From Alphaproteobacteria bacterium (GTDB lineage Bacteria; Pseudomonadota; Alphaproteobacteria; Sphingomonadales; Emcibacteraceae): a stretch of 55,633 bases of DNA. The notes beneath the pieces were generated by a model. That model did not search any database. It saw only the letters and a program-made list of their open reading frames with translations, and was not told the DNA's origin. Of this stretch, positions 1 through 55,633 are shown piece by piece. The translations under genes were made by a program, and so were the position numbers. Where the stretch lies: NCBI GenBank assembly GCA_020446675.1, contig JAGREE010000023.1, positions 1-55,633 on the forward strand, written 5' to 3'. Position 1 is the first letter of the stretch; each line of letters begins with the position of its first letter.

Positions 1-1
1 T

Positions 2-1105
2 GAGAATAGAAAAATAAGGAAAATAGCGGGTAATGATAAATTTGATATTATTGATGCAGATTTTGATGAAAATTATCAACTTGAAGCGTATTATTATAAC
101 GGAGATTACCCTAAGCGTATAGCTGTCACAGATAAAATGAAACGGCTGGATAATATTTTTGAAAGTAATTTTCCAGATGCTTTCGTCAGAATTCAAAATC
201 ATTCAAAGGACAAGAATAAATATATTATAAGAGTTTCCTCACCAACAGATCCGGGGAGCTATTATTTGCTGGATTTCAGTACCGGTAAAATAATTATGAT
301 AGGCTACATTTTTAGAAGCTTGGATGTGGAAAAATTATCTCCTGTAAAAGCGGTTACATATCCCGCACGTGACGGTTTACAAATACATGGGTATTTGAGT
401 GTACCAAAAGGGTCATCAGGAGAAAATATGCCGACAATAATTTTGGTAAATTCAGATATTACATCAAGGTTTTATTGGGGTTTTAATACTTGGGCCGGAT
501 TTTTAAATACTAGGGGTTATAACGTCTTGCAGATAAATCAGCGTGGAACATTTGGTTATGGAAATGATTATACTATGGCGGTTTTTTTTGAAGTAGGTGG
601 CGCAATGATTAATGATATTAATGATGGCGCCGACTGGATGTTCGACCAAGGCTATGCTGATCCAAATAAAATATGTATTATGGGAGATAATTTTGGAGGG
701 TATTTTGCTCTACAAGCTAATATTAATAAACCGTCATTCTACAATTGTACTGTATCAATTAATCCAATCGTTAATTTCGTTAATTATGTGAAAATTAGAA
801 AAACTAATTATATTGAGAAACGTGGTGTGGATTTTAAGGCAATGTCCCCATATTTTCGTACTGATGATTATAAGACGCCTTTGCTTTATTTACGAACTCC
901 AAAGAGTGGATACACATTAGAGTTTCTTATTCCAAAAACAACGGCTCGCTATGATTATTATTTATATGAAAAGTTTTTAAAAAAACTCAAAAAAAGTTAC
1001 GCCAATGTTGACTATATAGACTTGAGAGATCAGGGGGAAAAATATACAGTAAAATTTTTCCAGGAAATCGAGAATTTTCTCGCCAAACATTTAAAGGAGC
1101 CGTGA
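2..1105 (+). CDS. Prolyl-oligopeptidase (S9)-like protein, 5' end outside window, likely pseudoenzyme
   Basis: The frame is open from the left edge, so the N-terminus is missing; an internal ATG at 137 is not a convincing start. The visible part looks like the C-terminal alpha/beta-hydrolase domain of S9 peptidases: a YLSVPKG-type strand, an RGTFGYG segment, and a nucleophile-elbow region reading MGDNFGGY near nt 680-703. In S9 enzymes the elbow is G-x-S-x-G-G; here the serine codon is AAT (Asn, nt 689-691). The usual catalytic Asp region reads LRTPKSG and the usual EGHGF His region reads DQGEKY, so the triad seems lost. Base composition is visibly more A+T-rich than in glpD next door. It lies 1 nt before glpD. 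A non-catalytic or decayed S9 protein is the best reading; substrate unknown. Confidence 0.7.
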   Translation, partial: ENRKIRKIAGNDKFDIIDADFDENYQLEAYYYNGDYPKRIAVTDKMKRLDNIFESNFPDAFVRIQNHSKDKNKYIIRVSSPTDPGSYYLLDFSTGKIIMIGYIFRSLDVEKLSPVKAVTYPARDGLQIHGYLSVPKGSSGENMPTIILVNSDITSRFYWGFNTWAGFLNTRGYNVLQINQRGTFGYGNDYTMAVFFEVGGAMINDINDGADWMFDQGYADPNKICIMGDNFGGYFALQANINKPSFYNCTVSINPIVNFVNYVKIRKTNYIEKRGVDFKAMSPYFRTDDYKTPLLYLRTPKSGYTLEFLIPKTTARYDYYLYEKFLKKLKKSYANVDYIDLRDQGEKYTVKFFQEIENFLAKHLKEP

Positions 1106-1106
1106 A

Positions 1107-2588
1107 TTGAGTGAAACCGCCGATATCTTTATAATAGGCGGCGGGATAAATGGCTGCGGTATTGCCGCTGATGCAGCGGGGCGGGGGCTATCAGTTATAT
1201 TGGCTGAGCAGAATGATCTGGCCAGTGGCACGTCGTCAGCAAGCACCAAACTCATTCATGGCGGGCTTCGCTACCTTGAATATTTTGAATTCCGTCTTGT
1301 CCATGAAGCGCTGACAGAGCGCGAAGTTTTACTGAATATGGCCCCGCATATCATTAAACCGATGCGGTTTTTATTGCCGCAGAAAGGTCTTCGTCCGGCA
1401 TGGTTCCTGCGCCTTGGGCTATTTATTTATGACCATCTGGGTGGGCGAAAAATTTTACCGCCGACAAAAACGGTTTCCTTAAAAAAAGAACCATTTTCAG
1501 GCGTGCTGGAACCGGGATATAACAAGGCCTATGAATATTCCGACTGCTGGGTTGATGACGCGCGTCTGGTGCTTCTTAATGCCACTGTTGCCCGTGATCA
1601 TGGCGCCGAAATACTGACCCGTCATAAATGTATGAACGCTGTGCGTAAGGATGGGATATGGCATATCACGGTGCGGGATCAATTAAGCAATGAGGAAAGG
1701 TTGATAAAGGCCAAGGTAATCGTTAATGCGGCGGGCCCCTGGGTTGATCAGGTTCTTGGGGATGTTTTTCATCATCATGACCGGAAAATGATCAGGCTGG
1801 TAAAAGGCAGCCATATCATCATCAGGAAATTATATGATCATGACCGGGCCTATGTTTTTCAGGGCAAGCAGGGCAGAATTATTTTTGTTATTCCTTATCA
1901 GAAAAACTTTACTTTGATCGGCACCACGGATCAGGATTTTAAGGGGGATCTGTCGGATATACATATAGATCAAAGCGAGATCGAGTATTTATGCGAACTT
2001 GCCAATGATTATTTTCAAAAGGATATTTTACCCAAAGATGTGATCAGCCATTATGCAGGTGTCCGCCCGCTTTATGATGACGGGGCAACGAAGGCGCAGG
2101 CGGCAACAAGAGATTTTGTTCTAAAGCTTGATAAGAAAAATGCCCTGCTGAATATTATTGGCGGAAAAATCACGACATACCGGGCGCTGGCTGAAAAAAG
2201 CCTTGATCAGTTAAAGCATTTTTTCCCTGACATGCCGGGGCACTTGACAGCGGGAAGCTCCCTTCCTGGGGGCGATTTTAAATTCGCGGACTATTATCAG
2301 AAATATCAGAAATTCTGTTTAGATTATCCGTTTTTAAAACCGGAAATAGCCACCAGATTATTTAGAAGTTACGGAACGCTTGCCTGGAAAGTGCTTGGGG
2401 CGGCAAAGTCGGAAGAAGACCTGGGGCAATTTTTTGGCGCGGGCCTTTATGAAAAGGAAGTAGAGTATCTGATTAATAATGAGTGGGTGAAAACCGCCGA
2501 TGATTTGCTTTGGCGGCGTAGCAAACTCGGGCTTCATATGTCAGAAGAAGAGCAGGAAACGCTTAATAACCGCTTTAACGAAATATGA
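1107..2588 (+). CDS. glpD: Aerobic glycerol-3-phosphate dehydrogenase
   Basis: FAD-dependent, membrane-associated enzyme that oxidises sn-glycerol-3-phosphate to dihydroxyacetone phosphate and passes electrons to quinone. The 493 residues match the usual length (about 500). The dinucleotide-binding loop GGGINGCG is at residues 11-18, and the family signature ASGTSSASTKLIHGGLRYLE follows at about 40-60. The C-terminal third matches the DAO_C cap (SYGTLAWKVLG region). The start is TTG at 1107, preceded by AAGGAG at 1094-1099 with 7 nt spacing, so the rare start is well supported. Downstream genes glpQ and glpT belong to the same pathway, separated by a 95-nt gap with its own possible promoter. 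Confidence 0.95.
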   Translation: MSETADIFIIGGGINGCGIAADAAGRGLSVILAEQNDLASGTSSASTKLIHGGLRYLEYFEFRLVHEALTEREVLLNMAPHIIKPMRFLLPQKGLRPAWFLRLGLFIYDHLGGRKILPPTKTVSLKKEPFSGVLEPGYNKAYEYSDCWVDDARLVLLNATVARDHGAEILTRHKCMNAVRKDGIWHITVRDQLSNEERLIKAKVIVNAAGPWVDQVLGDVFHHHDRKMIRLVKGSHIIIRKLYDHDRAYVFQGKQGRIIFVIPYQKNFTLIGTTDQDFKGDLSDIHIDQSEIEYLCELANDYFQKDILPKDVISHYAGVRPLYDDGATKAQAATRDFVLKLDKKNALLNIIGGKITTYRALAEKSLDQLKHFFPDMPGHLTAGSSLPGGDFKFADYYQKYQKFCLDYPFLKPEIATRLFRSYGTLAWKVLGAAKSEEDLGQFFGAGLYEKEVEYLINNEWVKTADDLLWRRSKLGLHMSEEEQETLNNRFNEI

Positions 2589-2593
2589 AATTA

Positions 2594-2633
2594 TTGACAT
2601 AAACCGTTGTTCACATAATTGTTTATTGCAATA
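2594..2633 (+). promoter_or_regulatory. Possible promoter/operator region of glpQT
   Basis: The glpD-glpQ gap contains TTGACA at 2594-2599, a good -35 box, but only weak -10 candidates (CATAAT/AATTGT around 2614-2622). A perfect 10-bp palindrome TATTGCAATA follows at 2624-2633 and could be an operator. Assignment is tentative. Confidence 0.3.
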
Positions 2634-2683
2634 TGACTATATTCCATGCACTGTGATTTGAATAAATTCGGGAGAGTGGGATA

Positions 2684-3697
2684 ATGCGTTTATTTATATC
2701 AATTTTAGCTTTTATATTTGTATCCATGACAACAGCAATTGCCGCAGAAAAAATCGTCGTCGCACACCGTGGGGCAAGTGGTTATCTCCCTGAGCACACA
2801 ATGCCGGCAAAGGCGATGGCCTATGCCATGGGACCAGATTATATTGAGCAGGATGTTGTGATGACCAGGGATGACAGGCTGGTCGTTCTACATGATCATT
2901 TTCTTGATCAGGTCACGGATGTTCAGGAAAAATTTCCAAACCGCAAAAGGGCCGATGGTCGATATTATGTGATTGATTTTACCCTTGCAGAAATTCTGAC
3001 CCTTAATGTGTACGAGAGATATCATTTTGATGAAAACGGAAAAAGGGTGGCTTATTTCCCCGGGCGTTTCCCCCTTGGAAAATCTATTTTCAAAGTTCAT
3101 ACGTTAGAAGACGAAATTGAACTTATTCAGGGGCTTAATAAATCTACCGGGCAAAATATCGGCATTTATACGGAATCAAAAAGCGCCGCTTTTCACCTGT
3201 CCGAGGGAAAAGATTTAAGTAAAGCCATTCTGCAAACCTTTAAAAAATACGGTTATGACAGCAAGAATAGCAATGCATACTATCAGACCTTTGAATATGA
3301 TGATCTGAAAAGGGTTCACGATGAACTTCTGCCGGCTCTTGGCATGGATATTAAACTTGTCCAGCTTATGGGGGAAGAGGCCGACTATAAAGAAATGGTA
3401 ACAAGGGACGGGCTCAAAGCCTTATCAAATTATGCTGATGGTATTGGCCCGAGCATATCCATTATCACCAAGGCAGATGAAAGTGAAGCAGGCTATCATA
3501 TCACTGATCTGGTAAAGGATGCCCATGATGCAGGGCTTGTGGTTCATCCATATACATTTCGGGCGGAACATTTTGCGATGCCAAAATTTGTCGGAAGTTT
3601 GGATGAACTTTTGGACATTTTTTATAATAAAGTCGGGGTTGATGGCGTGTTCAGTGATTTTCCGGATCGTGCCGTCAGGTTTTTGCATAAAAAATAA
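2684..3697 (+). CDS. glpQ: Periplasmic glycerophosphodiester phosphodiesterase
   Basis: Hydrolyses glycerophosphodiesters to glycerol-3-phosphate plus alcohol in the periplasm. A Sec signal peptide covers residues 1-21 with likely cleavage after IAA. The catalytic GDPD signature AHRGASGYLPEHT begins at residue 27, followed by the EQD metal-binding pair and VVLHDHFLD, which carries the second catalytic His. At 337 residues it is close to E. coli GlpQ (358). The ATG at 2684 has GGGAGAG at 2670-2676. It sits 16 nt upstream of glpT, so the product of this enzyme would be imported by the next gene product. The GDPD fold runs to the C-terminal GVFSDFPD motif. Confidence 0.95.
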   Translation: MRLFISILAFIFVSMTTAIAAEKIVVAHRGASGYLPEHTMPAKAMAYAMGPDYIEQDVVMTRDDRLVVLHDHFLDQVTDVQEKFPNRKRADGRYYVIDFTLAEILTLNVYERYHFDENGKRVAYFPGRFPLGKSIFKVHTLEDEIELIQGLNKSTGQNIGIYTESKSAAFHLSEGKDLSKAILQTFKKYGYDSKNSNAYYQTFEYDDLKRVHDELLPALGMDIKLVQLMGEEADYKEMVTRDGLKALSNYADGIGPSISIITKADESEAGYHITDLVKDAHDAGLVVHPYTFRAEHFAMPKFVGSLDELLDIFYNKVGVDGVFSDFPDRAVRFLHKK

Positions 3698-3713
3698 AAA
3701 GGGGTGAGACATC

Positions 3714-5051
3714 ATGATTGGATTATTAAAACCAGCCGCACATATTGAACCCATTGATGAAAGTCGGGTTGATGATGAATATCGTCGCCTCAGGCTTCAG
3801 GTGTTCATCGGCATATTCATTGGCTATGCAGGATTTTATCTGGTCCGGAAAAATTTTACTCTGGCGATGCCGTCATTGATTGAGGAAGGGTTTACCAGAA
3901 CTGAACTAGGATTTGCCCTGTCCGGTGTTGCTATTGCTTACGGTGTTTCAAAATTTATTATGGGCAGCGTGTCCGACCGCAGCAATGCCCGCTATTTTAT
4001 GGCACTTGGCCTCATGGCATCTGCACTAACAATGATTATGATGGGAACGATGGCCTGGGCCACTAGCACAGTTGCTATTATGTTTACATTGCTGCTCATT
4101 AACGGCTGGTTTCAGGGCATGGGATGGCCACCGTCCGGCAGGGTGATGGTGCATTGGTTTTCACCGTCAGAACGCGGTACAAAAATGGCGATCTGGAATG
4201 TTGCTCATAATGTTGGCGGTGGCATGGTTGGAATATTGGCGATTTGGGGAATGAAGATTTTTAATGATTATCACTCGGTTTTTTATTTTCATGGCATGTT
4301 TGCCGTCGCGATTTCCCTGTTTATCCTTTATATGGTGCGTGATACACCGCAGTCACAAGGCTTACCGACAATCGAAGAATATCATCATAATTACCCGACA
4401 GCATTTGAATATAACAAAAATCATGAAAAGGAATTTTCGGCGAAAGAAATTTTTCTGGAATATGTTCTGAATAATAAATTACTTTGGGCAATTGCGGTGG
4501 CCAACGCCTTTGTTTATCTGGTCAGGTACGGCGTGCTTGACTGGGCCCCGACATATTTAAGCGAAGTAAAAGGGTTTTCATTTAATGAAAGCGGTATTGG
4601 CTATGCCCTTTATGAATGGGCCGGAATTCCGGGAACCATTATCTGCGGCTGGATTTCGGACAAATATTTTAATGCTCATCGTTCCCCCGTTTTGGTTATT
4701 TTTATGGCGATTACTATGGTGTGTGTGTTTATTTACTGGCTAAATCCGGCAGGTAATCCTGGCCTGGATATTGCCATGCTGGTTGCCATCGGATTTTTTA
4801 TATATGGTCCTGTTATGCTTATTGGTCTTTTTGCTCTCGATCTTGTGCCGAAAAAAGCGGCGGGTACCGCTGCAGGATTTACGGGTCTTTTTGGCTATGT
4901 CGGTGGAACGGTGTCAGCCAATATCGCCATTGGCTATGCTGTTGATAAGGCCGGATGGGATGCTGGATTTATGCTTATCGTCGGGTCATGCATTATTGCG
5001 ATCATCCTAGTCTCACTCACGATGAAGGCAGAAAGACACGCACGGAGCTAA
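3714..5051 (+). CDS. glpT: Glycerol-3-phosphate:phosphate antiporter
   Basis: Major facilitator superfamily permease of the organophosphate:Pi antiporter family, located in the inner membrane. It has 445 residues with about 12 hydrophobic segments. The signature GMGWPPSGRVMVHWFS, characteristic of GlpT/UhpT, is in the first half at about residues 135-150. The N-terminal cytoplasmic stretch leads into an R-K motif near the first membrane helix (FYLVRKNFTLAMPS), the region that includes the substrate-binding arginine in E. coli GlpT. Co-directional with glpQ, it imports the product of periplasmic phosphodiester cleavage for GlpD to oxidise. It converges on the reverse-strand sugar transferase with only 17 nt between stops and no clear terminator. 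Confidence 0.94.
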   Translation: MIGLLKPAAHIEPIDESRVDDEYRRLRLQVFIGIFIGYAGFYLVRKNFTLAMPSLIEEGFTRTELGFALSGVAIAYGVSKFIMGSVSDRSNARYFMALGLMASALTMIMMGTMAWATSTVAIMFTLLLINGWFQGMGWPPSGRVMVHWFSPSERGTKMAIWNVAHNVGGGMVGILAIWGMKIFNDYHSVFYFHGMFAVAISLFILYMVRDTPQSQGLPTIEEYHHNYPTAFEYNKNHEKEFSAKEIFLEYVLNNKLLWAIAVANAFVYLVRYGVLDWAPTYLSEVKGFSFNESGIGYALYEWAGIPGTIICGWISDKYFNAHRSPVLVIFMAITMVCVFIYWLNPAGNPGLDIAMLVAIGFFIYGPVMLIGLFALDLVPKKAAGTAAGFTGLFGYVGGTVSANIAIGYAVDKAGWDAGFMLIVGSCIIAIILVSLTMKAERHARS

Positions 5052-5068
5052 GCGTTTAATGACTTATA

Positions 5069-6517
5069 TTAATGGGCATTCTTACTAATGAAACCGACAA
5101 AAACGGTGCCGATTAAAATTTGAAGATCAAAAAATAATGACCAGTTTTCGGCATAATAGACATCATACTTTACCCGACTTTCCATTTTATCAACGGTGTC
5201 CGTGATCCCCCGGAAACCATTAATCTGGGCCCAGCCGGTAATGCCGGGTTTGACCCGGTGGCGGGCAAAATAACCGTCAATAACTTTTGCATAATCTTCA
5301 TTATGATCAACCGCATGGGGGCGGGGACCCACCAGCGACATGCTGCCGTTTAGGACATTGAAAATCTGTGGCAGTTCATCAAGGCTGGTTTTTCGGATAA
5401 ATTTCCCAACCCTAGTAACGCGCGCGTCATCTTTGGTCGCCTGTTTGGTTTTTCCTTCCTGAACAGGGTTATGGGTCATTGATCTAAATTTATAAATTTC
5501 AAAAATTTTATTATTATAGCCGTATCTTTTCTGACGGAAAATGACGGGACCGGGGCTTTCAATCCAGATTGCAGCAGCAATGATCAACATCAGCGGTGCA
5601 AAAATGATAAGGGCGATCAGGGAGAATATTATATCCTCAACCTTTTTGATAAAAATCATCCAGTCAGAAAAGGGGGTTTTGACTACTTCAATCATCGGAA
5701 TACCGATAAAATGATTGGTTGATGGCTTATAGGGAATGCGGTAACCGACCAGATCAGAACTTAAATAAATATGTACCGGCAATTCCCGCAGTTTTCTTGC
5801 AATATTATAGAGACGGTCATCAGCACTCCAGGGAAGGGTGATGATGACATCATCAACTTCATTATTTCTGATATACCGGGTCAGTTCATCAAGATTACCG
5901 AGCACCGGATAGCCACGAACCTCTGGTCCTGCCCGTTCTTTGCGATCATCAAAGATGCCAATGATATTATTGAGCTTGGGATATTCACCTTCAATTTTAT
6001 CAATAAGCATTTCGGCTCGGCGATCACTGCCGACAATAATAACATTTCTGGAGAAAAGCTTGTTTTTCGCCATTGTTTTTATGACGTAATACCCGACAAT
6101 ACGCCCTAAAATAACGAATGTGATAGAACTTGTAATAAAATAATAGACCCATTGTTTGTTAAAATAATCTGTTACAGATAGCGAAAAGGCAATAGAAATA
6201 AACAAGCAGAATGCCGTTGCCAGTACCACAATAAATTTTAGCATATTCTGATATGGGTTTATAAATGTTTCAAATGTATAAAGGCTGGCAAAATGGGACA
6301 GAAACCACGTTGAAAAAACAACAAAAATAATTGCAGATGAATAAATTTTTGAGTTCACAACCGAAAAATTGAAAATAAGATAATAACAGATTGCCCCACT
6401 TGCAATTATCCAGAGGCCATCAAATATGACATAAAGAACGGTCAGAACGGCATTGGAAATAGGTATATTTCGAAAAGAGCCGCGTTTTTCCTTTAAATTT
6501 GTTTTATTATGCGTCAA
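5069..6517 (-). CDS. Undecaprenyl-phosphate sugar-1-phosphate transferase (initiating, WcaJ/EpsB type)
   Basis: Predicted to start repeat-unit assembly by moving a hexose-1-phosphate (probably glucose) from UDP-sugar to undecaprenyl phosphate at the inner membrane. The 482 residues hold four N-terminal membrane helices, a Rossmann-like CoA-binding-type domain ([14 protein letters not shown] near residue 155), a membrane-insertion helix at about 290-310, and the catalytic bacterial sugar transferase domain with [23 protein letters not shown] and KPGITGWAQ motifs. The start is TTG at 6517 with AAAAGG about 9 nt upstream; no ATG is available. It is transcribed away from the VPLPP-CTERM gene. Sugar specificity cannot be read from sequence. 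Confidence 0.92.
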
Positions 6518-6951
6518 AAAAATTACCTTTTACACGTTTAACCTTACACGGATATAAAAATTTAGCGCTATATTATGCACAGTTCATGAATAAGCAATTA
6601 ATAGTTCGGGTTTTTCATCAAAGATTAGCTATAAATGAAAAATACTTAAAATTTATGAAAAATTTTATGTTCAAGGGCTTTATTATGCTATATAAGGAGA
6701 ATCTGAATGACATATTGGTTTTGAGTATTAAATAAACCATGTGTCCCAAAGTAGGATTGTTAATTTAAAACTGTTAAAAATCTTTACAATTGGGTATGTT
6801 GGTTATATGTGGCTCATGATTAATGTGTTGAAAATAAAGGGTAAAATAAAGTTGGCATGATTATTGCTATTATTGAGTGTGATAAGTTTGGTGATTAGTT
6901 TTAGCCAATTATTATAAAAAAATTCTAAATAACCGTTGAGGAACGAAAGTT
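6518..6951. other. 434-nt A+T-rich intergenic region between divergent genes
   Basis: This region separates the reverse-strand sugar transferase from the forward VPLPP-CTERM gene and must carry both promoters. It holds a sigma-54-like site at 6853-6868. It also contains a very short frame of five codons (6707-6724) preceded by AAGGAG at 6694-6699, which may be chance. A longer open frame across 6499-6735 has no composition or homology support and overlaps the opposite gene, so I do not call it. No RNA gene is recognised. Confidence 0.6.
6853..6868 (+). promoter_or_regulatory. Sigma-54 (RpoN) promoter of the VPLPP-CTERM gene
   Basis: The sequence TGGCATGATTATTGCT matches the -24/-12 consensus TGGCACG-N4-TTGCW at all fixed positions except one C to T. 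The GG and GC elements have the exact 12-nt phasing. Transcription would start near 6878, leaving a leader of about 74 nt before the ATG at 6952. Exosortase-linked PEP-CTERM genes are known in other bacteria to depend on RpoN with the PrsK/PrsR two-component pair, which supports the call. No enhancer site could be assigned. Confidence 0.75.
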
Positions 6952-7479
6952 ATGTTTAAAAAATTATATATTGTACTTAGTGCTCTTGTCGTATCGACAT
7001 TTATAGCGGTAAGCGGTGCGCAGGCAGTTCCTGTAGACCCGAGCTTTTTTGATAGCTATAATAGAGACGTAAACGCACAATATGTCATTAATAATGGGTC
7101 TGCTATTAATGATTCATATGAATTTACTGCAACAGATTTTACAAACCTTAGTTTTGCTATCAGTGTGAACCACCCTACAGCATTAAATAACTTCGGTATT
7201 AAAAACCTAACCCTGACATGGGATCTTGGTGGCGTTCAATTTGTTACGGACAATTTAGGGAAGATGTTTACAAATCCATTTCCTGAATTTTTCCACGCTT
7301 TGACTAATCAAACTGGTACTTTGACTGTTACAGGTGACTTCCTGTCTAACGGTGGTGGGTATTCACTAACAGTGGCAGCTGTTCCACTTCCACCTGCTTT
7401 GATTGCCTTCTCAACTGCGATGCTTGGCGTTGGTTTCCTTGCTCGCCGCAGAAGAAAAACTAAAGCAGTATTTGCATAA
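6952..7479 (+). CDS. VPLPA-type PEP-CTERM sorting domain protein
   Basis: Small secreted protein, 175 residues, predicted exosortase substrate. A Sec signal peptide ends after the AQA at about residue 25. The C-terminus has the tripartite sorting tail: VPLPPA at residues 144-149, a hydrophobic helix to about 163, and a basic ARRRRKTK cluster at 164-171. The motif is VPLPP rather than the commoner VPLPA. The central region is rich in Asn, Thr, Ser and Phe with no recognised domain, as is usual for these proteins. The ATG is backed by GAGGAA at 6938-6943. It is monocistronic, with a sigma-54 promoter upstream and terminators downstream. It sits beside the locus encoding the matching exosortase, so it may be a matrix or surface protein released together with the polysaccharide. 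Confidence 0.88.
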   Translation: MFKKLYIVLSALVVSTFIAVSGAQAVPVDPSFFDSYNRDVNAQYVINNGSAINDSYEFTATDFTNLSFAISVNHPTALNNFGIKNLTLTWDLGGVQFVTDNLGKMFTNPFPEFFHALTNQTGTLTVTGDFLSNGGGYSLTVAAVPLPPALIAFSTAMLGVGFLARRRRKTKAVFA

Positions 7480-7492
7480 TTAAATTCCTCCC

Positions 7493-7534
7493 GGGGCGTA
7501 TAATCTAAATTATACGTCCCCGGTTTCGGGGTTT
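7493..7534 (+). terminator. Terminator of the VPLPP-CTERM gene (two alternative stems)
   Basis: GGGGCGTATAAT and ATTATACGTCCCC form a long stem with a 4-nt loop and one bulged base (7493-7521). The 3' CCCC can instead pair as CCCCG-GTTT-CGGGG (7518-7531), followed by TTT. It lies 13 nt after the stop codon. The two stems are mutually exclusive because they share 7518-7521. Confidence 0.7.
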
Positions 7535-7559
7535 AATCTTTGGCTAATAATTTAAATGT

Positions 7560-7583
7560 CAGGTGCAATGCGCCTGATTTTTT
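7560..7583 (+). terminator. Second intrinsic terminator
   Basis: CAGGTGC-AAT-GCGCCTG forms a compact stem (one T-G wobble) followed by ATTTTTT. It backs up the hairpin at 7493-7534, so read-through from the sigma-54 unit into the export operon should be low. Confidence 0.65.
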
Positions 7584-7803
7584 GCGTCTGGATGTTTTTT
7601 TGGCGGGACTGATTAGTCAATAGGTCTGAAAAGCTTTTTGTTTTTATGCTGACAGGTTTATTTTCCAAATAGCCATTTTTCTATCTCGTTAAATTTGAAT
7701 TGGGGTATAGAAAAATCAATTTGTCTTCACTAAATTGCTATAAGTTTTGTTAATTTTAACCTCTTAAAAAGTTCGGAAGTTACACTCTTACGGACAAAGA
7801 AAG

Positions 7804-7830
7804 AAATGTTAATTATCAAATGTTAATTAT
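7804..7830 (+). repeat. Tandem direct repeat upstream of the export operon
   Basis: AAATGTTAATTAT occurs at 7804-7816 and again at 7818-7830 with a single C between, 69-95 nt upstream of the first gene. With the nearby GTTAA-TT-TTAAC inverted repeat at 7749-7760 it may form a regulator-binding region. A chance origin in A+T-rich DNA is possible. Confidence 0.45.
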
Positions 7831-7898
7831 TTTATTTTATAAAAAGGTAAAATATTATAACTTAGTGAAAATTATAAAGAGAACTGGTTGAAATATAA

Positions 7899-8462
7899 AT
7901 GAAATCTATATCACTGCTCATATTGGCCTTTGCCGGATTGCTCATTGGAACATCTACACTGCAGGCGCAGTCATTAACCGGGTATACTTTAAATCCTGGT
8001 GATCAGCTTCAAATATCTGTCTGGCGCGAAGATACTTTGGACAAGGAAGTTACTGTTCTTCCGGATGGCCATATAACATTTCCACTGATTGGCAGTATCA
8101 ATGTTGTGGGAGTTTCCAGTATCGAGCTTGAGAAGATAATAGAAGAAAAGCTTTCCGATACCATTCCCGGAGCAGAGGTGACCGTTCTTGTTCTCTCAGT
8201 CACGGGAAACAGGGTTTATGTAATTGGCAAGGTCCTTAAGCCGGGAGAATTCATTATGAGTTCCCAAATGACTGTTGCGCAGGTTTTAAGTCTTGCTGGT
8301 GGCCTTGACCGTTTCGCAGATGGCGGCGGTATAAAAGTTCAAAGAATAGAAAATGGTAAAGTCATATATTTCCAATATAATTATAATGACTTGCTTTCAG
8401 GCAAAAATATTGATTCAATGAGCTTTATTTTAAAAGCGGGTGATGTGGTTATTGTTCCGTAA
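7899..8462 (+). CDS. Polysaccharide export protein (Wza/EpsE family, SLBB)
   Basis: Predicted outer-membrane/periplasmic channel component for polysaccharide export. It is 187 residues: a signal peptide (cleavage near LQAQS, residue about 24), a Poly_export domain beginning YTLNPGDQLQISVWRED, and one SLBB domain (NRVYVIGKVLKPGEF). There is no lipobox cysteine. It is half the length of E. coli Wza (379), like the short exosortase-associated versions, and lacks the C-terminal Wza helix. As first gene of a forward operon with the outer-membrane barrel and chain-length regulator, it should form an export complex with them. Confidence 0.92.
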   Translation: MKSISLLILAFAGLLIGTSTLQAQSLTGYTLNPGDQLQISVWREDTLDKEVTVLPDGHITFPLIGSINVVGVSSIELEKIIEEKLSDTIPGAEVTVLVLSVTGNRVYVIGKVLKPGEFIMSSQMTVAQVLSLAGGLDRFADGGGIKVQRIENGKVIYFQYNYNDLLSGKNIDSMSFILKAGDVVIVP

Positions 8463-8494
8463 ATGACATTAAAATCAAATAAGGGTGATCAAAA

Positions 8495-9640
8495 GTGACC
8501 AGAAAAATAATAATAAATAAAAAACCAATGAGGGCTGTCATAGGACGGTTATTTCTTGGTGTTTGCTCTGCAGCCTTATTGTCGGCACAATATGCCACTG
8601 CGGCAGAAACGGATACAACTTTTGGCATATCTGCTGATGGCTCATATGATGATAACCGTTATCTTAGCAACACAAATAAACAATCAGTCTATATTTTAAA
8701 CGTAAGACCGACCGTTGGCTTGACGTTAGAGAATGAAGGGTCACAGACAACCTTTACCGCCTATGGTGCTTATGAATTGTCATCGGATCAGGCAGTACAG
8801 AAAGACAGATTTAATTTTGGCGCAGGTGTAAATGGTGTATATGAATATGAATATTCGACACTAACTTTGGGCGGCGGATTTGATCGACAATCGGTCTTTG
8901 AAACCGAGTTTCTTGATACCGGTATTTATGCTGGAAATAATGGCACCAGGGACCGGGGAAATGCCTCATTCGGGTATAAAACCAGTTTAAATGAAACCTG
9001 GTCGTTAAGACTATCTGACAATTTTCAAATACTCGATTATTCAACCACAAATTATAATAATTACTGGAGCAATATTGCCGGTGTAGGCCTGGATGTGGCA
9101 CTTAATGAGAGAACATCGCTGGTTCAGAATTTCTCCTACCTTCACTATGAACCCGATAATATCTTTATGAGGCCATTAAACACCTATAGCTATCTGGCCG
9201 GTTTAAGTTATGAATTTGACGAAAATACGCTTCTTACAGTGACAGGCGGGGCAACTTACTTTTCAGGCGATTATCGCTGGAGCGCTATCGTTGAATTAAA
9301 CCATGAGCTTGAAAATAACCAAATATCATTGCGGGGCGCTCGGGAATTGCTACCAAGCGGACTTGGCGGCGTAAGGCAATCAGATTCTGTCGAGTTTAAC
9401 ACGACTTATAATTTCTCTGAATCCGTAAATTACGGTCTTTCTGCATCCTGGCGTCGCAGTAAAGATCTGAATAATATTGCCCAGCTTAAAAATGAATTTA
9501 TTGGACTTAGTCCCTGGGTAAGTTTTGAAGTGATGAGAGATTTGAACATAAGACTGCGTTATCATCTGCGCCGTCAAAGAATAGGTCTGGGCAATGACTG
9601 GGGCATTTCAAATCTTTTCTCAATTTCCATAGCATATTAA
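8495..9640 (+). CDS. Outer-membrane beta-barrel protein of the polysaccharide locus
   Basis: The 381 residues start at GTG 8495 (AAGGG at 8481); an ATG in frame at 8528 would also leave a complete signal peptide ending in the ATAAE region. The rest is a run of amphipathic strands with alternating aromatic and polar residues, ending in a C-terminal Tyr after ISIA, typical of outer-membrane barrels. Barrels of this kind (BBP2/TIGR03016-like) recur in exosortase-linked polysaccharide loci. It probably anchors or gates export through the outer membrane; the exact role is unproven. It lies between the export protein and the chain-length regulator. Confidence 0.8.
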   Translation: MTRKIIINKKPMRAVIGRLFLGVCSAALLSAQYATAAETDTTFGISADGSYDDNRYLSNTNKQSVYILNVRPTVGLTLENEGSQTTFTAYGAYELSSDQAVQKDRFNFGAGVNGVYEYEYSTLTLGGGFDRQSVFETEFLDTGIYAGNNGTRDRGNASFGYKTSLNETWSLRLSDNFQILDYSTTNYNNYWSNIAGVGLDVALNERTSLVQNFSYLHYEPDNIFMRPLNTYSYLAGLSYEFDENTLLTVTGGATYFSGDYRWSAIVELNHELENNQISLRGARELLPSGLGGVRQSDSVEFNTTYNFSESVNYGLSASWRRSKDLNNIAQLKNEFIGLSPWVSFEVMRDLNIRLRYHLRRQRIGLGNDWGISNLFSISIAY

Positions 9641-9654
9641 AAGGCCGGATTGAA

Positions 9655-11241
9655 ATGGAATATTCTGAAGCAGAGTTAACATTAAGAGATTATTTCGCAA
9701 TATTAAAGCGGCGATATCTATTTTTGATAATTCCGTTTGTGCTTGTCTTAACGGTTAGTGTTGGTGTGGCTCTACTTATGGCGCCGGTTTACCAGTCAAC
9801 CGGTACAATTATGGTTGAATCGCAGCAGATACCGGATAACTTTGTTCAATCAACAGTCACCAGTTATGCAGATGAAAGAATTGGCGTCATTACCCAAAGG
9901 GTGATGATCCGTGAAAATCTTCTGAGAATTATTGATAAATTTAATCTGTTTGGGGATGACAGAAGAAGTATTCCGGCATCGGATCTGGTTGATCGGATGC
10001 GTAATATGGTTTCAGTGGAAATCATCAGTGCCGACGTTCAGGGACAGAAAAATAATGGGAAAACGGCTATTGCGTTTAGAATATCGGTTGAGCATAGCAA
10101 ACCTAATCTCGCTTTTAGTGTTGCCAATGAATTTGTAACACTTTTCCTGGATGAAAATGTCAGAAACAGAATTTCCCGTGCTTCGGAAACAACGGATTTC
10201 CTGAATAACGAAACGACAAAGCTTAAAAATCAGCTTGAAGATATTGAAAATCAGGTCGCCGACTACAAGCAGAAAAATAGCAGTGCACTGCCGGAGCATC
10301 TCGACCTGCGTATTAATCAGCGGGAGCGTGCTGTTCGGGCAGCAGAGGATATTGATCTTTCCATTAAAACGCTGGAATCGCAGAAAAGTCTGCTTGAAAT
10401 TGATCTGTCTTCAAGGACCTATAGTTCGGATAACGGTCAAAATGAAATTTCCGCCAATCCGGAACAGGAACTGGCTAAACTTGAAGCACAGTTGGCTGAA
10501 AAATCAACAATTTATGGTGACGCGCATCCGGATATTGTTTCTCTGAAAAGGAAAATCAGTCAGCTAAAAGAAAAAATAGCCGCCGGAGGTGATGATGCCG
10601 ACGGTTCACAGGAAATTGTCGGGGATCCGGTTGCCGCAAAAATACAGTCGAGAATTGCATCAATTGACGATACAATCAAATCTCAACTGGCACTTAAAAA
10701 AGAATTGGAACAAAATATTGCCGATCTGGAGAAAACCATAATCCAGACACCTCAGGTGGAAAGAGGGCTCAGGGCACTTAACCGAAATTACGAAAATGCT
10801 TTGGCGCAATATGAATCCATTAAAGCAAAACTTATGGATGCGCAGCTTTCTGAAAGTCTGGAAGAAGAAAAGAAAGCGGAACGTTTTCTGGTTCTTGAAC
10901 CACCTGTTCTTGCGGAAAAACCAATCCGTCCCAACAGACAGAAAATTATTATGCTGGGCTTTTTGCTCGCGGTCGCGGCAGGTGTTGGTGCCATATTCCT
11001 TATCGAAATGATTGATGGAAGCGTTTATGGCATGGCAAGACTTACTGAAGCAGTCCAGCAGCAACCGCTTGCCAATATCCCGTATATTGATACTTGGGAA
11101 GAGACAGCCCAAAACAAAAACCGAATTAAAATAATAGCCGGATTTTCTGTAGCCAGTATTGTTTGTGCGTTAGTTTTGGTGCATTTCTTATATTTACCGC
11201 TCGATATCTTCTTTTTTAAAGTTTGGTCGAGGATCAGTTGA
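9655..11241 (+). CDS. Chain-length determinant (Wzz/EpsF-like, GNVR type)
   Basis: Inner-membrane polysaccharide co-polymerase that sets chain length and links the kinase to the export channel. The 528 residues show an N-terminal Wzz domain with a membrane helix at about 20-42, a long periplasmic region with predicted coiled coils (about 180-310 and 340-410), a GNVR-like segment with TPQVERGLRALNRNYENA, the proline-rich P-x-x-P before the second helix (EKPIRPNRQKIIML, about 415), and an additional C-terminal helix at about 490-515. The ATG at 9655 follows the barrel gene by 14 nt. The kinase domain is a separate downstream gene, as in EpsF/EpsG pairs. Confidence 0.9.
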   Translation: MEYSEAELTLRDYFAILKRRYLFLIIPFVLVLTVSVGVALLMAPVYQSTGTIMVESQQIPDNFVQSTVTSYADERIGVITQRVMIRENLLRIIDKFNLFGDDRRSIPASDLVDRMRNMVSVEIISADVQGQKNNGKTAIAFRISVEHSKPNLAFSVANEFVTLFLDENVRNRISRASETTDFLNNETTKLKNQLEDIENQVADYKQKNSSALPEHLDLRINQRERAVRAAEDIDLSIKTLESQKSLLEIDLSSRTYSSDNGQNEISANPEQELAKLEAQLAEKSTIYGDAHPDIVSLKRKISQLKEKIAAGGDDADGSQEIVGDPVAAKIQSRIASIDDTIKSQLALKKELEQNIADLEKTIIQTPQVERGLRALNRNYENALAQYESIKAKLMDAQLSESLEEEKKAERFLVLEPPVLAEKPIRPNRQKIIMLGFLLAVAAGVGAIFLIEMIDGSVYGMARLTEAVQQQPLANIPYIDTWEETAQNKNRIKIIAGFSVASIVCALVLVHFLYLPLDIFFFKVWSRIS

Positions 11242-11268
11242 TTTCCAGGAATTTGAAAGGGAAGCGTA

Positions 11269-12081
11269 ATGGAGCGTATTAAACAAGCCATTGAAAAAGT
11301 AAAAAAACAGAATCTTGCCGCTGGTATTACCCCCCAAAGTGGCAAGAATAAAAGATCTAATGGCGCATCAAAAGGCCCTGATGAATTTTCATATGTAAAC
11401 ACGAAAACGATTGAACTTGATCCTGCTCATCTGGAAAAGAACCGGATTATCGTTTATAATCAACAGGATGTGAAGTCGACCATTTTTGATATTCTCCGTA
11501 CCAAAATATTATCAAAAATGCAGGAAAATGGCTGGAAAACCATTGCGGTTACGTCGCCGACACAGGGCTGTGGAAAAACGGTTATCTCTGTTAATCTGGC
11601 AATTTCTATGGCCAGATATAATGACTTTTCAATCATGCTTGCTGATTTTGATCTTAAAAAGCCAGAAGTTTCCAAAAATCTTGGTCTCATCACCAAACAT
11701 TCAATAATGGATTATTTTGATGGTAAGGTGGAACTGGAAGAAATGCTTGTTAATCCCGGCATTCAAAGGCTCGTGGTCCTGCCAAATAACAAAGCCTATA
11801 AGGATAGTTCGGCTCTAATGTCGTCCAGAAAAATGGCGGCATTTGTTGAGGAAGTCAAAGACCGCTATGCATCCAGAATAATTATATTTGATTTGCCGCC
11901 GCTTCTTGCCACAGATGATGCAATTGCCTTTATACCAAATGTTGATTGCGTTTTGCTGGTCGTGGGCAATGGGATGTGCTCAAAATCGGAAATTGAAGAA
12001 AGTATGCGCCTTTTAAGCAGCAAGAAACTGCTTGGTACCGTTTTGAATAAATCCGACGATGAATGGCGTGGATATACCTGA
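11269..12081 (+). CDS. BY-type tyrosine kinase / CpsD-like ATPase
   Basis: Cytoplasmic P-loop ATPase partner of the chain-length regulator, 270 residues. The Walker A is GCGKT at residues 100-104 in the SPTQGCGKTVISVN context, Walker A' is LADFDLKKPE near 124-133, and Walker B is IIIFDLPP with Asp208. The N-terminal 60 residues form a basic, Lys-rich linker. The usual C-terminal cluster of tyrosines that is autophosphorylated is absent; only one Tyr (penultimate residue) is there. It may be a reduced kinase or act as an ATPase switch. Its stop is 6 nt from that of the reverse-strand Wzy-like gene. Confidence 0.88.
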   Translation: MERIKQAIEKVKKQNLAAGITPQSGKNKRSNGASKGPDEFSYVNTKTIELDPAHLEKNRIIVYNQQDVKSTIFDILRTKILSKMQENGWKTIAVTSPTQGCGKTVISVNLAISMARYNDFSIMLADFDLKKPEVSKNLGLITKHSIMDYFDGKVELEEMLVNPGIQRLVVLPNNKAYKDSSALMSSRKMAAFVEEVKDRYASRIIIFDLPPLLATDDAIAFIPNVDCVLLVVGNGMCSKSEIEESMRLLSSKKLLGTVLNKSDDEWRGYT

Positions 12082-12087
12082 TCCTTA

Positions 12088-13614
12088 TTATCTTCGGTTT
12101 GTTTCCAGAATATGATTGATGACTTCTGTTTTTGCAATCCTGATGAATGCGCAGGCCAGTCCAAGCAAGCTCCAGTAATATTGTTGAGAAATACTGATGC
12201 CGCTCATGGTGAAAATTGTAACCATCACACCAATAATTGTGGCAAATAAGGCCCTGTCCATAACTAAAAGGTCGCGAAACTTTATGTTTTGTTTAAGTGT
12301 GGGCATTAATTTATACATTTTATAAAGTATTGCGGCAAATATTGATAAAAACAGGCCAAGCCCGATTAGTCCGCTGGAAAGGGCAATCACTAGATAGCTA
12401 TTGACAATATCGATAATTCCTTCGCCCTGTCGCATGGTTTCCATTTCGGGGGTATCCAGATAATTAGCAGAGCCAAAGAACGGGTTTCTTTTTATTACGA
12501 TCCATGATTGATCAAGAAGTTGTTGGCGGTAACTAATCGTGCTAACCGCATGGATATTTTCATCATTGCTGACAAAAGGAATTAGCTCGATAAAACTTTT
12601 CCCAGCCTGTGTTGTTGATAATATAGCCAGAACAAAAAAGCCACCAAACATTAATTTTGTTAGTTTACCGATCGCTTTTTGACCGGTCAGCAAAAAGACA
12701 AGTATCATGGCAACGGCACCAACCCATGGTCCCCGGGACAGGCTGGCGAGGAGCCCGCCAATAAAGACGGTAATACCAATCCAATATTGCTGACGCATTT
12801 TTTTTTGTATTTTCGGATAAAAATATAAATAGAGTCCAAGTCCGATGGCTGAAATATAACCAAGCACAATCGGGTGACCCAAAGCCGCAGAGGCGCGTAA
12901 CAAATTATTTCGGCTAAGATAATTTCCGACCCCCCATTTCAACCCAAGGGCATTAATCGCCCCATTATAAAGATGCCAGCCTTTTAAGGTTTCAGCGACG
13001 CCAATGATGGACTGGAGGAAAATACCCAAAATGGCTGCAAACATAATTTTCTTAAGATCATCTGCTTTATGCACCGTTCTGCCAACCGCATAAAACGGAA
13101 TGATAGTCGCCAGTGCAGTAATGGTGCTAAATCTCAGGGCATTGGTGACGTTTGTATCCCTGAAGGCAATACCGACAAGCAGCAAAAAATATACAAATGC
13201 CAGTATATTTACGGATTTATTGACGTTTAGGCCACGCCTGCTACTAATTAATAGCGGTAAGAGCAGAACCAGAATTATGACATGATGCGGCCCTGTATAA
13301 ATGAAATAATTGATGATACCAAAGCCCGGCACCATAACCGTAGCGGCGGGAATTGATGGCAATAGCAGAAAAAACAGGCATAATTTCAGAATGGGATTAT
13401 TCCTGGTCAGAAATATCAGAAAAATAGACAGTGTGATCGCATATAGCCAGAAATTAGGGGCCAGAAATGCGAGAAAAGTTGTAAAAACCCAAACCGAAAT
13501 CCAGGTTTTAACATCCTTTTTTAGCCCCTCTGATGACGAATAGCGTAAAAACAGGAAGAGAGGAACGCTGACAATAACAGCAATAAATATCAGCGCTCTA
13601 ATTTCTTCTGACAT
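12088..13614 (-). CDS. O-antigen ligase/polymerase-like membrane protein (Wzy-like)
   Basis: Predicted polymerase or ligase of lipid-linked repeat units at the periplasmic face of the inner membrane. It has 508 residues with about 12 hydrophobic segments and the Wzy_C-type motif SLSRGPWVGAVAM near residue 285-300, followed by the large periplasmic loop typical of the family. An N-terminal series of short helices recalls exosortase-associated O-antigen ligases. It is on the strand opposite to both neighbours, between the kinase and the flippase, so it has its own promoter in the 146-nt gap at 13615-13760. Polymerase versus ligase cannot be decided from sequence. Confidence 0.85.
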   Translation of the reverse strand: MSEEIRALIFIAVIVSVPLFLFLRYSSSEGLKKDVKTWISVWVFTTFLAFLAPNFWLYAITLSIFLIFLTRNNPILKLCLFFLLLPSIPAATVMVPGFGIINYFIYTGPHHVIILVLLLPLLISSRRGLNVNKSVNILAFVYFLLLVGIAFRDTNVTNALRFSTITALATIIPFYAVGRTVHKADDLKKIMFAAILGIFLQSIIGVAETLKGWHLYNGAINALGLKWGVGNYLSRNNLLRASAALGHPIVLGYISAIGLGLYLYFYPKIQKKMRQQYWIGITVFIGGLLASLSRGPWVGAVAMILVFLLTGQKAIGKLTKLMFGGFFVLAILSTTQAGKSFIELIPFVSNDENIHAVSTISYRQQLLDQSWIVIKRNPFFGSANYLDTPEMETMRQGEGIIDIVNSYLVIALSSGLIGLGLFLSIFAAILYKMYKLMPTLKQNIKFRDLLVMDRALFATIIGVMVTIFTMSGISISQQYYWSLLGLACAFIRIAKTEVINHILETNRR

Positions 13615-13760
13615 TAAATTCCAGTCCGTTAATTAAATTAATACTACATTGATATATAAAGTTGGCATTTGCAATTATATATTGGTAATTGATGTTATAT
13701 ATGAGCCGGATAAACAAAAGTCTAATAAATAAACTATAAAAGCGGGAATGAATTCCAATC

Positions 13761-15140
13761 GTGGAAAATATGGTGGAAAATAAAAAAAACCTGTGGTCGC
13801 GTGTTATTAAAGCCGGTCTATGGGCACTTACCGGTTTTGGCATGAGCCAGGTCATTCGGTTGGCAAATAACCTGATAATGACCCGGCTTCTTGTTCCGGA
13901 AATGTTCGGAATTATGGCATTGGCCCAGGTTTTTTTGTTTATGATGACACTGATTTCCGATATCGGCATCAGGCCCAGTATTATAAGAAGCAAACGCGGT
14001 GATGACCCGCATTTCATCAATACAGCCTGGACTATTCAGATAATAAGAGGGGTCATTGTTACTGTTCTGGTTCTTCTGGTTGCTCTCATTATAAAATTTG
14101 CCAATGACTTTGGACTTTTTTCTGAAAATTCCGCTTATACGGATCCTGAACTTCCAATGATTATTGCAGCTATGTCCCTGACATCTCTAATTAATGGCTT
14201 TTCCTCCATTAACCTTGTTTTAGCCAACAGAAAAATGCTGTTGGGCAGGCTGACGATTATTCAGATTTTCTCGCAAATTGCCGGAATTATTATAATGATT
14301 GCCTGGGCTTTATTCATTGAAAGATCGGTCTGGGCGCTTGTTTCCGGGGCAATATTATCATCCCTGATCTTAACAATCATGTCTCATACGTCATTTCCTG
14401 GAGCCAAAAGCAGGATTGAATGGAAAAGCGATGTATTTTGGGAAATTTTTCATTACGGAAAATGGATATTGGTTTCCAGTTTAATATCGGCATTTCTGGC
14501 GCAGGGGGATCGGCTTATCCTGGGAAATCTGGTATCCGGCGAAATCCTTGGTATATACGCCATTGCCTATTTTCTGGCGTCCGCTGTAAACCAGGCCATT
14601 TTAAAATTAAATTTCACCGTCTTTTTTCCGCTTTTTAGTGAAATAAATCGTGAGAGTGAAAAGGAAATTGCCTCAACTTATTATAAAGTCAGACGGGTAT
14701 CTGATGGTATTTCAATGTCTTTGGCAGGTTTTTTATTTGTTTCCGGAGAAGCAATTGTAAATTTACTTTTCGATCAGCGATATCATGATGCAGGCTGGAT
14801 GCTCTCTGTATTGTCGTTTTCACTTTTATTTACTGGAACAAGTATATCCAATGCACTTTATTTTTCCGTCGATAAGCCAAAATATCCTTCAATAAAAGCC
14901 GTCATAGATACCGTAATTTTGCTTGGCGGGTTGCCGTTTATTTTTAAGATCGGTGGATTTGAATGGTCAGTTTGGCTGCTTGCACTTTATTTAATGGGCA
15001 GTTTACCACTGGACCTATATCTCAAAAATAAACTTGGGGTCTTAAATATTGTAAAAGAATTTTATATGCTGCCGATTATGCTGGCCGGGGGAGCAGTGGG
15101 ATATTTATTTAATAAATTTATTTCCCTGATCATTTCGTGA
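13761..15140 (+). CDS. Oligosaccharide flippase (Wzx, MOP superfamily)
   Basis: Predicted to flip undecaprenyl-linked repeat units across the inner membrane. The 459 residues contain 12-14 membrane helices with the polysaccharide-synthase N-terminal pattern (GFGMSQVIRLANNLIMTRLL at about 25-44). The start is GTG 13761, or ATG 13770 three codons later. It stands divergent from the Wzy-like gene and upstream of pgi; a short A+T-rich inverted repeat follows the stop. Initiating transferase, Wzx, Wzy and co-polymerase in the same region indicate a Wzx/Wzy-dependent polysaccharide. Confidence 0.9.
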   Translation: MENMVENKKNLWSRVIKAGLWALTGFGMSQVIRLANNLIMTRLLVPEMFGIMALAQVFLFMMTLISDIGIRPSIIRSKRGDDPHFINTAWTIQIIRGVIVTVLVLLVALIIKFANDFGLFSENSAYTDPELPMIIAAMSLTSLINGFSSINLVLANRKMLLGRLTIIQIFSQIAGIIIMIAWALFIERSVWALVSGAILSSLILTIMSHTSFPGAKSRIEWKSDVFWEIFHYGKWILVSSLISAFLAQGDRLILGNLVSGEILGIYAIAYFLASAVNQAILKLNFTVFFPLFSEINRESEKEIASTYYKVRRVSDGISMSLAGFLFVSGEAIVNLLFDQRYHDAGWMLSVLSFSLLFTGTSISNALYFSVDKPKYPSIKAVIDTVILLGGLPFIFKIGGFEWSVWLLALYLMGSLPLDLYLKNKLGVLNIVKEFYMLPIMLAGGAVGYLFNKFISLIIS

Positions 15141-15147
15141 TTTTTTA

Positions 15148-15169
15148 AAATCATTTAAAACAATGATTT
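15148..15169 (+). terminator. Weak hairpin after wzx
   Basis: AAATCATT and AATGATTT form an 8-bp stem with a 6-nt loop, 8 nt after the flippase stop, followed by ATTTAAT rather than a clean T run. It may attenuate transcription into pgi. Confidence 0.35.
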
Positions 15170-15271
15170 ATTTAATCAATTCGCGTATATAAGCAAAGCA
15201 TATTAATATAAATGAAAGAAATCTCTACTATTAATAGGGATCAAAGATCATAAGCGTATGAAAGTCTGAAA

Positions 15272-16666
15272 ATGTTATATGAAACCCAGTTTGAAAATAT
15301 CTTTGACGCCAATGATGATATTGATCTGAGTAGCTATGAGAAGCGTGTAAAAGAATTTTTAACCACGCTACGTGAAAAGCGTAAATATGGAAACAACAGA
15401 CGCAAATTTTTATACCCTTATCTTCAGCTTCCCAGTGAACGGGATGATCTGACGGAAATCCGCAGAACCGCTGACAGAATTTCAAAAAGATTTAAAGACG
15501 TTGTGGTGCTGGGAACCGGGGGATCGAGCCTTGGCGCACAAATGCTTGTCGCGCTTACCGGCGAGCAGATCTATGTGCCAAATGGCAAGGCGCGTATTCA
15601 CTTTCCTGATAATCTTGGCCCCCATACAATGCATCAACTGATTTCTGAGCTCGATCTCGGGAATACCCATTTTTTGGTCATTTCAAAGTCGGGCGGAACA
15701 GCAGAAACAATTGCCCAGATGTTGGCCTGTTTTTCTTATATGAGGGCGCTTGTTGGCGACAATGAAATTCAAAACCATTTTACGGTCATTGTGCAGCCGG
15801 GGAAAAGTTTCCTTCATGATTTTGCCGTTAAATGGCGATTGCCAATTCATTATCATGACCCGGATCTTGGGGGGCGTTTTTCTGTGCTTTCAATTGTCGG
15901 GCTGTTACCGGCCATGATCGTCGGACTTGATGTTGTTGCATTGCGTGATGGGGCACAACAGGTTCTCAACCGAATGATGAATGCCGAAAAAATTACTGAA
16001 ATGGCCCCGGCGATGGGGGCGATTGCCGTTTATGAATTACAGAAAAACCGTAATATCAATATCAATGTAATGATGCCCTATGAATGTCGGCTGACCGGAT
16101 TTTCAAATTGGTATAAGCAGCTTTGGGCGGAAAGCCTTGGCAAAAAAGGCAAGGGAACAACCCCTTTCAGTGCTCTTGGTCCCATGGATCAGCACAGTCA
16201 GCTTCAGTTATTTCTTGATGGACCGAATGACAAATACTTCACCGTTATCACCGTATCAAGCAAAGGTGAGGGACCAACCATCGATTCAATGCTGATAGAG
16301 GATAAAGATTTTTATTTTATGGCCGGATCAACCATTGGTGATCTGGTGGAGGCAGAAGCAGACAGCACAGTTGAGGCTCTTGGGGAGCGGGGAAAACCCA
16401 TTCGCCAGATAAAGATCCGTGAAATTAATGAGCGTATATTAGGGGCGCTGATCATGCATTTCATTCTGGAAACCATCATCACAGCAGAATTGCTTGGGGT
16501 AAATCCACATGACCAGCCATCTGTTGAATATGGAAAGAATCTGACCAAGGAATATTTGTCGAGACTACATAACGTTAATCAGACCATATCTGTTCCGGGT
16601 GCCAATATTTTGCCAAAAAAAGGGGCTAAGAAGGCGTCCTCAACAAATAAGGGGAAAGTTAAATGA
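15272..16666 (+). CDS. pgi: Glucose-6-phosphate isomerase
   Basis: Interconverts glucose-6-phosphate and fructose-6-phosphate in the cytoplasm. Motifs of the family are clear: LGTGGSSLGAQML near residue 78, FPDNLGPHTM, SKSGGTAET near 136, the FSNWYKQLWAESLGKKGKG catalytic stretch near 275, and PMDQHSQLQLFLDGP near 305. At 464 residues it is a short form (E. coli has 549). It overlaps galU by 4 nt (ATGA), so the two are translationally coupled and probably serve UDP-glucose supply for the polysaccharide. The C-terminal tail is Lys-rich. Confidence 0.94.
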   Translation: MLYETQFENIFDANDDIDLSSYEKRVKEFLTTLREKRKYGNNRRKFLYPYLQLPSERDDLTEIRRTADRISKRFKDVVVLGTGGSSLGAQMLVALTGEQIYVPNGKARIHFPDNLGPHTMHQLISELDLGNTHFLVISKSGGTAETIAQMLACFSYMRALVGDNEIQNHFTVIVQPGKSFLHDFAVKWRLPIHYHDPDLGGRFSVLSIVGLLPAMIVGLDVVALRDGAQQVLNRMMNAEKITEMAPAMGAIAVYELQKNRNININVMMPYECRLTGFSNWYKQLWAESLGKKGKGTTPFSALGPMDQHSQLQLFLDGPNDKYFTVITVSSKGEGPTIDSMLIEDKDFYFMAGSTIGDLVEAEADSTVEALGERGKPIRQIKIREINERILGALIMHFILETIITAELLGVNPHDQPSVEYGKNLTKEYLSRLHNVNQTISVPGANILPKKGAKKASSTNKGKVK

Positions 16667-17538
16667 AGCCGGTAAGAAAAGCCGTATTTCCGGTTGGCGG
16701 AATGGGAACAAGATTCCTGCCGGCAACAAAATCAATGCCCAAGGAAATGTTGCCGGTTGTTGATAAGCCGCTCATCCAATATGCGGTTGAGGAAGCAAGA
16801 GCAGCCGGAATTGAAGAAATCATATTTGTGACCGGGCGCGGTAAAGCCGCCATCGAAAATCATTTTGATCATTCCTATGAGCTGGAAGATATGCTGGCTA
16901 AGAAAAATAAAACGGAGATTCTGGATCAGCTAATCAATCTTCTGCCAAATGAAGGCAGTATTTCCTATACCCGTCAGCAGGAAGCCCTTGGGCTTGGTCA
17001 CGCCATTTACTGCGCCAAGAATATCGTCGGCAATGAACCATTTGCTGTGCTTCTTGCGGATGATCTGGTAAATTCTTCCACCCCCTGTCTTAAACAGATG
17101 ATAGACCTTTATAATGAAAAAGGCGGTAATGTTGTGGCGATTGAGGAGGTGCCGCGGGAAAAAACGTCAAGCTACGGAATTCTTGATGTTGCAGGAAGGG
17201 ACGGAAAAGTTATTGAAGTCAAGGGACTGGTTGAAAAGCCGGACCCAAAAGATGCGCCGTCCAATTTTTCCATCATCGGCAGATATATTCTGCAGCCGGA
17301 AGTCTTCAGCCACCTGGAGAAAAAAGTGATCGGGGCAGGCGGGGAAATCCAACTGACTGATGCCATGGCACAAATGCTGGGTCATATTCCGTTTCACGGC
17401 TTGCTTTTCGATGGTGAGCGCTTTGATTGCGGGGATAAAACCGGATTTATTTTGGCAAATATTGCTTTTGCAATGGCCCGTGAAGACATGCGGGACGGTA
17501 TCAAAGATTATTTGGCTAAGAATAAGGACAGACTTTAA
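16663..17538 (+). CDS. galU: UTP-glucose-1-phosphate uridylyltransferase
   Basis: Makes UDP-glucose from UTP and glucose-1-phosphate, the likely donor for the initiating sugar transferase and for glycosyltransferases here. The 291 residues equal the usual GalU length. The nucleotide-binding signature FPVGGMGTRFLPATKSMPKE is at residues 10-29, with KPLIQYAVEEA after it; the LADDL metal motif and VEKP motif lie at about 129 and 191. Its ATG overlaps the pgi stop. An 17-nt gap leads to the first PP-loop gene, so all belong to one transcript. Confidence 0.96.
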   Translation: MKPVRKAVFPVGGMGTRFLPATKSMPKEMLPVVDKPLIQYAVEEARAAGIEEIIFVTGRGKAAIENHFDHSYELEDMLAKKNKTEILDQLINLLPNEGSISYTRQQEALGLGHAIYCAKNIVGNEPFAVLLADDLVNSSTPCLKQMIDLYNEKGGNVVAIEEVPREKTSSYGILDVAGRDGKVIEVKGLVEKPDPKDAPSNFSIIGRYILQPEVFSHLEKKVIGAGGEIQLTDAMAQMLGHIPFHGLLFDGERFDCGDKTGFILANIAFAMAREDMRDGIKDYLAKNKDRL

Positions 17539-17555
17539 ACTGGCCCTCGGTAAGA

Positions 17556-18767
17556 ATGTTCTTTATGGATTATATTGAAAAAATCAGAGAGAAAATTAAA
17601 AACCCGGAATCCGTAGAAATATTGACGGAGGATTTGATGTGGCAGCATCAGGGCCCCTTGCTATGGAAAGCGGATAGGTTTGATGGAATGCCCGCATTTT
17701 ATCCGGTTTATAAATATAAAGAGTATTATTCCTATTCGCCATTGGCGCTTATTCTTCATAAAAATAATCTCCATTTAAACCCTGCCGCCGTAAAAAAATT
17801 AAACTTAAAAGAGTTTATTTTGCTTGGCCATGACACACCCATTGATCTGGATATTGAACGAATTGGTGCTTCACATGGATTTACCAGGGAAATTACCGAT
17901 GCGGATAATTATTGCAGGATGCTGGTGGATGCAATCAAATTGGACATTGCCGAGATAGAAAAGCTTAACCCCGGTTTTGTAAATGTGATCATGTGTGGGG
18001 GCAAGGATAGTCTTAATCTTCTGTTGCTTCCCTGGAAAAATCCGGTTGTCGCCTATAGTGCGGAACCGAATTATCCGCTTGTCTGTGAATTTGTAAAAGC
18101 TAATAACCTTGATATAGAAGTCCATCGTCTGGAAGACAGTTTTGATGATGACTATCTGCAGGAGGAAATTGCCGAACTATGCTGCAGACTGGACACTGTC
18201 CATTGGCGTTGGGGGCATCACATTAAGAAAATATCCGATCAATATTCCAAAAAACTGATTATTTGGAAAGGTCAGATGGCCGATGCTTACTTCTCACCTC
18301 GGTGGAAGACCTATATTTATCCTGAAAATGAACCAAGGCTCTTTTTCTGTAAAGTTTATAAAAAGCTATCACCATTTCTGCCCATGTTTTTGTCCGTGCC
18401 ATTCGGACACTTGATCAGCAGGATGGTTGAGGATACAGTATGGACTAAAGGGGCAATTTCGCAGGGGGATCATATGGCCTTTATCAGGGCGTTAACGGAT
18501 ACCCTCGTATTATCGGCATATCATGGGAAAAATGTGCAAAAAGTCTTGTCATCAGTTGATCTGGCAAAAGCCGTTCAAAAAGATGTAAGAATGAAAATAG
18601 GGGAAATGCTTCACGGCAGGCCGGTTATATATCCATCCCATAACCCGTCGCCGAATTTGTCGGTATTTAGGGAAGGGGCATATAAGCCGGAGAAGTTTAT
18701 AGCTCTGCTTAAAAAACATGATGTGGATATTATCGCGCCAAAAGGGGTGCCAGGAAATGGTCACTGA
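17556..18767 (+). CDS. PP-loop ATP-pyrophosphatase-like protein, copy 1
   Basis: Unrecognised family of 403 residues with a PP-loop signature CGGKDS at residues 147-152 after a hydrophobic strand (NVIMCGGKDSLNLLLLP), as in adenylating amidotransferases and asparagine-synthetase C-domains. The N-terminal 110 residues are rich in aromatics (YKEYYSYSPLALI). A conserved WKGQMADAYF segment near 245 may correspond to the second nucleotide-site loop of asparagine synthetases. No glutaminase domain is present. The ATG at 17556 or that at 17565 could be used. It overlaps copy 2 by 11 nt. By eye the two copies share about half their residues. Possible role: amidation or aminoacylation of a sugar acid; not established. 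Confidence 0.75.
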   Translation: MFFMDYIEKIREKIKNPESVEILTEDLMWQHQGPLLWKADRFDGMPAFYPVYKYKEYYSYSPLALILHKNNLHLNPAAVKKLNLKEFILLGHDTPIDLDIERIGASHGFTREITDADNYCRMLVDAIKLDIAEIEKLNPGFVNVIMCGGKDSLNLLLLPWKNPVVAYSAEPNYPLVCEFVKANNLDIEVHRLEDSFDDDYLQEEIAELCCRLDTVHWRWGHHIKKISDQYSKKLIIWKGQMADAYFSPRWKTYIYPENEPRLFFCKVYKKLSPFLPMFLSVPFGHLISRMVEDTVWTKGAISQGDHMAFIRALTDTLVLSAYHGKNVQKVLSSVDLAKAVQKDVRMKIGEMLHGRPVIYPSHNPSPNLSVFREGAYKPEKFIALLKKHDVDIIAPKGVPGNGH

Positions 18768-19947
18768 CTATATTGAAAAACTAAGAACGAAAATTAAAGA
18801 CATCCGGCAGGTTCCATGCCTTACCGAAGAAATGGTATGGCATCATCATGATCATTATATCTGGCAGGCAGAAAAATTTGAAGGATTGCCGTCATTTTAT
18901 AATGTCTACCGGTATAAGGATTATTATTCATTTTCCATACTGGCGCTTATTGTGCTTAAAAATAATATGAAGCTTAATCAAACGGCTGTTGATACAATTT
19001 TTGCAAAAAATTTCGCAAATCACCCGGGAAATTACACCATTGATGAGGAAATCGTTAAAATTGGCGCCCCTCATGATTGTCGCTTTGACATAACCGATAT
19101 TGACGACTATTGCCAACTGACAGCAGAAGCCCTGAAAAAAGACATAAAAATAATCGAAGAGAAAAACCCCGGAAAAACGAATATCATCATGTGCGGCGGC
19201 AAGGACAGTATGAACCTGCTTTTGCTGCCGTGGCAAAATCCGGTCGTTGCCTTAAGTGCTGAGCCGAATTATCCGCTTGTTCAGGAATTTGTAAATAAGA
19301 ATAAACTGAATATTGATGTAATGAAGCTGGAAGACAGCAAGGACGAGGTCGAGCTTGATTATGAAGTCGTTGAAGCCTGTTGTCGGGCTGATCTGGCCCA
19401 TTGGCGATGGGGGGCGGATTTAAGAAAAATTGCGGAAACATATCAGCATGAAGCCATTATATGGAAAGGCCAGCTTGGGGACGTTTATTATACCAATGAC
19501 TGGAAAAATTTTATTACGCCTTATGTGGAACCGCAGCGGACATTCAGGCGACTTTATAAAAAATTCTCTTATCTCCTGCCGTTTTTTATAAATAAGAAAA
19601 TTGGTCACATTTTTCAGCCGATTGTCATCCGGCGGGTTTGGGAAGTCTGCAGCAGTCTTCAGGGCGGCCATATGTCATTTTTGCGGGGACTTATGGATAT
19701 GCTGGTATTATCCGCCTATCATGGACCAAATATGTCAGCGCTTATTCAGAAAGCCGATTTAGGTGCTTTGTGCCAGTATGATATCAGGCCGAAAATAGGA
19801 AAATTGCTTTTGGGTCGTGATGTTTATTATCCGGACAGCAACCCGACACCAAAAATGTCTGAGTTCAGAGCGGGATTACATTTACCGGAAAATTTTTGTC
19901 GACTTCTGGAACAGGCTGGTATTGAAGTTATCCGTTCGACCCAATGA
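18757..19947 (+). CDS. PP-loop ATP-pyrophosphatase-like protein, copy 2
   Basis: Tandem paralogue of the preceding gene, 396 residues from the ATG at 18757, which has AGGA at 18752-18755 and overlaps the first gene by 11 nt; an upstream in-frame ATG at 18718 lies deep inside copy 1 and would add residues copy 1 lacks. The PP-loop is CGGKDS at residues 146-151. Shared blocks with copy 1 include DYIEK at the N-terminus, NPVVA.SAEPNYPLV, AHWRWG/VHWRWG, IIWKGQ, and the C-terminal YYPDSNPTPKMSEFR/IYPSHNPSPNLSVFR region. Retention of the motif in both copies suggests two active enzymes or a heterodimer. Confidence 0.75.
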   Translation: MVTDYIEKLRTKIKDIRQVPCLTEEMVWHHHDHYIWQAEKFEGLPSFYNVYRYKDYYSFSILALIVLKNNMKLNQTAVDTIFAKNFANHPGNYTIDEEIVKIGAPHDCRFDITDIDDYCQLTAEALKKDIKIIEEKNPGKTNIIMCGGKDSMNLLLLPWQNPVVALSAEPNYPLVQEFVNKNKLNIDVMKLEDSKDEVELDYEVVEACCRADLAHWRWGADLRKIAETYQHEAIIWKGQLGDVYYTNDWKNFITPYVEPQRTFRRLYKKFSYLLPFFINKKIGHIFQPIVIRRVWEVCSSLQGGHMSFLRGLMDMLVLSAYHGPNMSALIQKADLGALCQYDIRPKIGKLLLGRDVYYPDSNPTPKMSEFRAGLHLPENFCRLLEQAGIEVIRSTQ

Positions 19948-19996
19948 AAAATTTAAAACTATCAATATTTTAACCACTTCATTATAAAATATTCTA

Positions 19997-20998
19997 ATGA
20001 ATAAAGATGATGCAACAGCAGTAAACAGCATGGTTAATAATGCAGGGGTTGTCATAATTGGGCGTAATGAGGGCCAGCGGCTGAATGCCTGCATTACGTC
20101 AGTTTTAAGAAGCGGGGCAAAACATATTGTTTATGTAGACTCCTGTTCTTCAGACGGTAGCGCAGAGCTGGCAAAATCCTTTAAAATTGATGTTATTGAG
20201 CTTGATGGTCAGTTTCCATTAACCGCCGCTCGGGCCAGAAATGCCGGTTTTAAGTTCCTAGATGAAACTGTTGAAGGGCTTAAATATGTGCATTTTATTG
20301 ATGGTGATTGTGAGATGGATGAAAATTGGCTTGGATCTGCGATTACGGCCTTTGATGTGTCGCCGGATGTTGCGGTTATTTGTGGCCGGCTACGCGAAAA
20401 ATACCGTGAAAAATCCCTTTATAACCGGCTTTGTGATATGGCCTGGTATATTAAGCCTGGTGAAATTAATTCCTGCGGCGGCATAGCCACTATAAGAGCT
20501 GATATTTTCCAGAAACATAATGGATTTAACACAAATCTGATCGCGGGCGAAGAGCCGGAATTTTATCATCGTCTTAGAAAAGCGGGACAGAGGATTTTGT
20601 GTCTTGATGCGCCCATGGGCTTTCATGATGCGGCCATGATGCACTATAAAGCATGGTGGATCAGATCGTTAAGAACCGGTTTTTCCTATGCTAATGCGGC
20701 GGAATGGGGCCGGTGGGCCAAAGAACGAAAAAGTTTTGTGATTTGGGGTGGCATTTATCCTCTTATCCTGATTATTATGTTCCTTCAATTCTGGCTGGCC
20801 GGACTTTTATTTCTTGCCCTGTTTCCAATACAGATAGTGAAAATTTATTTTGGGTTAAATATGCCCTATTCGTCCGGTGACAGATTATTATATGCTACAT
20901 TTTGCATGCTTGATAAAATTCCGGAATTTTTAGGATTTTTAAAGTATCACTACGTTAAGATCAGCGGAAGTAAGCAAAAGATCATTGAGTATAAATAA
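19997..20998 (+). CDS. Family 2 glycosyltransferase with C-terminal membrane helices
   Basis: Predicted inverting GT-A transferase adding a sugar to the lipid-linked repeat unit. The 333 residues have GVVIIGRNEGQRLNACITS near residue 17, a DSCSSDGSAELA nucleotide motif near 50, the HFIDGDCEMDENWL DxD-like motif at about 98-111, and an acidic ED/GEEPEF-type catalytic segment near 180. Two hydrophobic segments at about 250-290 should anchor it to the membrane. Acceptor and donor are unknown. It starts 49 nt after copy 2 of the PP-loop pair and precedes the acetyltransferase by 34 nt. Confidence 0.88.
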   Translation: MNKDDATAVNSMVNNAGVVIIGRNEGQRLNACITSVLRSGAKHIVYVDSCSSDGSAELAKSFKIDVIELDGQFPLTAARARNAGFKFLDETVEGLKYVHFIDGDCEMDENWLGSAITAFDVSPDVAVICGRLREKYREKSLYNRLCDMAWYIKPGEINSCGGIATIRADIFQKHNGFNTNLIAGEEPEFYHRLRKAGQRILCLDAPMGFHDAAMMHYKAWWIRSLRTGFSYANAAEWGRWAKERKSFVIWGGIYPLILIIMFLQFWLAGLLFLALFPIQIVKIYFGLNMPYSSGDRLLYATFCMLDKIPEFLGFLKYHYVKISGSKQKIIEYK

Positions 20999-21032
20999 AA
21001 TTACACTATTGAAAGACGGGAACAGAAAATAA

Positions 21033-21536
21033 ATGTCTGAAGTATCAGCGGAAATACCGGATTGGAGCCGGGAGAAGCCAAGACGTTTCTGGGATCCCGG
21101 AAGGCGGCTGCTACGCTCAATCAGGAAATATCAGGCGCTCGATCAGGGTAATAAAACCCTATTCACCAAAGCGGCGCAAAAATATTGGGTCCTTTCTCAT
21201 CGGTTCTGGTCCGTGGTGACGGGGGCAGAAATTGATCTTAAGTGCAATATTGGCGGCGGGCTTCTTATTCCCCATCCAAATGGTATTGTTATTCATCCGG
21301 CTACGGTGATTGGCCCAAACTGTCTTATATTTCAGCAGGTGACTTTGGGAACACTGACGGGTGGTGCACCAAAAGTTGGTGGCCATGTCGATATTGGCTG
21401 CGGTGCCAAAATATTGGGAGAAATTACATTGGGGGATCATTGCCGGGTTGGCGCAAATGCCGTCGTGCTTGATGATGTGGGTCCATATCAAACGGTAGTG
21501 GGTATTCCTGCAAAGCTGGTAAAGGCCGAGAAATAA
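21033..21536 (+). CDS. Serine-acetyltransferase-like hexapeptide O-acetyltransferase
   Basis: Left-handed beta-helix acyltransferase of 167 residues. The CysE-like signature is clear: GGGLLIPHPNGIVIHPATVI at about 72-91, NCLIFQQVTLG, then hexapeptide turns (VDIGCGAKILGEITLG, VGANAVVLDDV) and the ending VVGIPAKLVK. It lacks the N-terminal SATase domain of CysE, so sugar O-acetylation in the polysaccharide is more likely than cysteine synthesis. It lies 3 nt upstream of the GT4 gene, inside the glycosyltransferase run. Confidence 0.85.
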   Translation: MSEVSAEIPDWSREKPRRFWDPGRRLLRSIRKYQALDQGNKTLFTKAAQKYWVLSHRFWSVVTGAEIDLKCNIGGGLLIPHPNGIVIHPATVIGPNCLIFQQVTLGTLTGGAPKVGGHVDIGCGAKILGEITLGDHCRVGANAVVLDDVGPYQTVVGIPAKLVKAEK

Positions 21537-21539
21537 TAA

Positions 21540-22742
21540 ATGGCGCTTAAAGAGAAAAATATCGCCTATCTGGCGCCCGCTATTCCGGCATTGTCGGAAA
21601 CATTTGTCTATAATGAAATTTTTGCCCTGCGTGAACGTGGCTATAAAATATTTCCCCTGTCAATTCATAAACCAACGGACGTTTCAGAATCCGTTAGGGA
21701 AAAAATGGGCCCTGTTCATTATCTTTATAAGGATGGGGTGATTATATTTATCATTGCTTTTTTTCAATGTCTTTTCAGCAGACCGGTGGGAACTGTCAAA
21801 GCACTGGGACTTCTTATTTCAGATTTTTTTCAAGTTGGGGTTTTTAATCTTTCTGCATATAAGCTGATTTATCAGTTTTTTGCGGCCTGTCGGGCAGCGC
21901 GATTGTTCATTAAAAACGGAAGCAACCATGTTCATGTTCATTTTGCCAATGTGCCGTGTCAGGTCGCTATGTATGCTTCAGCAATCAGCAATATTCCCTT
22001 TACGGTGACATCACACGCCAATGATATTTTTGAACATGGACTTCTTTTAAAAAGAAAAGCGGAGCGGGCTAAATATTTTGTCACTATTTCAGATTTCAAC
22101 AGGCGCTTTTTAATGGAAATCGGTCTGCTTGCGGCCAAAATACGCATTGTGCGTTGCGGGGTAGATTTAAAATATGAAGGGGCGGAAAAGGAGACAAGCA
22201 ACAAAATCAGGCTTTGTTCCCTTGGTCGGCTTGTGGAAAAGAAAGGGATGCTGACCTTAATTGACGCTGTGGCAATTTTAAAGGAAAAGGGCAAGGCTGT
22301 CTCATTGTCCATTGCCGGTGACGGGCCGGAACGGGAACAGATTGAAAATAGAATTAATGAGAAAAATCTATCCGACTGTGTGGAAATGATCGGCGCACTG
22401 GACAATAAGGATGTCGGCCCGTGGATGGCAAAACATGATATTTTTGTCCTCGCCTGCCAAAAGGACAGAAATGGGGATATGGACGGTATTCCTGTCGTTC
22501 TGATGGAGGCCATGATGCTCGGTCTTTCAGTTATATCTACAAGAATATCAGGAATTCCCGAGCTGGTTATAAATGGCGAAACCGGCCTGCTTGTTGAGCC
22601 AAAAGATCCAGAGGCGCTGGCGGATGCAATCCTGAAACGTGACATTCAACAAAGTCTGATTGATAATGCGGCAAAACATGTTTTGAGCGAATTTGGCCGG
22701 GATGTTAATATTGACAGGCTGGAAACGCTTTTTAACGAATAA
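21540..22742 (+). CDS. Family 4 glycosyltransferase (WcaL-like)
   Basis: Retaining GT-B transferase, 400 residues. The N-terminal half begins NIAYLAPAIPALSETFVYNE, a start typical of colanic-acid WcaL-type enzymes; the C-terminal Rossmann domain has CSLGRLVEKKGMLTLIDA at about 222-239, SIAGDGPERE at about 258, and the donor-binding PVVLMEAMMLGLSVISTRISGIPELV E-x7-E stretch near 320. It sits in a tight run with the acetyltransferase and the next GT2. The sugar transferred cannot be told. Confidence 0.9.
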   Translation: MALKEKNIAYLAPAIPALSETFVYNEIFALRERGYKIFPLSIHKPTDVSESVREKMGPVHYLYKDGVIIFIIAFFQCLFSRPVGTVKALGLLISDFFQVGVFNLSAYKLIYQFFAACRAARLFIKNGSNHVHVHFANVPCQVAMYASAISNIPFTVTSHANDIFEHGLLLKRKAERAKYFVTISDFNRRFLMEIGLLAAKIRIVRCGVDLKYEGAEKETSNKIRLCSLGRLVEKKGMLTLIDAVAILKEKGKAVSLSIAGDGPEREQIENRINEKNLSDCVEMIGALDNKDVGPWMAKHDIFVLACQKDRNGDMDGIPVVLMEAMMLGLSVISTRISGIPELVINGETGLLVEPKDPEALADAILKRDIQQSLIDNAAKHVLSEFGRDVNIDRLETLFNE

Positions 22743-22751
22743 GATGAAACA

Positions 22752-23675
22752 ATGAGTTATTTAATAATATCCCCCTGCCGCAATGAGGCAAAATTTATGC
22801 GCCAAACGCTCGACAGCGTTGCACGACAAAGCATCTTGCCAGCAAAATGGGTTATTGTTGATGATGGATCAACCGATGAAACTGCGGAAATACTGGCGGA
22901 ATATGCAGGGAAATTTAAGTGGATTTCAGTGATCACCAAAGAAAACCGAGGGAGCCGTGCCGTTGGTCCCGGTGTGATTGAAGCCTTTTATAAAGGCTAT
23001 GACAGCATAAATCCCACCGATTTTGACTATATCTGCAAACTGGATATGGATTTGATCCTGCCCACTGATTATTTCAAAATTCTGATGGAAAAGATGGAAG
23101 AAAATCCAAGACTTGGCTGTTTCAGCGGAAAGCCCTATTATATGGATGGTGACAGGCAGGTCAGTGAAAAATGTGGTGATGAAATGTGTGTCGGGGCATC
23201 AAAATTTTACCGCAGACAATGTTTTGAAGAAATAGGGGGCTTTGTCCGCGAAGTTATGTGGGATGCGATAGATTGCCATCGCTGCCGATATCTTGGCTGG
23301 ATTGCCTGCAGCAGTGATGATCCAAATATCAGGTTTATCCATCTTAGACCAATGGGTTCAAGCCAGAATGGCATACTCACCGGCCGGATGCGTCATGGAT
23401 ATGGACAATATTATATGGGAAGCAGTATTATATATTTTATGGCAACCGCCGCATATAGAATGATGCGACCCCCTTATATTATAGGTGGGCTTGCAATGGC
23501 ATGGGGCTATTTAAGAAGTCTGCTTAAACGCAAGCCGCAACAATCAGACAGAGGATTGATTTCATTCATCAGAAAATACCAGCATCGGGCATTACTAGTT
23601 GGTAAGAAGCAGGCCGTTGACGAAATAAATGATGCAATGAAGCCAAAGTGGGAGCAGGCGCACCATGAAAGCTGA
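22752..23675 (+). CDS. Family 2 glycosyltransferase
   Basis: GT-A fold transferase, 307 residues. The N-terminal YLIISPCRNEAKFMRQTLDS leads to VDDGSTDETAEIL at about 36-48; a CKLDMDL metal-binding motif is near residue 96. A glycine-rich turn and a C-terminal amphipathic region (about 235-265) suggest membrane association. It has an unusual Cys-rich stretch (DCHRCRYLGWIACSSDD, about 175-191). It overlaps the GT26-STAS gene by 11 nt, implying coupled translation. Confidence 0.88.
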   Translation: MSYLIISPCRNEAKFMRQTLDSVARQSILPAKWVIVDDGSTDETAEILAEYAGKFKWISVITKENRGSRAVGPGVIEAFYKGYDSINPTDFDYICKLDMDLILPTDYFKILMEKMEENPRLGCFSGKPYYMDGDRQVSEKCGDEMCVGASKFYRRQCFEEIGGFVREVMWDAIDCHRCRYLGWIACSSDDPNIRFIHLRPMGSSQNGILTGRMRHGYGQYYMGSSIIYFMATAAYRMMRPPYIIGGLAMAWGYLRSLLKRKPQQSDRGLISFIRKYQHRALLVGKKQAVDEINDAMKPKWEQAHHES

Positions 23676-24759
23676 CCGTGATTTATATAATCTGTTGGGG
23701 TTAAGTTTTGATGCCGTAACTATGGAGGAAACGGCCACAAAAATAATTGAAGCTATTCGCGGCAGAAAAAAATTATTTTTATCGACACCGAACCTGAATT
23801 TCCTGATTGCCGGACAAGATGATGAAAATTTCAGAAAATCCGTTCTCCATTCTGATTTAAGTATCGCTGACGGCATGCCGATTGTGTTTATGTGTAAACT
23901 GCTTGATATTCCCATCAAAGAACGGGTTGCAGGGTCAAGTCTTATCGACTTTTTGAAATATGATGAACGTTGCCGGAAAAAGCCGATAAAGGTTTTTTTC
24001 TTTGGTGGTCAGGATGGCATAGCGGAAAAAGCCCACGATATTTTAAATGAAAAAAAATGCGGACTGGAAAGTGTCGGCTACCTGAACCCCGGTTTTGGCA
24101 CGATCGAAGAAATGAGCAGTGACGAAATCATAAATGAGATAAATGAAGCAAAACCCGACTTTATAATTGTTTCACTTGGCGCGAAAAAAGGCCAGGCATG
24201 GATTGAAAAAAATCGCGACAGGTTAAATGCATATGTGATCAGCCATTTGGGGGCGGTTGTTAATTTCATTGCCGGAAATGTTAAAAGAGCACCGGAATGG
24301 GTGCAGGGTTTACATCTTGAATGGGTATGGCGAATTAAGGAAGAACCTGAATTATTCAGCAGATACTGGAATGACGGTTGTGCATTTTTAATATTGATTT
24401 TTAAAAATATTTTACCTTACCGGTCCATTATCAAAAGACACACCACCCAGTCTACACCCTATATTTTGCCGGTTTTTAAGAAAAAGACCGTAATATTAAA
24501 AGGGGATTTGACGGTAGAAATCCGTGATAAGATCATCGTTATGTTTAACGAAATTCTAAAACGGGAAGGGGATTTTGAGCTTGATATGACGAAAGTCGGC
24601 TATATTGATCCGACAATTCTGGGTCAATTGATGCTATTTAATGAAGAAATGGAAAGCAAGGGGCATAACCTAACCCTGATAAATCCAAATAAATTAATCA
24701 AAAGAATTTTTCATCTTAATTGCCTGGATTTCAACGTCGGCACCAATAAAACAAAATAA
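23665..24759 (+). CDS. WecG/TagA/CpsF (GT26) glycosyltransferase fused to a STAS domain
   Basis: The first 240 residues are a GT26 enzyme, which usually adds the second or later sugar to an undecaprenyl-linked acceptor: TPNLNFLI near 34, SIADGMPIVF near 69, and GAVVNFIAGNVKRAPEWVQ near 196, then HLEWVWRI. After a linker with a hydrophobic helix, residues 273-364 form a STAS (anti-sigma antagonist) fold: VILKGDLTVEIRDKI, ELDMTKVGYIDPTILG, LTLINPN, LNCLDF. In SpoIIAA-type STAS the D-S-S-G motif carries the phosphorylated serine; here it is D315-P316-T317-I318, so phosphorylation at that site is lost. STAS fused to GT26 is unusual. Confidence 0.85.
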   Translation: MKADRDLYNLLGLSFDAVTMEETATKIIEAIRGRKKLFLSTPNLNFLIAGQDDENFRKSVLHSDLSIADGMPIVFMCKLLDIPIKERVAGSSLIDFLKYDERCRKKPIKVFFFGGQDGIAEKAHDILNEKKCGLESVGYLNPGFGTIEEMSSDEIINEINEAKPDFIIVSLGAKKGQAWIEKNRDRLNAYVISHLGAVVNFIAGNVKRAPEWVQGLHLEWVWRIKEEPELFSRYWNDGCAFLILIFKNILPYRSIIKRHTTQSTPYILPVFKKKTVILKGDLTVEIRDKIIVMFNEILKREGDFELDMTKVGYIDPTILGQLMLFNEEMESKGHNLTLINPNKLIKRIFHLNCLDFNVGTNKTK

Positions 24760-24873
24760 ATCAATAAAATAGACAATAAACTTAATAATTTAATCGAGCC
24801 CACATACACTGTTTTTTTACTTTTCTATGTGATATTCTCGTCAAATTATAAATTGTAATAAAAATGAAAATGG

Positions 24874-26454
24874 ATGAGTAATATTTCTGACACCACACAC
24901 CCCAATATAATCAGGCAGCATCCTGTGCAGTTTATTCTGCTTGGCGTCTCACTGTTTTTCAGTCTGGCGGCATTCAGTGGCGGATTATTAAACCAGTATG
25001 GGCGCTGGTTGACACAGGATGAATATAGCCATGGTTTTCTTATTCCCGCTATATCGCTCTGGATGCTGTGGGACAGAAGAGAGGCTCTGGCAGCCAGCAT
25101 TGGCAAGCCAATGTGGGCTGGATTTGCTGTAATTCTGGTCTCGGGTTTTATGCTTCTGGTCGGGGAACTCAGTGCCATTTTTATTCTGGTGCAGACGGGC
25201 TTTATTCTTTCGCTATTGGGCATCTCACTTGTATTTGGCGGCATGGCGTTATTGCGTCTGACAGCATTGCCAATTCTGTTTTTGCTTTTTGCAATTCCAA
25301 TGCCTTATTTTCTTGATTCCATCATGTCCTGGCGACTTCAGCTTATTTCTTCGGAACTCGGTGTATTTTTTATACGGCTAATGAGTATTCCTGTCTTTCT
25401 GGAAGGAAATGTGATTGATCTGGGCAGTTATAAGCTTCAGGTGGTGGATGCCTGTAGTGGCCTTCGATATTTATATCCGCTCACAAGTCTTGGCTTTTTG
25501 GTTGCCTATTTGTTTAAAGCGCCATTTTGGCAACGGGCGATTGTTTTTATTTCAACAGTACCGATTACCATTTTCATGAACAGTTTCAGAATTGGTATGG
25601 TTGGCGTCCTTGTTGAATATTGGGGTGGTGGCATGGCTGATGGTCTTCTGCATTATTTTGAAGGCTGGGTTATTTTTATGGCCTGTGCGGCTATCTTATG
25701 CGGTGAAGTCTGGCTGTTTACCAAATTCACAGATGGCGGTGATTTTTTTGAACTTTTCGATCTTCCGGAAATTGTCGCCAAACCCTTGAAGGCGAGTGAA
25801 AAGGGTGAAAATATTTTACCGATTGCCTTTACGGCCGGGTTTATGATTTTGGCGACATTTGGTATTTTAAATATCACGGATCGTCAGGAAATTGTGCCTG
25901 AGCGGATGAGGTTTGTGTCTTTCCCGAGCGAAATTGACGGCTGGGAATCAAGAAAAACGTATCTGGAGCCGAATGTGGAAAAGGCACTTGGGCTTGATGA
26001 TTATATTCTTGCTGATTACAGATCACCGATGCGCAGTATGCCGGTTAATCTTTATGTGGCCTATTATTCATCACAAAGAAAAGGGATATCACCGCATTCG
26101 CCACGGGTCTGTATCCCCGGTGGTGGATGGCTGATTACGGAGTTTGATCGTATTGAAATCAACGTTCGCGGACAAAGCGAGCCAATGCCGATTAATCGTG
26201 CTATAATTGAACGCGAGCGGGACCGACAGCTTGTCTATTACTGGTTTGATCAGCGTGGACATAAAATGTCGAATGAATATCTGATGAAATGGTATCTGGT
26301 TAAAGACGCCATTTTCAGAAACAGAACGGACGGATCACTTGTTCGTCTGACAACGCCAATTTTTGAAGGGGAAGAGGTTCAGGATGCCGAGAAACGGATA
26401 CAAACGTTTCTTGATGAAATCGCACCGGATTTACCCTCTTATTTGCCGAATTAA
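24874..26454 (+). CDS. xrtD: Exosortase with C-terminal EpsI domain (XrtD-like)
   Basis: Inner-membrane cysteine transpeptidase-like enzyme that recognises PEP-CTERM tails. The 526 residues hold an eight-helix exosortase domain with the catalytic triad visible as Cys194 (VVDACSGLRYL), Arg239 (MNSFRIG) and His260 (LLHYFEGW). Residues about 330-520 are an EpsI/DUF3485 domain (ISPHSPRVCIPGGGW). Fused exosortase-EpsI proteins of this size are the kind assigned to VPLPA-CTERM substrates (XrtD), matching the VPLPP tail of the 6952-7479 product. The ATG at 24874 has no strong ribosome site; a tiny frame (24864-24881) overlaps it. Subtype assignment is from memory of family traits. Confidence 0.85.
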   Translation: MSNISDTTHPNIIRQHPVQFILLGVSLFFSLAAFSGGLLNQYGRWLTQDEYSHGFLIPAISLWMLWDRREALAASIGKPMWAGFAVILVSGFMLLVGELSAIFILVQTGFILSLLGISLVFGGMALLRLTALPILFLLFAIPMPYFLDSIMSWRLQLISSELGVFFIRLMSIPVFLEGNVIDLGSYKLQVVDACSGLRYLYPLTSLGFLVAYLFKAPFWQRAIVFISTVPITIFMNSFRIGMVGVLVEYWGGGMADGLLHYFEGWVIFMACAAILCGEVWLFTKFTDGGDFFELFDLPEIVAKPLKASEKGENILPIAFTAGFMILATFGILNITDRQEIVPERMRFVSFPSEIDGWESRKTYLEPNVEKALGLDDYILADYRSPMRSMPVNLYVAYYSSQRKGISPHSPRVCIPGGGWLITEFDRIEINVRGQSEPMPINRAIIERERDRQLVYYWFDQRGHKMSNEYLMKWYLVKDAIFRNRTDGSLVRLTTPIFEGEEVQDAEKRIQTFLDEIAPDLPSYLPN

Positions 26455-26463
26455 CATATTGAT

Positions 26464-28899
26464 ATGAGTACTGGAAAAAAAATGACCAAGCATATTGAAA
26501 TTAAAGCAGTTAAAAAAACAGTTCGTGCCCTGATGTTGGGCGTCTGTTTAATTGGCTTTGCTGCCTGTAGTTCACCGGAAGAAGTGAAGCAGTCCCATTA
26601 TGAACGCGGCATGGAACTGCTCGCGGATCAGGATATGGTCAAGGCCAGTATTGAATTTCGAAATGCATTGCAGATTGATGATACATTCGTTCCGGCATGG
26701 TATGGGATGTCGCTTGTTGAAGAAAAGAACGAGCAGTGGGGCAAAGTTATCGTACTGCTTAATAAAGTTATCGAACTGGACCCAACAAATATAGAAGCCC
26801 ATACCCGTCTTGGCACTTTGCTGCTAATGGTTGGGGAGCTGGATAAGGCTGTGGAAGTCAGTGAAGCAGCCCTGCTTATTGATAACCAGAACCCAGAAGT
26901 TCTGGCGCTTAGAGGAGCTACTCTTTTAAAGCTTGAAGATGCAAAAGGGGCGGTTGAATTTGCCAATAAGGCGCTCGCTATTGACCCCGCTAATTTAAAA
27001 GCAATTCAGATTCTGGCCGCTGAGCGATTTGCTGCCGGCGATTTTGATGGTGCCTTAAAATTTATTAATGATGCCCGTGATAATCTTTCAGAAAATAAAG
27101 ATCTTATGCAGATTACTATTCTGATTTATGAAACGAAAGGCGATATTGACAAGGCGGAAGAGGTCTATAAAGACCTGGTTGCAGCTTATCCTGATGATCA
27201 GAAAGTGCATCTGTCCTTAGTCAATTTTTATATTAAACATAATAATACGGATGCGGCTGAACGGGAAGTCAGGGCAATTGCCGCTGCTGACCCCACCGAT
27301 TACGAAAAAAATATTAATGTGGTTCGCTTTCTTAATTCCTACCGAAACAGTGCGGCTGCCGAAGCGGAACTTAACACCCTGATTGAAAGAGGTGTGGATG
27401 TTGTTCGGTATCAGCTTGCACTTGCGGAATTTTATCTTAGTAGCGGTAAAAAAGATGACGCAAAAACAGTTCTTAAAAAAATCGTGGACAGGACAGGCAG
27501 TTCTGAAGATGGTCTGATTGCCCGCTCTAGACTGGGACAGATAGCCATTGACGATGGAAATATCGAGGAAGCGTCCGATATTATTGCTGAAATTCTGGCG
27601 ATTGATTCCAAAAATGTGTCCGCGCTTGAAATGCGCGGAGGAATTTCGCTTGCGAAAAATGATTATGATAACGCGATACAGGATTTAAGAATTGTGCTAA
27701 GTGAGACGCCGGATTCCGTGCGTGCGTCATTGCTCCTGTCCAGAGCCTACGAATTAAGTGGGTCAATTGAGCTTGCTGACGATACATTCGCGGATGCGCT
27801 TCGATATAGCAATGAAAACCCGTCTGTCGCCGTCGCCTATGCTGAATTTCTGGTAAAACAATCAGCAGCACCAAGGGCGGAACAGGTTTTGATCGAAGCA
27901 TTGAAGGTGAATACCAATAATGTTGAACTCCTAAAATCGCTGGCACAGATTAAGCTAATGCGTCAGGACTGGAGCGGTGCCCAGGATGTGGCCAATGTCC
28001 TTGAGCAGGTTGACAAGGATGATGAAGCCAGTACGGAAATCAAAGGGTTTGTCTATAGAGGTCAGCGAAATTATGATCAAAGCATTGAATCCTTCCGCAA
28101 TGCCTATTCAAATTCCGGCGGGGCAAGCCGCCCGCTCAATTCATTGATTACGGCTTATATTCAGGCAGGAAAAGTGAATGAGGCAAAAACATTCCTGAAT
28201 AACCTGATTGCTGATGATGACAATAACTATCAGGCACTTGTCCTGCTCGGTCAGGTCAATATGGTTTCAAATAATAATGATGAGGCCGAGAAAGCCTTTA
28301 ACAGGGCAATTGAAGTTGATCCGACAAAAGACACGGCATTTTCAAATCTTGCGGCTTATTATATTCGTCAGGATAATCTGGATGAGGCCATGAAAGTCAT
28401 AGACCGGGGCATTTCATCCGTTGAAAATAATACCGGCCTTAATCTTTATAAAGCCAACCTCTATGAGAGGGAAAAGGATTATGACAGGGCAATAGCCGTC
28501 TATGAAGACATGTATGCTCAGGATGCGACTGTTGATATTGTGGTCAATAATCTGGCGAGCCTGCTTTCAGAGCATCGTACGGATAATGAAAGTATGCAAA
28601 GAGCCCAGCAACTGGCGGCACGCTTCCGTCAATCTGCAATACCGCATTTCAAGGACACTCTGGGATGGATTTATTATAAAGTTGGTGATATACAGAATGC
28701 GACATCGGTTTTGCAGGATGTTGTGGAGAAGATGCCGAATAATGTATATTTCCGGTATCATCTGGGTATGAGTTATATGGCAGGCGACAGAAATGCTGCT
28801 GCAGCCAGAGAATTTGAAGAGGTTGTCAAACTGGCAGAAAACCAGCCTTTTGAACAACTTGACGAGGTAAAAGGGCTCCTTGCGGATTTAAAACCGTAA
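26464..28899 (+). CDS. prsT: TPR-repeat lipoprotein of the exosortase system (PrsT-like)
   Basis: The 811 residues begin with a lipoprotein signal peptide, lipidated Cys35 in GFAACSS; residue +2 is Ser, so outer-membrane delivery is expected. The rest is more than 15 tandem tetratricopeptide repeats (for example AEKAFNRAIEVDPTKDTAFS, and ALAIDPANLKAIQIL). Its length and position directly after the exosortase match PrsT (TIGR02917), a scaffold of PEP-CTERM/polysaccharide loci. The start is ATG 26464; ATG 26482 is an alternative. Function is probably complex assembly in the periplasm or at the outer membrane. Confidence 0.88.
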   Translation: MSTGKKMTKHIEIKAVKKTVRALMLGVCLIGFAACSSPEEVKQSHYERGMELLADQDMVKASIEFRNALQIDDTFVPAWYGMSLVEEKNEQWGKVIVLLNKVIELDPTNIEAHTRLGTLLLMVGELDKAVEVSEAALLIDNQNPEVLALRGATLLKLEDAKGAVEFANKALAIDPANLKAIQILAAERFAAGDFDGALKFINDARDNLSENKDLMQITILIYETKGDIDKAEEVYKDLVAAYPDDQKVHLSLVNFYIKHNNTDAAEREVRAIAAADPTDYEKNINVVRFLNSYRNSAAAEAELNTLIERGVDVVRYQLALAEFYLSSGKKDDAKTVLKKIVDRTGSSEDGLIARSRLGQIAIDDGNIEEASDIIAEILAIDSKNVSALEMRGGISLAKNDYDNAIQDLRIVLSETPDSVRASLLLSRAYELSGSIELADDTFADALRYSNENPSVAVAYAEFLVKQSAAPRAEQVLIEALKVNTNNVELLKSLAQIKLMRQDWSGAQDVANVLEQVDKDDEASTEIKGFVYRGQRNYDQSIESFRNAYSNSGGASRPLNSLITAYIQAGKVNEAKTFLNNLIADDDNNYQALVLLGQVNMVSNNNDEAEKAFNRAIEVDPTKDTAFSNLAAYYIRQDNLDEAMKVIDRGISSVENNTGLNLYKANLYEREKDYDRAIAVYEDMYAQDATVDIVVNNLASLLSEHRTDNESMQRAQQLAARFRQSAIPHFKDTLGWIYYKVGDIQNATSVLQDVVEKMPNNVYFRYHLGMSYMAGDRNAAAAREFEEVVKLAENQPFEQLDEVKGLLADLKP

Positions 28900-28926
28900 G
28901 AGAATAAAGGGTAAGTTTAGGTTAAG

Positions 28927-29865
28927 ATGTATAATGAATTTTATGGGCTGACAGAAAAGCCGTTTTCGATACTGCCGGACCCTGATTATATTTATTGGGG
29001 AAAGAATCATTCGCTGGCATTCAGTATGCTGGAATATGGAATTATGAATCAGGCAGGTTTCACCGTCATTACTGGTGAAGTGGGCTGCGGCAAAACGACC
29101 CTTATCCGACATCTGCTCAATAATATGAGCGAAAATCTTAACGTTGGCCTTATATCAAATGTACAGGATGACCGCGGAGATTTATTGCAATGGGTGCTGC
29201 TTGCTTACGGTCAGCCATTTGACGAAGTCTCAAGTGTGAAGTTGTTTGACCAGTTTCAAAAATATCTCATCGCTGAATATGGGCGGGGCAGAAAAACCGT
29301 CCTGATCGTTGATGAAGCCCAGAATCTGGGCCTTAAGACCCTTGAACAGTTAAGAATGCTTTCCAATATAAATGCGGATAAAGATCAGCTTTTACAATTG
29401 ATCCTGGTCGGTCAACCTCAATTGAAGGATTTACTGCAAAGACCTGAACTGGTTCAGTTTTCACAGAGAATTTCGTCTGATTTTTATCTGAAACCTTTTA
29501 ATCTTGAAGAGGTTGAAGCCTATATTGAACACCGGCTGAAAGTCGCCGGATGTAAAGAGAAAATCTTTGATGATGAAGCCTGCACCTATATTTATATGGC
29601 CAGCAGGGGTGTTCCGCGATTGATCAATATTATTTGCGATACGGCGCTGATTTACGGTTTTTCCGAAGATAAAAAACATATAACCCGAGATATCATTGAA
29701 AAGGTCGTCGCTGATAAGGGACGCCATGGAATTCTTCATTATTCCGAGGTCAATGAAAGCAAAACCAATAAATTATATGAGATACCGGATTCGCGGGATG
29801 GACCGGCCCTGATCATTCATGATCAGAATCTGGCCAAATATCTGCTTAAAAAAGCTAAGCAGTAA
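28927..29865 (+). CDS. ExeA-like AAA ATPase of the exosortase locus
   Basis: ATPase with N-terminal AAA_22 fold, 312 residues. Walker A is GEVGCGKT at residues 50-57 and Walker B VLIVDEAQNL with Asp129-Glu130; the ALEQLRMLSN-type sensor region follows (TLEQLRMLSNIN). N-terminal FYGLTEKPFSILPDP is the typical opening of the PEP-CTERM-associated ATPase (TIGR03015). It has no peptidoglycan-binding domain. It ends the forward run; the reverse-strand acyltransferase-like gene converges with 7 nt between stops. Confidence 0.9.
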   Translation: MYNEFYGLTEKPFSILPDPDYIYWGKNHSLAFSMLEYGIMNQAGFTVITGEVGCGKTTLIRHLLNNMSENLNVGLISNVQDDRGDLLQWVLLAYGQPFDEVSSVKLFDQFQKYLIAEYGRGRKTVLIVDEAQNLGLKTLEQLRMLSNINADKDQLLQLILVGQPQLKDLLQRPELVQFSQRISSDFYLKPFNLEEVEAYIEHRLKVAGCKEKIFDDEACTYIYMASRGVPRLINIICDTALIYGFSEDKKHITRDIIEKVVADKGRHGILHYSEVNESKTNKLYEIPDSRDGPALIIHDQNLAKYLLKKAKQ

Positions 29866-29872
29866 TGAAACC

Positions 29873-30922
29873 TTATCTTATATAAAACTTTTTGTATCTG
29901 CGTGCGGTAGGAATAGCTACTGCGACAGTGAATAATAATATGGAACTGGTTATAGATACTGAATAATTTAATCCCATAGCTATAAACAGATCTTTGAGTG
30001 GAATTACTAAGCCATGGCCAATGTAAATCCATAAGGAATAAGTGCCCAATACTGCGATAATGCGGAATATAAAATTGGGTAAATCAGACTTATTGATGAC
30101 ATAGCTGTACCTTAAAGCAATAGAAAGCATAACAATTACAGTTCCAAAATATGAAATGTCCATCCAGATAGGGGTAATTTCTATTGTTTGCCAAAGATCA
30201 ATTTGTCCTGTTTCGTACGAAATAAGAACACCTAAGAAGATTAGTAATATTCCGACGCTTAGTAAATCATAGCCTTTTTGTTCGGTCTTTAATAAGTTGT
30301 TGATATATACGCCAAGAGCAATGCCCATAAAAACAACAGCGCTCATGTCAAAGTAATTATATTTAGCTTCAATCATTAATCCTGCTAGGCGTAAAAACCC
30401 ATCTAATCCAGCACTTGACGGAAGCAAAATTTTTGCGAAATCAGCAAGAACATACATGATTAAAGATGCGGCAAGAGAGGCAATAATCACATTTTTGAAT
30501 TTGTTTAGAATGTAATACCATAAGGGTATGGATGCTATTGCCAAGAGGTAATAAAGTAAAACTGAAAAAAATATGGACGCAGGGAGTAGGTTTAAATTAA
30601 TACTACCTTCAAGGTAGATAATACTGAACTTAATAGCGGCCAGAATTAAAATCGCAAGTGCAAGTACGAAAAAAGATTTTCGTAATCTTAAGATCGCTTT
30701 TTTAGGGTCAGTTTTAAATCTTTGAAAAATATAAAGACCCATAGAAAGACCAAAAATCATTGCAAATCCCGGAGTTGCTATTCTGAATATAGGATTTGTT
30801 ATTGCTAGATAATCCCATGATAGTCTTTCAAATACACCTGGCGACCAGTGTATGAAAATTAAAAGCAGCACCATTAGTCCACGTGTTACATTGACTGCTT
30901 CACTCGTTTGAATAGTCAACAT
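29873..30922 (-). CDS. Membrane acyltransferase-like protein (acyltransferase 3 / OpgC / YeiB type)
   Basis: Polytopic inner-membrane protein of 349 residues from the ATG at 30922, with about ten hydrophobic segments. The first helix has TRGLMVLLLIFIHWSPG, matching the R-G...H pattern of acyltransferase-3 and DUF1624-like enzymes; a second conserved His is in WIYIGHGLVIPL near the C-terminus. A TTG at 31000 would extend it by 26 residues but overlap the upstream hydrolase gene by 32 nt. Base composition is more A+T-rich than in its neighbours. It may acylate the polysaccharide. Family assignment is tentative. Confidence 0.6.
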   Translation of the reverse strand: MLTIQTSEAVNVTRGLMVLLLIFIHWSPGVFERLSWDYLAITNPIFRIATPGFAMIFGLSMGLYIFQRFKTDPKKAILRLRKSFFVLALAILILAAIKFSIIYLEGSINLNLLPASIFFSVLLYYLLAIASIPLWYYILNKFKNVIIASLAASLIMYVLADFAKILLPSSAGLDGFLRLAGLMIEAKYNYFDMSAVVFMGIALGVYINNLLKTEQKGYDLLSVGILLIFLGVLISYETGQIDLWQTIEITPIWMDISYFGTVIVMLSIALRYSYVINKSDLPNFIFRIIAVLGTYSLWIYIGHGLVIPLKDLFIAMGLNYSVSITSSILLFTVAVAIPTARRYKKFYIR

Positions 30923-30968
30923 TGATTTTTTCTCAGTCGAATTAGTAGACGTTCCTGTTATTTGCAAT

Positions 30969-33560
30969 TTATTGGCCTTCTGTTGTGGATTTAAGCGCAA
31001 GCCAATAGGTGTCTAACTTTTCATCAATGGAAATTTTATAAGTTCCATTTTCATAGCTTACGGGCATATCAAACTGCTTACCATATTTATTGGTCAGGTA
31101 AAGTTTAAGACCGGCGGGGGCGGTCACCATAATGGTGCCAGAAGCAGGTTCAGATAAAAATGGCATCTTATTCCCGGGGGAAGGTTCGGTTCTTGTGGCG
31201 AGTGTAATCATAATATTTTCGGAACTGGAGAGCGGTTTATTATCAAGACTTTGAACGGCAACCGCGGCATTCTTATTATCAAACCGGACCTTAATATTAT
31301 CCAGTTCAATATTTTTGCCGCCGATCCAGCCCAAAGCTGCCTGCGTTTGTGGCGTGTTGATGGTATAAACGCCCTGAACCCAGTCACGGGTCAGTTCTCC
31401 GGTGTCAGAGCGGACAAAATTCTGTCCTTTGGGTAAAAAATCCTGGTTTTCATCGGTTACTTTTATAACACCTTCAGCCAGCGGAGCTGTTTTCAGCCAG
31501 GGGAGTTCTTCTGTTTTTGGGATATCAATAACAAGCTTACTTTGTTCCATCAGGGTTCTGATGGCCGCAGAACTGCTTGGGCTGATATTTTTCCCGAAAA
31601 AGAGATCTTTATTAAGTGAAAGAGCGTATGTTTTCTTGGCACCCGATACGTGGCCCTGACGGTATAAAAGGGCAGCAACAGGCATCATGACCATGGATGC
31701 GGGGTCGTTAAAGGTTGTATAGTTGCTTGGGCGGCCCTCATTATTAAGGGGTTGCTGGCTATAGCCATATTGCATAAGCGCATCCCAACCCTGCAACGCT
31801 GAAACCGCCGCCAGATAGACCGGGCTTGAAAAGCGGTCAAAAGTATCCGGGAAAGGTTCTAAATTCCATTCGCTGCTGGCAACCGGTTTGCCGTTCACCT
31901 GGGCAGCACCGATCCAGCTGATGAAATTATCCTTGAAATGGGGGTTGGCTTTAAAATAATCAAGCCGACCGTAGGTATGCGTGTCTATCAATGTGCTGTC
32001 GGTGAGGGCAGGCAGACTGTAAAGCGGCATGGACCCCCAGGAATTTGTTGTAGAAATCAGTGATTTTGCACCAAGTGAATGAAGATGGTTTATCTGGCGA
32101 GTATTAAACTGATGTTCGATATCATTCAGGAACATTTTAGGTGACCCGGTTTCCCACGAACGCCAGACTTTATTTCGGGGAAGATCATTTTTATCCGCAA
32201 AATCATTGGCCAGTTCGGTATATTTTTTATTGGCGATAGGCACATTTTTATCAGGGAGCAAGGAATTTCCAAAATGATGGGTCAGATCATTTTCATTGGT
32301 AATCAGCATATTGATGATGGCGGGGTCATCCTTATAGGCAAGCCCCGTATATTCATTGACATGATTGAGATATTGATCATTGAAGTCTTCCATGCGATTT
32401 TCAATATCATCATCCACATAATTGTAGCCACGCGGAGAGAGCCGGTCTTTTCCTTTTGCCAGTTCATCAAAATTTTCAATGCCGTCATTTATGCTGAATT
32501 CCCGTCCGACATTAAGATCAAGCCAAATGTAAATTCCCTCGTCTTTGAGGGCTTTAATCCAGAGATCAAGCATCTTGAGCGAGGTCGCATTCAGGGTAAG
32601 AGTATCCGGTGCCTTATTGCCAAAAATATTGGGATTGACCCAGTTTGAATCATGATGATGGAAGCGCACCAGATTGAAGCCAAGCATGGAAAGCCGTTTT
32701 GCATGTTCCCTGATCTGGCTTGGACTGGTTGAAAACAAAGCGTAAGCCTGAATATTGGTGCCCCAGAAGCGGGCCAGATGTCCATCTTCGAAAACCAGAT
32801 TTTCGCCTTCCGCTTTCAAAAAGCCACGTTTTCCGGCTGGTGTCTCGTCCCTGTTAAGAAAACTCAGATCAACAGGGGAATAGGATGGTTGAAGCATATC
32901 TTTATGCCAGCGCAAATCAGGTTCGCTGCCAAGCTGCTCAGCAATGGTGCCGGTGACCTGTGCATCAAGGGGCAATGAAACGCTCATACTATTGGTAATC
33001 GTTCCGGCTTTAACCTGTTTATCATAAAAGAAGACGCGGATCTGCCCCTTGTTGTTACGTTCAAAATAAATATTTTTTACAGGTTCAGAAAAGCGGACAA
33101 TGACCCGTTGACAGCCCGCATCCCCATACATGCTCCAACCCATATTGTCCGGTAGAAGTTCAATATCAACATTATCCGCTTGATCAGGATTAAGACGAAA
33201 TACAATTCCGCCGCCAATAACATTATCGATATCCCTTGCCGCATTCATGGAATATTGCCAGTTTAACTGGTTTGGTTCACTGACCTTGACTGTGCCGGAA
33301 AGAGACAGCCTGAGAAGATCCACCGACGAATTGAAACTGTAATTTTTGGGGGCAATCGTTTCGGTTTCAGTTTTTGCCCCGGCCCAGCGCCAATTTTCCC
33401 CCCAAAACCCATAGTAGGTGCTTACCAGGGTTTTTGAATTTGATTTGACGTTGAAAAGACCGCTTTTCTCATCAAAGGACATTTCGCACTGCTGTGCAGA
33501 AACATTTTGTGCAATGAGGGAAAGCAGAAATGCAATTATAATTTTTTTTGGCAGGGCCAT
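30969..33560 (-). CDS. Secreted glycoside hydrolase, clan GH-A type (cellulase-like)
   Basis: Start set at the ATG at 33560, giving 863 residues with a clean signal peptide (MALPKKIIIAFLLSLIAQNVSA); the in-frame ATG at 33593 adds 11 residues before it. The N-terminal 230 residues look beta-rich. The catalytic domain opens with EGENLVFEDGHLARFWGTNI and has MLGFNLVRFHHHDS; the acid/base Glu423 sits in ITNENDL and the probable nucleophile Glu564 in SSEWNLEP, as in GH5-like TIM barrels. A C-terminal beta domain follows. It may trim the exported polysaccharide in the periplasm. It lies upstream of the acyltransferase-like gene in a reverse-strand pair that interrupts the forward operons. Confidence 0.8.
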   Translation of the reverse strand: MALPKKIIIAFLLSLIAQNVSAQQCEMSFDEKSGLFNVKSNSKTLVSTYYGFWGENWRWAGAKTETETIAPKNYSFNSSVDLLRLSLSGTVKVSEPNQLNWQYSMNAARDIDNVIGGGIVFRLNPDQADNVDIELLPDNMGWSMYGDAGCQRVIVRFSEPVKNIYFERNNKGQIRVFFYDKQVKAGTITNSMSVSLPLDAQVTGTIAEQLGSEPDLRWHKDMLQPSYSPVDLSFLNRDETPAGKRGFLKAEGENLVFEDGHLARFWGTNIQAYALFSTSPSQIREHAKRLSMLGFNLVRFHHHDSNWVNPNIFGNKAPDTLTLNATSLKMLDLWIKALKDEGIYIWLDLNVGREFSINDGIENFDELAKGKDRLSPRGYNYVDDDIENRMEDFNDQYLNHVNEYTGLAYKDDPAIINMLITNENDLTHHFGNSLLPDKNVPIANKKYTELANDFADKNDLPRNKVWRSWETGSPKMFLNDIEHQFNTRQINHLHSLGAKSLISTTNSWGSMPLYSLPALTDSTLIDTHTYGRLDYFKANPHFKDNFISWIGAAQVNGKPVASSEWNLEPFPDTFDRFSSPVYLAAVSALQGWDALMQYGYSQQPLNNEGRPSNYTTFNDPASMVMMPVAALLYRQGHVSGAKKTYALSLNKDLFFGKNISPSSSAAIRTLMEQSKLVIDIPKTEELPWLKTAPLAEGVIKVTDENQDFLPKGQNFVRSDTGELTRDWVQGVYTINTPQTQAALGWIGGKNIELDNIKVRFDNKNAAVAVQSLDNKPLSSSENIMITLATRTEPSPGNKMPFLSEPASGTIMVTAPAGLKLYLTNKYGKQFDMPVSYENGTYKISIDEKLDTYWLALKSTTEGQ

Positions 33561-33691
33561 TAGATTAATACTACTCCAAAAATAAATCGTCATTTTTAAA
33601 ATTAAACAATGAGCGTTTATTTAATATAAATATTATGGTTATATATTGCGCTGTGTAAATAAAACTTTTGCGTTAAAAATGAGGTTTTTTT

Positions 33692-34762
33692 GTGAAAATA
33701 ATTGTAACAGGCGGGGCAGGGTTCATCGGAAGCGCTCTTATCCGGTATTTAATTGAGCAAACCGAGCATAGTGTTGTTAATCTGGATAAGTTGACCTATG
33801 CAGGAAATCTTGAATCCGTTTCGTCCGTGTCGGACAGTGACAGATACCAATTCTGTAAAGCCGATATTGGCGATACCGCTGCGATGAAAAGACTTTTTCA
33901 CGATTATGAACCAGATATACTGATCCATCTTGCGGCAGAATCCCATGTTGACCGTTCAATCGATGGCCCGGGGGAATTTATAAAAACCAATATTGTTGGC
34001 ACATTTGTTTTGCTTGATGTGGCACGGGAATACTGGACGTCGTTGCCTAAAGATAAAAAGGACAATTTCCGGTTTCATTATGTTTCAACAGATGAAGTAT
34101 ACGGTGATCTTGGGCATTCCGGCGGGCTATTTACCGAAAAAACCTCGTATGACCCAAGCTCACCATATTCAGCGTCAAAGGCAAGTTCCGATCATTTGGT
34201 CCGGGCCTGGCACCGCACATATGGTTTGCCGACGCTTATCACAAACTGTTCAAATAATTATGGCCCTTATCATTTTCCGGAAAAACTTATCCCGCATATG
34301 ATCTTAAATGCGCTTGAAGGAAAGCCACTTCCTGTTTATGGCGATGGCAGTCAGGTTCGTGACTGGCTTTATGTCGAAGACCATGTCAAAGCCCTTTACC
34401 TTGTAGCAACAAGTGGAAAAGTGGGGGAATCCTATAACATCGGTGGGCATAATGAAAACACCAACTTAAGTGTGGTTGAAACAATATGTACGTTGCTGGA
34501 ACAGCTGGAACCCAATAAACCGGACGGCATAACAAATTATAAAGATCTTATCACCTATGTAAAAGACAGACCTGGTCATGATCTTCGCTATGCCATTGAT
34601 GCAACAAAAATTAAGGATGAACTGGGCTGGGTTCCGGAAGAGACATTTGAAAGCGGAATGCTGAAAACGGTAAAATGGTATCTGGATAATCGGTCATGGT
34701 GGCAACGCGTGCTCAGTGGGGATTATAAACTGGCAAGACTTGGTAGTGACGGACAGGAATAA
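33692..34762 (+). CDS. rfbB: dTDP-glucose 4,6-dehydratase
   Basis: Second step of dTDP-L-rhamnose synthesis. Extended short-chain dehydrogenase, 356 residues, with NAD-binding [15 protein letters not shown] at residues 6-20, active-site region [12 protein letters not shown] near 131, and the YSASK Y-x3-K motif near 162. The start is GTG 33692 with GAGG at 33681-33684 (7-nt spacing). It opens the rfbBACD operon, divergent from the glycoside hydrolase gene across a 131-nt A+T-rich gap that should hold both promoters. Confidence 0.96.
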
Positions 34763-34766
34763 AAAA

Positions 34767-35651
34767 ATGACAAAAAAATATAAAGGTATAGTGCTGGCCG
34801 GCGGCGCGGGATCAAGGCTTCATCCGATTACGCAGGGGGTATCAAAGCAACTTCTGCCGATTTATGATAAACCGATGATTTATTATCCGATTTCGGTTTT
34901 GATGCTTTCCGGGATCAATGAAATACTGATTATCTCAACACCGGAAGACCTTCCTTATTTTAGACGACTGCTAGGAAGCGGCAACCAGTTTGGTGTTAAA
35001 TTCAGCTATGCTGAGCAACCATCCCCTGATGGACTGGCACAGGCTTTTATCATCGGCGATGATTTTATCGGTTCTGATAATGTGTCGCTTGTGTTGGGGG
35101 ATAATATTTTCTACGGGCAGCATTTCACCAACAAACTTGATGATGCCGTATTGCGTGAACGTGGGGCTACCGTCTTTGGCTATCATGTGGTGGATCCTGA
35201 ACGGTTTGGTGTGGTGGAATTTGATGGAAATGGCCGGGCAGTTTCAATTGAGGAAAAACCCAAAAGTCCGAAATCAAATTATGCGGTCACCGGGCTATAT
35301 TTTTATGATAATGATGTGATTGATATAGCAAAAGCAATCAAACCATCAGCACGCGGTGAGCTGGAAATCACCGATGTAAACCGGGCCTATCTTGACCGTG
35401 GTGACTTGAATGTCAGCCTGTTGGGGCGTGGGTTCGCCTGGCTTGATACCGGAACCCATGACAGCCTGATGGATGCCGGGCATTTTGTACAAACAATTGA
35501 AAAGCGACAGGGCTTTAAAATCGCCTGCCTTGAGGAAATTGCCTATTCAAAAGGCTGGATTTCGAATGATCAGCTAAGGGAACGGGCCGGTTTTTACGGA
35601 AAAACCGACTATGGCCGTTATCTTGGTCGTTTGGCTGACGGGTTTAAATAG
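34767..35651 (+). CDS. rfbA: Glucose-1-phosphate thymidylyltransferase
   Basis: First step of the pathway: dTTP plus glucose-1-phosphate to dTDP-glucose. From the ATG at 34767 (AGGA at 34755) the protein is 294 residues and begins just before the signature [16 protein letters not shown]; a start 17 codons earlier lies inside rfbB and is unlikely. [20 protein letters not shown] and LGDNIFYG follow as in RmlA. Separated from rfbB by 4 nt and from rfbC by 1 nt. It competes with GalU for glucose-1-phosphate. Confidence 0.96.
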
Positions 35652-35652
35652 C

Positions 35653-36186
35653 ATGCGTGTTATTAAAACAAATATTGACGGGGTGGTCATTATTGAGCCA
35701 AGGGTATTTGGTGATGAACGGGGCTATTTCCTGGAAACCTTCAGCCGCGAACGTTACCGGAAAGAAGCCGGGATAATGCACGACTTTGTTCAGGATAATC
35801 AGTCCTGGTCACGCAGAAGTGTGCTGCGTGGGCTTCATTTTCAAAAAGAAAAACCGCAGGGCAAGCTGGTACAGGTAACGAGCGGAGAAGTTTATGATGT
35901 TGCCGTTGATATCCGAAAAGGATCAGACAGCTATGGTCAGTGGGTCGGTGTTCATCTTTCGGATGAAAATAAACGTCAGCTTTGGGTGCCGCCGGGCTTT
36001 GCCCACGGCTTTGTCACTTTGTCTGAAAGTGCAAGATTTGACTATAAATGCACCGATTATTATAACCCGGGCGATGAATATTGCCTGCGTTGGGATGATC
36101 CGACGATCAATATTGACTGGCCTATAAAATTTCCACTTTTATCGGAAAAGGATGCCCGCGGTTTGTTGCTGGAAGAATTGCCATAA
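35653..36186 (+). CDS. rfbC: dTDP-4-dehydrorhamnose 3,5-epimerase
   Basis: Third step, a cupin-fold epimerase of 177 residues from the ATG at 35653, one base after the rfbA stop; an upstream ATG at 35611 lies in rfbA. Family motifs: EPRVFGDERGYFLETFS at about 15-31, DNQSWSRRSVLRGLHFQ at about 45-61 with the catalytic His, and WVPPGFAHGFVTLSE near 111. The end overlaps the rfbD start by one base (TAATG). Confidence 0.95.
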   Translation: MRVIKTNIDGVVIIEPRVFGDERGYFLETFSRERYRKEAGIMHDFVQDNQSWSRRSVLRGLHFQKEKPQGKLVQVTSGEVYDVAVDIRKGSDSYGQWVGVHLSDENKRQLWVPPGFAHGFVTLSESARFDYKCTDYYNPGDEYCLRWDDPTINIDWPIKFPLLSEKDARGLLLEELP

Positions 36187-37052
36187 TGAAAATTTTGCTG
36201 ACAGGGGCTGACGGGCAACTGGGCCATTCGATCCGGAAAAATCCGCCGACAGAAGGGCAGATGATATCATTGAATTCAAAAGAATTTGATATTACCGACC
36301 CGGCAAAAACCGACGAAATTTTTGAAAAATATAAGCCGGATGTGGTTATTAATGCTGCCGCTTATACCGCCGTTGACAAGGCGGAGGAAGAAGAACAGAA
36401 AGCGCGCGCCGTTAATGCATTGGCGGTAAAATTTCTTTCCGAAAAATGTCGGCAGAAGAATGCCTTTCTTATTCATATTTCCACAGATTATGTTTTTGAT
36501 GGAAAGTCCGCTACCCCCTATAATGAAACAGATAAAATAAACCCCATCAATATTTACGGAAAAACCAAGGCGGAAGGCGAGCAGGCCATTATCCGCAGCA
36601 AGGCGCATTATGCCATTTTGCGTACATCATGGGTGTTTAGTGAATTTGGCAGCAATTTTTTTAAAACCATGATGAAAATTGGTGCCGATAAAAAACACTT
36701 AAAAGTGGTTTCCGATCAGATTGGCGCACCCACATATAGTGGGGATATTGCGACGGCGATTTCAGCGCTTATTGAGCATAAAGATGATATTTCCGGTGAT
36801 ATATTTCACTTCTGTGGTGACGAAATTACAAACTGGGCGGATTTTGCCAGATTTATATTTAATGAAGCCTTTGAGCAGGGCAAATTACCGCACAGTGTGG
36901 AAATAGAGGATATTTTATCCAAGGATTATAAAGTTGCTGCAAAGCGTCCCAAAAATTCGGTCCTGGATTGTAAAAAAATTAACACTCTTTGTGATATTAA
37001 GTTAAGCGACTGGCGGGGAGCCGTCAGAAAAATTCTGTCTGAGCATTATTAA
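36186..37052 (+). CDS. rfbD: dTDP-4-dehydrorhamnose reductase
   Basis: Last step, giving dTDP-L-rhamnose with NAD(P)H. The 288 residues have LLTGADGQLGHSI at 4-16, NAAAYTAVDKAEEE near 57, ISTDYVFDG near 98, and Y-x3-K as YGKTK near 123. The full rfbBACD set shows that the polysaccharide, or another glycan of the cell, contains rhamnose or a derivative. A 33-nt gap leads to the ATP-grasp gene. Confidence 0.95.
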   Translation: MKILLTGADGQLGHSIRKNPPTEGQMISLNSKEFDITDPAKTDEIFEKYKPDVVINAAAYTAVDKAEEEEQKARAVNALAVKFLSEKCRQKNAFLIHISTDYVFDGKSATPYNETDKINPINIYGKTKAEGEQAIIRSKAHYAILRTSWVFSEFGSNFFKTMMKIGADKKHLKVVSDQIGAPTYSGDIATAISALIEHKDDISGDIFHFCGDEITNWADFARFIFNEAFEQGKLPHSVEIEDILSKDYKVAAKRPKNSVLDCKKINTLCDIKLSDWRGAVRKILSEHY

Positions 37053-37085
37053 GAATAAAGAAGTCCGGAAAGTAACAATACTATT

Positions 37086-38255
37086 ATGAGTGAGATGAAT
37101 AAAATACCTGCCGTCGTTATCGGGCTGGATATTAATGGTTTGGGGGTCTGTCGCTGGCTTCATCATGAAGGGGTGCCGGTCTATGCGCTGGATAATAATT
37201 TTTCCAGACCAAGTGGAAAAACATGGTCGGCAAAAAAGCATCTGATCCGTGATGTGGAGGGGGATGCGCTTATTGAAGATCTGATTGAATTTCGCGCGGG
37301 TCTAAATGATAACCCTGTTTTATTCATCACCATGGAAAAATCACTGCGGACTATTTCAGAGCAGAGGGAAAAACTTAAACCCTATTACCGGTTTAATATG
37401 CCGGATCATGACGTTCTGATGTCACTTATGAATAAGAACGGTGTTCTTGAGGTCGCGGAAAAAGCGGGAATTAGATACCCGAGAACATTAAAAATTACGG
37501 CCCCCGGTCTGATTGATGGCGCTAAAAATTTTAACTTTCCCTGCATTTTTAAACCGGCAGTTCAAAATAGCACATATGGTGATGAAATTAAAAAAGCATA
37601 TAAAACCAATTCATTACAGGAAATAAAAGATATTTATGCTGATATCAAAGACCGTATAAGTGATATGGTCATTCAGGAATGGATTGAAGGCACAGACAGC
37701 GATATTTATTTTCTGCTTGAATATGTGAATGGGGACGGCGAAGTGGTCGCTGATTTTCCGGGGCGGAAAGTCCGTTCATGGCCGCCGAATGTGGGGGGAA
37801 CGGCCAGCTGCACCAGTGCCTATGAACTACTGGATCAGATGCGCGAGGCAACAGGCAAATATTTTAAAGCCTGCGGATTTACCGGCATGGGCGGCATGGA
37901 ATTCAAGCGCGATAGCCGAACGGGCGAGCTTTTAATGATTGAGCCGACAGTGGCGCGCACCGATCTTCAGCATGAAGTGGCTATGATCCATGGGGTTAAT
38001 CTGGTTTATGCCCAATATTGTGCAGAAACGGGACAGGATTTTAGTTTGCCTGAGAGCAGGCAAGAGCAGAAAATATGGAAAGTTGATCCCATAAACCGCT
38101 ATTCACGGGAAACCCAGAATAGTGCAGAACAGGACGCAATTGAACAGAAATACCCGTCGGTTGAGGCCATTAAAAGAATTTCCGATCCTTTACCATTTAT
38201 ATATTATTTCTGCGCTAAAGTGGTCGACAAGATAAACCATATTTTAAAAAGATAA
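37086..38255 (+). CDS. ATP-grasp ligase (carboxylate-amine ligase-like)
   Basis: The 389 residues show an N-terminal Rossmann-like pre-ATP-grasp domain (PAVVIGLDINGLGVCRWLH at 8-26), then an ATP-grasp fold: CIFKPAVQNSTYGDEIKKAY near 153, MVIQEWIEGTDSDIYFLLEY near 193, and a metal-binding GMEFKRDSRTGELLMIEPTVAR stretch near 270. The usual E-x-N-x-R ends as EPTVAR, so the Asn is changed. Enzymes of this class join a carboxylate to an amine using ATP via acyl phosphate. In polysaccharide loci they may attach amino acids to uronic acids; here this is inference. It is 23 nt upstream of the toroid gene. Confidence 0.8.
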   Translation: MSEMNKIPAVVIGLDINGLGVCRWLHHEGVPVYALDNNFSRPSGKTWSAKKHLIRDVEGDALIEDLIEFRAGLNDNPVLFITMEKSLRTISEQREKLKPYYRFNMPDHDVLMSLMNKNGVLEVAEKAGIRYPRTLKITAPGLIDGAKNFNFPCIFKPAVQNSTYGDEIKKAYKTNSLQEIKDIYADIKDRISDMVIQEWIEGTDSDIYFLLEYVNGDGEVVADFPGRKVRSWPPNVGGTASCTSAYELLDQMREATGKYFKACGFTGMGGMEFKRDSRTGELLMIEPTVARTDLQHEVAMIHGVNLVYAQYCAETGQDFSLPESRQEQKIWKVDPINRYSRETQNSAEQDAIEQKYPSVEAIKRISDPLPFIYYFCAKVVDKINHILKR

Positions 38256-38278
38256 GTAAAAGGGCGTGGATTATAAAA

Positions 38279-39490
38279 ATGAAGGCACTGATTAAAAAGC
38301 TCATCCCGGATACCGTTATTCGCAAATATCATAATTGGGAAGAATTTAATTCTCTTTCGCCCGAAGGACAGGCAGAAGTTAAAAAAGATAATAATGAACC
38401 ACTGCCAGCGGACCCCGGTAAAAAAGAAACAGTTGTAGCGGCGCTTGACTGGATTTTACGGGCACAGAAAAATTCAGCCAGCCATGATGGCGGCATTGCC
38501 CGTGATTTTTCGGTTAAAAAAGGCTGGGCAACGTCTTATCCTGAAACGACGGGTTATATTATTCCGACCCTGATCGATGGCGGGCATTATTTTGGAAATA
38601 AAGCCTATATTGATGCGGCGAAAACCGCCCTTGACTGGTGCGAAAAAATTCAACTTGAAAGCGGGGCTTTTCAGGGGGGCAGGATTGAAAATGATCCGGT
38701 GCCGGTTACGTTTAACACAGGGCAGATCCTGATTGGACTGGCCGCGGGGGTAAAGGAATTTGACCAGTATCATACTGCCATGAACAAAGCAGCACAGTGG
38801 CTAGTTGATACGATGGATGATGATGGGGCATGGCGCAGATTCAGCACGCCTTTTGCTGAAAAGGGCGAAAAAGCCTACGAAACCCACGTTTCCTGGGGAC
38901 TATTGGAAGCGGCAAAGGTCAGTGGCAATAAAGACTATGGCGATGCCGCACTAAAAAACATCAAATGGGCCCTTACCAAGCAGCTGGAAAATGGCTGGTT
39001 TAAGGATTGTTGCCTCGATCAGCCGGACAGTCCGCTTACCCATACATTGGGGTATGTGCTTCGTGGGATAATGGAAGGCTATCTTTATTCTAAGGATGAA
39101 AAGCTTCTTCAAAGCGCCTTAAAAACGGCTGGGGCCTTTACCACACTGGTGGATGATGAAGGTTATCTACCCGGTCGCTGGTACAGGGACTGGACGCCCG
39201 CTGTATCATGGGTATGTCTGACCGGGGCGGTGCAGATTGCCCATTCACTGCTTCTGATTTATAAAGAAACGGGTCATGAAAAATATTTAAAAACGGCCCT
39301 TAAGCTCAATAAATATGTACGCCGCACAATTCGTCTTGAGGGCGAAAATGATGCCATGATAGGCGGAGTTAAAGGATCTTATCCCATTGATGGTCTTTAT
39401 GGCCGATTTGAATATCTTAACTGGGCCGCGAAATTCTTTATCGATTCAAACATGCTTGAAGCGGAAATTATGGGTGAAAAGCTCAAATAA
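38279..39490 (+). CDS. Alpha/alpha-toroid protein of unknown function
   Basis: No family name recognised. The 403 residues repeat a helical hairpin with Gly-aromatic turns: AALDWILRAQ, ALDWCEKIQLESGAFQGG, AAQWLVDTMDDDGAWRR, NIKWALTKQLENGWFKDC, VDDEGYLPGRWYRDW. This is the pattern of six-hairpin glycosidases, uronyl hydrolases, epimerases and terpene-cyclase-like toroids. No signal peptide is visible, so a cytoplasmic role is expected. It may epimerise or process a sugar; catalytic residues cannot be assigned. It ends the rhamnose operon, right before a strong terminator. Confidence 0.7.
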   Translation: MKALIKKLIPDTVIRKYHNWEEFNSLSPEGQAEVKKDNNEPLPADPGKKETVVAALDWILRAQKNSASHDGGIARDFSVKKGWATSYPETTGYIIPTLIDGGHYFGNKAYIDAAKTALDWCEKIQLESGAFQGGRIENDPVPVTFNTGQILIGLAAGVKEFDQYHTAMNKAAQWLVDTMDDDGAWRRFSTPFAEKGEKAYETHVSWGLLEAAKVSGNKDYGDAALKNIKWALTKQLENGWFKDCCLDQPDSPLTHTLGYVLRGIMEGYLYSKDEKLLQSALKTAGAFTTLVDDEGYLPGRWYRDWTPAVSWVCLTGAVQIAHSLLLIYKETGHEKYLKTALKLNKYVRRTIRLEGENDAMIGGVKGSYPIDGLYGRFEYLNWAAKFFIDSNMLEAEIMGEKLK

Positions 39491-39515
39491 AAAAAGGCGC
39501 TATGAAAGCGCCTTT
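39491..39515 (+). terminator. Bidirectional intrinsic terminator
   Basis: AAAAAGGCGCT and AGCGCCTTTTT form an 11-bp stem with a short loop, starting directly after the toroid gene stop. The flanking A and T runs let it work on both strands, for the forward rhamnose operon and for the reverse ompA-like gene that ends at 39539. Confidence 0.85.
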
Positions 39516-39538
39516 TTCATTTCAATTGAATTCATTCT

Positions 39539-40663
39539 TTAATTCAGCTGGATAATAACCCGTCGGTTGCGGGGTTCACGCACACCATCCTCTGTCTGTA
39601 CTTCAGGGGATCTTTCACCATGACCGTCAATCAGAATTTTATCCTTGTCCACGCCATTGGCGATTAAAGTTTCCATGACCGCATTGGCGCGCTCAAATGA
39701 CAAATTGTCATTATAGCCGCTTGGGCCCGAACGGTCGGCATAGCCGTCAAGTTTAATGATGATCTGATCGGCTTTTGTGCTTTCAATGATGGCTTTGCGA
39801 ATAACTTCGCGGGCGTTGGTGTCGACAAAGCTGCTGTCCCAGTCAAAATAAACCGAATATGGTCCCCGATCTATCACAGGGGCGGGGGCTGGTGCGGCCG
39901 GGGCAATGTCGGCAACCGGGGTTGGGTCCGGCTCGGGCGCTTTTTCTGCAACAGCGGGCAGGGGCTGCGGCACTTTCGCCATTCTGTCATCATTTCTGAC
40001 ACCGAATTTATAACGGAAACCAAGGACAAAATCATGGGCGTCATAGGACGTCTTGAAAGCCTGGCCCAATCGATCCGTTCTGTTTGCATCATTAGTGCCG
40101 AAATAGCGGTATTTAAGGGAAATATCGATATTTTCGTTCACGGGTACACGGAAACCGGCAAAGGCCTGATAGGCAAATACATTATCAGACCCTTGGGTAT
40201 AGGCGGCAGCATTGCCGGATGCTGTCATATTGTTCCAGCCAATATTGGAAAGTCCGAGACCGGCCCCGACAAAGGGTTCAATATTTTTATTCGCAAACGG
40301 TCCATCAATATCAAAAACGGCATTGACCATATAATGGGTCATATTGGATTTTCCGGCTGTTGCATTGCCGCTTGTGATACCAAGCCCGGCAGCATTATTA
40401 ACCGCATAACTTTTGGCATTATGATAATGTTTGCCGATTTCGCCTTCCAAGCGGAACTGGCCAAAATCATACCCGACAATACCGGCAAACCCACCACCAA
40501 GTGTAAATTTATTCTGAAGGCTTAAGGTGCTGCCGCTTGATTTTTCCGTGCCCAAAAGACTGGCATATCCGTCAAGACCGGCATAAATGTGTCCATCCTG
40601 CGCCTGGGCGCTACCGCCTGCCAGAGTAACTGTGGATAAACCAACAATAATCAACTTTTTCAT
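39539..40663 (-). CDS. OmpA-family outer-membrane protein
   Basis: Two-domain protein of 374 residues. A signal peptide ends at AQA (about residue 21). Residues 25-210 are an eight-strand-type beta-barrel (GFRYKFGV closes it). A Pro/Ala-rich linker (about 225-255) leads to an OmpA peptidoglycan-binding domain with YFDWDSS, LDGYADRSG, LSFERANAV and NRRV motifs. The ATG at 40663 has GGGAG 6 nt before it. It likely ties the outer membrane to the cell wall. It lies downstream of glpK on the same strand but with its own 103-nt leader, which holds an inverted repeat at 40693-40721. Confidence 0.92.
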   Translation of the reverse strand: MKKLIIVGLSTVTLAGGSAQAQDGHIYAGLDGYASLLGTEKSSGSTLSLQNKFTLGGGFAGIVGYDFGQFRLEGEIGKHYHNAKSYAVNNAAGLGITSGNATAGKSNMTHYMVNAVFDIDGPFANKNIEPFVGAGLGLSNIGWNNMTASGNAAAYTQGSDNVFAYQAFAGFRVPVNENIDISLKYRYFGTNDANRTDRLGQAFKTSYDAHDFVLGFRYKFGVRNDDRMAKVPQPLPAVAEKAPEPDPTPVADIAPAAPAPAPVIDRGPYSVYFDWDSSFVDTNAREVIRKAIIESTKADQIIIKLDGYADRSGPSGYNDNLSFERANAVMETLIANGVDKDKILIDGHGERSPEVQTEDGVREPRNRRVIIQLN

Positions 40664-40692
40664 TTTCTACTCCCGTTATACTTATTAAATTG

Positions 40693-40728
40693 AATAGGAA
40701 TTTATTAAAATTGTTCCTATTGGCCAAT
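40693..40728 (-). promoter_or_regulatory. Inverted repeats in the ompA leader
   Basis: AATAGGAA (40693-40700) and TTCCTATT (40714-40721) are perfect inverted copies 13 nt apart, and the adjacent ATTGGCCAAT (40719-40728) is a perfect palindrome. They lie between the glpK stop and the ompA-like start. They could be an operator or a structured leader; no T run supports a terminator. Confidence 0.4.
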
Positions 40729-40766
40729 TAAGCACGATATAATGTCAGCAGTATGTCAAAATAGTG

Positions 40767-42245
40767 TTATTTTGAAAGCGTTCTTTTGACGGCATTGTGC
40801 CAACCGTCATAAAAGGAATTACGGGTTTTTTCGTCCATTTCGGGCTCAAATCTTTTTTCAAGAGCCCAGTTTTCTGCAAACCCGTTCTGATCCGGATAAT
40901 ATCCGGCCCGCATTCCTGCCAGCCATGCAACGCCCAGTGCTGTGGTTTCCGTGATAATTGGTCTATCAATCGAAGTGGCCATTATATCACTTAAAAACTG
41001 CATCGTCCAATCAGAAGATGTCATGCCGCCATCAACACGCAGCCGGGCATTAACGGCATGGGGGATATCCTGTTTCATGGCTTCATAAAGATCGCGTGTC
41101 TGATAGGCAACGCTTTCAAGAGCGGCCCGGGAAATCTCAGCAGGTCCACTGTTGCGGGTAAGGCCATATAGGGCACCGCGGCAATCAGGGTCCCAATAGG
41201 GGGCCCCTAGACCGGTAAAGGCCGGAACCAGATAAAGTTTGTGGTGTTCATCGGCCTGTTCGGCCAGTTTTGCGGTCTCAGAAGCATGCTCAATGATGCC
41301 CAGCCCATCTCTTAACCACTGTACGACGGCGCCGGCAATAAAAATTGATCCTTCAAGCGCGTAAGTGACTTTGCCATCCAAACGGTAAGCAATGGTGCTG
41401 AGCAGTCGGTTTTTGGAGTGGATAAGGTCCGCCCCCGTATTCAGCAGGGCAAAGCACCCAGTGCCATAGGTTGCTTTCATCATGCCTGTTTTAAAGCAAG
41501 CCTGGCCGATCGTTGCGGCCTGCTGATCACCGGCAACGCCAAGGATAGGGATCGATCCACCAAGCAAGGTGGTTTCACCAAAATCAGCGGCGCAGTCCAT
41601 AACTTCCGGTAAAATTGACATGGGTATGTCAAAAAGGGCGCATAATTCCTCGTCCCAGTGGCATTTATTAATGTCATAAAGCATTGTGCGTGATGCGTTG
41701 GTGGCGTCTGTTTTATGGGATTTTCCACCCGTAAGTTTCCAGATGAGGAAACAATCAACAGTGCCAAATAAAAGCTCACCTGCCTTGGCCCTTTCATGGG
41801 CGCCGTCAACATGATCAAGGATCCATTTTATTTTTGTTGCTGAAAAATAAGGATCGAGCAAAAGACCGGTTCTTTCGCTGATCAAAGGCTCGTAGCCATC
41901 GTTTTTAAGCATTTCACAATATTGCGACGTGCGGCGGTCCTGCCAGACAATGGCGTTATAAATGGGCTCACCAGTTTTCTTGTCCCAGATCAGGGTGGTT
42001 TCGCGCTGGTTTGTGATGCCGATGGCGATGATATCTTCCGCAGATATACTTTGTTTTTTCATAACCCCAAGGCATGTTTCCATGGTTGAAGACCATATTT
42101 CGTTGCCATCATGTTCGACCCGTCCGGATTTGGGAAAAAATTGTTTGAATTCCTGTTGCGCCGTAGCAACATTATGCATTTTATCATTAAATAAAATAGC
42201 CCGGCTTGAAGTTGTTCCCTGATCAATGGAAAGTATATATTTCAT
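40767..42245 (-). CDS. glpK: Glycerol kinase
   Basis: Phosphorylates glycerol to glycerol-3-phosphate, the substrate of GlpD. The start at ATG 42245 gives 492 residues opening [19 protein letters not shown], as in most GlpK; a GTG at 42257 would add four residues. Motifs of the FGGY family are visible: [19 protein letters not shown] near 80, [19 protein letters not shown] near 245, and [12 protein letters not shown] near 275. A separate promoter should lie in the 180-nt gap shared with the divergent propeller gene. No glpF is seen in the window. Confidence 0.95.
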
Positions 42246-42425
42246 ATTTATCAACACATTATTGTAATATATTAATGCAATACTTTAATAACAATTCGTC
42301 TTGATTATTAAAAATTCAGCTTCATTCAGTCTAGCGCAGCATTGGCTTTTTGCAAGTGAAAGAGTGTATTGACTTATTGATTATGAACTGTAGGAATAAG
42401 GAATAAAAATCAGGGAGGCCGGACG

Positions 42426-43331
42426 ATGTCGATAAAATTGAACAGATTACTTATAAAACCACTTGTCATTGGCGTGGCAATTTTTGCTCTTTCCGCCTGT
42501 GACAAGGGTAATAGTGAAGCCAGTTTATATAAAAATTCCACCCTGATTGTCGATGAAATCCCCGGACGGGCGGTAAATGATCCAGATTTTCCGCCAGGTA
42601 GACTGCTTCATATCGCCGAAAATGGGGACGTTATCTTTGATACCAATATGCTCAAAATGCCTTATGATGCCGTTGCCATGCCGGATGGAACATACTGGGT
42701 TAGTCTGATCCGTGAAAATGCCCTTTGGCGGATCAACCGGAACAGCGAAGTGGTTGAAGTGCTTTATGTCGGCGTTTATCCAACCGCTTTTTCAGTGCTT
42801 GATAACGGCAATATCCTTGTTTCCGGCTGGGATGATGATCATCCGGGTTTTGTGCGTGAATATAATGCGGATCATGAAATTGTCTGGCAGATTGAGGACC
42901 TGAAATGGCCATGGAAAGCCCAGCGTCTTAAAAACGGCAATACTTTGATCGCAGATGCCGGTCTCAACCGCGTTTACGAAGTAACAAAGGATTTAGAGGA
43001 AGTCTGGTCATTTGATAATTTTGGCCCGGACGTTAATGAGCTTTTTGATGGACTGGGGCCGATCTATGTGCAGCGACTGGATAATGGAAATACGCTGATA
43101 TCAGCTCGCGCTATTAGTAAAATTGTTGAAGTAGATCAAAATGGCACTGTGGTTTGGGACGTCGGAAAACCACTGATAGATACACAATATTCGGCAGTTC
43201 GCCTAAAAAATGGCAATACGCTCATTGCGGATGCGGGACATACCCGGGTCATAGAAATTGACCCGGATAAAAATATTGTCTGGGAAAAGAGTGGTTTTGG
43301 CTATCCTGCCAAAGCATATCGCGTGGAATAG
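42426..43331 (+). CDS. Beta-propeller lipoprotein (arylsulfotransferase-like repeats)
   Basis: The 301 residues start with a lipoprotein signal peptide, Cys25 in ALSAC; residue +2 is Asp, which in E. coli favours retention in the inner membrane. The rest holds repeated blades with the phrase LKNGNTLIADAG or close variants (three times, plus LDNGNILVSG and LDNGNTLISA), typical of ASST/PQQ-like propellers. The catalytic His of true arylsulfotransferases is not evident, and 301 residues is half of their length. It is preceded by GGGAGG about 8 nt before the ATG. Its stop is 3 nt from that of the sulfotransferase gene. Confidence 0.75.
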   Translation: MSIKLNRLLIKPLVIGVAIFALSACDKGNSEASLYKNSTLIVDEIPGRAVNDPDFPPGRLLHIAENGDVIFDTNMLKMPYDAVAMPDGTYWVSLIRENALWRINRNSEVVEVLYVGVYPTAFSVLDNGNILVSGWDDDHPGFVREYNADHEIVWQIEDLKWPWKAQRLKNGNTLIADAGLNRVYEVTKDLEEVWSFDNFGPDVNELFDGLGPIYVQRLDNGNTLISARAISKIVEVDQNGTVVWDVGKPLIDTQYSAVRLKNGNTLIADAGHTRVIEIDPDKNIVWEKSGFGYPAKAYRVE

Positions 43332-43334
43332 GGT

Positions 43335-44261
43335 TTAAATCTCACCGCCATGTTCAAGCCAGTGGGCGGCATCAGACGTCATTGACTTGGCGACGGCCCT
43401 GTCATATTTATCCAGCTCTTCCTTCGTCAGCAAATCACGCCAGCGGCCGTTTGTGCCTTTATTCATGAAGTTTTTGGCGCCTTTTTTCCAGATTTCCTCG
43501 GCTTCCGGCATGATTTTACTGAAGCCTTTTTTCATGGAATCAAATGATATCCGCTCGAGAATGCCGGGCATTTTATCTTCCTGAATTTCAATATCCAGGA
43601 ATTTGGCAATTCTGCGGATGGCTTTTTCCGGGTCTTTTAAAAGATCATTAAAATGGACGAAAAGAATATTATCCAGATGGCGGTAATTCCACCAGCTCTG
43701 GACATGTGACAAATGCGACCAGCATGGAAAACCATCATTTTCCCATGGAAACCAGCTTTTCCCGATCCAGTCGGCGAAAAATTCATGGTGATCTTTATAA
43801 TCAACTTTGAAATCTTTTCCCATAGCCTGTGCCTTTTCAGTGCACATGCCTTTCATCATGTCGCTATAATTATTGTGGTGGTTCCAGAAGGACATAAACA
43901 CATCCCGCCCGTCACGGCCGACATATATATATTTGGCCGTATCATAATAGGGGATACCATCCAGTGGCAGGTGGGTTTTAATGGACCGGCGACCGGTTTG
44001 GGCTTCAAGCCCTGCGATTAATTCATCAATTGGCATCATATCCATATCAAGCCATGGCGACATGACGCTGACCGGGGCAGGAAAATTTCCGTCCTGGTAA
44101 AGGAGATTGGCAACAATAGTCTGCATCCAGGTGGTGCCAGCCTTATAAGCGGTCGTGACAATAATATCGCCCGGTCGGTGTTTATAAGCCTGCCAGCGTG
44201 ACCCATTAATGATGGGGTGTCCGTCATAATCACGTGTTTTTTTTGGGAATGCCTGTGCCAT
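43335..44261 (-). CDS. PAPS-dependent sulfotransferase
   Basis: Cytoplasmic enzyme moving sulfate from PAPS to an alcohol or amine acceptor. The 308 residues carry the 5'-phosphosulfate loop YKAGTTWMQTIV near residue 38 and the 3'-phosphate-binding YVGRDGRDVFMSFWNHH near 112, followed by the C-terminal RISFDSMK and NKGTNGRWRD segments, the latter equal to the RKG.VGDWKN region of eukaryotic-type Sulfotransfer_1. It is convergent with the propeller gene. The acceptor is unknown; a small molecule, steroid-like lipid or sugar are all possible. Confidence 0.9.
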   Translation of the reverse strand: MAQAFPKKTRDYDGHPIINGSRWQAYKHRPGDIIVTTAYKAGTTWMQTIVANLLYQDGNFPAPVSVMSPWLDMDMMPIDELIAGLEAQTGRRSIKTHLPLDGIPYYDTAKYIYVGRDGRDVFMSFWNHHNNYSDMMKGMCTEKAQAMGKDFKVDYKDHHEFFADWIGKSWFPWENDGFPCWSHLSHVQSWWNYRHLDNILFVHFNDLLKDPEKAIRRIAKFLDIEIQEDKMPGILERISFDSMKKGFSKIMPEAEEIWKKGAKNFMNKGTNGRWRDLLTKEELDKYDRAVAKSMTSDAAHWLEHGGEI

Positions 44262-44364
44262 GAAATACCCTCCTGAATTATATGTTCTTTTGAAAGTAGC
44301 TTACGCCTCATGAAGGGTCATGTAAAGCGGGATCATTTCCCACCTTACCTTGCTAATTTCACAG

Positions 44365-45876
44365 TTACTGTCGCCAGAAAACGGGAGAAAAAAGAACAAG
44401 TATTGAAAAAATTTCAAGTCTTCCCAGAAGCATCGCGAATGTTAAAATCCATTTGGCGCTATCGGGTAGGGTTTTAAAATTACCGGCCGGTCCGATAATG
44501 TCACCAACACCGGGGCCAACATTGGAAAGCGCCGTACCGGCACCGGAAATTGCTGTCTGAAAATCAATGCCGACCATAGTAAGGGCAAGGGTCAGAAAGG
44601 CCAGACTGCCGGCAAATAAAAACATAAAAGCATAAACTGAACTGGTGACATTTTCAGGGATTGTCTGTCCACTGTAACGGGGAATAAAAACCCCATTTGG
44701 AAACATATATTTTTTAAGATGACTGACCAGGGTGCGGAGGACAATCTGAAAACGGAAAATTTTTATACCGCAGGAGGTTGAGCCGGAACAGCCACCAATA
44801 AACATAATGATAAAAAACACAAGAATGGATAAATTTCCCCATGCCGTGTAGTCGGTTGAAGCATAACCGGTCCCTGTTATCACAGATATGACGTTAAATG
44901 TCGTATAGCGGATTGAGTTAAATAATCCGTGGTCACTGCTCATATATAACCAGATGGAGAGAGGAATAATTATGATCATCAGCAGGATCAGAAAGCCTTT
45001 CACCTGAACATCCGTAAAAAGCCTGACGGACTTACCCGAAAGCATTCTAAGATAAAGGATAAAGGGGAGGCTGCCGACAACCATAAAAAAGGAAATAATA
45101 AATTCAATCAGGGCACTGTCGAAATGGCCAACCGACGCGTCAGAGGTGGAAAACCCGCCAGTGGAAAGCGTTGTAAAGGCGTGACAGGCCGCTTCAAAAG
45201 CGTTCATTCCCGCAAGCCAGAGGACCACGGCACAAATCAGGGTCAGCCCAGCATAAAGCAGGGACAATGATAGGGCGAGCTTGGTTGAACGGGGAATAAA
45301 ATTCTCCCTTACATCGAACGCTTCGACCCGGAAAAGCTGCATTCCTCCGATTTGAAGCAGCGGCATGATCGCGACACCCATGGCAATAATACCGACGCCG
45401 CCCAGCCATTGCAGCAGACTGCGCCAGAGAAGGATCCCTGGTGGCAACCCGTCAAGCCCTGTAATCACTGTTGATCCGGTTGTTGTGACCCCTGACATGG
45501 CTTCGAACACGGCATCAGTGTAACTAAGGTTTAGCCCTGAAAAAACAAAGGGGATAGCCCCCATTAATGGAACAGCCAGCCAGGTGGAGGCGGTAATAAG
45601 AAACCCCTGTTTTATTGTCAGCGATGTATATCTTGCCTGATTGGCAAGAAAAAGCAGCCCACCGACAACAATTGATAATGACGCACAGATAGCAAAAACC
45701 TGCCAGTCCGGGTTATCCTGCGCGGCATCAACAATAGCGGGTATATACATGACCAAGCCGAGAATGATAAAAAACAGCCCGATATTGAGATAAACAATAC
45801 CAAGTTTACCACTATTCTTGTCGGTTCGAAGCATTTTAATGGCTTCAATTTTTGTAATCGGGGTGCGGTCAGCCAT
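44365..45876 (-). CDS. trkH: Trk/Ktr-type potassium uptake membrane subunit
   Basis: Inner-membrane K+ translocating protein, 503 residues, with four repeated M1-P-M2 units. The four selectivity-filter turns can be seen: GVTTTGSTVITGL, TLSTGGFSTSDAS, VITGTGYASTDY and an end filter around GAGTALSNVGPGVG. The GGCSGSTSCGIKIFRF stretch is typical of TrkH. No trkA partner is in the window. The start at 45876 lacks a clear ribosome site; an ATG at residue 15 is an alternative. Confidence 0.93.
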   Translation of the reverse strand: MADRTPITKIEAIKMLRTDKNSGKLGIVYLNIGLFFIILGLVMYIPAIVDAAQDNPDWQVFAICASLSIVVGGLLFLANQARYTSLTIKQGFLITASTWLAVPLMGAIPFVFSGLNLSYTDAVFEAMSGVTTTGSTVITGLDGLPPGILLWRSLLQWLGGVGIIAMGVAIMPLLQIGGMQLFRVEAFDVRENFIPRSTKLALSLSLLYAGLTLICAVVLWLAGMNAFEAACHAFTTLSTGGFSTSDASVGHFDSALIEFIISFFMVVGSLPFILYLRMLSGKSVRLFTDVQVKGFLILLMIIIIPLSIWLYMSSDHGLFNSIRYTTFNVISVITGTGYASTDYTAWGNLSILVFFIIMFIGGCSGSTSCGIKIFRFQIVLRTLVSHLKKYMFPNGVFIPRYSGQTIPENVTSSVYAFMFLFAGSLAFLTLALTMVGIDFQTAISGAGTALSNVGPGVGDIIGPAGNFKTLPDSAKWILTFAMLLGRLEIFSILVLFSPVFWRQ

Positions 45877-45991
45877 CAGTTTTTATCAGAATGAGGATTG
45901 TTTCTTTATAAGTCGGGCAAAGATTATCCGGAATTTAAACAGAAATAAAGGCAGATCAGCATTTTGCGAGACGATTTTTAGATTAGTCAGA

Positions 45992-46855
45992 TCACATATT
46001 TTTTGAAATGCTGCGAAACCGCTCAAGCAACGGATTTATATATTTTCTGGTATCTTCCCGATTATAGGCAAGATAGGCCGGTTGTTTGATCACGGGCGCA
46101 TTATTTACAATTATCAGTGTGCCAGAATCCAGATATTCGGAAACCATTGACCTTGGGAAATAGCCACAACCACCAAACTCGACGATATATTTTATTCCGT
46201 AAAGTCCGATATTTACCGATAATTGTGGAACAGTCGGCGCAGGGAAATAATGTCTCATGGATTCTTTAAATTCTTTTCCCCAATCCACCTCGACATAATT
46301 ACTGTTGAATATATCAGCAAGAGGCACGTCTTTTTGCGGTGTACGGGGATTGGCAACTAGAACAAAATGTTCCAGATAAAGTTCTTCGACAGCAATACCG
46401 GGAATACTCGGTGCAGAAAGCAGAATGGCAACGTCAATTATGCTTTCTTCCAGTCGTCTGATAAGGTCAGTGGCAATGCCAAACTCCACGCGATAGGCAA
46501 TATCAGGAAATTTTGCCTTTGCCCAAGGCAGCCATGCCATGATAACCGGCTCCCAAAGGCCCGGTCTGGCGCCGATGGAAATATAATCCCTGTACATATC
46601 TTCACTTGATACTTTTTTCACCGCTCTTTCCCAAAGCTGGACAAAGCTAAGCGCATATTCCTGAAAATATATTCCGGCCTGGGTAAGGGTGGCCCCTGAT
46701 TTATTTCGAATAAACAGGGTTTTACCCAACTGATCTTCAAGCGCTTTAATCCGGGCGCTCACAGTTGACTGTGTAACATGCAGTTTTTCGGAGGCAATTC
46801 TGAAATTGCCAACTTCAACTATCGTCAGAAAGGTTTTTGCCAAGGTAATATCCAT
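45992..46855 (-). CDS. LysR-family transcriptional regulator
   Basis: DNA-binding regulator of 287 residues. The winged helix-turn-helix is at residues 1-60 (ASEKLHVTQSTVSARIKALE), followed by the substrate-binding domain from about 90. The N-terminus resembles HdfR-type members. It is divergent from the SulP transporter gene across 157 nt, the usual arrangement for a LysR regulator and its target, so it probably controls the SulP operon in response to an anion. Ligand unknown. Confidence 0.92.
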   Translation of the reverse strand: MDITLAKTFLTIVEVGNFRIASEKLHVTQSTVSARIKALEDQLGKTLFIRNKSGATLTQAGIYFQEYALSFVQLWERAVKKVSSEDMYRDYISIGARPGLWEPVIMAWLPWAKAKFPDIAYRVEFGIATDLIRRLEESIIDVAILLSAPSIPGIAVEELYLEHFVLVANPRTPQKDVPLADIFNSNYVEVDWGKEFKESMRHYFPAPTVPQLSVNIGLYGIKYIVEFGGCGYFPRSMVSEYLDSGTLIIVNNAPVIKQPAYLAYNREDTRKYINPLLERFRSISKNM

Positions 46856-46910
46856 TTAGAATAGATACAAAATAATTGCATTTATGTATAGATAAATTTG
46901 ATTCATGAAA

Positions 46911-46922
46911 TTTTGTACAAAA
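46911..46922. promoter_or_regulatory. Palindrome between lysR and sulP
   Basis: TTTTGTACAAAA is a perfect 12-bp palindrome in the divergent gap, about 90 nt before the SulP start and 55 nt from the LysR start. LysR proteins bind T-N11-A type dyads, so it is a candidate operator. Confidence 0.4.
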
Positions 46923-47012
46923 AAACAGCAGATTATTTAATTTTCAATTCGATTAAATTGATGTTAAATTGCTTTTACATTTTTTTGATTTATGAGTTAG
47001 TCTTATTTTATT

Positions 47013-48596
47013 ATGAACACTAAGTTCTCCAGTTTAAAGTTCGATTTTTTTGGTGGTTTAACATCTGCCATCGTAGCACTTCCGCTTGCTCTGGCGTTCG
47101 GGGTTGCTTCCGGACTTGGGCCAACGGCCGGGCTTATTGGTGCCATCGTTTTGGGCTTCTTTGCTTCACTTTTGGGGGGAACACCTTTACAGATTTCCGG
47201 TCCGACAGGCCCAATGACCGTGATTGTCGCGGGACTTGCTCTTAAATATAACGGTAATTTGGAAATTATTTTTTCCATAATCATTTTATGTGGAATAATT
47301 CAGTCGCTATTTGGTGTTTTCCGGCTAGGGGCATATGTTAATTATGTTCCACTGCCCGTTATTTCAGGGTTCATGACCGGGATTGGCTCGATTATCATTC
47401 TTATGCAGTTGCTGCCTGTGCTTGGCGATTATTCAAATCATAATGGTTTACAGGAAATTATTGCTGCAATACCAGCCGCACTTGAAAACAGTCATGCTCC
47501 ATCCTTGAGTTTCGGACTGGTTACGTTTTTATTTGTAAAATTTTTTCCAAAAAATTTAAGCGGCTATATTCCACCACAGCTTTTGGCGCTAACGGCTGGA
47601 ACCGCAATCGCGGCTTATTATTTTCCCGATCTTAAAACGATCGGCGAAATTTCAACATCAATGCCGGAATTAAGAAATTTTTCCCCAACGTATAATTTGT
47701 TGCCGGAGATAATTACAGCATCATTCATGCTTGCACTATTGGGGTCAATAGATACTCTTTTGACATCAACTGTTGCTGATAAAATTACAAAAACAAGACA
47801 TGATTCTGACAAGGAGCTGATTGCTCAGGGTATTGGAAATGCTCTTGTCGGTTTTGTCGGTGGACTTCCCGGTGCCGGAGCGACCATGAGAACAGTGGTC
47901 AACATCAAAGCAGGGGCAAAAACCCGTCTGTCAGGGATGCTTCATTCAGTCATTATGCTTATTGTCGTTGTTTTTCTGGGCACTATTGCAGAAAAAATCC
48001 CGCTTTGTATTTTAGCGGGCATTTTGCTTAAGGTTGGTATTGATATAATTGACTGGGATTTTTTAAGAAAACTCAGATTTTATCCAAAAGATAAAGTTCT
48101 GTTGATGTTTACTGTTCTGATCCTGACGATATTTTCTGATCTTGTGACGTCAATTGGGCTTGGACTTATCCTTTCGCACATGATTTATTCCAAAAAAATG
48201 CATAAATCACAACTTAACCAGATTCAGGTTTTTGAAGCTGAAGAAGACGAAACCCCGGAATTTAGCGAACTGGTCCTGATCGAAAAGGAAAATAGTCGCA
48301 GCGCAAGAGTAAAACTGAGCGGAAGCCTGAATTACAGTGTTGTCAAGGATCTGACCCAGTTGATTAATAATGCTGCAGCAAACAGGCAAAATTTAATACT
48401 GGATTTTGAGGATATTGTTTCAATTGATATAAGCATTGCTTCTGCCATAGAGGATATTTTAAAATCACTTAAGGGCGAAAAAACGGTTAAACTAAAAATA
48501 AAGCAGGATGAGACCTATAATATGCTGCGTAGCCTCGGGATTTTAAAGTTGATCGATACAGCAAATATTCAGATATTGGAAAAAGACGGTAAATAA
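47013..48596 (+). CDS. SulP-family anion transporter with STAS domain
   Basis: Inner-membrane anion permease (sulfate, bicarbonate or dicarboxylate). The 527 residues have about 12 membrane segments opening with FFGGLTSAIVALPLALAFGV, then LLGGTPLQISGPTGPMTV, and a cytoplasmic STAS domain at about 425-525 (LSGSLNYSVVKDL, LDFEDIVSIDISIASA). The substrate cannot be told; neighbours give no carbonic anhydrase. It is followed after 1 nt by a small membrane protein gene, and is divergent from the LysR gene. Confidence 0.92.
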   Translation: MNTKFSSLKFDFFGGLTSAIVALPLALAFGVASGLGPTAGLIGAIVLGFFASLLGGTPLQISGPTGPMTVIVAGLALKYNGNLEIIFSIIILCGIIQSLFGVFRLGAYVNYVPLPVISGFMTGIGSIIILMQLLPVLGDYSNHNGLQEIIAAIPAALENSHAPSLSFGLVTFLFVKFFPKNLSGYIPPQLLALTAGTAIAAYYFPDLKTIGEISTSMPELRNFSPTYNLLPEIITASFMLALLGSIDTLLTSTVADKITKTRHDSDKELIAQGIGNALVGFVGGLPGAGATMRTVVNIKAGAKTRLSGMLHSVIMLIVVVFLGTIAEKIPLCILAGILLKVGIDIIDWDFLRKLRFYPKDKVLLMFTVLILTIFSDLVTSIGLGLILSHMIYSKKMHKSQLNQIQVFEAEEDETPEFSELVLIEKENSRSARVKLSGSLNYSVVKDLTQLINNAAANRQNLILDFEDIVSIDISIASAIEDILKSLKGEKTVKLKIKQDETYNMLRSLGILKLIDTANIQILEKDGK

Positions 48597-48597
48597 A

Positions 48598-49179
48598 ATG
48601 CCATTTAAATTCAAACTTCAGCATCAAATGGAAACACACCGGGAAACCTTATATAAGTTTCTTATTTTACTGGCCGTACTCATCCTCTATTTCAGTTATT
48701 TAAGTTATAAATATGGAATTTTAACTGGCGGTATTGTATCGGCCATTACCTGGAGTTTTTTTGTTCTTTGTACGCCTATTGCCGATGCCGGGTTTTTGCT
48801 TGATTTTCCCATAAGGCTGCTTTTCGGTATCCGGATGCTTCATAGCGAGTTGCTAGTCTGGGCCATTGCGTTTTCCATTAATGGTTATACGTTATATGAT
48901 GATCCGGCAATTTATGACAAAACCGTACTGACAGAGCTTCTTAAAAAAATAATACTTACCCCATATCCATATTGGAGTATCATTATTTTAAGCGGAATTG
49001 GTACATTTTACTCCGTTTATTTTGGTGATGAAATGCTCGATGTGTTTCGCCACCGTGACCGGCAGAAATTTCATGAGCATGGATTTAAAATCCGTCTGGT
49101 TGGGGCAATTGCCCTGTTTGCCTTGATTTTTACTGCCTATTATTTTCTTCTTTCAAAATTACAAATTGAAGTGTCTTAA
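48598..49179 (+). CDS. Small membrane protein coupled to SulP
   Basis: Family not recognised. The 193 residues show hydrophobic segments at about 19-36, 40-62, 122-142 and 167-187, with a conserved-looking TPIADAGFLLDFPIRLLFG loop between. It begins one base after the SulP stop, so it is translated with it and may be an accessory subunit. No enzymatic motif is seen. The C-terminus is short and polar. Confidence 0.75.
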   Translation: MPFKFKLQHQMETHRETLYKFLILLAVLILYFSYLSYKYGILTGGIVSAITWSFFVLCTPIADAGFLLDFPIRLLFGIRMLHSELLVWAIAFSINGYTLYDDPAIYDKTVLTELLKKIILTPYPYWSIIILSGIGTFYSVYFGDEMLDVFRHRDRQKFHEHGFKIRLVGAIALFALIFTAYYFLLSKLQIEVS

Positions 49180-49191
49180 TCTGGCCTAACT

Positions 49192-49234
49192 ATTATCGAT
49201 AATTTTGACTATTGGGCATAATGTTTTTTATATA
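49192..49234 (+). promoter_or_regulatory. Possible promoter of tamAB
   Basis: A perfect palindrome ATTATCGATAAT lies at 49192-49203, followed by TTGACT at 49205-49210 and a TATATAAT stretch about 18-20 nt later. Spacing to the best TATAAT is 20 nt, longer than ideal. Assignment is tentative. Confidence 0.35.
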
Positions 49235-49380
49235 ATGTTATTCAGAATGAATTTGGCTTGTTATAGTTAAAAATCAAAGGGTATAAGGCAGCAGTCTTCA
49301 GTGCAAAGGAACAGTTCACTATCTTTTATATTAATTTAAAACGTAGCCTTAAAAGTGCCGGGAGGCTTTTTGCACTTGCT

Positions 49381-51138
49381 TTGATTTTTATTTCGGCAGT
49401 GGCCGGATTTTCTTTGCCATTATTTGCCGCCGATCAAATCACCTACCAGATCAATATTCAGGGACTGGAAGGCGAAGAATTTGAAAATGCACGTAATGTT
49501 TTTAAAGCGTCATCCATTCTTGAAAATAAAAAATCATCAAAACTGATCTCACTTACCAATCTCAATGGCCGCATTGAAACGGATGTTGACCTGTTAAATC
49601 AGATCATGCGATCCGAAGGTTATTATGGCGCCGCAATCACTGACCAGCTGGCCCGTCGGAATAATGAGTTTGAAATAACGTTAATGGTCACCCCGGGACC
49701 AGTTTATAAGTATGGTGACATCAAAATTGAATTTCAGGGCACAATTCCGCAAGAGGACATAAAAGAAAAATTAAATAAAGCGATGCTGATTAAGGCAGAG
49801 CAGCCGGCAAGGGCGCAGCCGGTAAAATCAAGCCATGATAATATACTTGTGATGTTGCCGCAGTTGGGATTTCCGTTTGTTCAGAAAATTGATGATAATT
49901 TTGTGGTTGATCATCGCAGCCAGAAGATGGACGTCACGTTTACCATTGACACCGGACCAAGACGCCGGATGGGACTTGTAAAGTTTGAAGGATCGGAGAC
50001 TGTAAATGAAAGCTTTCTATCCAAATTCATCATTTGGAATGAGGGGGATACCTATGAACAGCGATATGTTGATGGTCTTCGGAACAGGTTGCTACAGTCA
50101 AATTTATTTTCAGGGATCGATGTCAGCGTTACACCACGAGATCAGGATTTTGCAGATATCAATGTCAAACTGACCCCGGCAAGGCAGCGGACAATCGGAA
50201 CATCGCTTGGATATTCCACGGCAGAGGGTGTGAGCGGTGAAGTTTCCTGGGAACACAGAAATATATTTGGCAGTGGCCAGCGCCTGAATGTCATCGCCCA
50301 CGCGGCCGAAATTGAACAGTCACTGACGAGCCGGCTTGAAATTCCGCATTTTAAAAGGCTTGATCAGACACTGTCCTTTGAAGGCGGTCTAAAGCGGCAA
50401 AATACAGATGCGTTTCTGGCCTATACGGTAAATACACAGGCTGGCATTGACCGGGTGATAACGGATCATATTGCATTGCTCGCCAATGTGGTTCTGGATT
50501 ATAATGTGGTCACGGATGCCCTTGGTAAAAATGACTTTATGCTTACCGCACTTCCATTCGGCTTTCGCTGGGACAGTTCTGATAATCTTCTGGACCCGAG
50601 TTCCGGTTTACGTGCATCCGTGATTACGGCACCAAGTTTTGGGGTGGGCAAGACAAGTTTTACATTTCTGAAAAGCGAAATCAGGGCAAGCGGATATTAC
50701 CCGGTAACATCAAAAAAGAATGTTGTACTGGCGCTTAGAACGCGGCTTGGCTCCATTGTCGGTGTCGAAAATGAAACGCTGCCCGCAACGAGCCGTTTTT
50801 TCTCCGGTGGTGGCGGATCAATCAGGGGATACGCGTTTCAGCGGGTGGGGCCACTGGCCGTAAATGGTGATCCACTTGGTGGGCGCTCGGTTTCGGAAGT
50901 GGCTGGCGAGGTCAGATTTAAATTTGAAAATAATCTGGGGCTGGTCCTTTTTTCCGAAGGTGGAAATGTCTATCTGGATACGATGCCCAAATTCAGTGAT
51001 TTTCGCTGGGCTGCCGGTATTGGAGCCCGTTACAGTACCGGGTTTGGCCCGATACGTTTTGATATTGCCTTTCCGCTTAATAAAAGAACGGGAGACAGCA
51101 GTTTTCAGATTTATATCAGTTTAGGGCAGGCTTTTTAA
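49381..51138 (+). CDS. tamA: TamA, BamA-family outer-membrane assembly protein (start uncertain)
   Basis: Outer-membrane subunit of the translocation and assembly module. The 585 residues carry POTRA-like domains (about 20-265) and a 16-strand-type surface-antigen barrel with GSIRGYAFQRVGPL near 475 and a C-terminal Phe. The only canonical start in frame near the 5' end is TTG 49381, which would cut off the basic part of the signal peptide; the frame stays open to 49267 upstream and encodes NLKRSLKSAGRLFALAL, a typical signal n-region, but lacks ATG, GTG or TTG. A GTG at 49301 in another frame could join if one base were missing in the T run at 49324-49327. It overlaps tamB by one base. Confidence 0.88.
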   Translation: MIFISAVAGFSLPLFAADQITYQINIQGLEGEEFENARNVFKASSILENKKSSKLISLTNLNGRIETDVDLLNQIMRSEGYYGAAITDQLARRNNEFEITLMVTPGPVYKYGDIKIEFQGTIPQEDIKEKLNKAMLIKAEQPARAQPVKSSHDNILVMLPQLGFPFVQKIDDNFVVDHRSQKMDVTFTIDTGPRRRMGLVKFEGSETVNESFLSKFIIWNEGDTYEQRYVDGLRNRLLQSNLFSGIDVSVTPRDQDFADINVKLTPARQRTIGTSLGYSTAEGVSGEVSWEHRNIFGSGQRLNVIAHAAEIEQSLTSRLEIPHFKRLDQTLSFEGGLKRQNTDAFLAYTVNTQAGIDRVITDHIALLANVVLDYNVVTDALGKNDFMLTALPFGFRWDSSDNLLDPSSGLRASVITAPSFGVGKTSFTFLKSEIRASGYYPVTSKKNVVLALRTRLGSIVGVENETLPATSRFFSGGGGSIRGYAFQRVGPLAVNGDPLGGRSVSEVAGEVRFKFENNLGLVLFSEGGNVYLDTMPKFSDFRWAAGIGARYSTGFGPIRFDIAFPLNKRTGDSSFQIYISLGQAF

Positions 51139-54100
51139 TGACTGATAAAAATCCTTATATGAAAAAAATTCCTTTTCGAAAGCTGGCAAAATATCTGGGT
51201 GGCCTGATTGGATTTTTGTTTATAGGGATAATTGGGATCTTTTTTTATCTGGATACGCAGACAGGAAAGGACCAGATCAGGCGATATATCAATACTGCAC
51301 TTCAATCGGATAACAGTGCGATTATTATTTCAAAGCTGGAAGGTTCTTTATATTCGGAAATTACAATCCCGGATATAAGGTTTACTGATCGTGAAGGGGC
51401 ATGGCTTGAAATAGAAAACACGAAAATTTATTGGTCCCTCGGAGACCTTTTTAACGGTCGATTGTCAGTGGCGCAGTTAACGGCCGATCAGGTCAATTAT
51501 ATGCGTAACCCTATCGCTGATGATGCGCAGAAAGCCAATGACAACGACCCATTTGTCCTGCCGGAACTTCCCCTTGATATCTATATAGACCGGTTTGAAA
51601 TCGGCCGTATCCATGTATCAGAAAAGGTTGCCAGGAAATTATCCACCTTAACGGCCAGTGGTCTTTTAAAACTGACGGAAAGTGATGGTCTTCTGACCAA
51701 ATTTAATCTGATTACACAGTCGGAAGAGGACAATGAATACTCAGGGGATCAAATACTTGTCGATATTTCCTATCCCAATACCGGGGAAGCCCTGAGCGTG
51801 GATATCGGTTTAAACGCACCGGAAGACGGACTTTTTGTTGCCCTAGCCGGTCTTGAACCCCGACAATCAATCAGCGTCCATTTTAATGGAACCGGACCGA
51901 TTGATAACTGGAGCGGGAAACTGGAAGCGAGGGCAAACAGTAAAATTTTCGCAATGGCCGGGGTAAATTACAGGAATGGTGAATTCGCGCTTCAGTCGAA
52001 TTTTGATCCAAGTGGATTTGTCAGCGGTGAAGTTTCCAATCTGCTTGGTAATGCAAATTCGCTTGAACTGGTCATGACCCCAACGGATCAGGCTGATTTG
52101 TCAGCCGTTAAGCTTCAGTTTCAGACAAAAATTTTGAAATTAAATGCAAATGGAACCGTCAGTACAAATAACCCGGCAATCGCGGACGGTATCATTTTTG
52201 ACGCCGAGTTGAGTGACGCTGAGCCATTTAACAAATTAATCAATCCCGCATTTATAGAACCCTTTAACCTAAAGGGCAGATTGGATAATCCGTTCCAGTC
52301 CCCAAAAGTCACACTGGATATAGAGGGGATTAATATAGGCCAGTTGGAAAATGGAGAGATTTCACTGTCCGCATTATTATCCGGCCATTTTGAAACGCTT
52401 TTTGACAATGGAAAAATCACAAATACTTCCAGCGGGAAGATTTCTTCCATAAAAATGAAAAATGCGGGCGATGTTGAGGCATTAACTGATAATGACATAA
52501 ACTGGGCAGCGGGTGTCGAATATGATACGGCAACTTCTTTGATGCAGATTGACAATATTGCTTTGGAGAATGAATTTTTAAATCTAACGGGCAATGGGGC
52601 CTATAACACCACCGATGGAAATGTGACGGCGACAGTATCCACTGTTATTGATAATATTGCGGCCCTTGCTGAAAAACTGGATATATCCCCTGCGATTGCC
52701 GGGAAGGCTGAGCTTTCCGCAAACATATCCCGCAGCGGGCTTGAAAGCCCGCTTTCCGCCGAATTTGACTTGAAGACAACGGATCTTGATCTGGGCAATG
52801 TTCTGATCAATGAAATCGTTGGAAATCACCCGACATTCAGGGCCAAAATCATGCAGAATGCGGATGGCGCGATTACCCTTTCCGATACTGTTTTAAATGG
52901 TGCCTATACCAGTTTGAATGCGGCGGGTGAATTATCAGCCGATCAGGTATTTGAACATTCAGATTTTACGCTTTCCATTTCAGATATGGATCAGATTGAA
53001 AATCTTGATGGCACGGCCCTTGCCGGAAATATTGATATCAACGGCACCCTAGAGGGGGGTGTCAGTTCACCGAATGTTGTCATTGAAACAGCATTTGACA
53101 GATTGGATGTTCAGGGTATTGCTTTTGAGAATTTTAAAGCGCAATTAAAAGCCGATGATATTCTCAATGCGCCAAAGGCAGAACTCAATCTGAATAGCGG
53201 AACCAGTCTGGGTGCATTGACACTATCCTCGGAACTTACGACCGGACAGAATGGGTATAAAATTGAGGATATCCAAATTTCCCTTGGCGCATTTGAGGCG
53301 CGGGGGACAATCGAAATGCCGACGGATAAACCCCTGGCGGGATCAATTTCCATTATCACTGATGAAAATAAAAATCATCAGGCCGGTGTGGAAGGGGTTG
53401 TCACTGCAAAAATTGATCTATCCGATCAGGATAATATTCAGGACATTGTTTTTGATGGCACTGTTGAAAATCTTTCCCTGCCGCTTACGGGACGTGGTGT
53501 GCTGAGCATTCAGTCTGCAAAAATTAATGCGGATGCAAGGCTGCTTGAGCAAAAGCCGAATTTTAAAATCAGTGCCGAGATTGAAAAACTGATGCATCCG
53601 CTTATTCAGGCGGATCAGGCCAGTATCAGTGCCAGTCAGGATGATAACGACCTGTCCTTCAGTCTGACCGCGGCGGGAAGTGCGTTAACGCCCTATCATA
53701 TTGCTGTGAACGGTAAATCAACGGAGGAGTTTAACGATATTCTGGTCACTCTTGAGGGGGATATAGACCAGACCAATTTTAATCTTAACGACCCCGCCCA
53801 TATTTTAATGGCTGACAATTCTTTTGAACTTTTGCCATTCATTCTGAAAATCGGTGAGGGGGATATATCCGGGCGACTGAAAAAAACAGGAAGTGATTTT
53901 GGGGGTTATCTCACCCTTAATAAAATGGCAATTCGGCCATTTTCTGTCCTTTTACAGGATCGCCCCATGGTGGGACAGCTAGACGGTCAGATCGGCATTG
54001 ATGGTAAGGATAATATTTTATCCGGCAATTATTCTTTAAGGGTAAGCAATCTGGCCCTTGAAAGTTTTCGCTCGCTGAACGGGCAGATGATAGAATTAAC

Positions 54101-55523
54101 AGCAGCCGGCACCATCAGTAATGACAGTCTTAGCCTTAATGGCGCACTAAAAGAGGACGGATTAAATAAGGCGGATTATTCAGCAACTCTGCCCCTTGAT
54201 GTTGATTTAAGCATTTCCAAGATAGACTTAGCCTTGGAAGAGCCGTTCTCAGCAACTTTAAACTGGGATAATGATATTGGGTCGATCTGGCCCATGTTTA
54301 ATCTTGCCAGCGATGATTTGAGAGGGGGGCTTGTTGCAAAACTGAATTTTGGCGGGACAATTTCAAACCCGGATCTGGATGGCAGTGTTCGACTTTCAAA
54401 TGGACATTATGAGAATTTAAAAGCGGGGTTTGTTGCCGATAACATAAATATGAATGCGGACATAAAGGACCGGGAGATCACATTGGGTTCTTTTAGCGCA
54501 ACAGATGGTGAAGAGGGCAGAATAAATGCAAGTGGTGTCGTAAAGCTGGATGAGGATTTTAAGTATACAGCCGACGCAACACTCAACCTTGTCAATGCCC
54601 ATCTGGTTCGTCAGCCGGAGTTACAGATTATTGCGTCTTCCGATTTATCATTCACCAAAAACGAAAAGGCCGCACGCTTAAGCGGGAAAATTGTTGTTGA
54701 TAATGCCAGTATTGGGGCGGTTGAGCAAAGCGCGCCGGAAATAATCCAGCTTGATGTTACCGAAATTAACAGTGAAGGGCTGGAAATAAGCAATAAAAAT
54801 CAGGCGGTCAAACCTATTGACCTTGATCTGACCCTTGATGTGCCGGGAAAATTATTTATCCGCAGTTATGGTCTTGATTCAGAGTGGAAAGCCGATTTAG
54901 CGGTTAAGGGAACATCGGAAGAGCCACTGGTCAGCGGAACGGCGTCCCTCATACGCGGATTTTTTGAGTTTTCCGGAAAACGTTTTATCCTGACCCGCGG
55001 TAATCTGACATTCCCCGAAGACGGCTCGAACGATCCCATCGCAGATGTGGAAGCGGAACACCAGTTAAGTGACCTGCTGGCAAAGCTGAATATTACCGGA
55101 CGGGTCAGTAAGCCGACCATTAAAATGAGCTCGAACCCTTATCTGCCGGAAAATGAATTGATGGCGCGGATTTTGTTTGGAACCTCCGTTTCCGAGCTTT
55201 CGGCCGTGGAACTGGTTCAGCTGGCATCCGCCGTCCATTCAATGTCAAATGGTGGCGGGCAGGGCTTTATGGGCGGGATCAGGAACGCGATCGGTATTGA
55301 CAGGCTTTCAATTGATAATGATGCGTCCCGCGAGTATGGAACCACCATTACCGGCGGAAAATATCTGACCAATAATGTTTATGTGGAAGTATCAACAGCA
55401 CCCGCAACAGGGGAAACATCAACGGCCGTGGAAGTTGATCTGACCAAAAACCTGTCATTGGTGACCAAAAGAACGCTTGACCATGATAACAGTCTGTCAA
55501 TCCGCTGGTCCTGGGATTACTAA
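51138..55523 (+). CDS. tamB: TamB, inner-membrane translocation/assembly subunit
   Basis: The 1461-residue protein has one N-terminal membrane anchor (about residues 17-36) and a long periplasmic beta-rich region ending in the conserved TamB/DUF490 domain (about 1080-1461: LIRGFFEFSGKRFILTRGNL, MARILFGTSVSELSAVE, TNNVYVEVST). TamB is an AsmA-like bridge that carries lipids or supports outer-membrane protein assembly with TamA. The length is somewhat above the E. coli protein (1259). It starts within the tamA stop (TAATG), so the pair is coupled. Confidence 0.95.
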   Translation: MTDKNPYMKKIPFRKLAKYLGGLIGFLFIGIIGIFFYLDTQTGKDQIRRYINTALQSDNSAIIISKLEGSLYSEITIPDIRFTDREGAWLEIENTKIYWSLGDLFNGRLSVAQLTADQVNYMRNPIADDAQKANDNDPFVLPELPLDIYIDRFEIGRIHVSEKVARKLSTLTASGLLKLTESDGLLTKFNLITQSEEDNEYSGDQILVDISYPNTGEALSVDIGLNAPEDGLFVALAGLEPRQSISVHFNGTGPIDNWSGKLEARANSKIFAMAGVNYRNGEFALQSNFDPSGFVSGEVSNLLGNANSLELVMTPTDQADLSAVKLQFQTKILKLNANGTVSTNNPAIADGIIFDAELSDAEPFNKLINPAFIEPFNLKGRLDNPFQSPKVTLDIEGINIGQLENGEISLSALLSGHFETLFDNGKITNTSSGKISSIKMKNAGDVEALTDNDINWAAGVEYDTATSLMQIDNIALENEFLNLTGNGAYNTTDGNVTATVSTVIDNIAALAEKLDISPAIAGKAELSANISRSGLESPLSAEFDLKTTDLDLGNVLINEIVGNHPTFRAKIMQNADGAITLSDTVLNGAYTSLNAAGELSADQVFEHSDFTLSISDMDQIENLDGTALAGNIDINGTLEGGVSSPNVVIETAFDRLDVQGIAFENFKAQLKADDILNAPKAELNLNSGTSLGALTLSSELTTGQNGYKIEDIQISLGAFEARGTIEMPTDKPLAGSISIITDENKNHQAGVEGVVTAKIDLSDQDNIQDIVFDGTVENLSLPLTGRGVLSIQSAKINADARLLEQKPNFKISAEIEKLMHPLIQADQASISASQDDNDLSFSLTAAGSALTPYHIAVNGKSTEEFNDILVTLEGDIDQTNFNLNDPAHILMADNSFELLPFILKIGEGDISGRLKKTGSDFGGYLTLNKMAIRPFSVLLQDRPMVGQLDGQIGIDGKDNILSGNYSLRVSNLALESFRSLNGQMIELTAAGTISNDSLSLNGALKEDGLNKADYSATLPLDVDLSISKIDLALEEPFSATLNWDNDIGSIWPMFNLASDDLRGGLVAKLNFGGTISNPDLDGSVRLSNGHYENLKAGFVADNINMNADIKDREITLGSFSATDGEEGRINASGVVKLDEDFKYTADATLNLVNAHLVRQPELQIIASSDLSFTKNEKAARLSGKIVVDNASIGAVEQSAPEIIQLDVTEINSEGLEISNKNQAVKPIDLDLTLDVPGKLFIRSYGLDSEWKADLAVKGTSEEPLVSGTASLIRGFFEFSGKRFILTRGNLTFPEDGSNDPIADVEAEHQLSDLLAKLNITGRVSKPTIKMSSNPYLPENELMARILFGTSVSELSAVELVQLASAVHSMSNGGGQGFMGGIRNAIGIDRLSIDNDASREYGTTITGGKYLTNNVYVEVSTAPATGETSTAVEVDLTKNLSLVTKRTLDHDNSLSIRWSWDY

Positions 55524-55633
55524 CGCGGGGCAGATTTTTAATCGATTGTAAATTCACCAACATCAAGAATAGGGGAGGCATCAATATCCTCATCATTTTA
55601 AAATTTGTTTCATCTGAATTGTTAATATTAAAT
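55524..55633. other. Window end, no gene called
   Basis: The last 110 nt hold no supported gene. On the reverse strand a short acidic open stretch (55538-55597) ends in TAA but is closed upstream by another TAA, so it cannot be called as the end of a neighbouring gene. Confidence 0.5.

What the first reader, a model, noticed from the sequence alone, without database searches (positions are those of the whole stretch)
17556..19947. Tandem PP-loop enzymes of an unrecognised family inside the polysaccharide operon
Two overlapping paralogues, about half identical by eye, both keep CGGKDS and a downstream IIWKGQ block, but neither has a glutaminase domain. Exosortase A loci often encode asparagine-synthetase-like amidotransferases; this pair may be a divergent counterpart that uses free ammonia, an amino-sugar or another amine. 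Retention of both motifs suggests a heterodimer or two steps.
Basis: partly seen in the sequence, partly recalled or inferred. Interest (0 to 1): 0.75.

Follow-up and report, generated by a model that had tools for sequence, protein, structure and literature searches.

The report
Twin glutaminase-less asparagine-synthetase-like polysaccharide enzymes
Two overlapping genes in a bacterial surface-polysaccharide operon encode a protein family that no library searched here names; it is predicted to be built like asparagine synthetase, has a shortened front part without the glutamine-splitting cysteine, and would likely link an amine to a building block of the polysaccharide.

The parts
17556..18767 (+). 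Paralogue A (P0001, 403 aa): AsnB/beta-lactam-synthetase-class PP-loop protein
18757..19947 (+). Paralogue B (P0002, 396 aa): same family, 11-nt overlap with A
17994..18011 (+). PP-loop CGGKDS of copy A
19192..19209 (+). PP-loop CGGKDS of copy B; G, G, D, S invariant in 116 proteins
18264..18275 (+). WKGQ of copy A, by strand order at the place of the AsnB GEGxDE loop
19462..19473 (+). WKGQ of copy B, by strand order at the place of the AsnB GEGxDE loop
17646..17870 (+). Probable glutaminase-domain remnant, copy A (residues 31-105)
   Evidence: by homology with copy B; model
18844..19068 (+). Probable glutaminase-domain remnant, copy B (residues 30-104)
   Evidence: ungapped profile diagonal at offset 100, z 5.44
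16663..17538 (+). GalU, upstream boundary of the variable block
   Evidence: TIGR01099 364.2 bits
19997..20998 (+). Glycosyltransferase family 2, present in the five XrtD loci of the genus that cover this place
   Evidence: PF00535
21033..21536 (+). EpsC/CysE-like hexapeptide acetyltransferase, part of the co-varying module
   Evidence: NF041874 115.8 bits, below its cut-off of 150
21540..22742 (+). EpsE-like GT4 glycosyltransferase, part of the module
   Evidence: NF041876 177.5 bits, below its cut-off of 400; PF00534
22752..23675 (+). GT2 glycosyltransferase, part of the module; 56-59% identical neighbour in four other lineages
23665..24759 (+). WecG/TagA/CpsF glycosyltransferase, downstream boundary of the variable block
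24874..26454 (+). Exosortase XrtD with fused EpsI domain
   Evidence: TIGR04152 569.8 bits, TIGR02914 137.6 bits

Best explanation
The two genes encode intact paralogues of a family that is predicted to share the fold of asparagine synthetase B and beta-lactam synthetase, lacks the catalytic cysteine and about 120 residues in front of the PP-loop, and would likely activate a carboxylate with ATP (releasing pyrophosphate) and join it to an amine carried by the substrate. Shown: the genes, the duplication, the intact PP-loop, the conservation, and the co-variation with two glycosyltransferases and an acetyltransferase. Predicted: the fold. Inferred: that the PP-loop binds ATP, and that the product is an amide on a sugar or sugar precursor of the repeat unit, made with the amine of an amino sugar or amino acid rather than with glutamine-derived ammonia, as beta-lactam synthetase, carbapenam synthetase and lasso cyclases do in other pathways (recalled). 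Copies A and B would be two specificities or two subunits of one enzyme; the data do not say which.
Against: Full-length profile comparison with AsnB proteins found nothing significant (hhalign probability about 1%), and none of 48 members matches PF00733. The WKGQ stretch does not align significantly with GEGxDE: its best diagonal is another one, which 66 of 500 shuffles reach, and the collinear one ranks third; residues 70-104 taken alone prefer another diagonal by a hair. If WKGQ does align there, the first acidic residue becomes Gln, the Glu of the Glu-Tyr dyad becomes Val/Leu and the Tyr becomes variable, so the chemistry on the acid may differ. The Asp of that loop is missing in 17 of 116. 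Four of 19 loci show none of the window's polysaccharide genes. The GT2 is far more widespread than the family (at least 7997 relatives at E 1e-30; a 19.9-kb stretch of G308 has the GT2 at about 61% but no family member). None of the 11 operon proteins scanned is a sugar dehydrogenase or aminotransferase.
Confidence: 0.5

Rival explanations
1. Free-ammonia amidotransferase: the pair would turn a uronic acid of the repeat unit into its primary amide, a WbpS-like job done without glutamine.
For: AsnB-type WbpS makes a uronamide, and AsnB proteins of its group occur beside exosortase genes (PMC7468200, passages); PesC accepts ammonia in place of glutamine (PMC13060819, passages). One sugar-nucleotide dehydrogenase domain over the cut-off lies elsewhere in the genome (PF03721, 129.6 bits).
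Against: No sugar dehydrogenase among the 11 operon proteins scanned. Loss of the glutamine site together with changed catalytic residues is more typical of AsnB relatives that use a substrate amine (recalled).
Confidence: 0.25
2. Partner-fed amidotransferase: ammonia would be delivered by a separate glutaminase or by the genome's full-length AsnB (L022).
For: The genome holds one strong PF00733 match (335.5 bits, 628-aa ORF with an N-terminal Cys). Some PP-loop systems use separate glutaminase subunits (recalled).
Against: No glutaminase among the 11 operon proteins scanned; the AsnB lies on another contig.
Confidence: 0.08
3. AsnB-like scaffold with other chemistry: the proteins would bind ATP but do a different reaction (nitrile formation, adenylyl transfer) or act as regulators.
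Against: Conservation over the whole length (54 columns at 95% or more) and co-variation with glycan genes speak for an enzyme of the glycan pathway.
Confidence: 0.17

Closest known systems
Beta-lactam synthetase and carbapenam synthetase (1m1z, 1jgt, 1q15, 1q19)
   Same: Predicted fold over most of the chain, PP-loop; no glutaminase activity (recalled)
   Different: 7-13% identity in the structural alignments; shorter N-domain; C-terminal motif DxR...YPxxNPxP, which I do not recall from these enzymes; no beta-lactam setting
Asparagine synthetase B (1ct9) and the exosortase-associated AsnB group (TIGR03108, WbpS)
   Same: Predicted fold; probable shared end of the glutaminase domain; polysaccharide setting
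   Different: No catalytic Cys; about 120 residues fewer before the PP-loop; GEGxDE place reads GQxGD; no PF00733 match in 48 of 48 members
TsnB9 hydroxyamidotransferase (7ylz) and PesC nitrile synthetase
   Same: TsnB9: fold match; PesC: AsnB-like enzyme with an altered outcome (PMC13060819 only)
   Different: TsnB9 chain has 576 residues against 396-403; PesC acts on a peptide
EpsC, EpsD, EpsE of the Myxococcus xanthus EPS locus
   Same: Acetyltransferase and GT4 of the module match the EpsC and EpsE models, below the curated cut-offs; [quoted passage not shown]
   Different: Whether Myxococcus has the PP-loop family was not tested

Membership tests
Asn_synthase, PF00733 | Sequence match to the family model | tested here: not met
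   No match for P0001 and P0002 with the limit at E 10; not among the 13 families matched by any of 48 members at E up to 1
AsnB / beta-lactam synthetase structural class | Overall fold of N-domain plus PP-loop synthetase domain | tested here: met
AsnB / beta-lactam synthetase structural class | PP-loop S-G-G-x-D-S | tested here: met
   Present as CGGxDS: G, G, D, S invariant, first Ser is Cys in 114 of 116
Glutamine-dependent AsnB | N-terminal nucleophile Cys and glutamine site | tested here: not met
   P0001 starts MFF, P0002 MVT; 113 of 116 rows lack Cys at residue 2, and the three with it are only 376-414 aa long
AsnB catalysis | Glu and Tyr of the GEGxDE...Y loop | tested here: inconclusive
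   At offset 125 they read Val/Leu and a variable residue, but that local alignment is not significant
AsnB / beta-lactam synthetase class | ATP to AMP + PPi and amide formation | not testable with these tools
   Needs biochemistry
WbpG / ExsB / QueC PP-loop families | Closest fold | tested here: inconclusive
   Not listed by these names among the 50 entries shown; absence from that list excludes nothing

The most novel reading that the evidence does not exclude
A two-gene AsnB-derived ligase that couples an amino acid, possibly the serine handled by the neighbouring CysE/EpsC-like acetyltransferase, to a sugar of a secreted polysaccharide: a route to aminoacylated glycans beside VimA/FemAB-type transferases, spread over several phyla.
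Probability: 0.12. Interest if true: 0.8.

Novelty: new variant of a known kind. Interest (0 to 1): 0.52.

Why it matters
It adds a branch to the asparagine-synthetase class that the sequence libraries searched here do not recognise, with a cut-down glutaminase domain and apparently changed acid-binding residues, found in loci of several phyla. It gives a concrete, deletable pair of genes for asking which non-sugar group decorates these exopolysaccharides, and points to a likely new amide-forming activity.

Tried and rejected
Sequence routes to a name failed: Pfam, NCBIfam, PADLOC and PHROGs gave nothing meaningful; PDB by sequence gave nothing for P0001 and one designed binder at E 0.021 for the A3 profile. 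Full-length hhalign against ten AsnB proteins failed, so the class rests on predicted structure plus the two significant ungapped diagonals. The AsnB set came from one genus and is small.

How much of the glutaminase domain is left is not settled. The diagonal puts residues 30-104 on AsnB residues 130-204, whereas the structural alignments begin at residues 5-32 of the known chains (class rows), so the first ~30 residues may match the start of that domain.

A role in exosortase sorting itself (a linking sugar, as discussed in PMC7468200) was set aside: two XrtD loci of the genus lack the module, and L006, L007, L011 and L016 showed neither XrtD nor the other window genes tested.

An exclusive pairing with the GT2 at 22752-23675 was rejected: that GT2 family is very large, and a stretch of G308 has it without a family member.

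One dead subunit in a heterodimer: not supported, since both copies keep all 54 conserved columns.

Plasmid search: no match. Class survey: 1 of 385 alphaproteobacterial genomes, the own one, with at most four candidates scored per genome; relatives: 4 of 60, own included. Seven paper searches: no listed title or abstract treats this family; lists were capped (8 of 317 papers) and subscription literature is mostly not held. No two-chain model and no superposition on the AsnB active site could be made.

Rows: A1 used P0001, P0002 and 33 of the 120 listed hits (132 found); A3 used 48 proteins; the 116-row set is 122 proteins on hand minus 6 outside 340-450 aa and holds P0021, a near-copy of P0001. 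The 19 loci include three from one genome (L004, L006, L007). One search printed the conserved-column counts of 13 of the 20 rows of the two clades: 12 keep 54, P0026 keeps 53.

Full report
What is there. Two co-directional genes, 17556-18767 and 18757-19947, overlap by 11 nt between galU (16663-17538) and a family 2 glycosyltransferase (19997-20998). The proteins (403 and 396 aa) are 50% identical over 389 residues without a gap. With the limit at E 10, Pfam gave one weak unrelated hit for copy A and none for copy B, NCBIfam none. The own genome has only these two copies. A search of 5.8 billion proteins found 132 hits to copy B at E up to 1e-3, window proteins included; the 120 listed carry no Pfam domain.

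Conservation. In 116 full-length proteins, 54 columns are at least 95% conserved; 71 of the 116 keep all of them, and both window copies do. The PP-loop reads C-G-G-K/R-D-S with G, G, D and S invariant and Cys in 114. The second block is W-K-G-Q-x-G/A-D: W and G 116, K 109, Q 110, D 99 of 116. A C-terminal stretch D-x-R...Y-P-x-x-N-P-x-P-x-x-S-x-x-R is also nearly invariant.

The shortened front. AsnB-type proteins of the same genus were collected and ten aligned. Full-length hhalign failed. An ungapped profile-profile scan put family residues 44-104 on AsnB residues 144-204 as the best of all diagonals (z 5.29; 0 of 500 column shuffles reached it) and the PP-loop on SGGVDS at residues 265-270 (z 5.11; 5 of 500). 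The WKGQ stretch is not significant: offset 125 ranks third, and 66 of 500 shuffles reach the best. The C-terminal stretch prefers offset 197, for which no shuffle test was run. The offsets 100, 119, 125, 197 are collinear. So the family is about 120 residues shorter than AsnB before the PP-loop and, as the starts of both proteins show, lacks the catalytic Cys. The structural alignments begin near the start of the known chains, so the first ~30 residues may still match the start of the glutaminase domain; how the domain was shortened is open.

Catalytic residues. A recent preprint reports that a Glu and a Tyr are conserved in five AsnB-like enzymes; in PesC the Tyr-to-Phe change abolished activity and the Glu-to-Ala change lowered it (PMC13060819, section 10). 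By spacing these should be E368 and Y373 of the genus AsnB (inference). At offset 125 the family has Val/Leu and a variable residue there, and Gln for the first acidic residue of the loop. ATP binding is well supported by conservation; the acid-handling part seems rebuilt. This is the main reason for moderate confidence in amide formation.

Genomic setting. The window carries a polysaccharide locus with exosortase XrtD, not XrtA. In 13 genomes of the genus the exosortase is in 6. The GT2 at 22752-23675 has strong matches in 4 and one 28% partial match in G004. The PP-loop family is in the same 4, in G006 only as two fragments at a contig end. The loci of G004 and G008 run GalU, GT2(19997), WecG, XrtD without the module. 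Where it is present in one contig (G000, G009, G010), PP-loop genes lie before GT2(19997) and acetyltransferase-GT4-GT2 after it; in G006 the GT4 and GT2 are seen but the place of the acetyltransferase is not covered. G010 has three tandem PP-loop genes, G009 one in the locus and two elsewhere.

Wider setting. Of 19 loci from species genomes, six have the GT2 at 56-77% identity: two from the window's genus and one each from a Burkholderiales MAG, Pseudoalteromonas, a Planctomycetota MAG and Oceaniovalibus, in same-strand, convergent and divergent arrangements. The acetyltransferase is adjacent in the Pseudoalteromonas and Planctomycetota loci. Four loci (L006, L007, L011, L016) show none of the 24 other window genes tested. 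Several loci are cut by contig ends and none was read beyond 10 kb each way, so absences are soft. The GT2 family itself is huge, so the PP-loop family is an occasional addition to such loci, not their core.

Two copies. The tree puts ten rows with copy A and ten with copy B in two supported clades (SH-aLRT 98 and 99; joined at 80), and G010 has both kinds, so the duplication is older than the split of these two genomes. By equal contig length, A and B rows share contigs in three cases besides the window (476556, which is G010, 7628 and 26645 bases). Only two positions separate the clades cleanly. Both are probably active; a heterodimer or two specificities fits equally.

Mechanism. The most likely mechanism is ATP-dependent adenylation of a carboxylate and capture by an amine of the substrate, giving an amide on a precursor of the repeat unit that the module's glycosyltransferases use. 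PP-loop, predicted fold and co-variation are evidence; substrate, amine and product are inference. The module's acetyltransferase is EpsC/CysE-like; [quoted passage not shown] WbpS shows that AsnB-type enzymes do modify sugar acids (PMC7468200, passages).

Verdict. A real, unnamed, widespread but sparse branch of the AsnB class by predicted structure. It works, most likely, like a substrate-amine ligase of that class; by sequence test it is not a member of PF00733.

Noticed in passing
24874-26454 and 6952-7479: Exosortase is XrtD with a fused EpsI domain; a small protein upstream ends in VPLPPAL...RRRRK, by eye a VPLPA-CTERM target.
   Followed up: partly
23665-24759: WecG/TagA/CpsF glycosyltransferase with a C-terminal STAS domain (PF13466, 31.3 bits, cut-off 29.2), a fusion I do not recall from elsewhere.
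   Followed up: no
37086-38255: By eye ATP-grasp-like protein (27.3 bits to a carbamoyl-phosphate-synthase-like model, cut-off 218) without a Pfam match at E 1e-4, after the rhamnose genes; could be another ligase of the glycan.
   Followed up: no
38279-39490: Protein with weak matches to squalene-hopene cyclase C-terminal and glucuronyl C5-epimerase C-terminal domains.
   Followed up: no
L006:9998-11170 and L007:9980-11167: Two single family members away from the polysaccharide locus in the Emcibacteraceae MAG OFTM144, besides the one in its XrtD locus.
   Followed up: partly
L010:1795-3308 and 9977-11188: Planctomycetota MAG with a family member, acetyltransferase, GT2 and an exosortase with an EpsI-type (DUF3485) partner in one stretch.
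   Followed up: partly
1107-5051 and 40767-42257: Glycerol-3-phosphate genes (by eye GlpD, GlpQ, GlpT, GlpK) flank the polysaccharide locus; homologues of the first three also lie beside the locus in G008.
   Followed up: no
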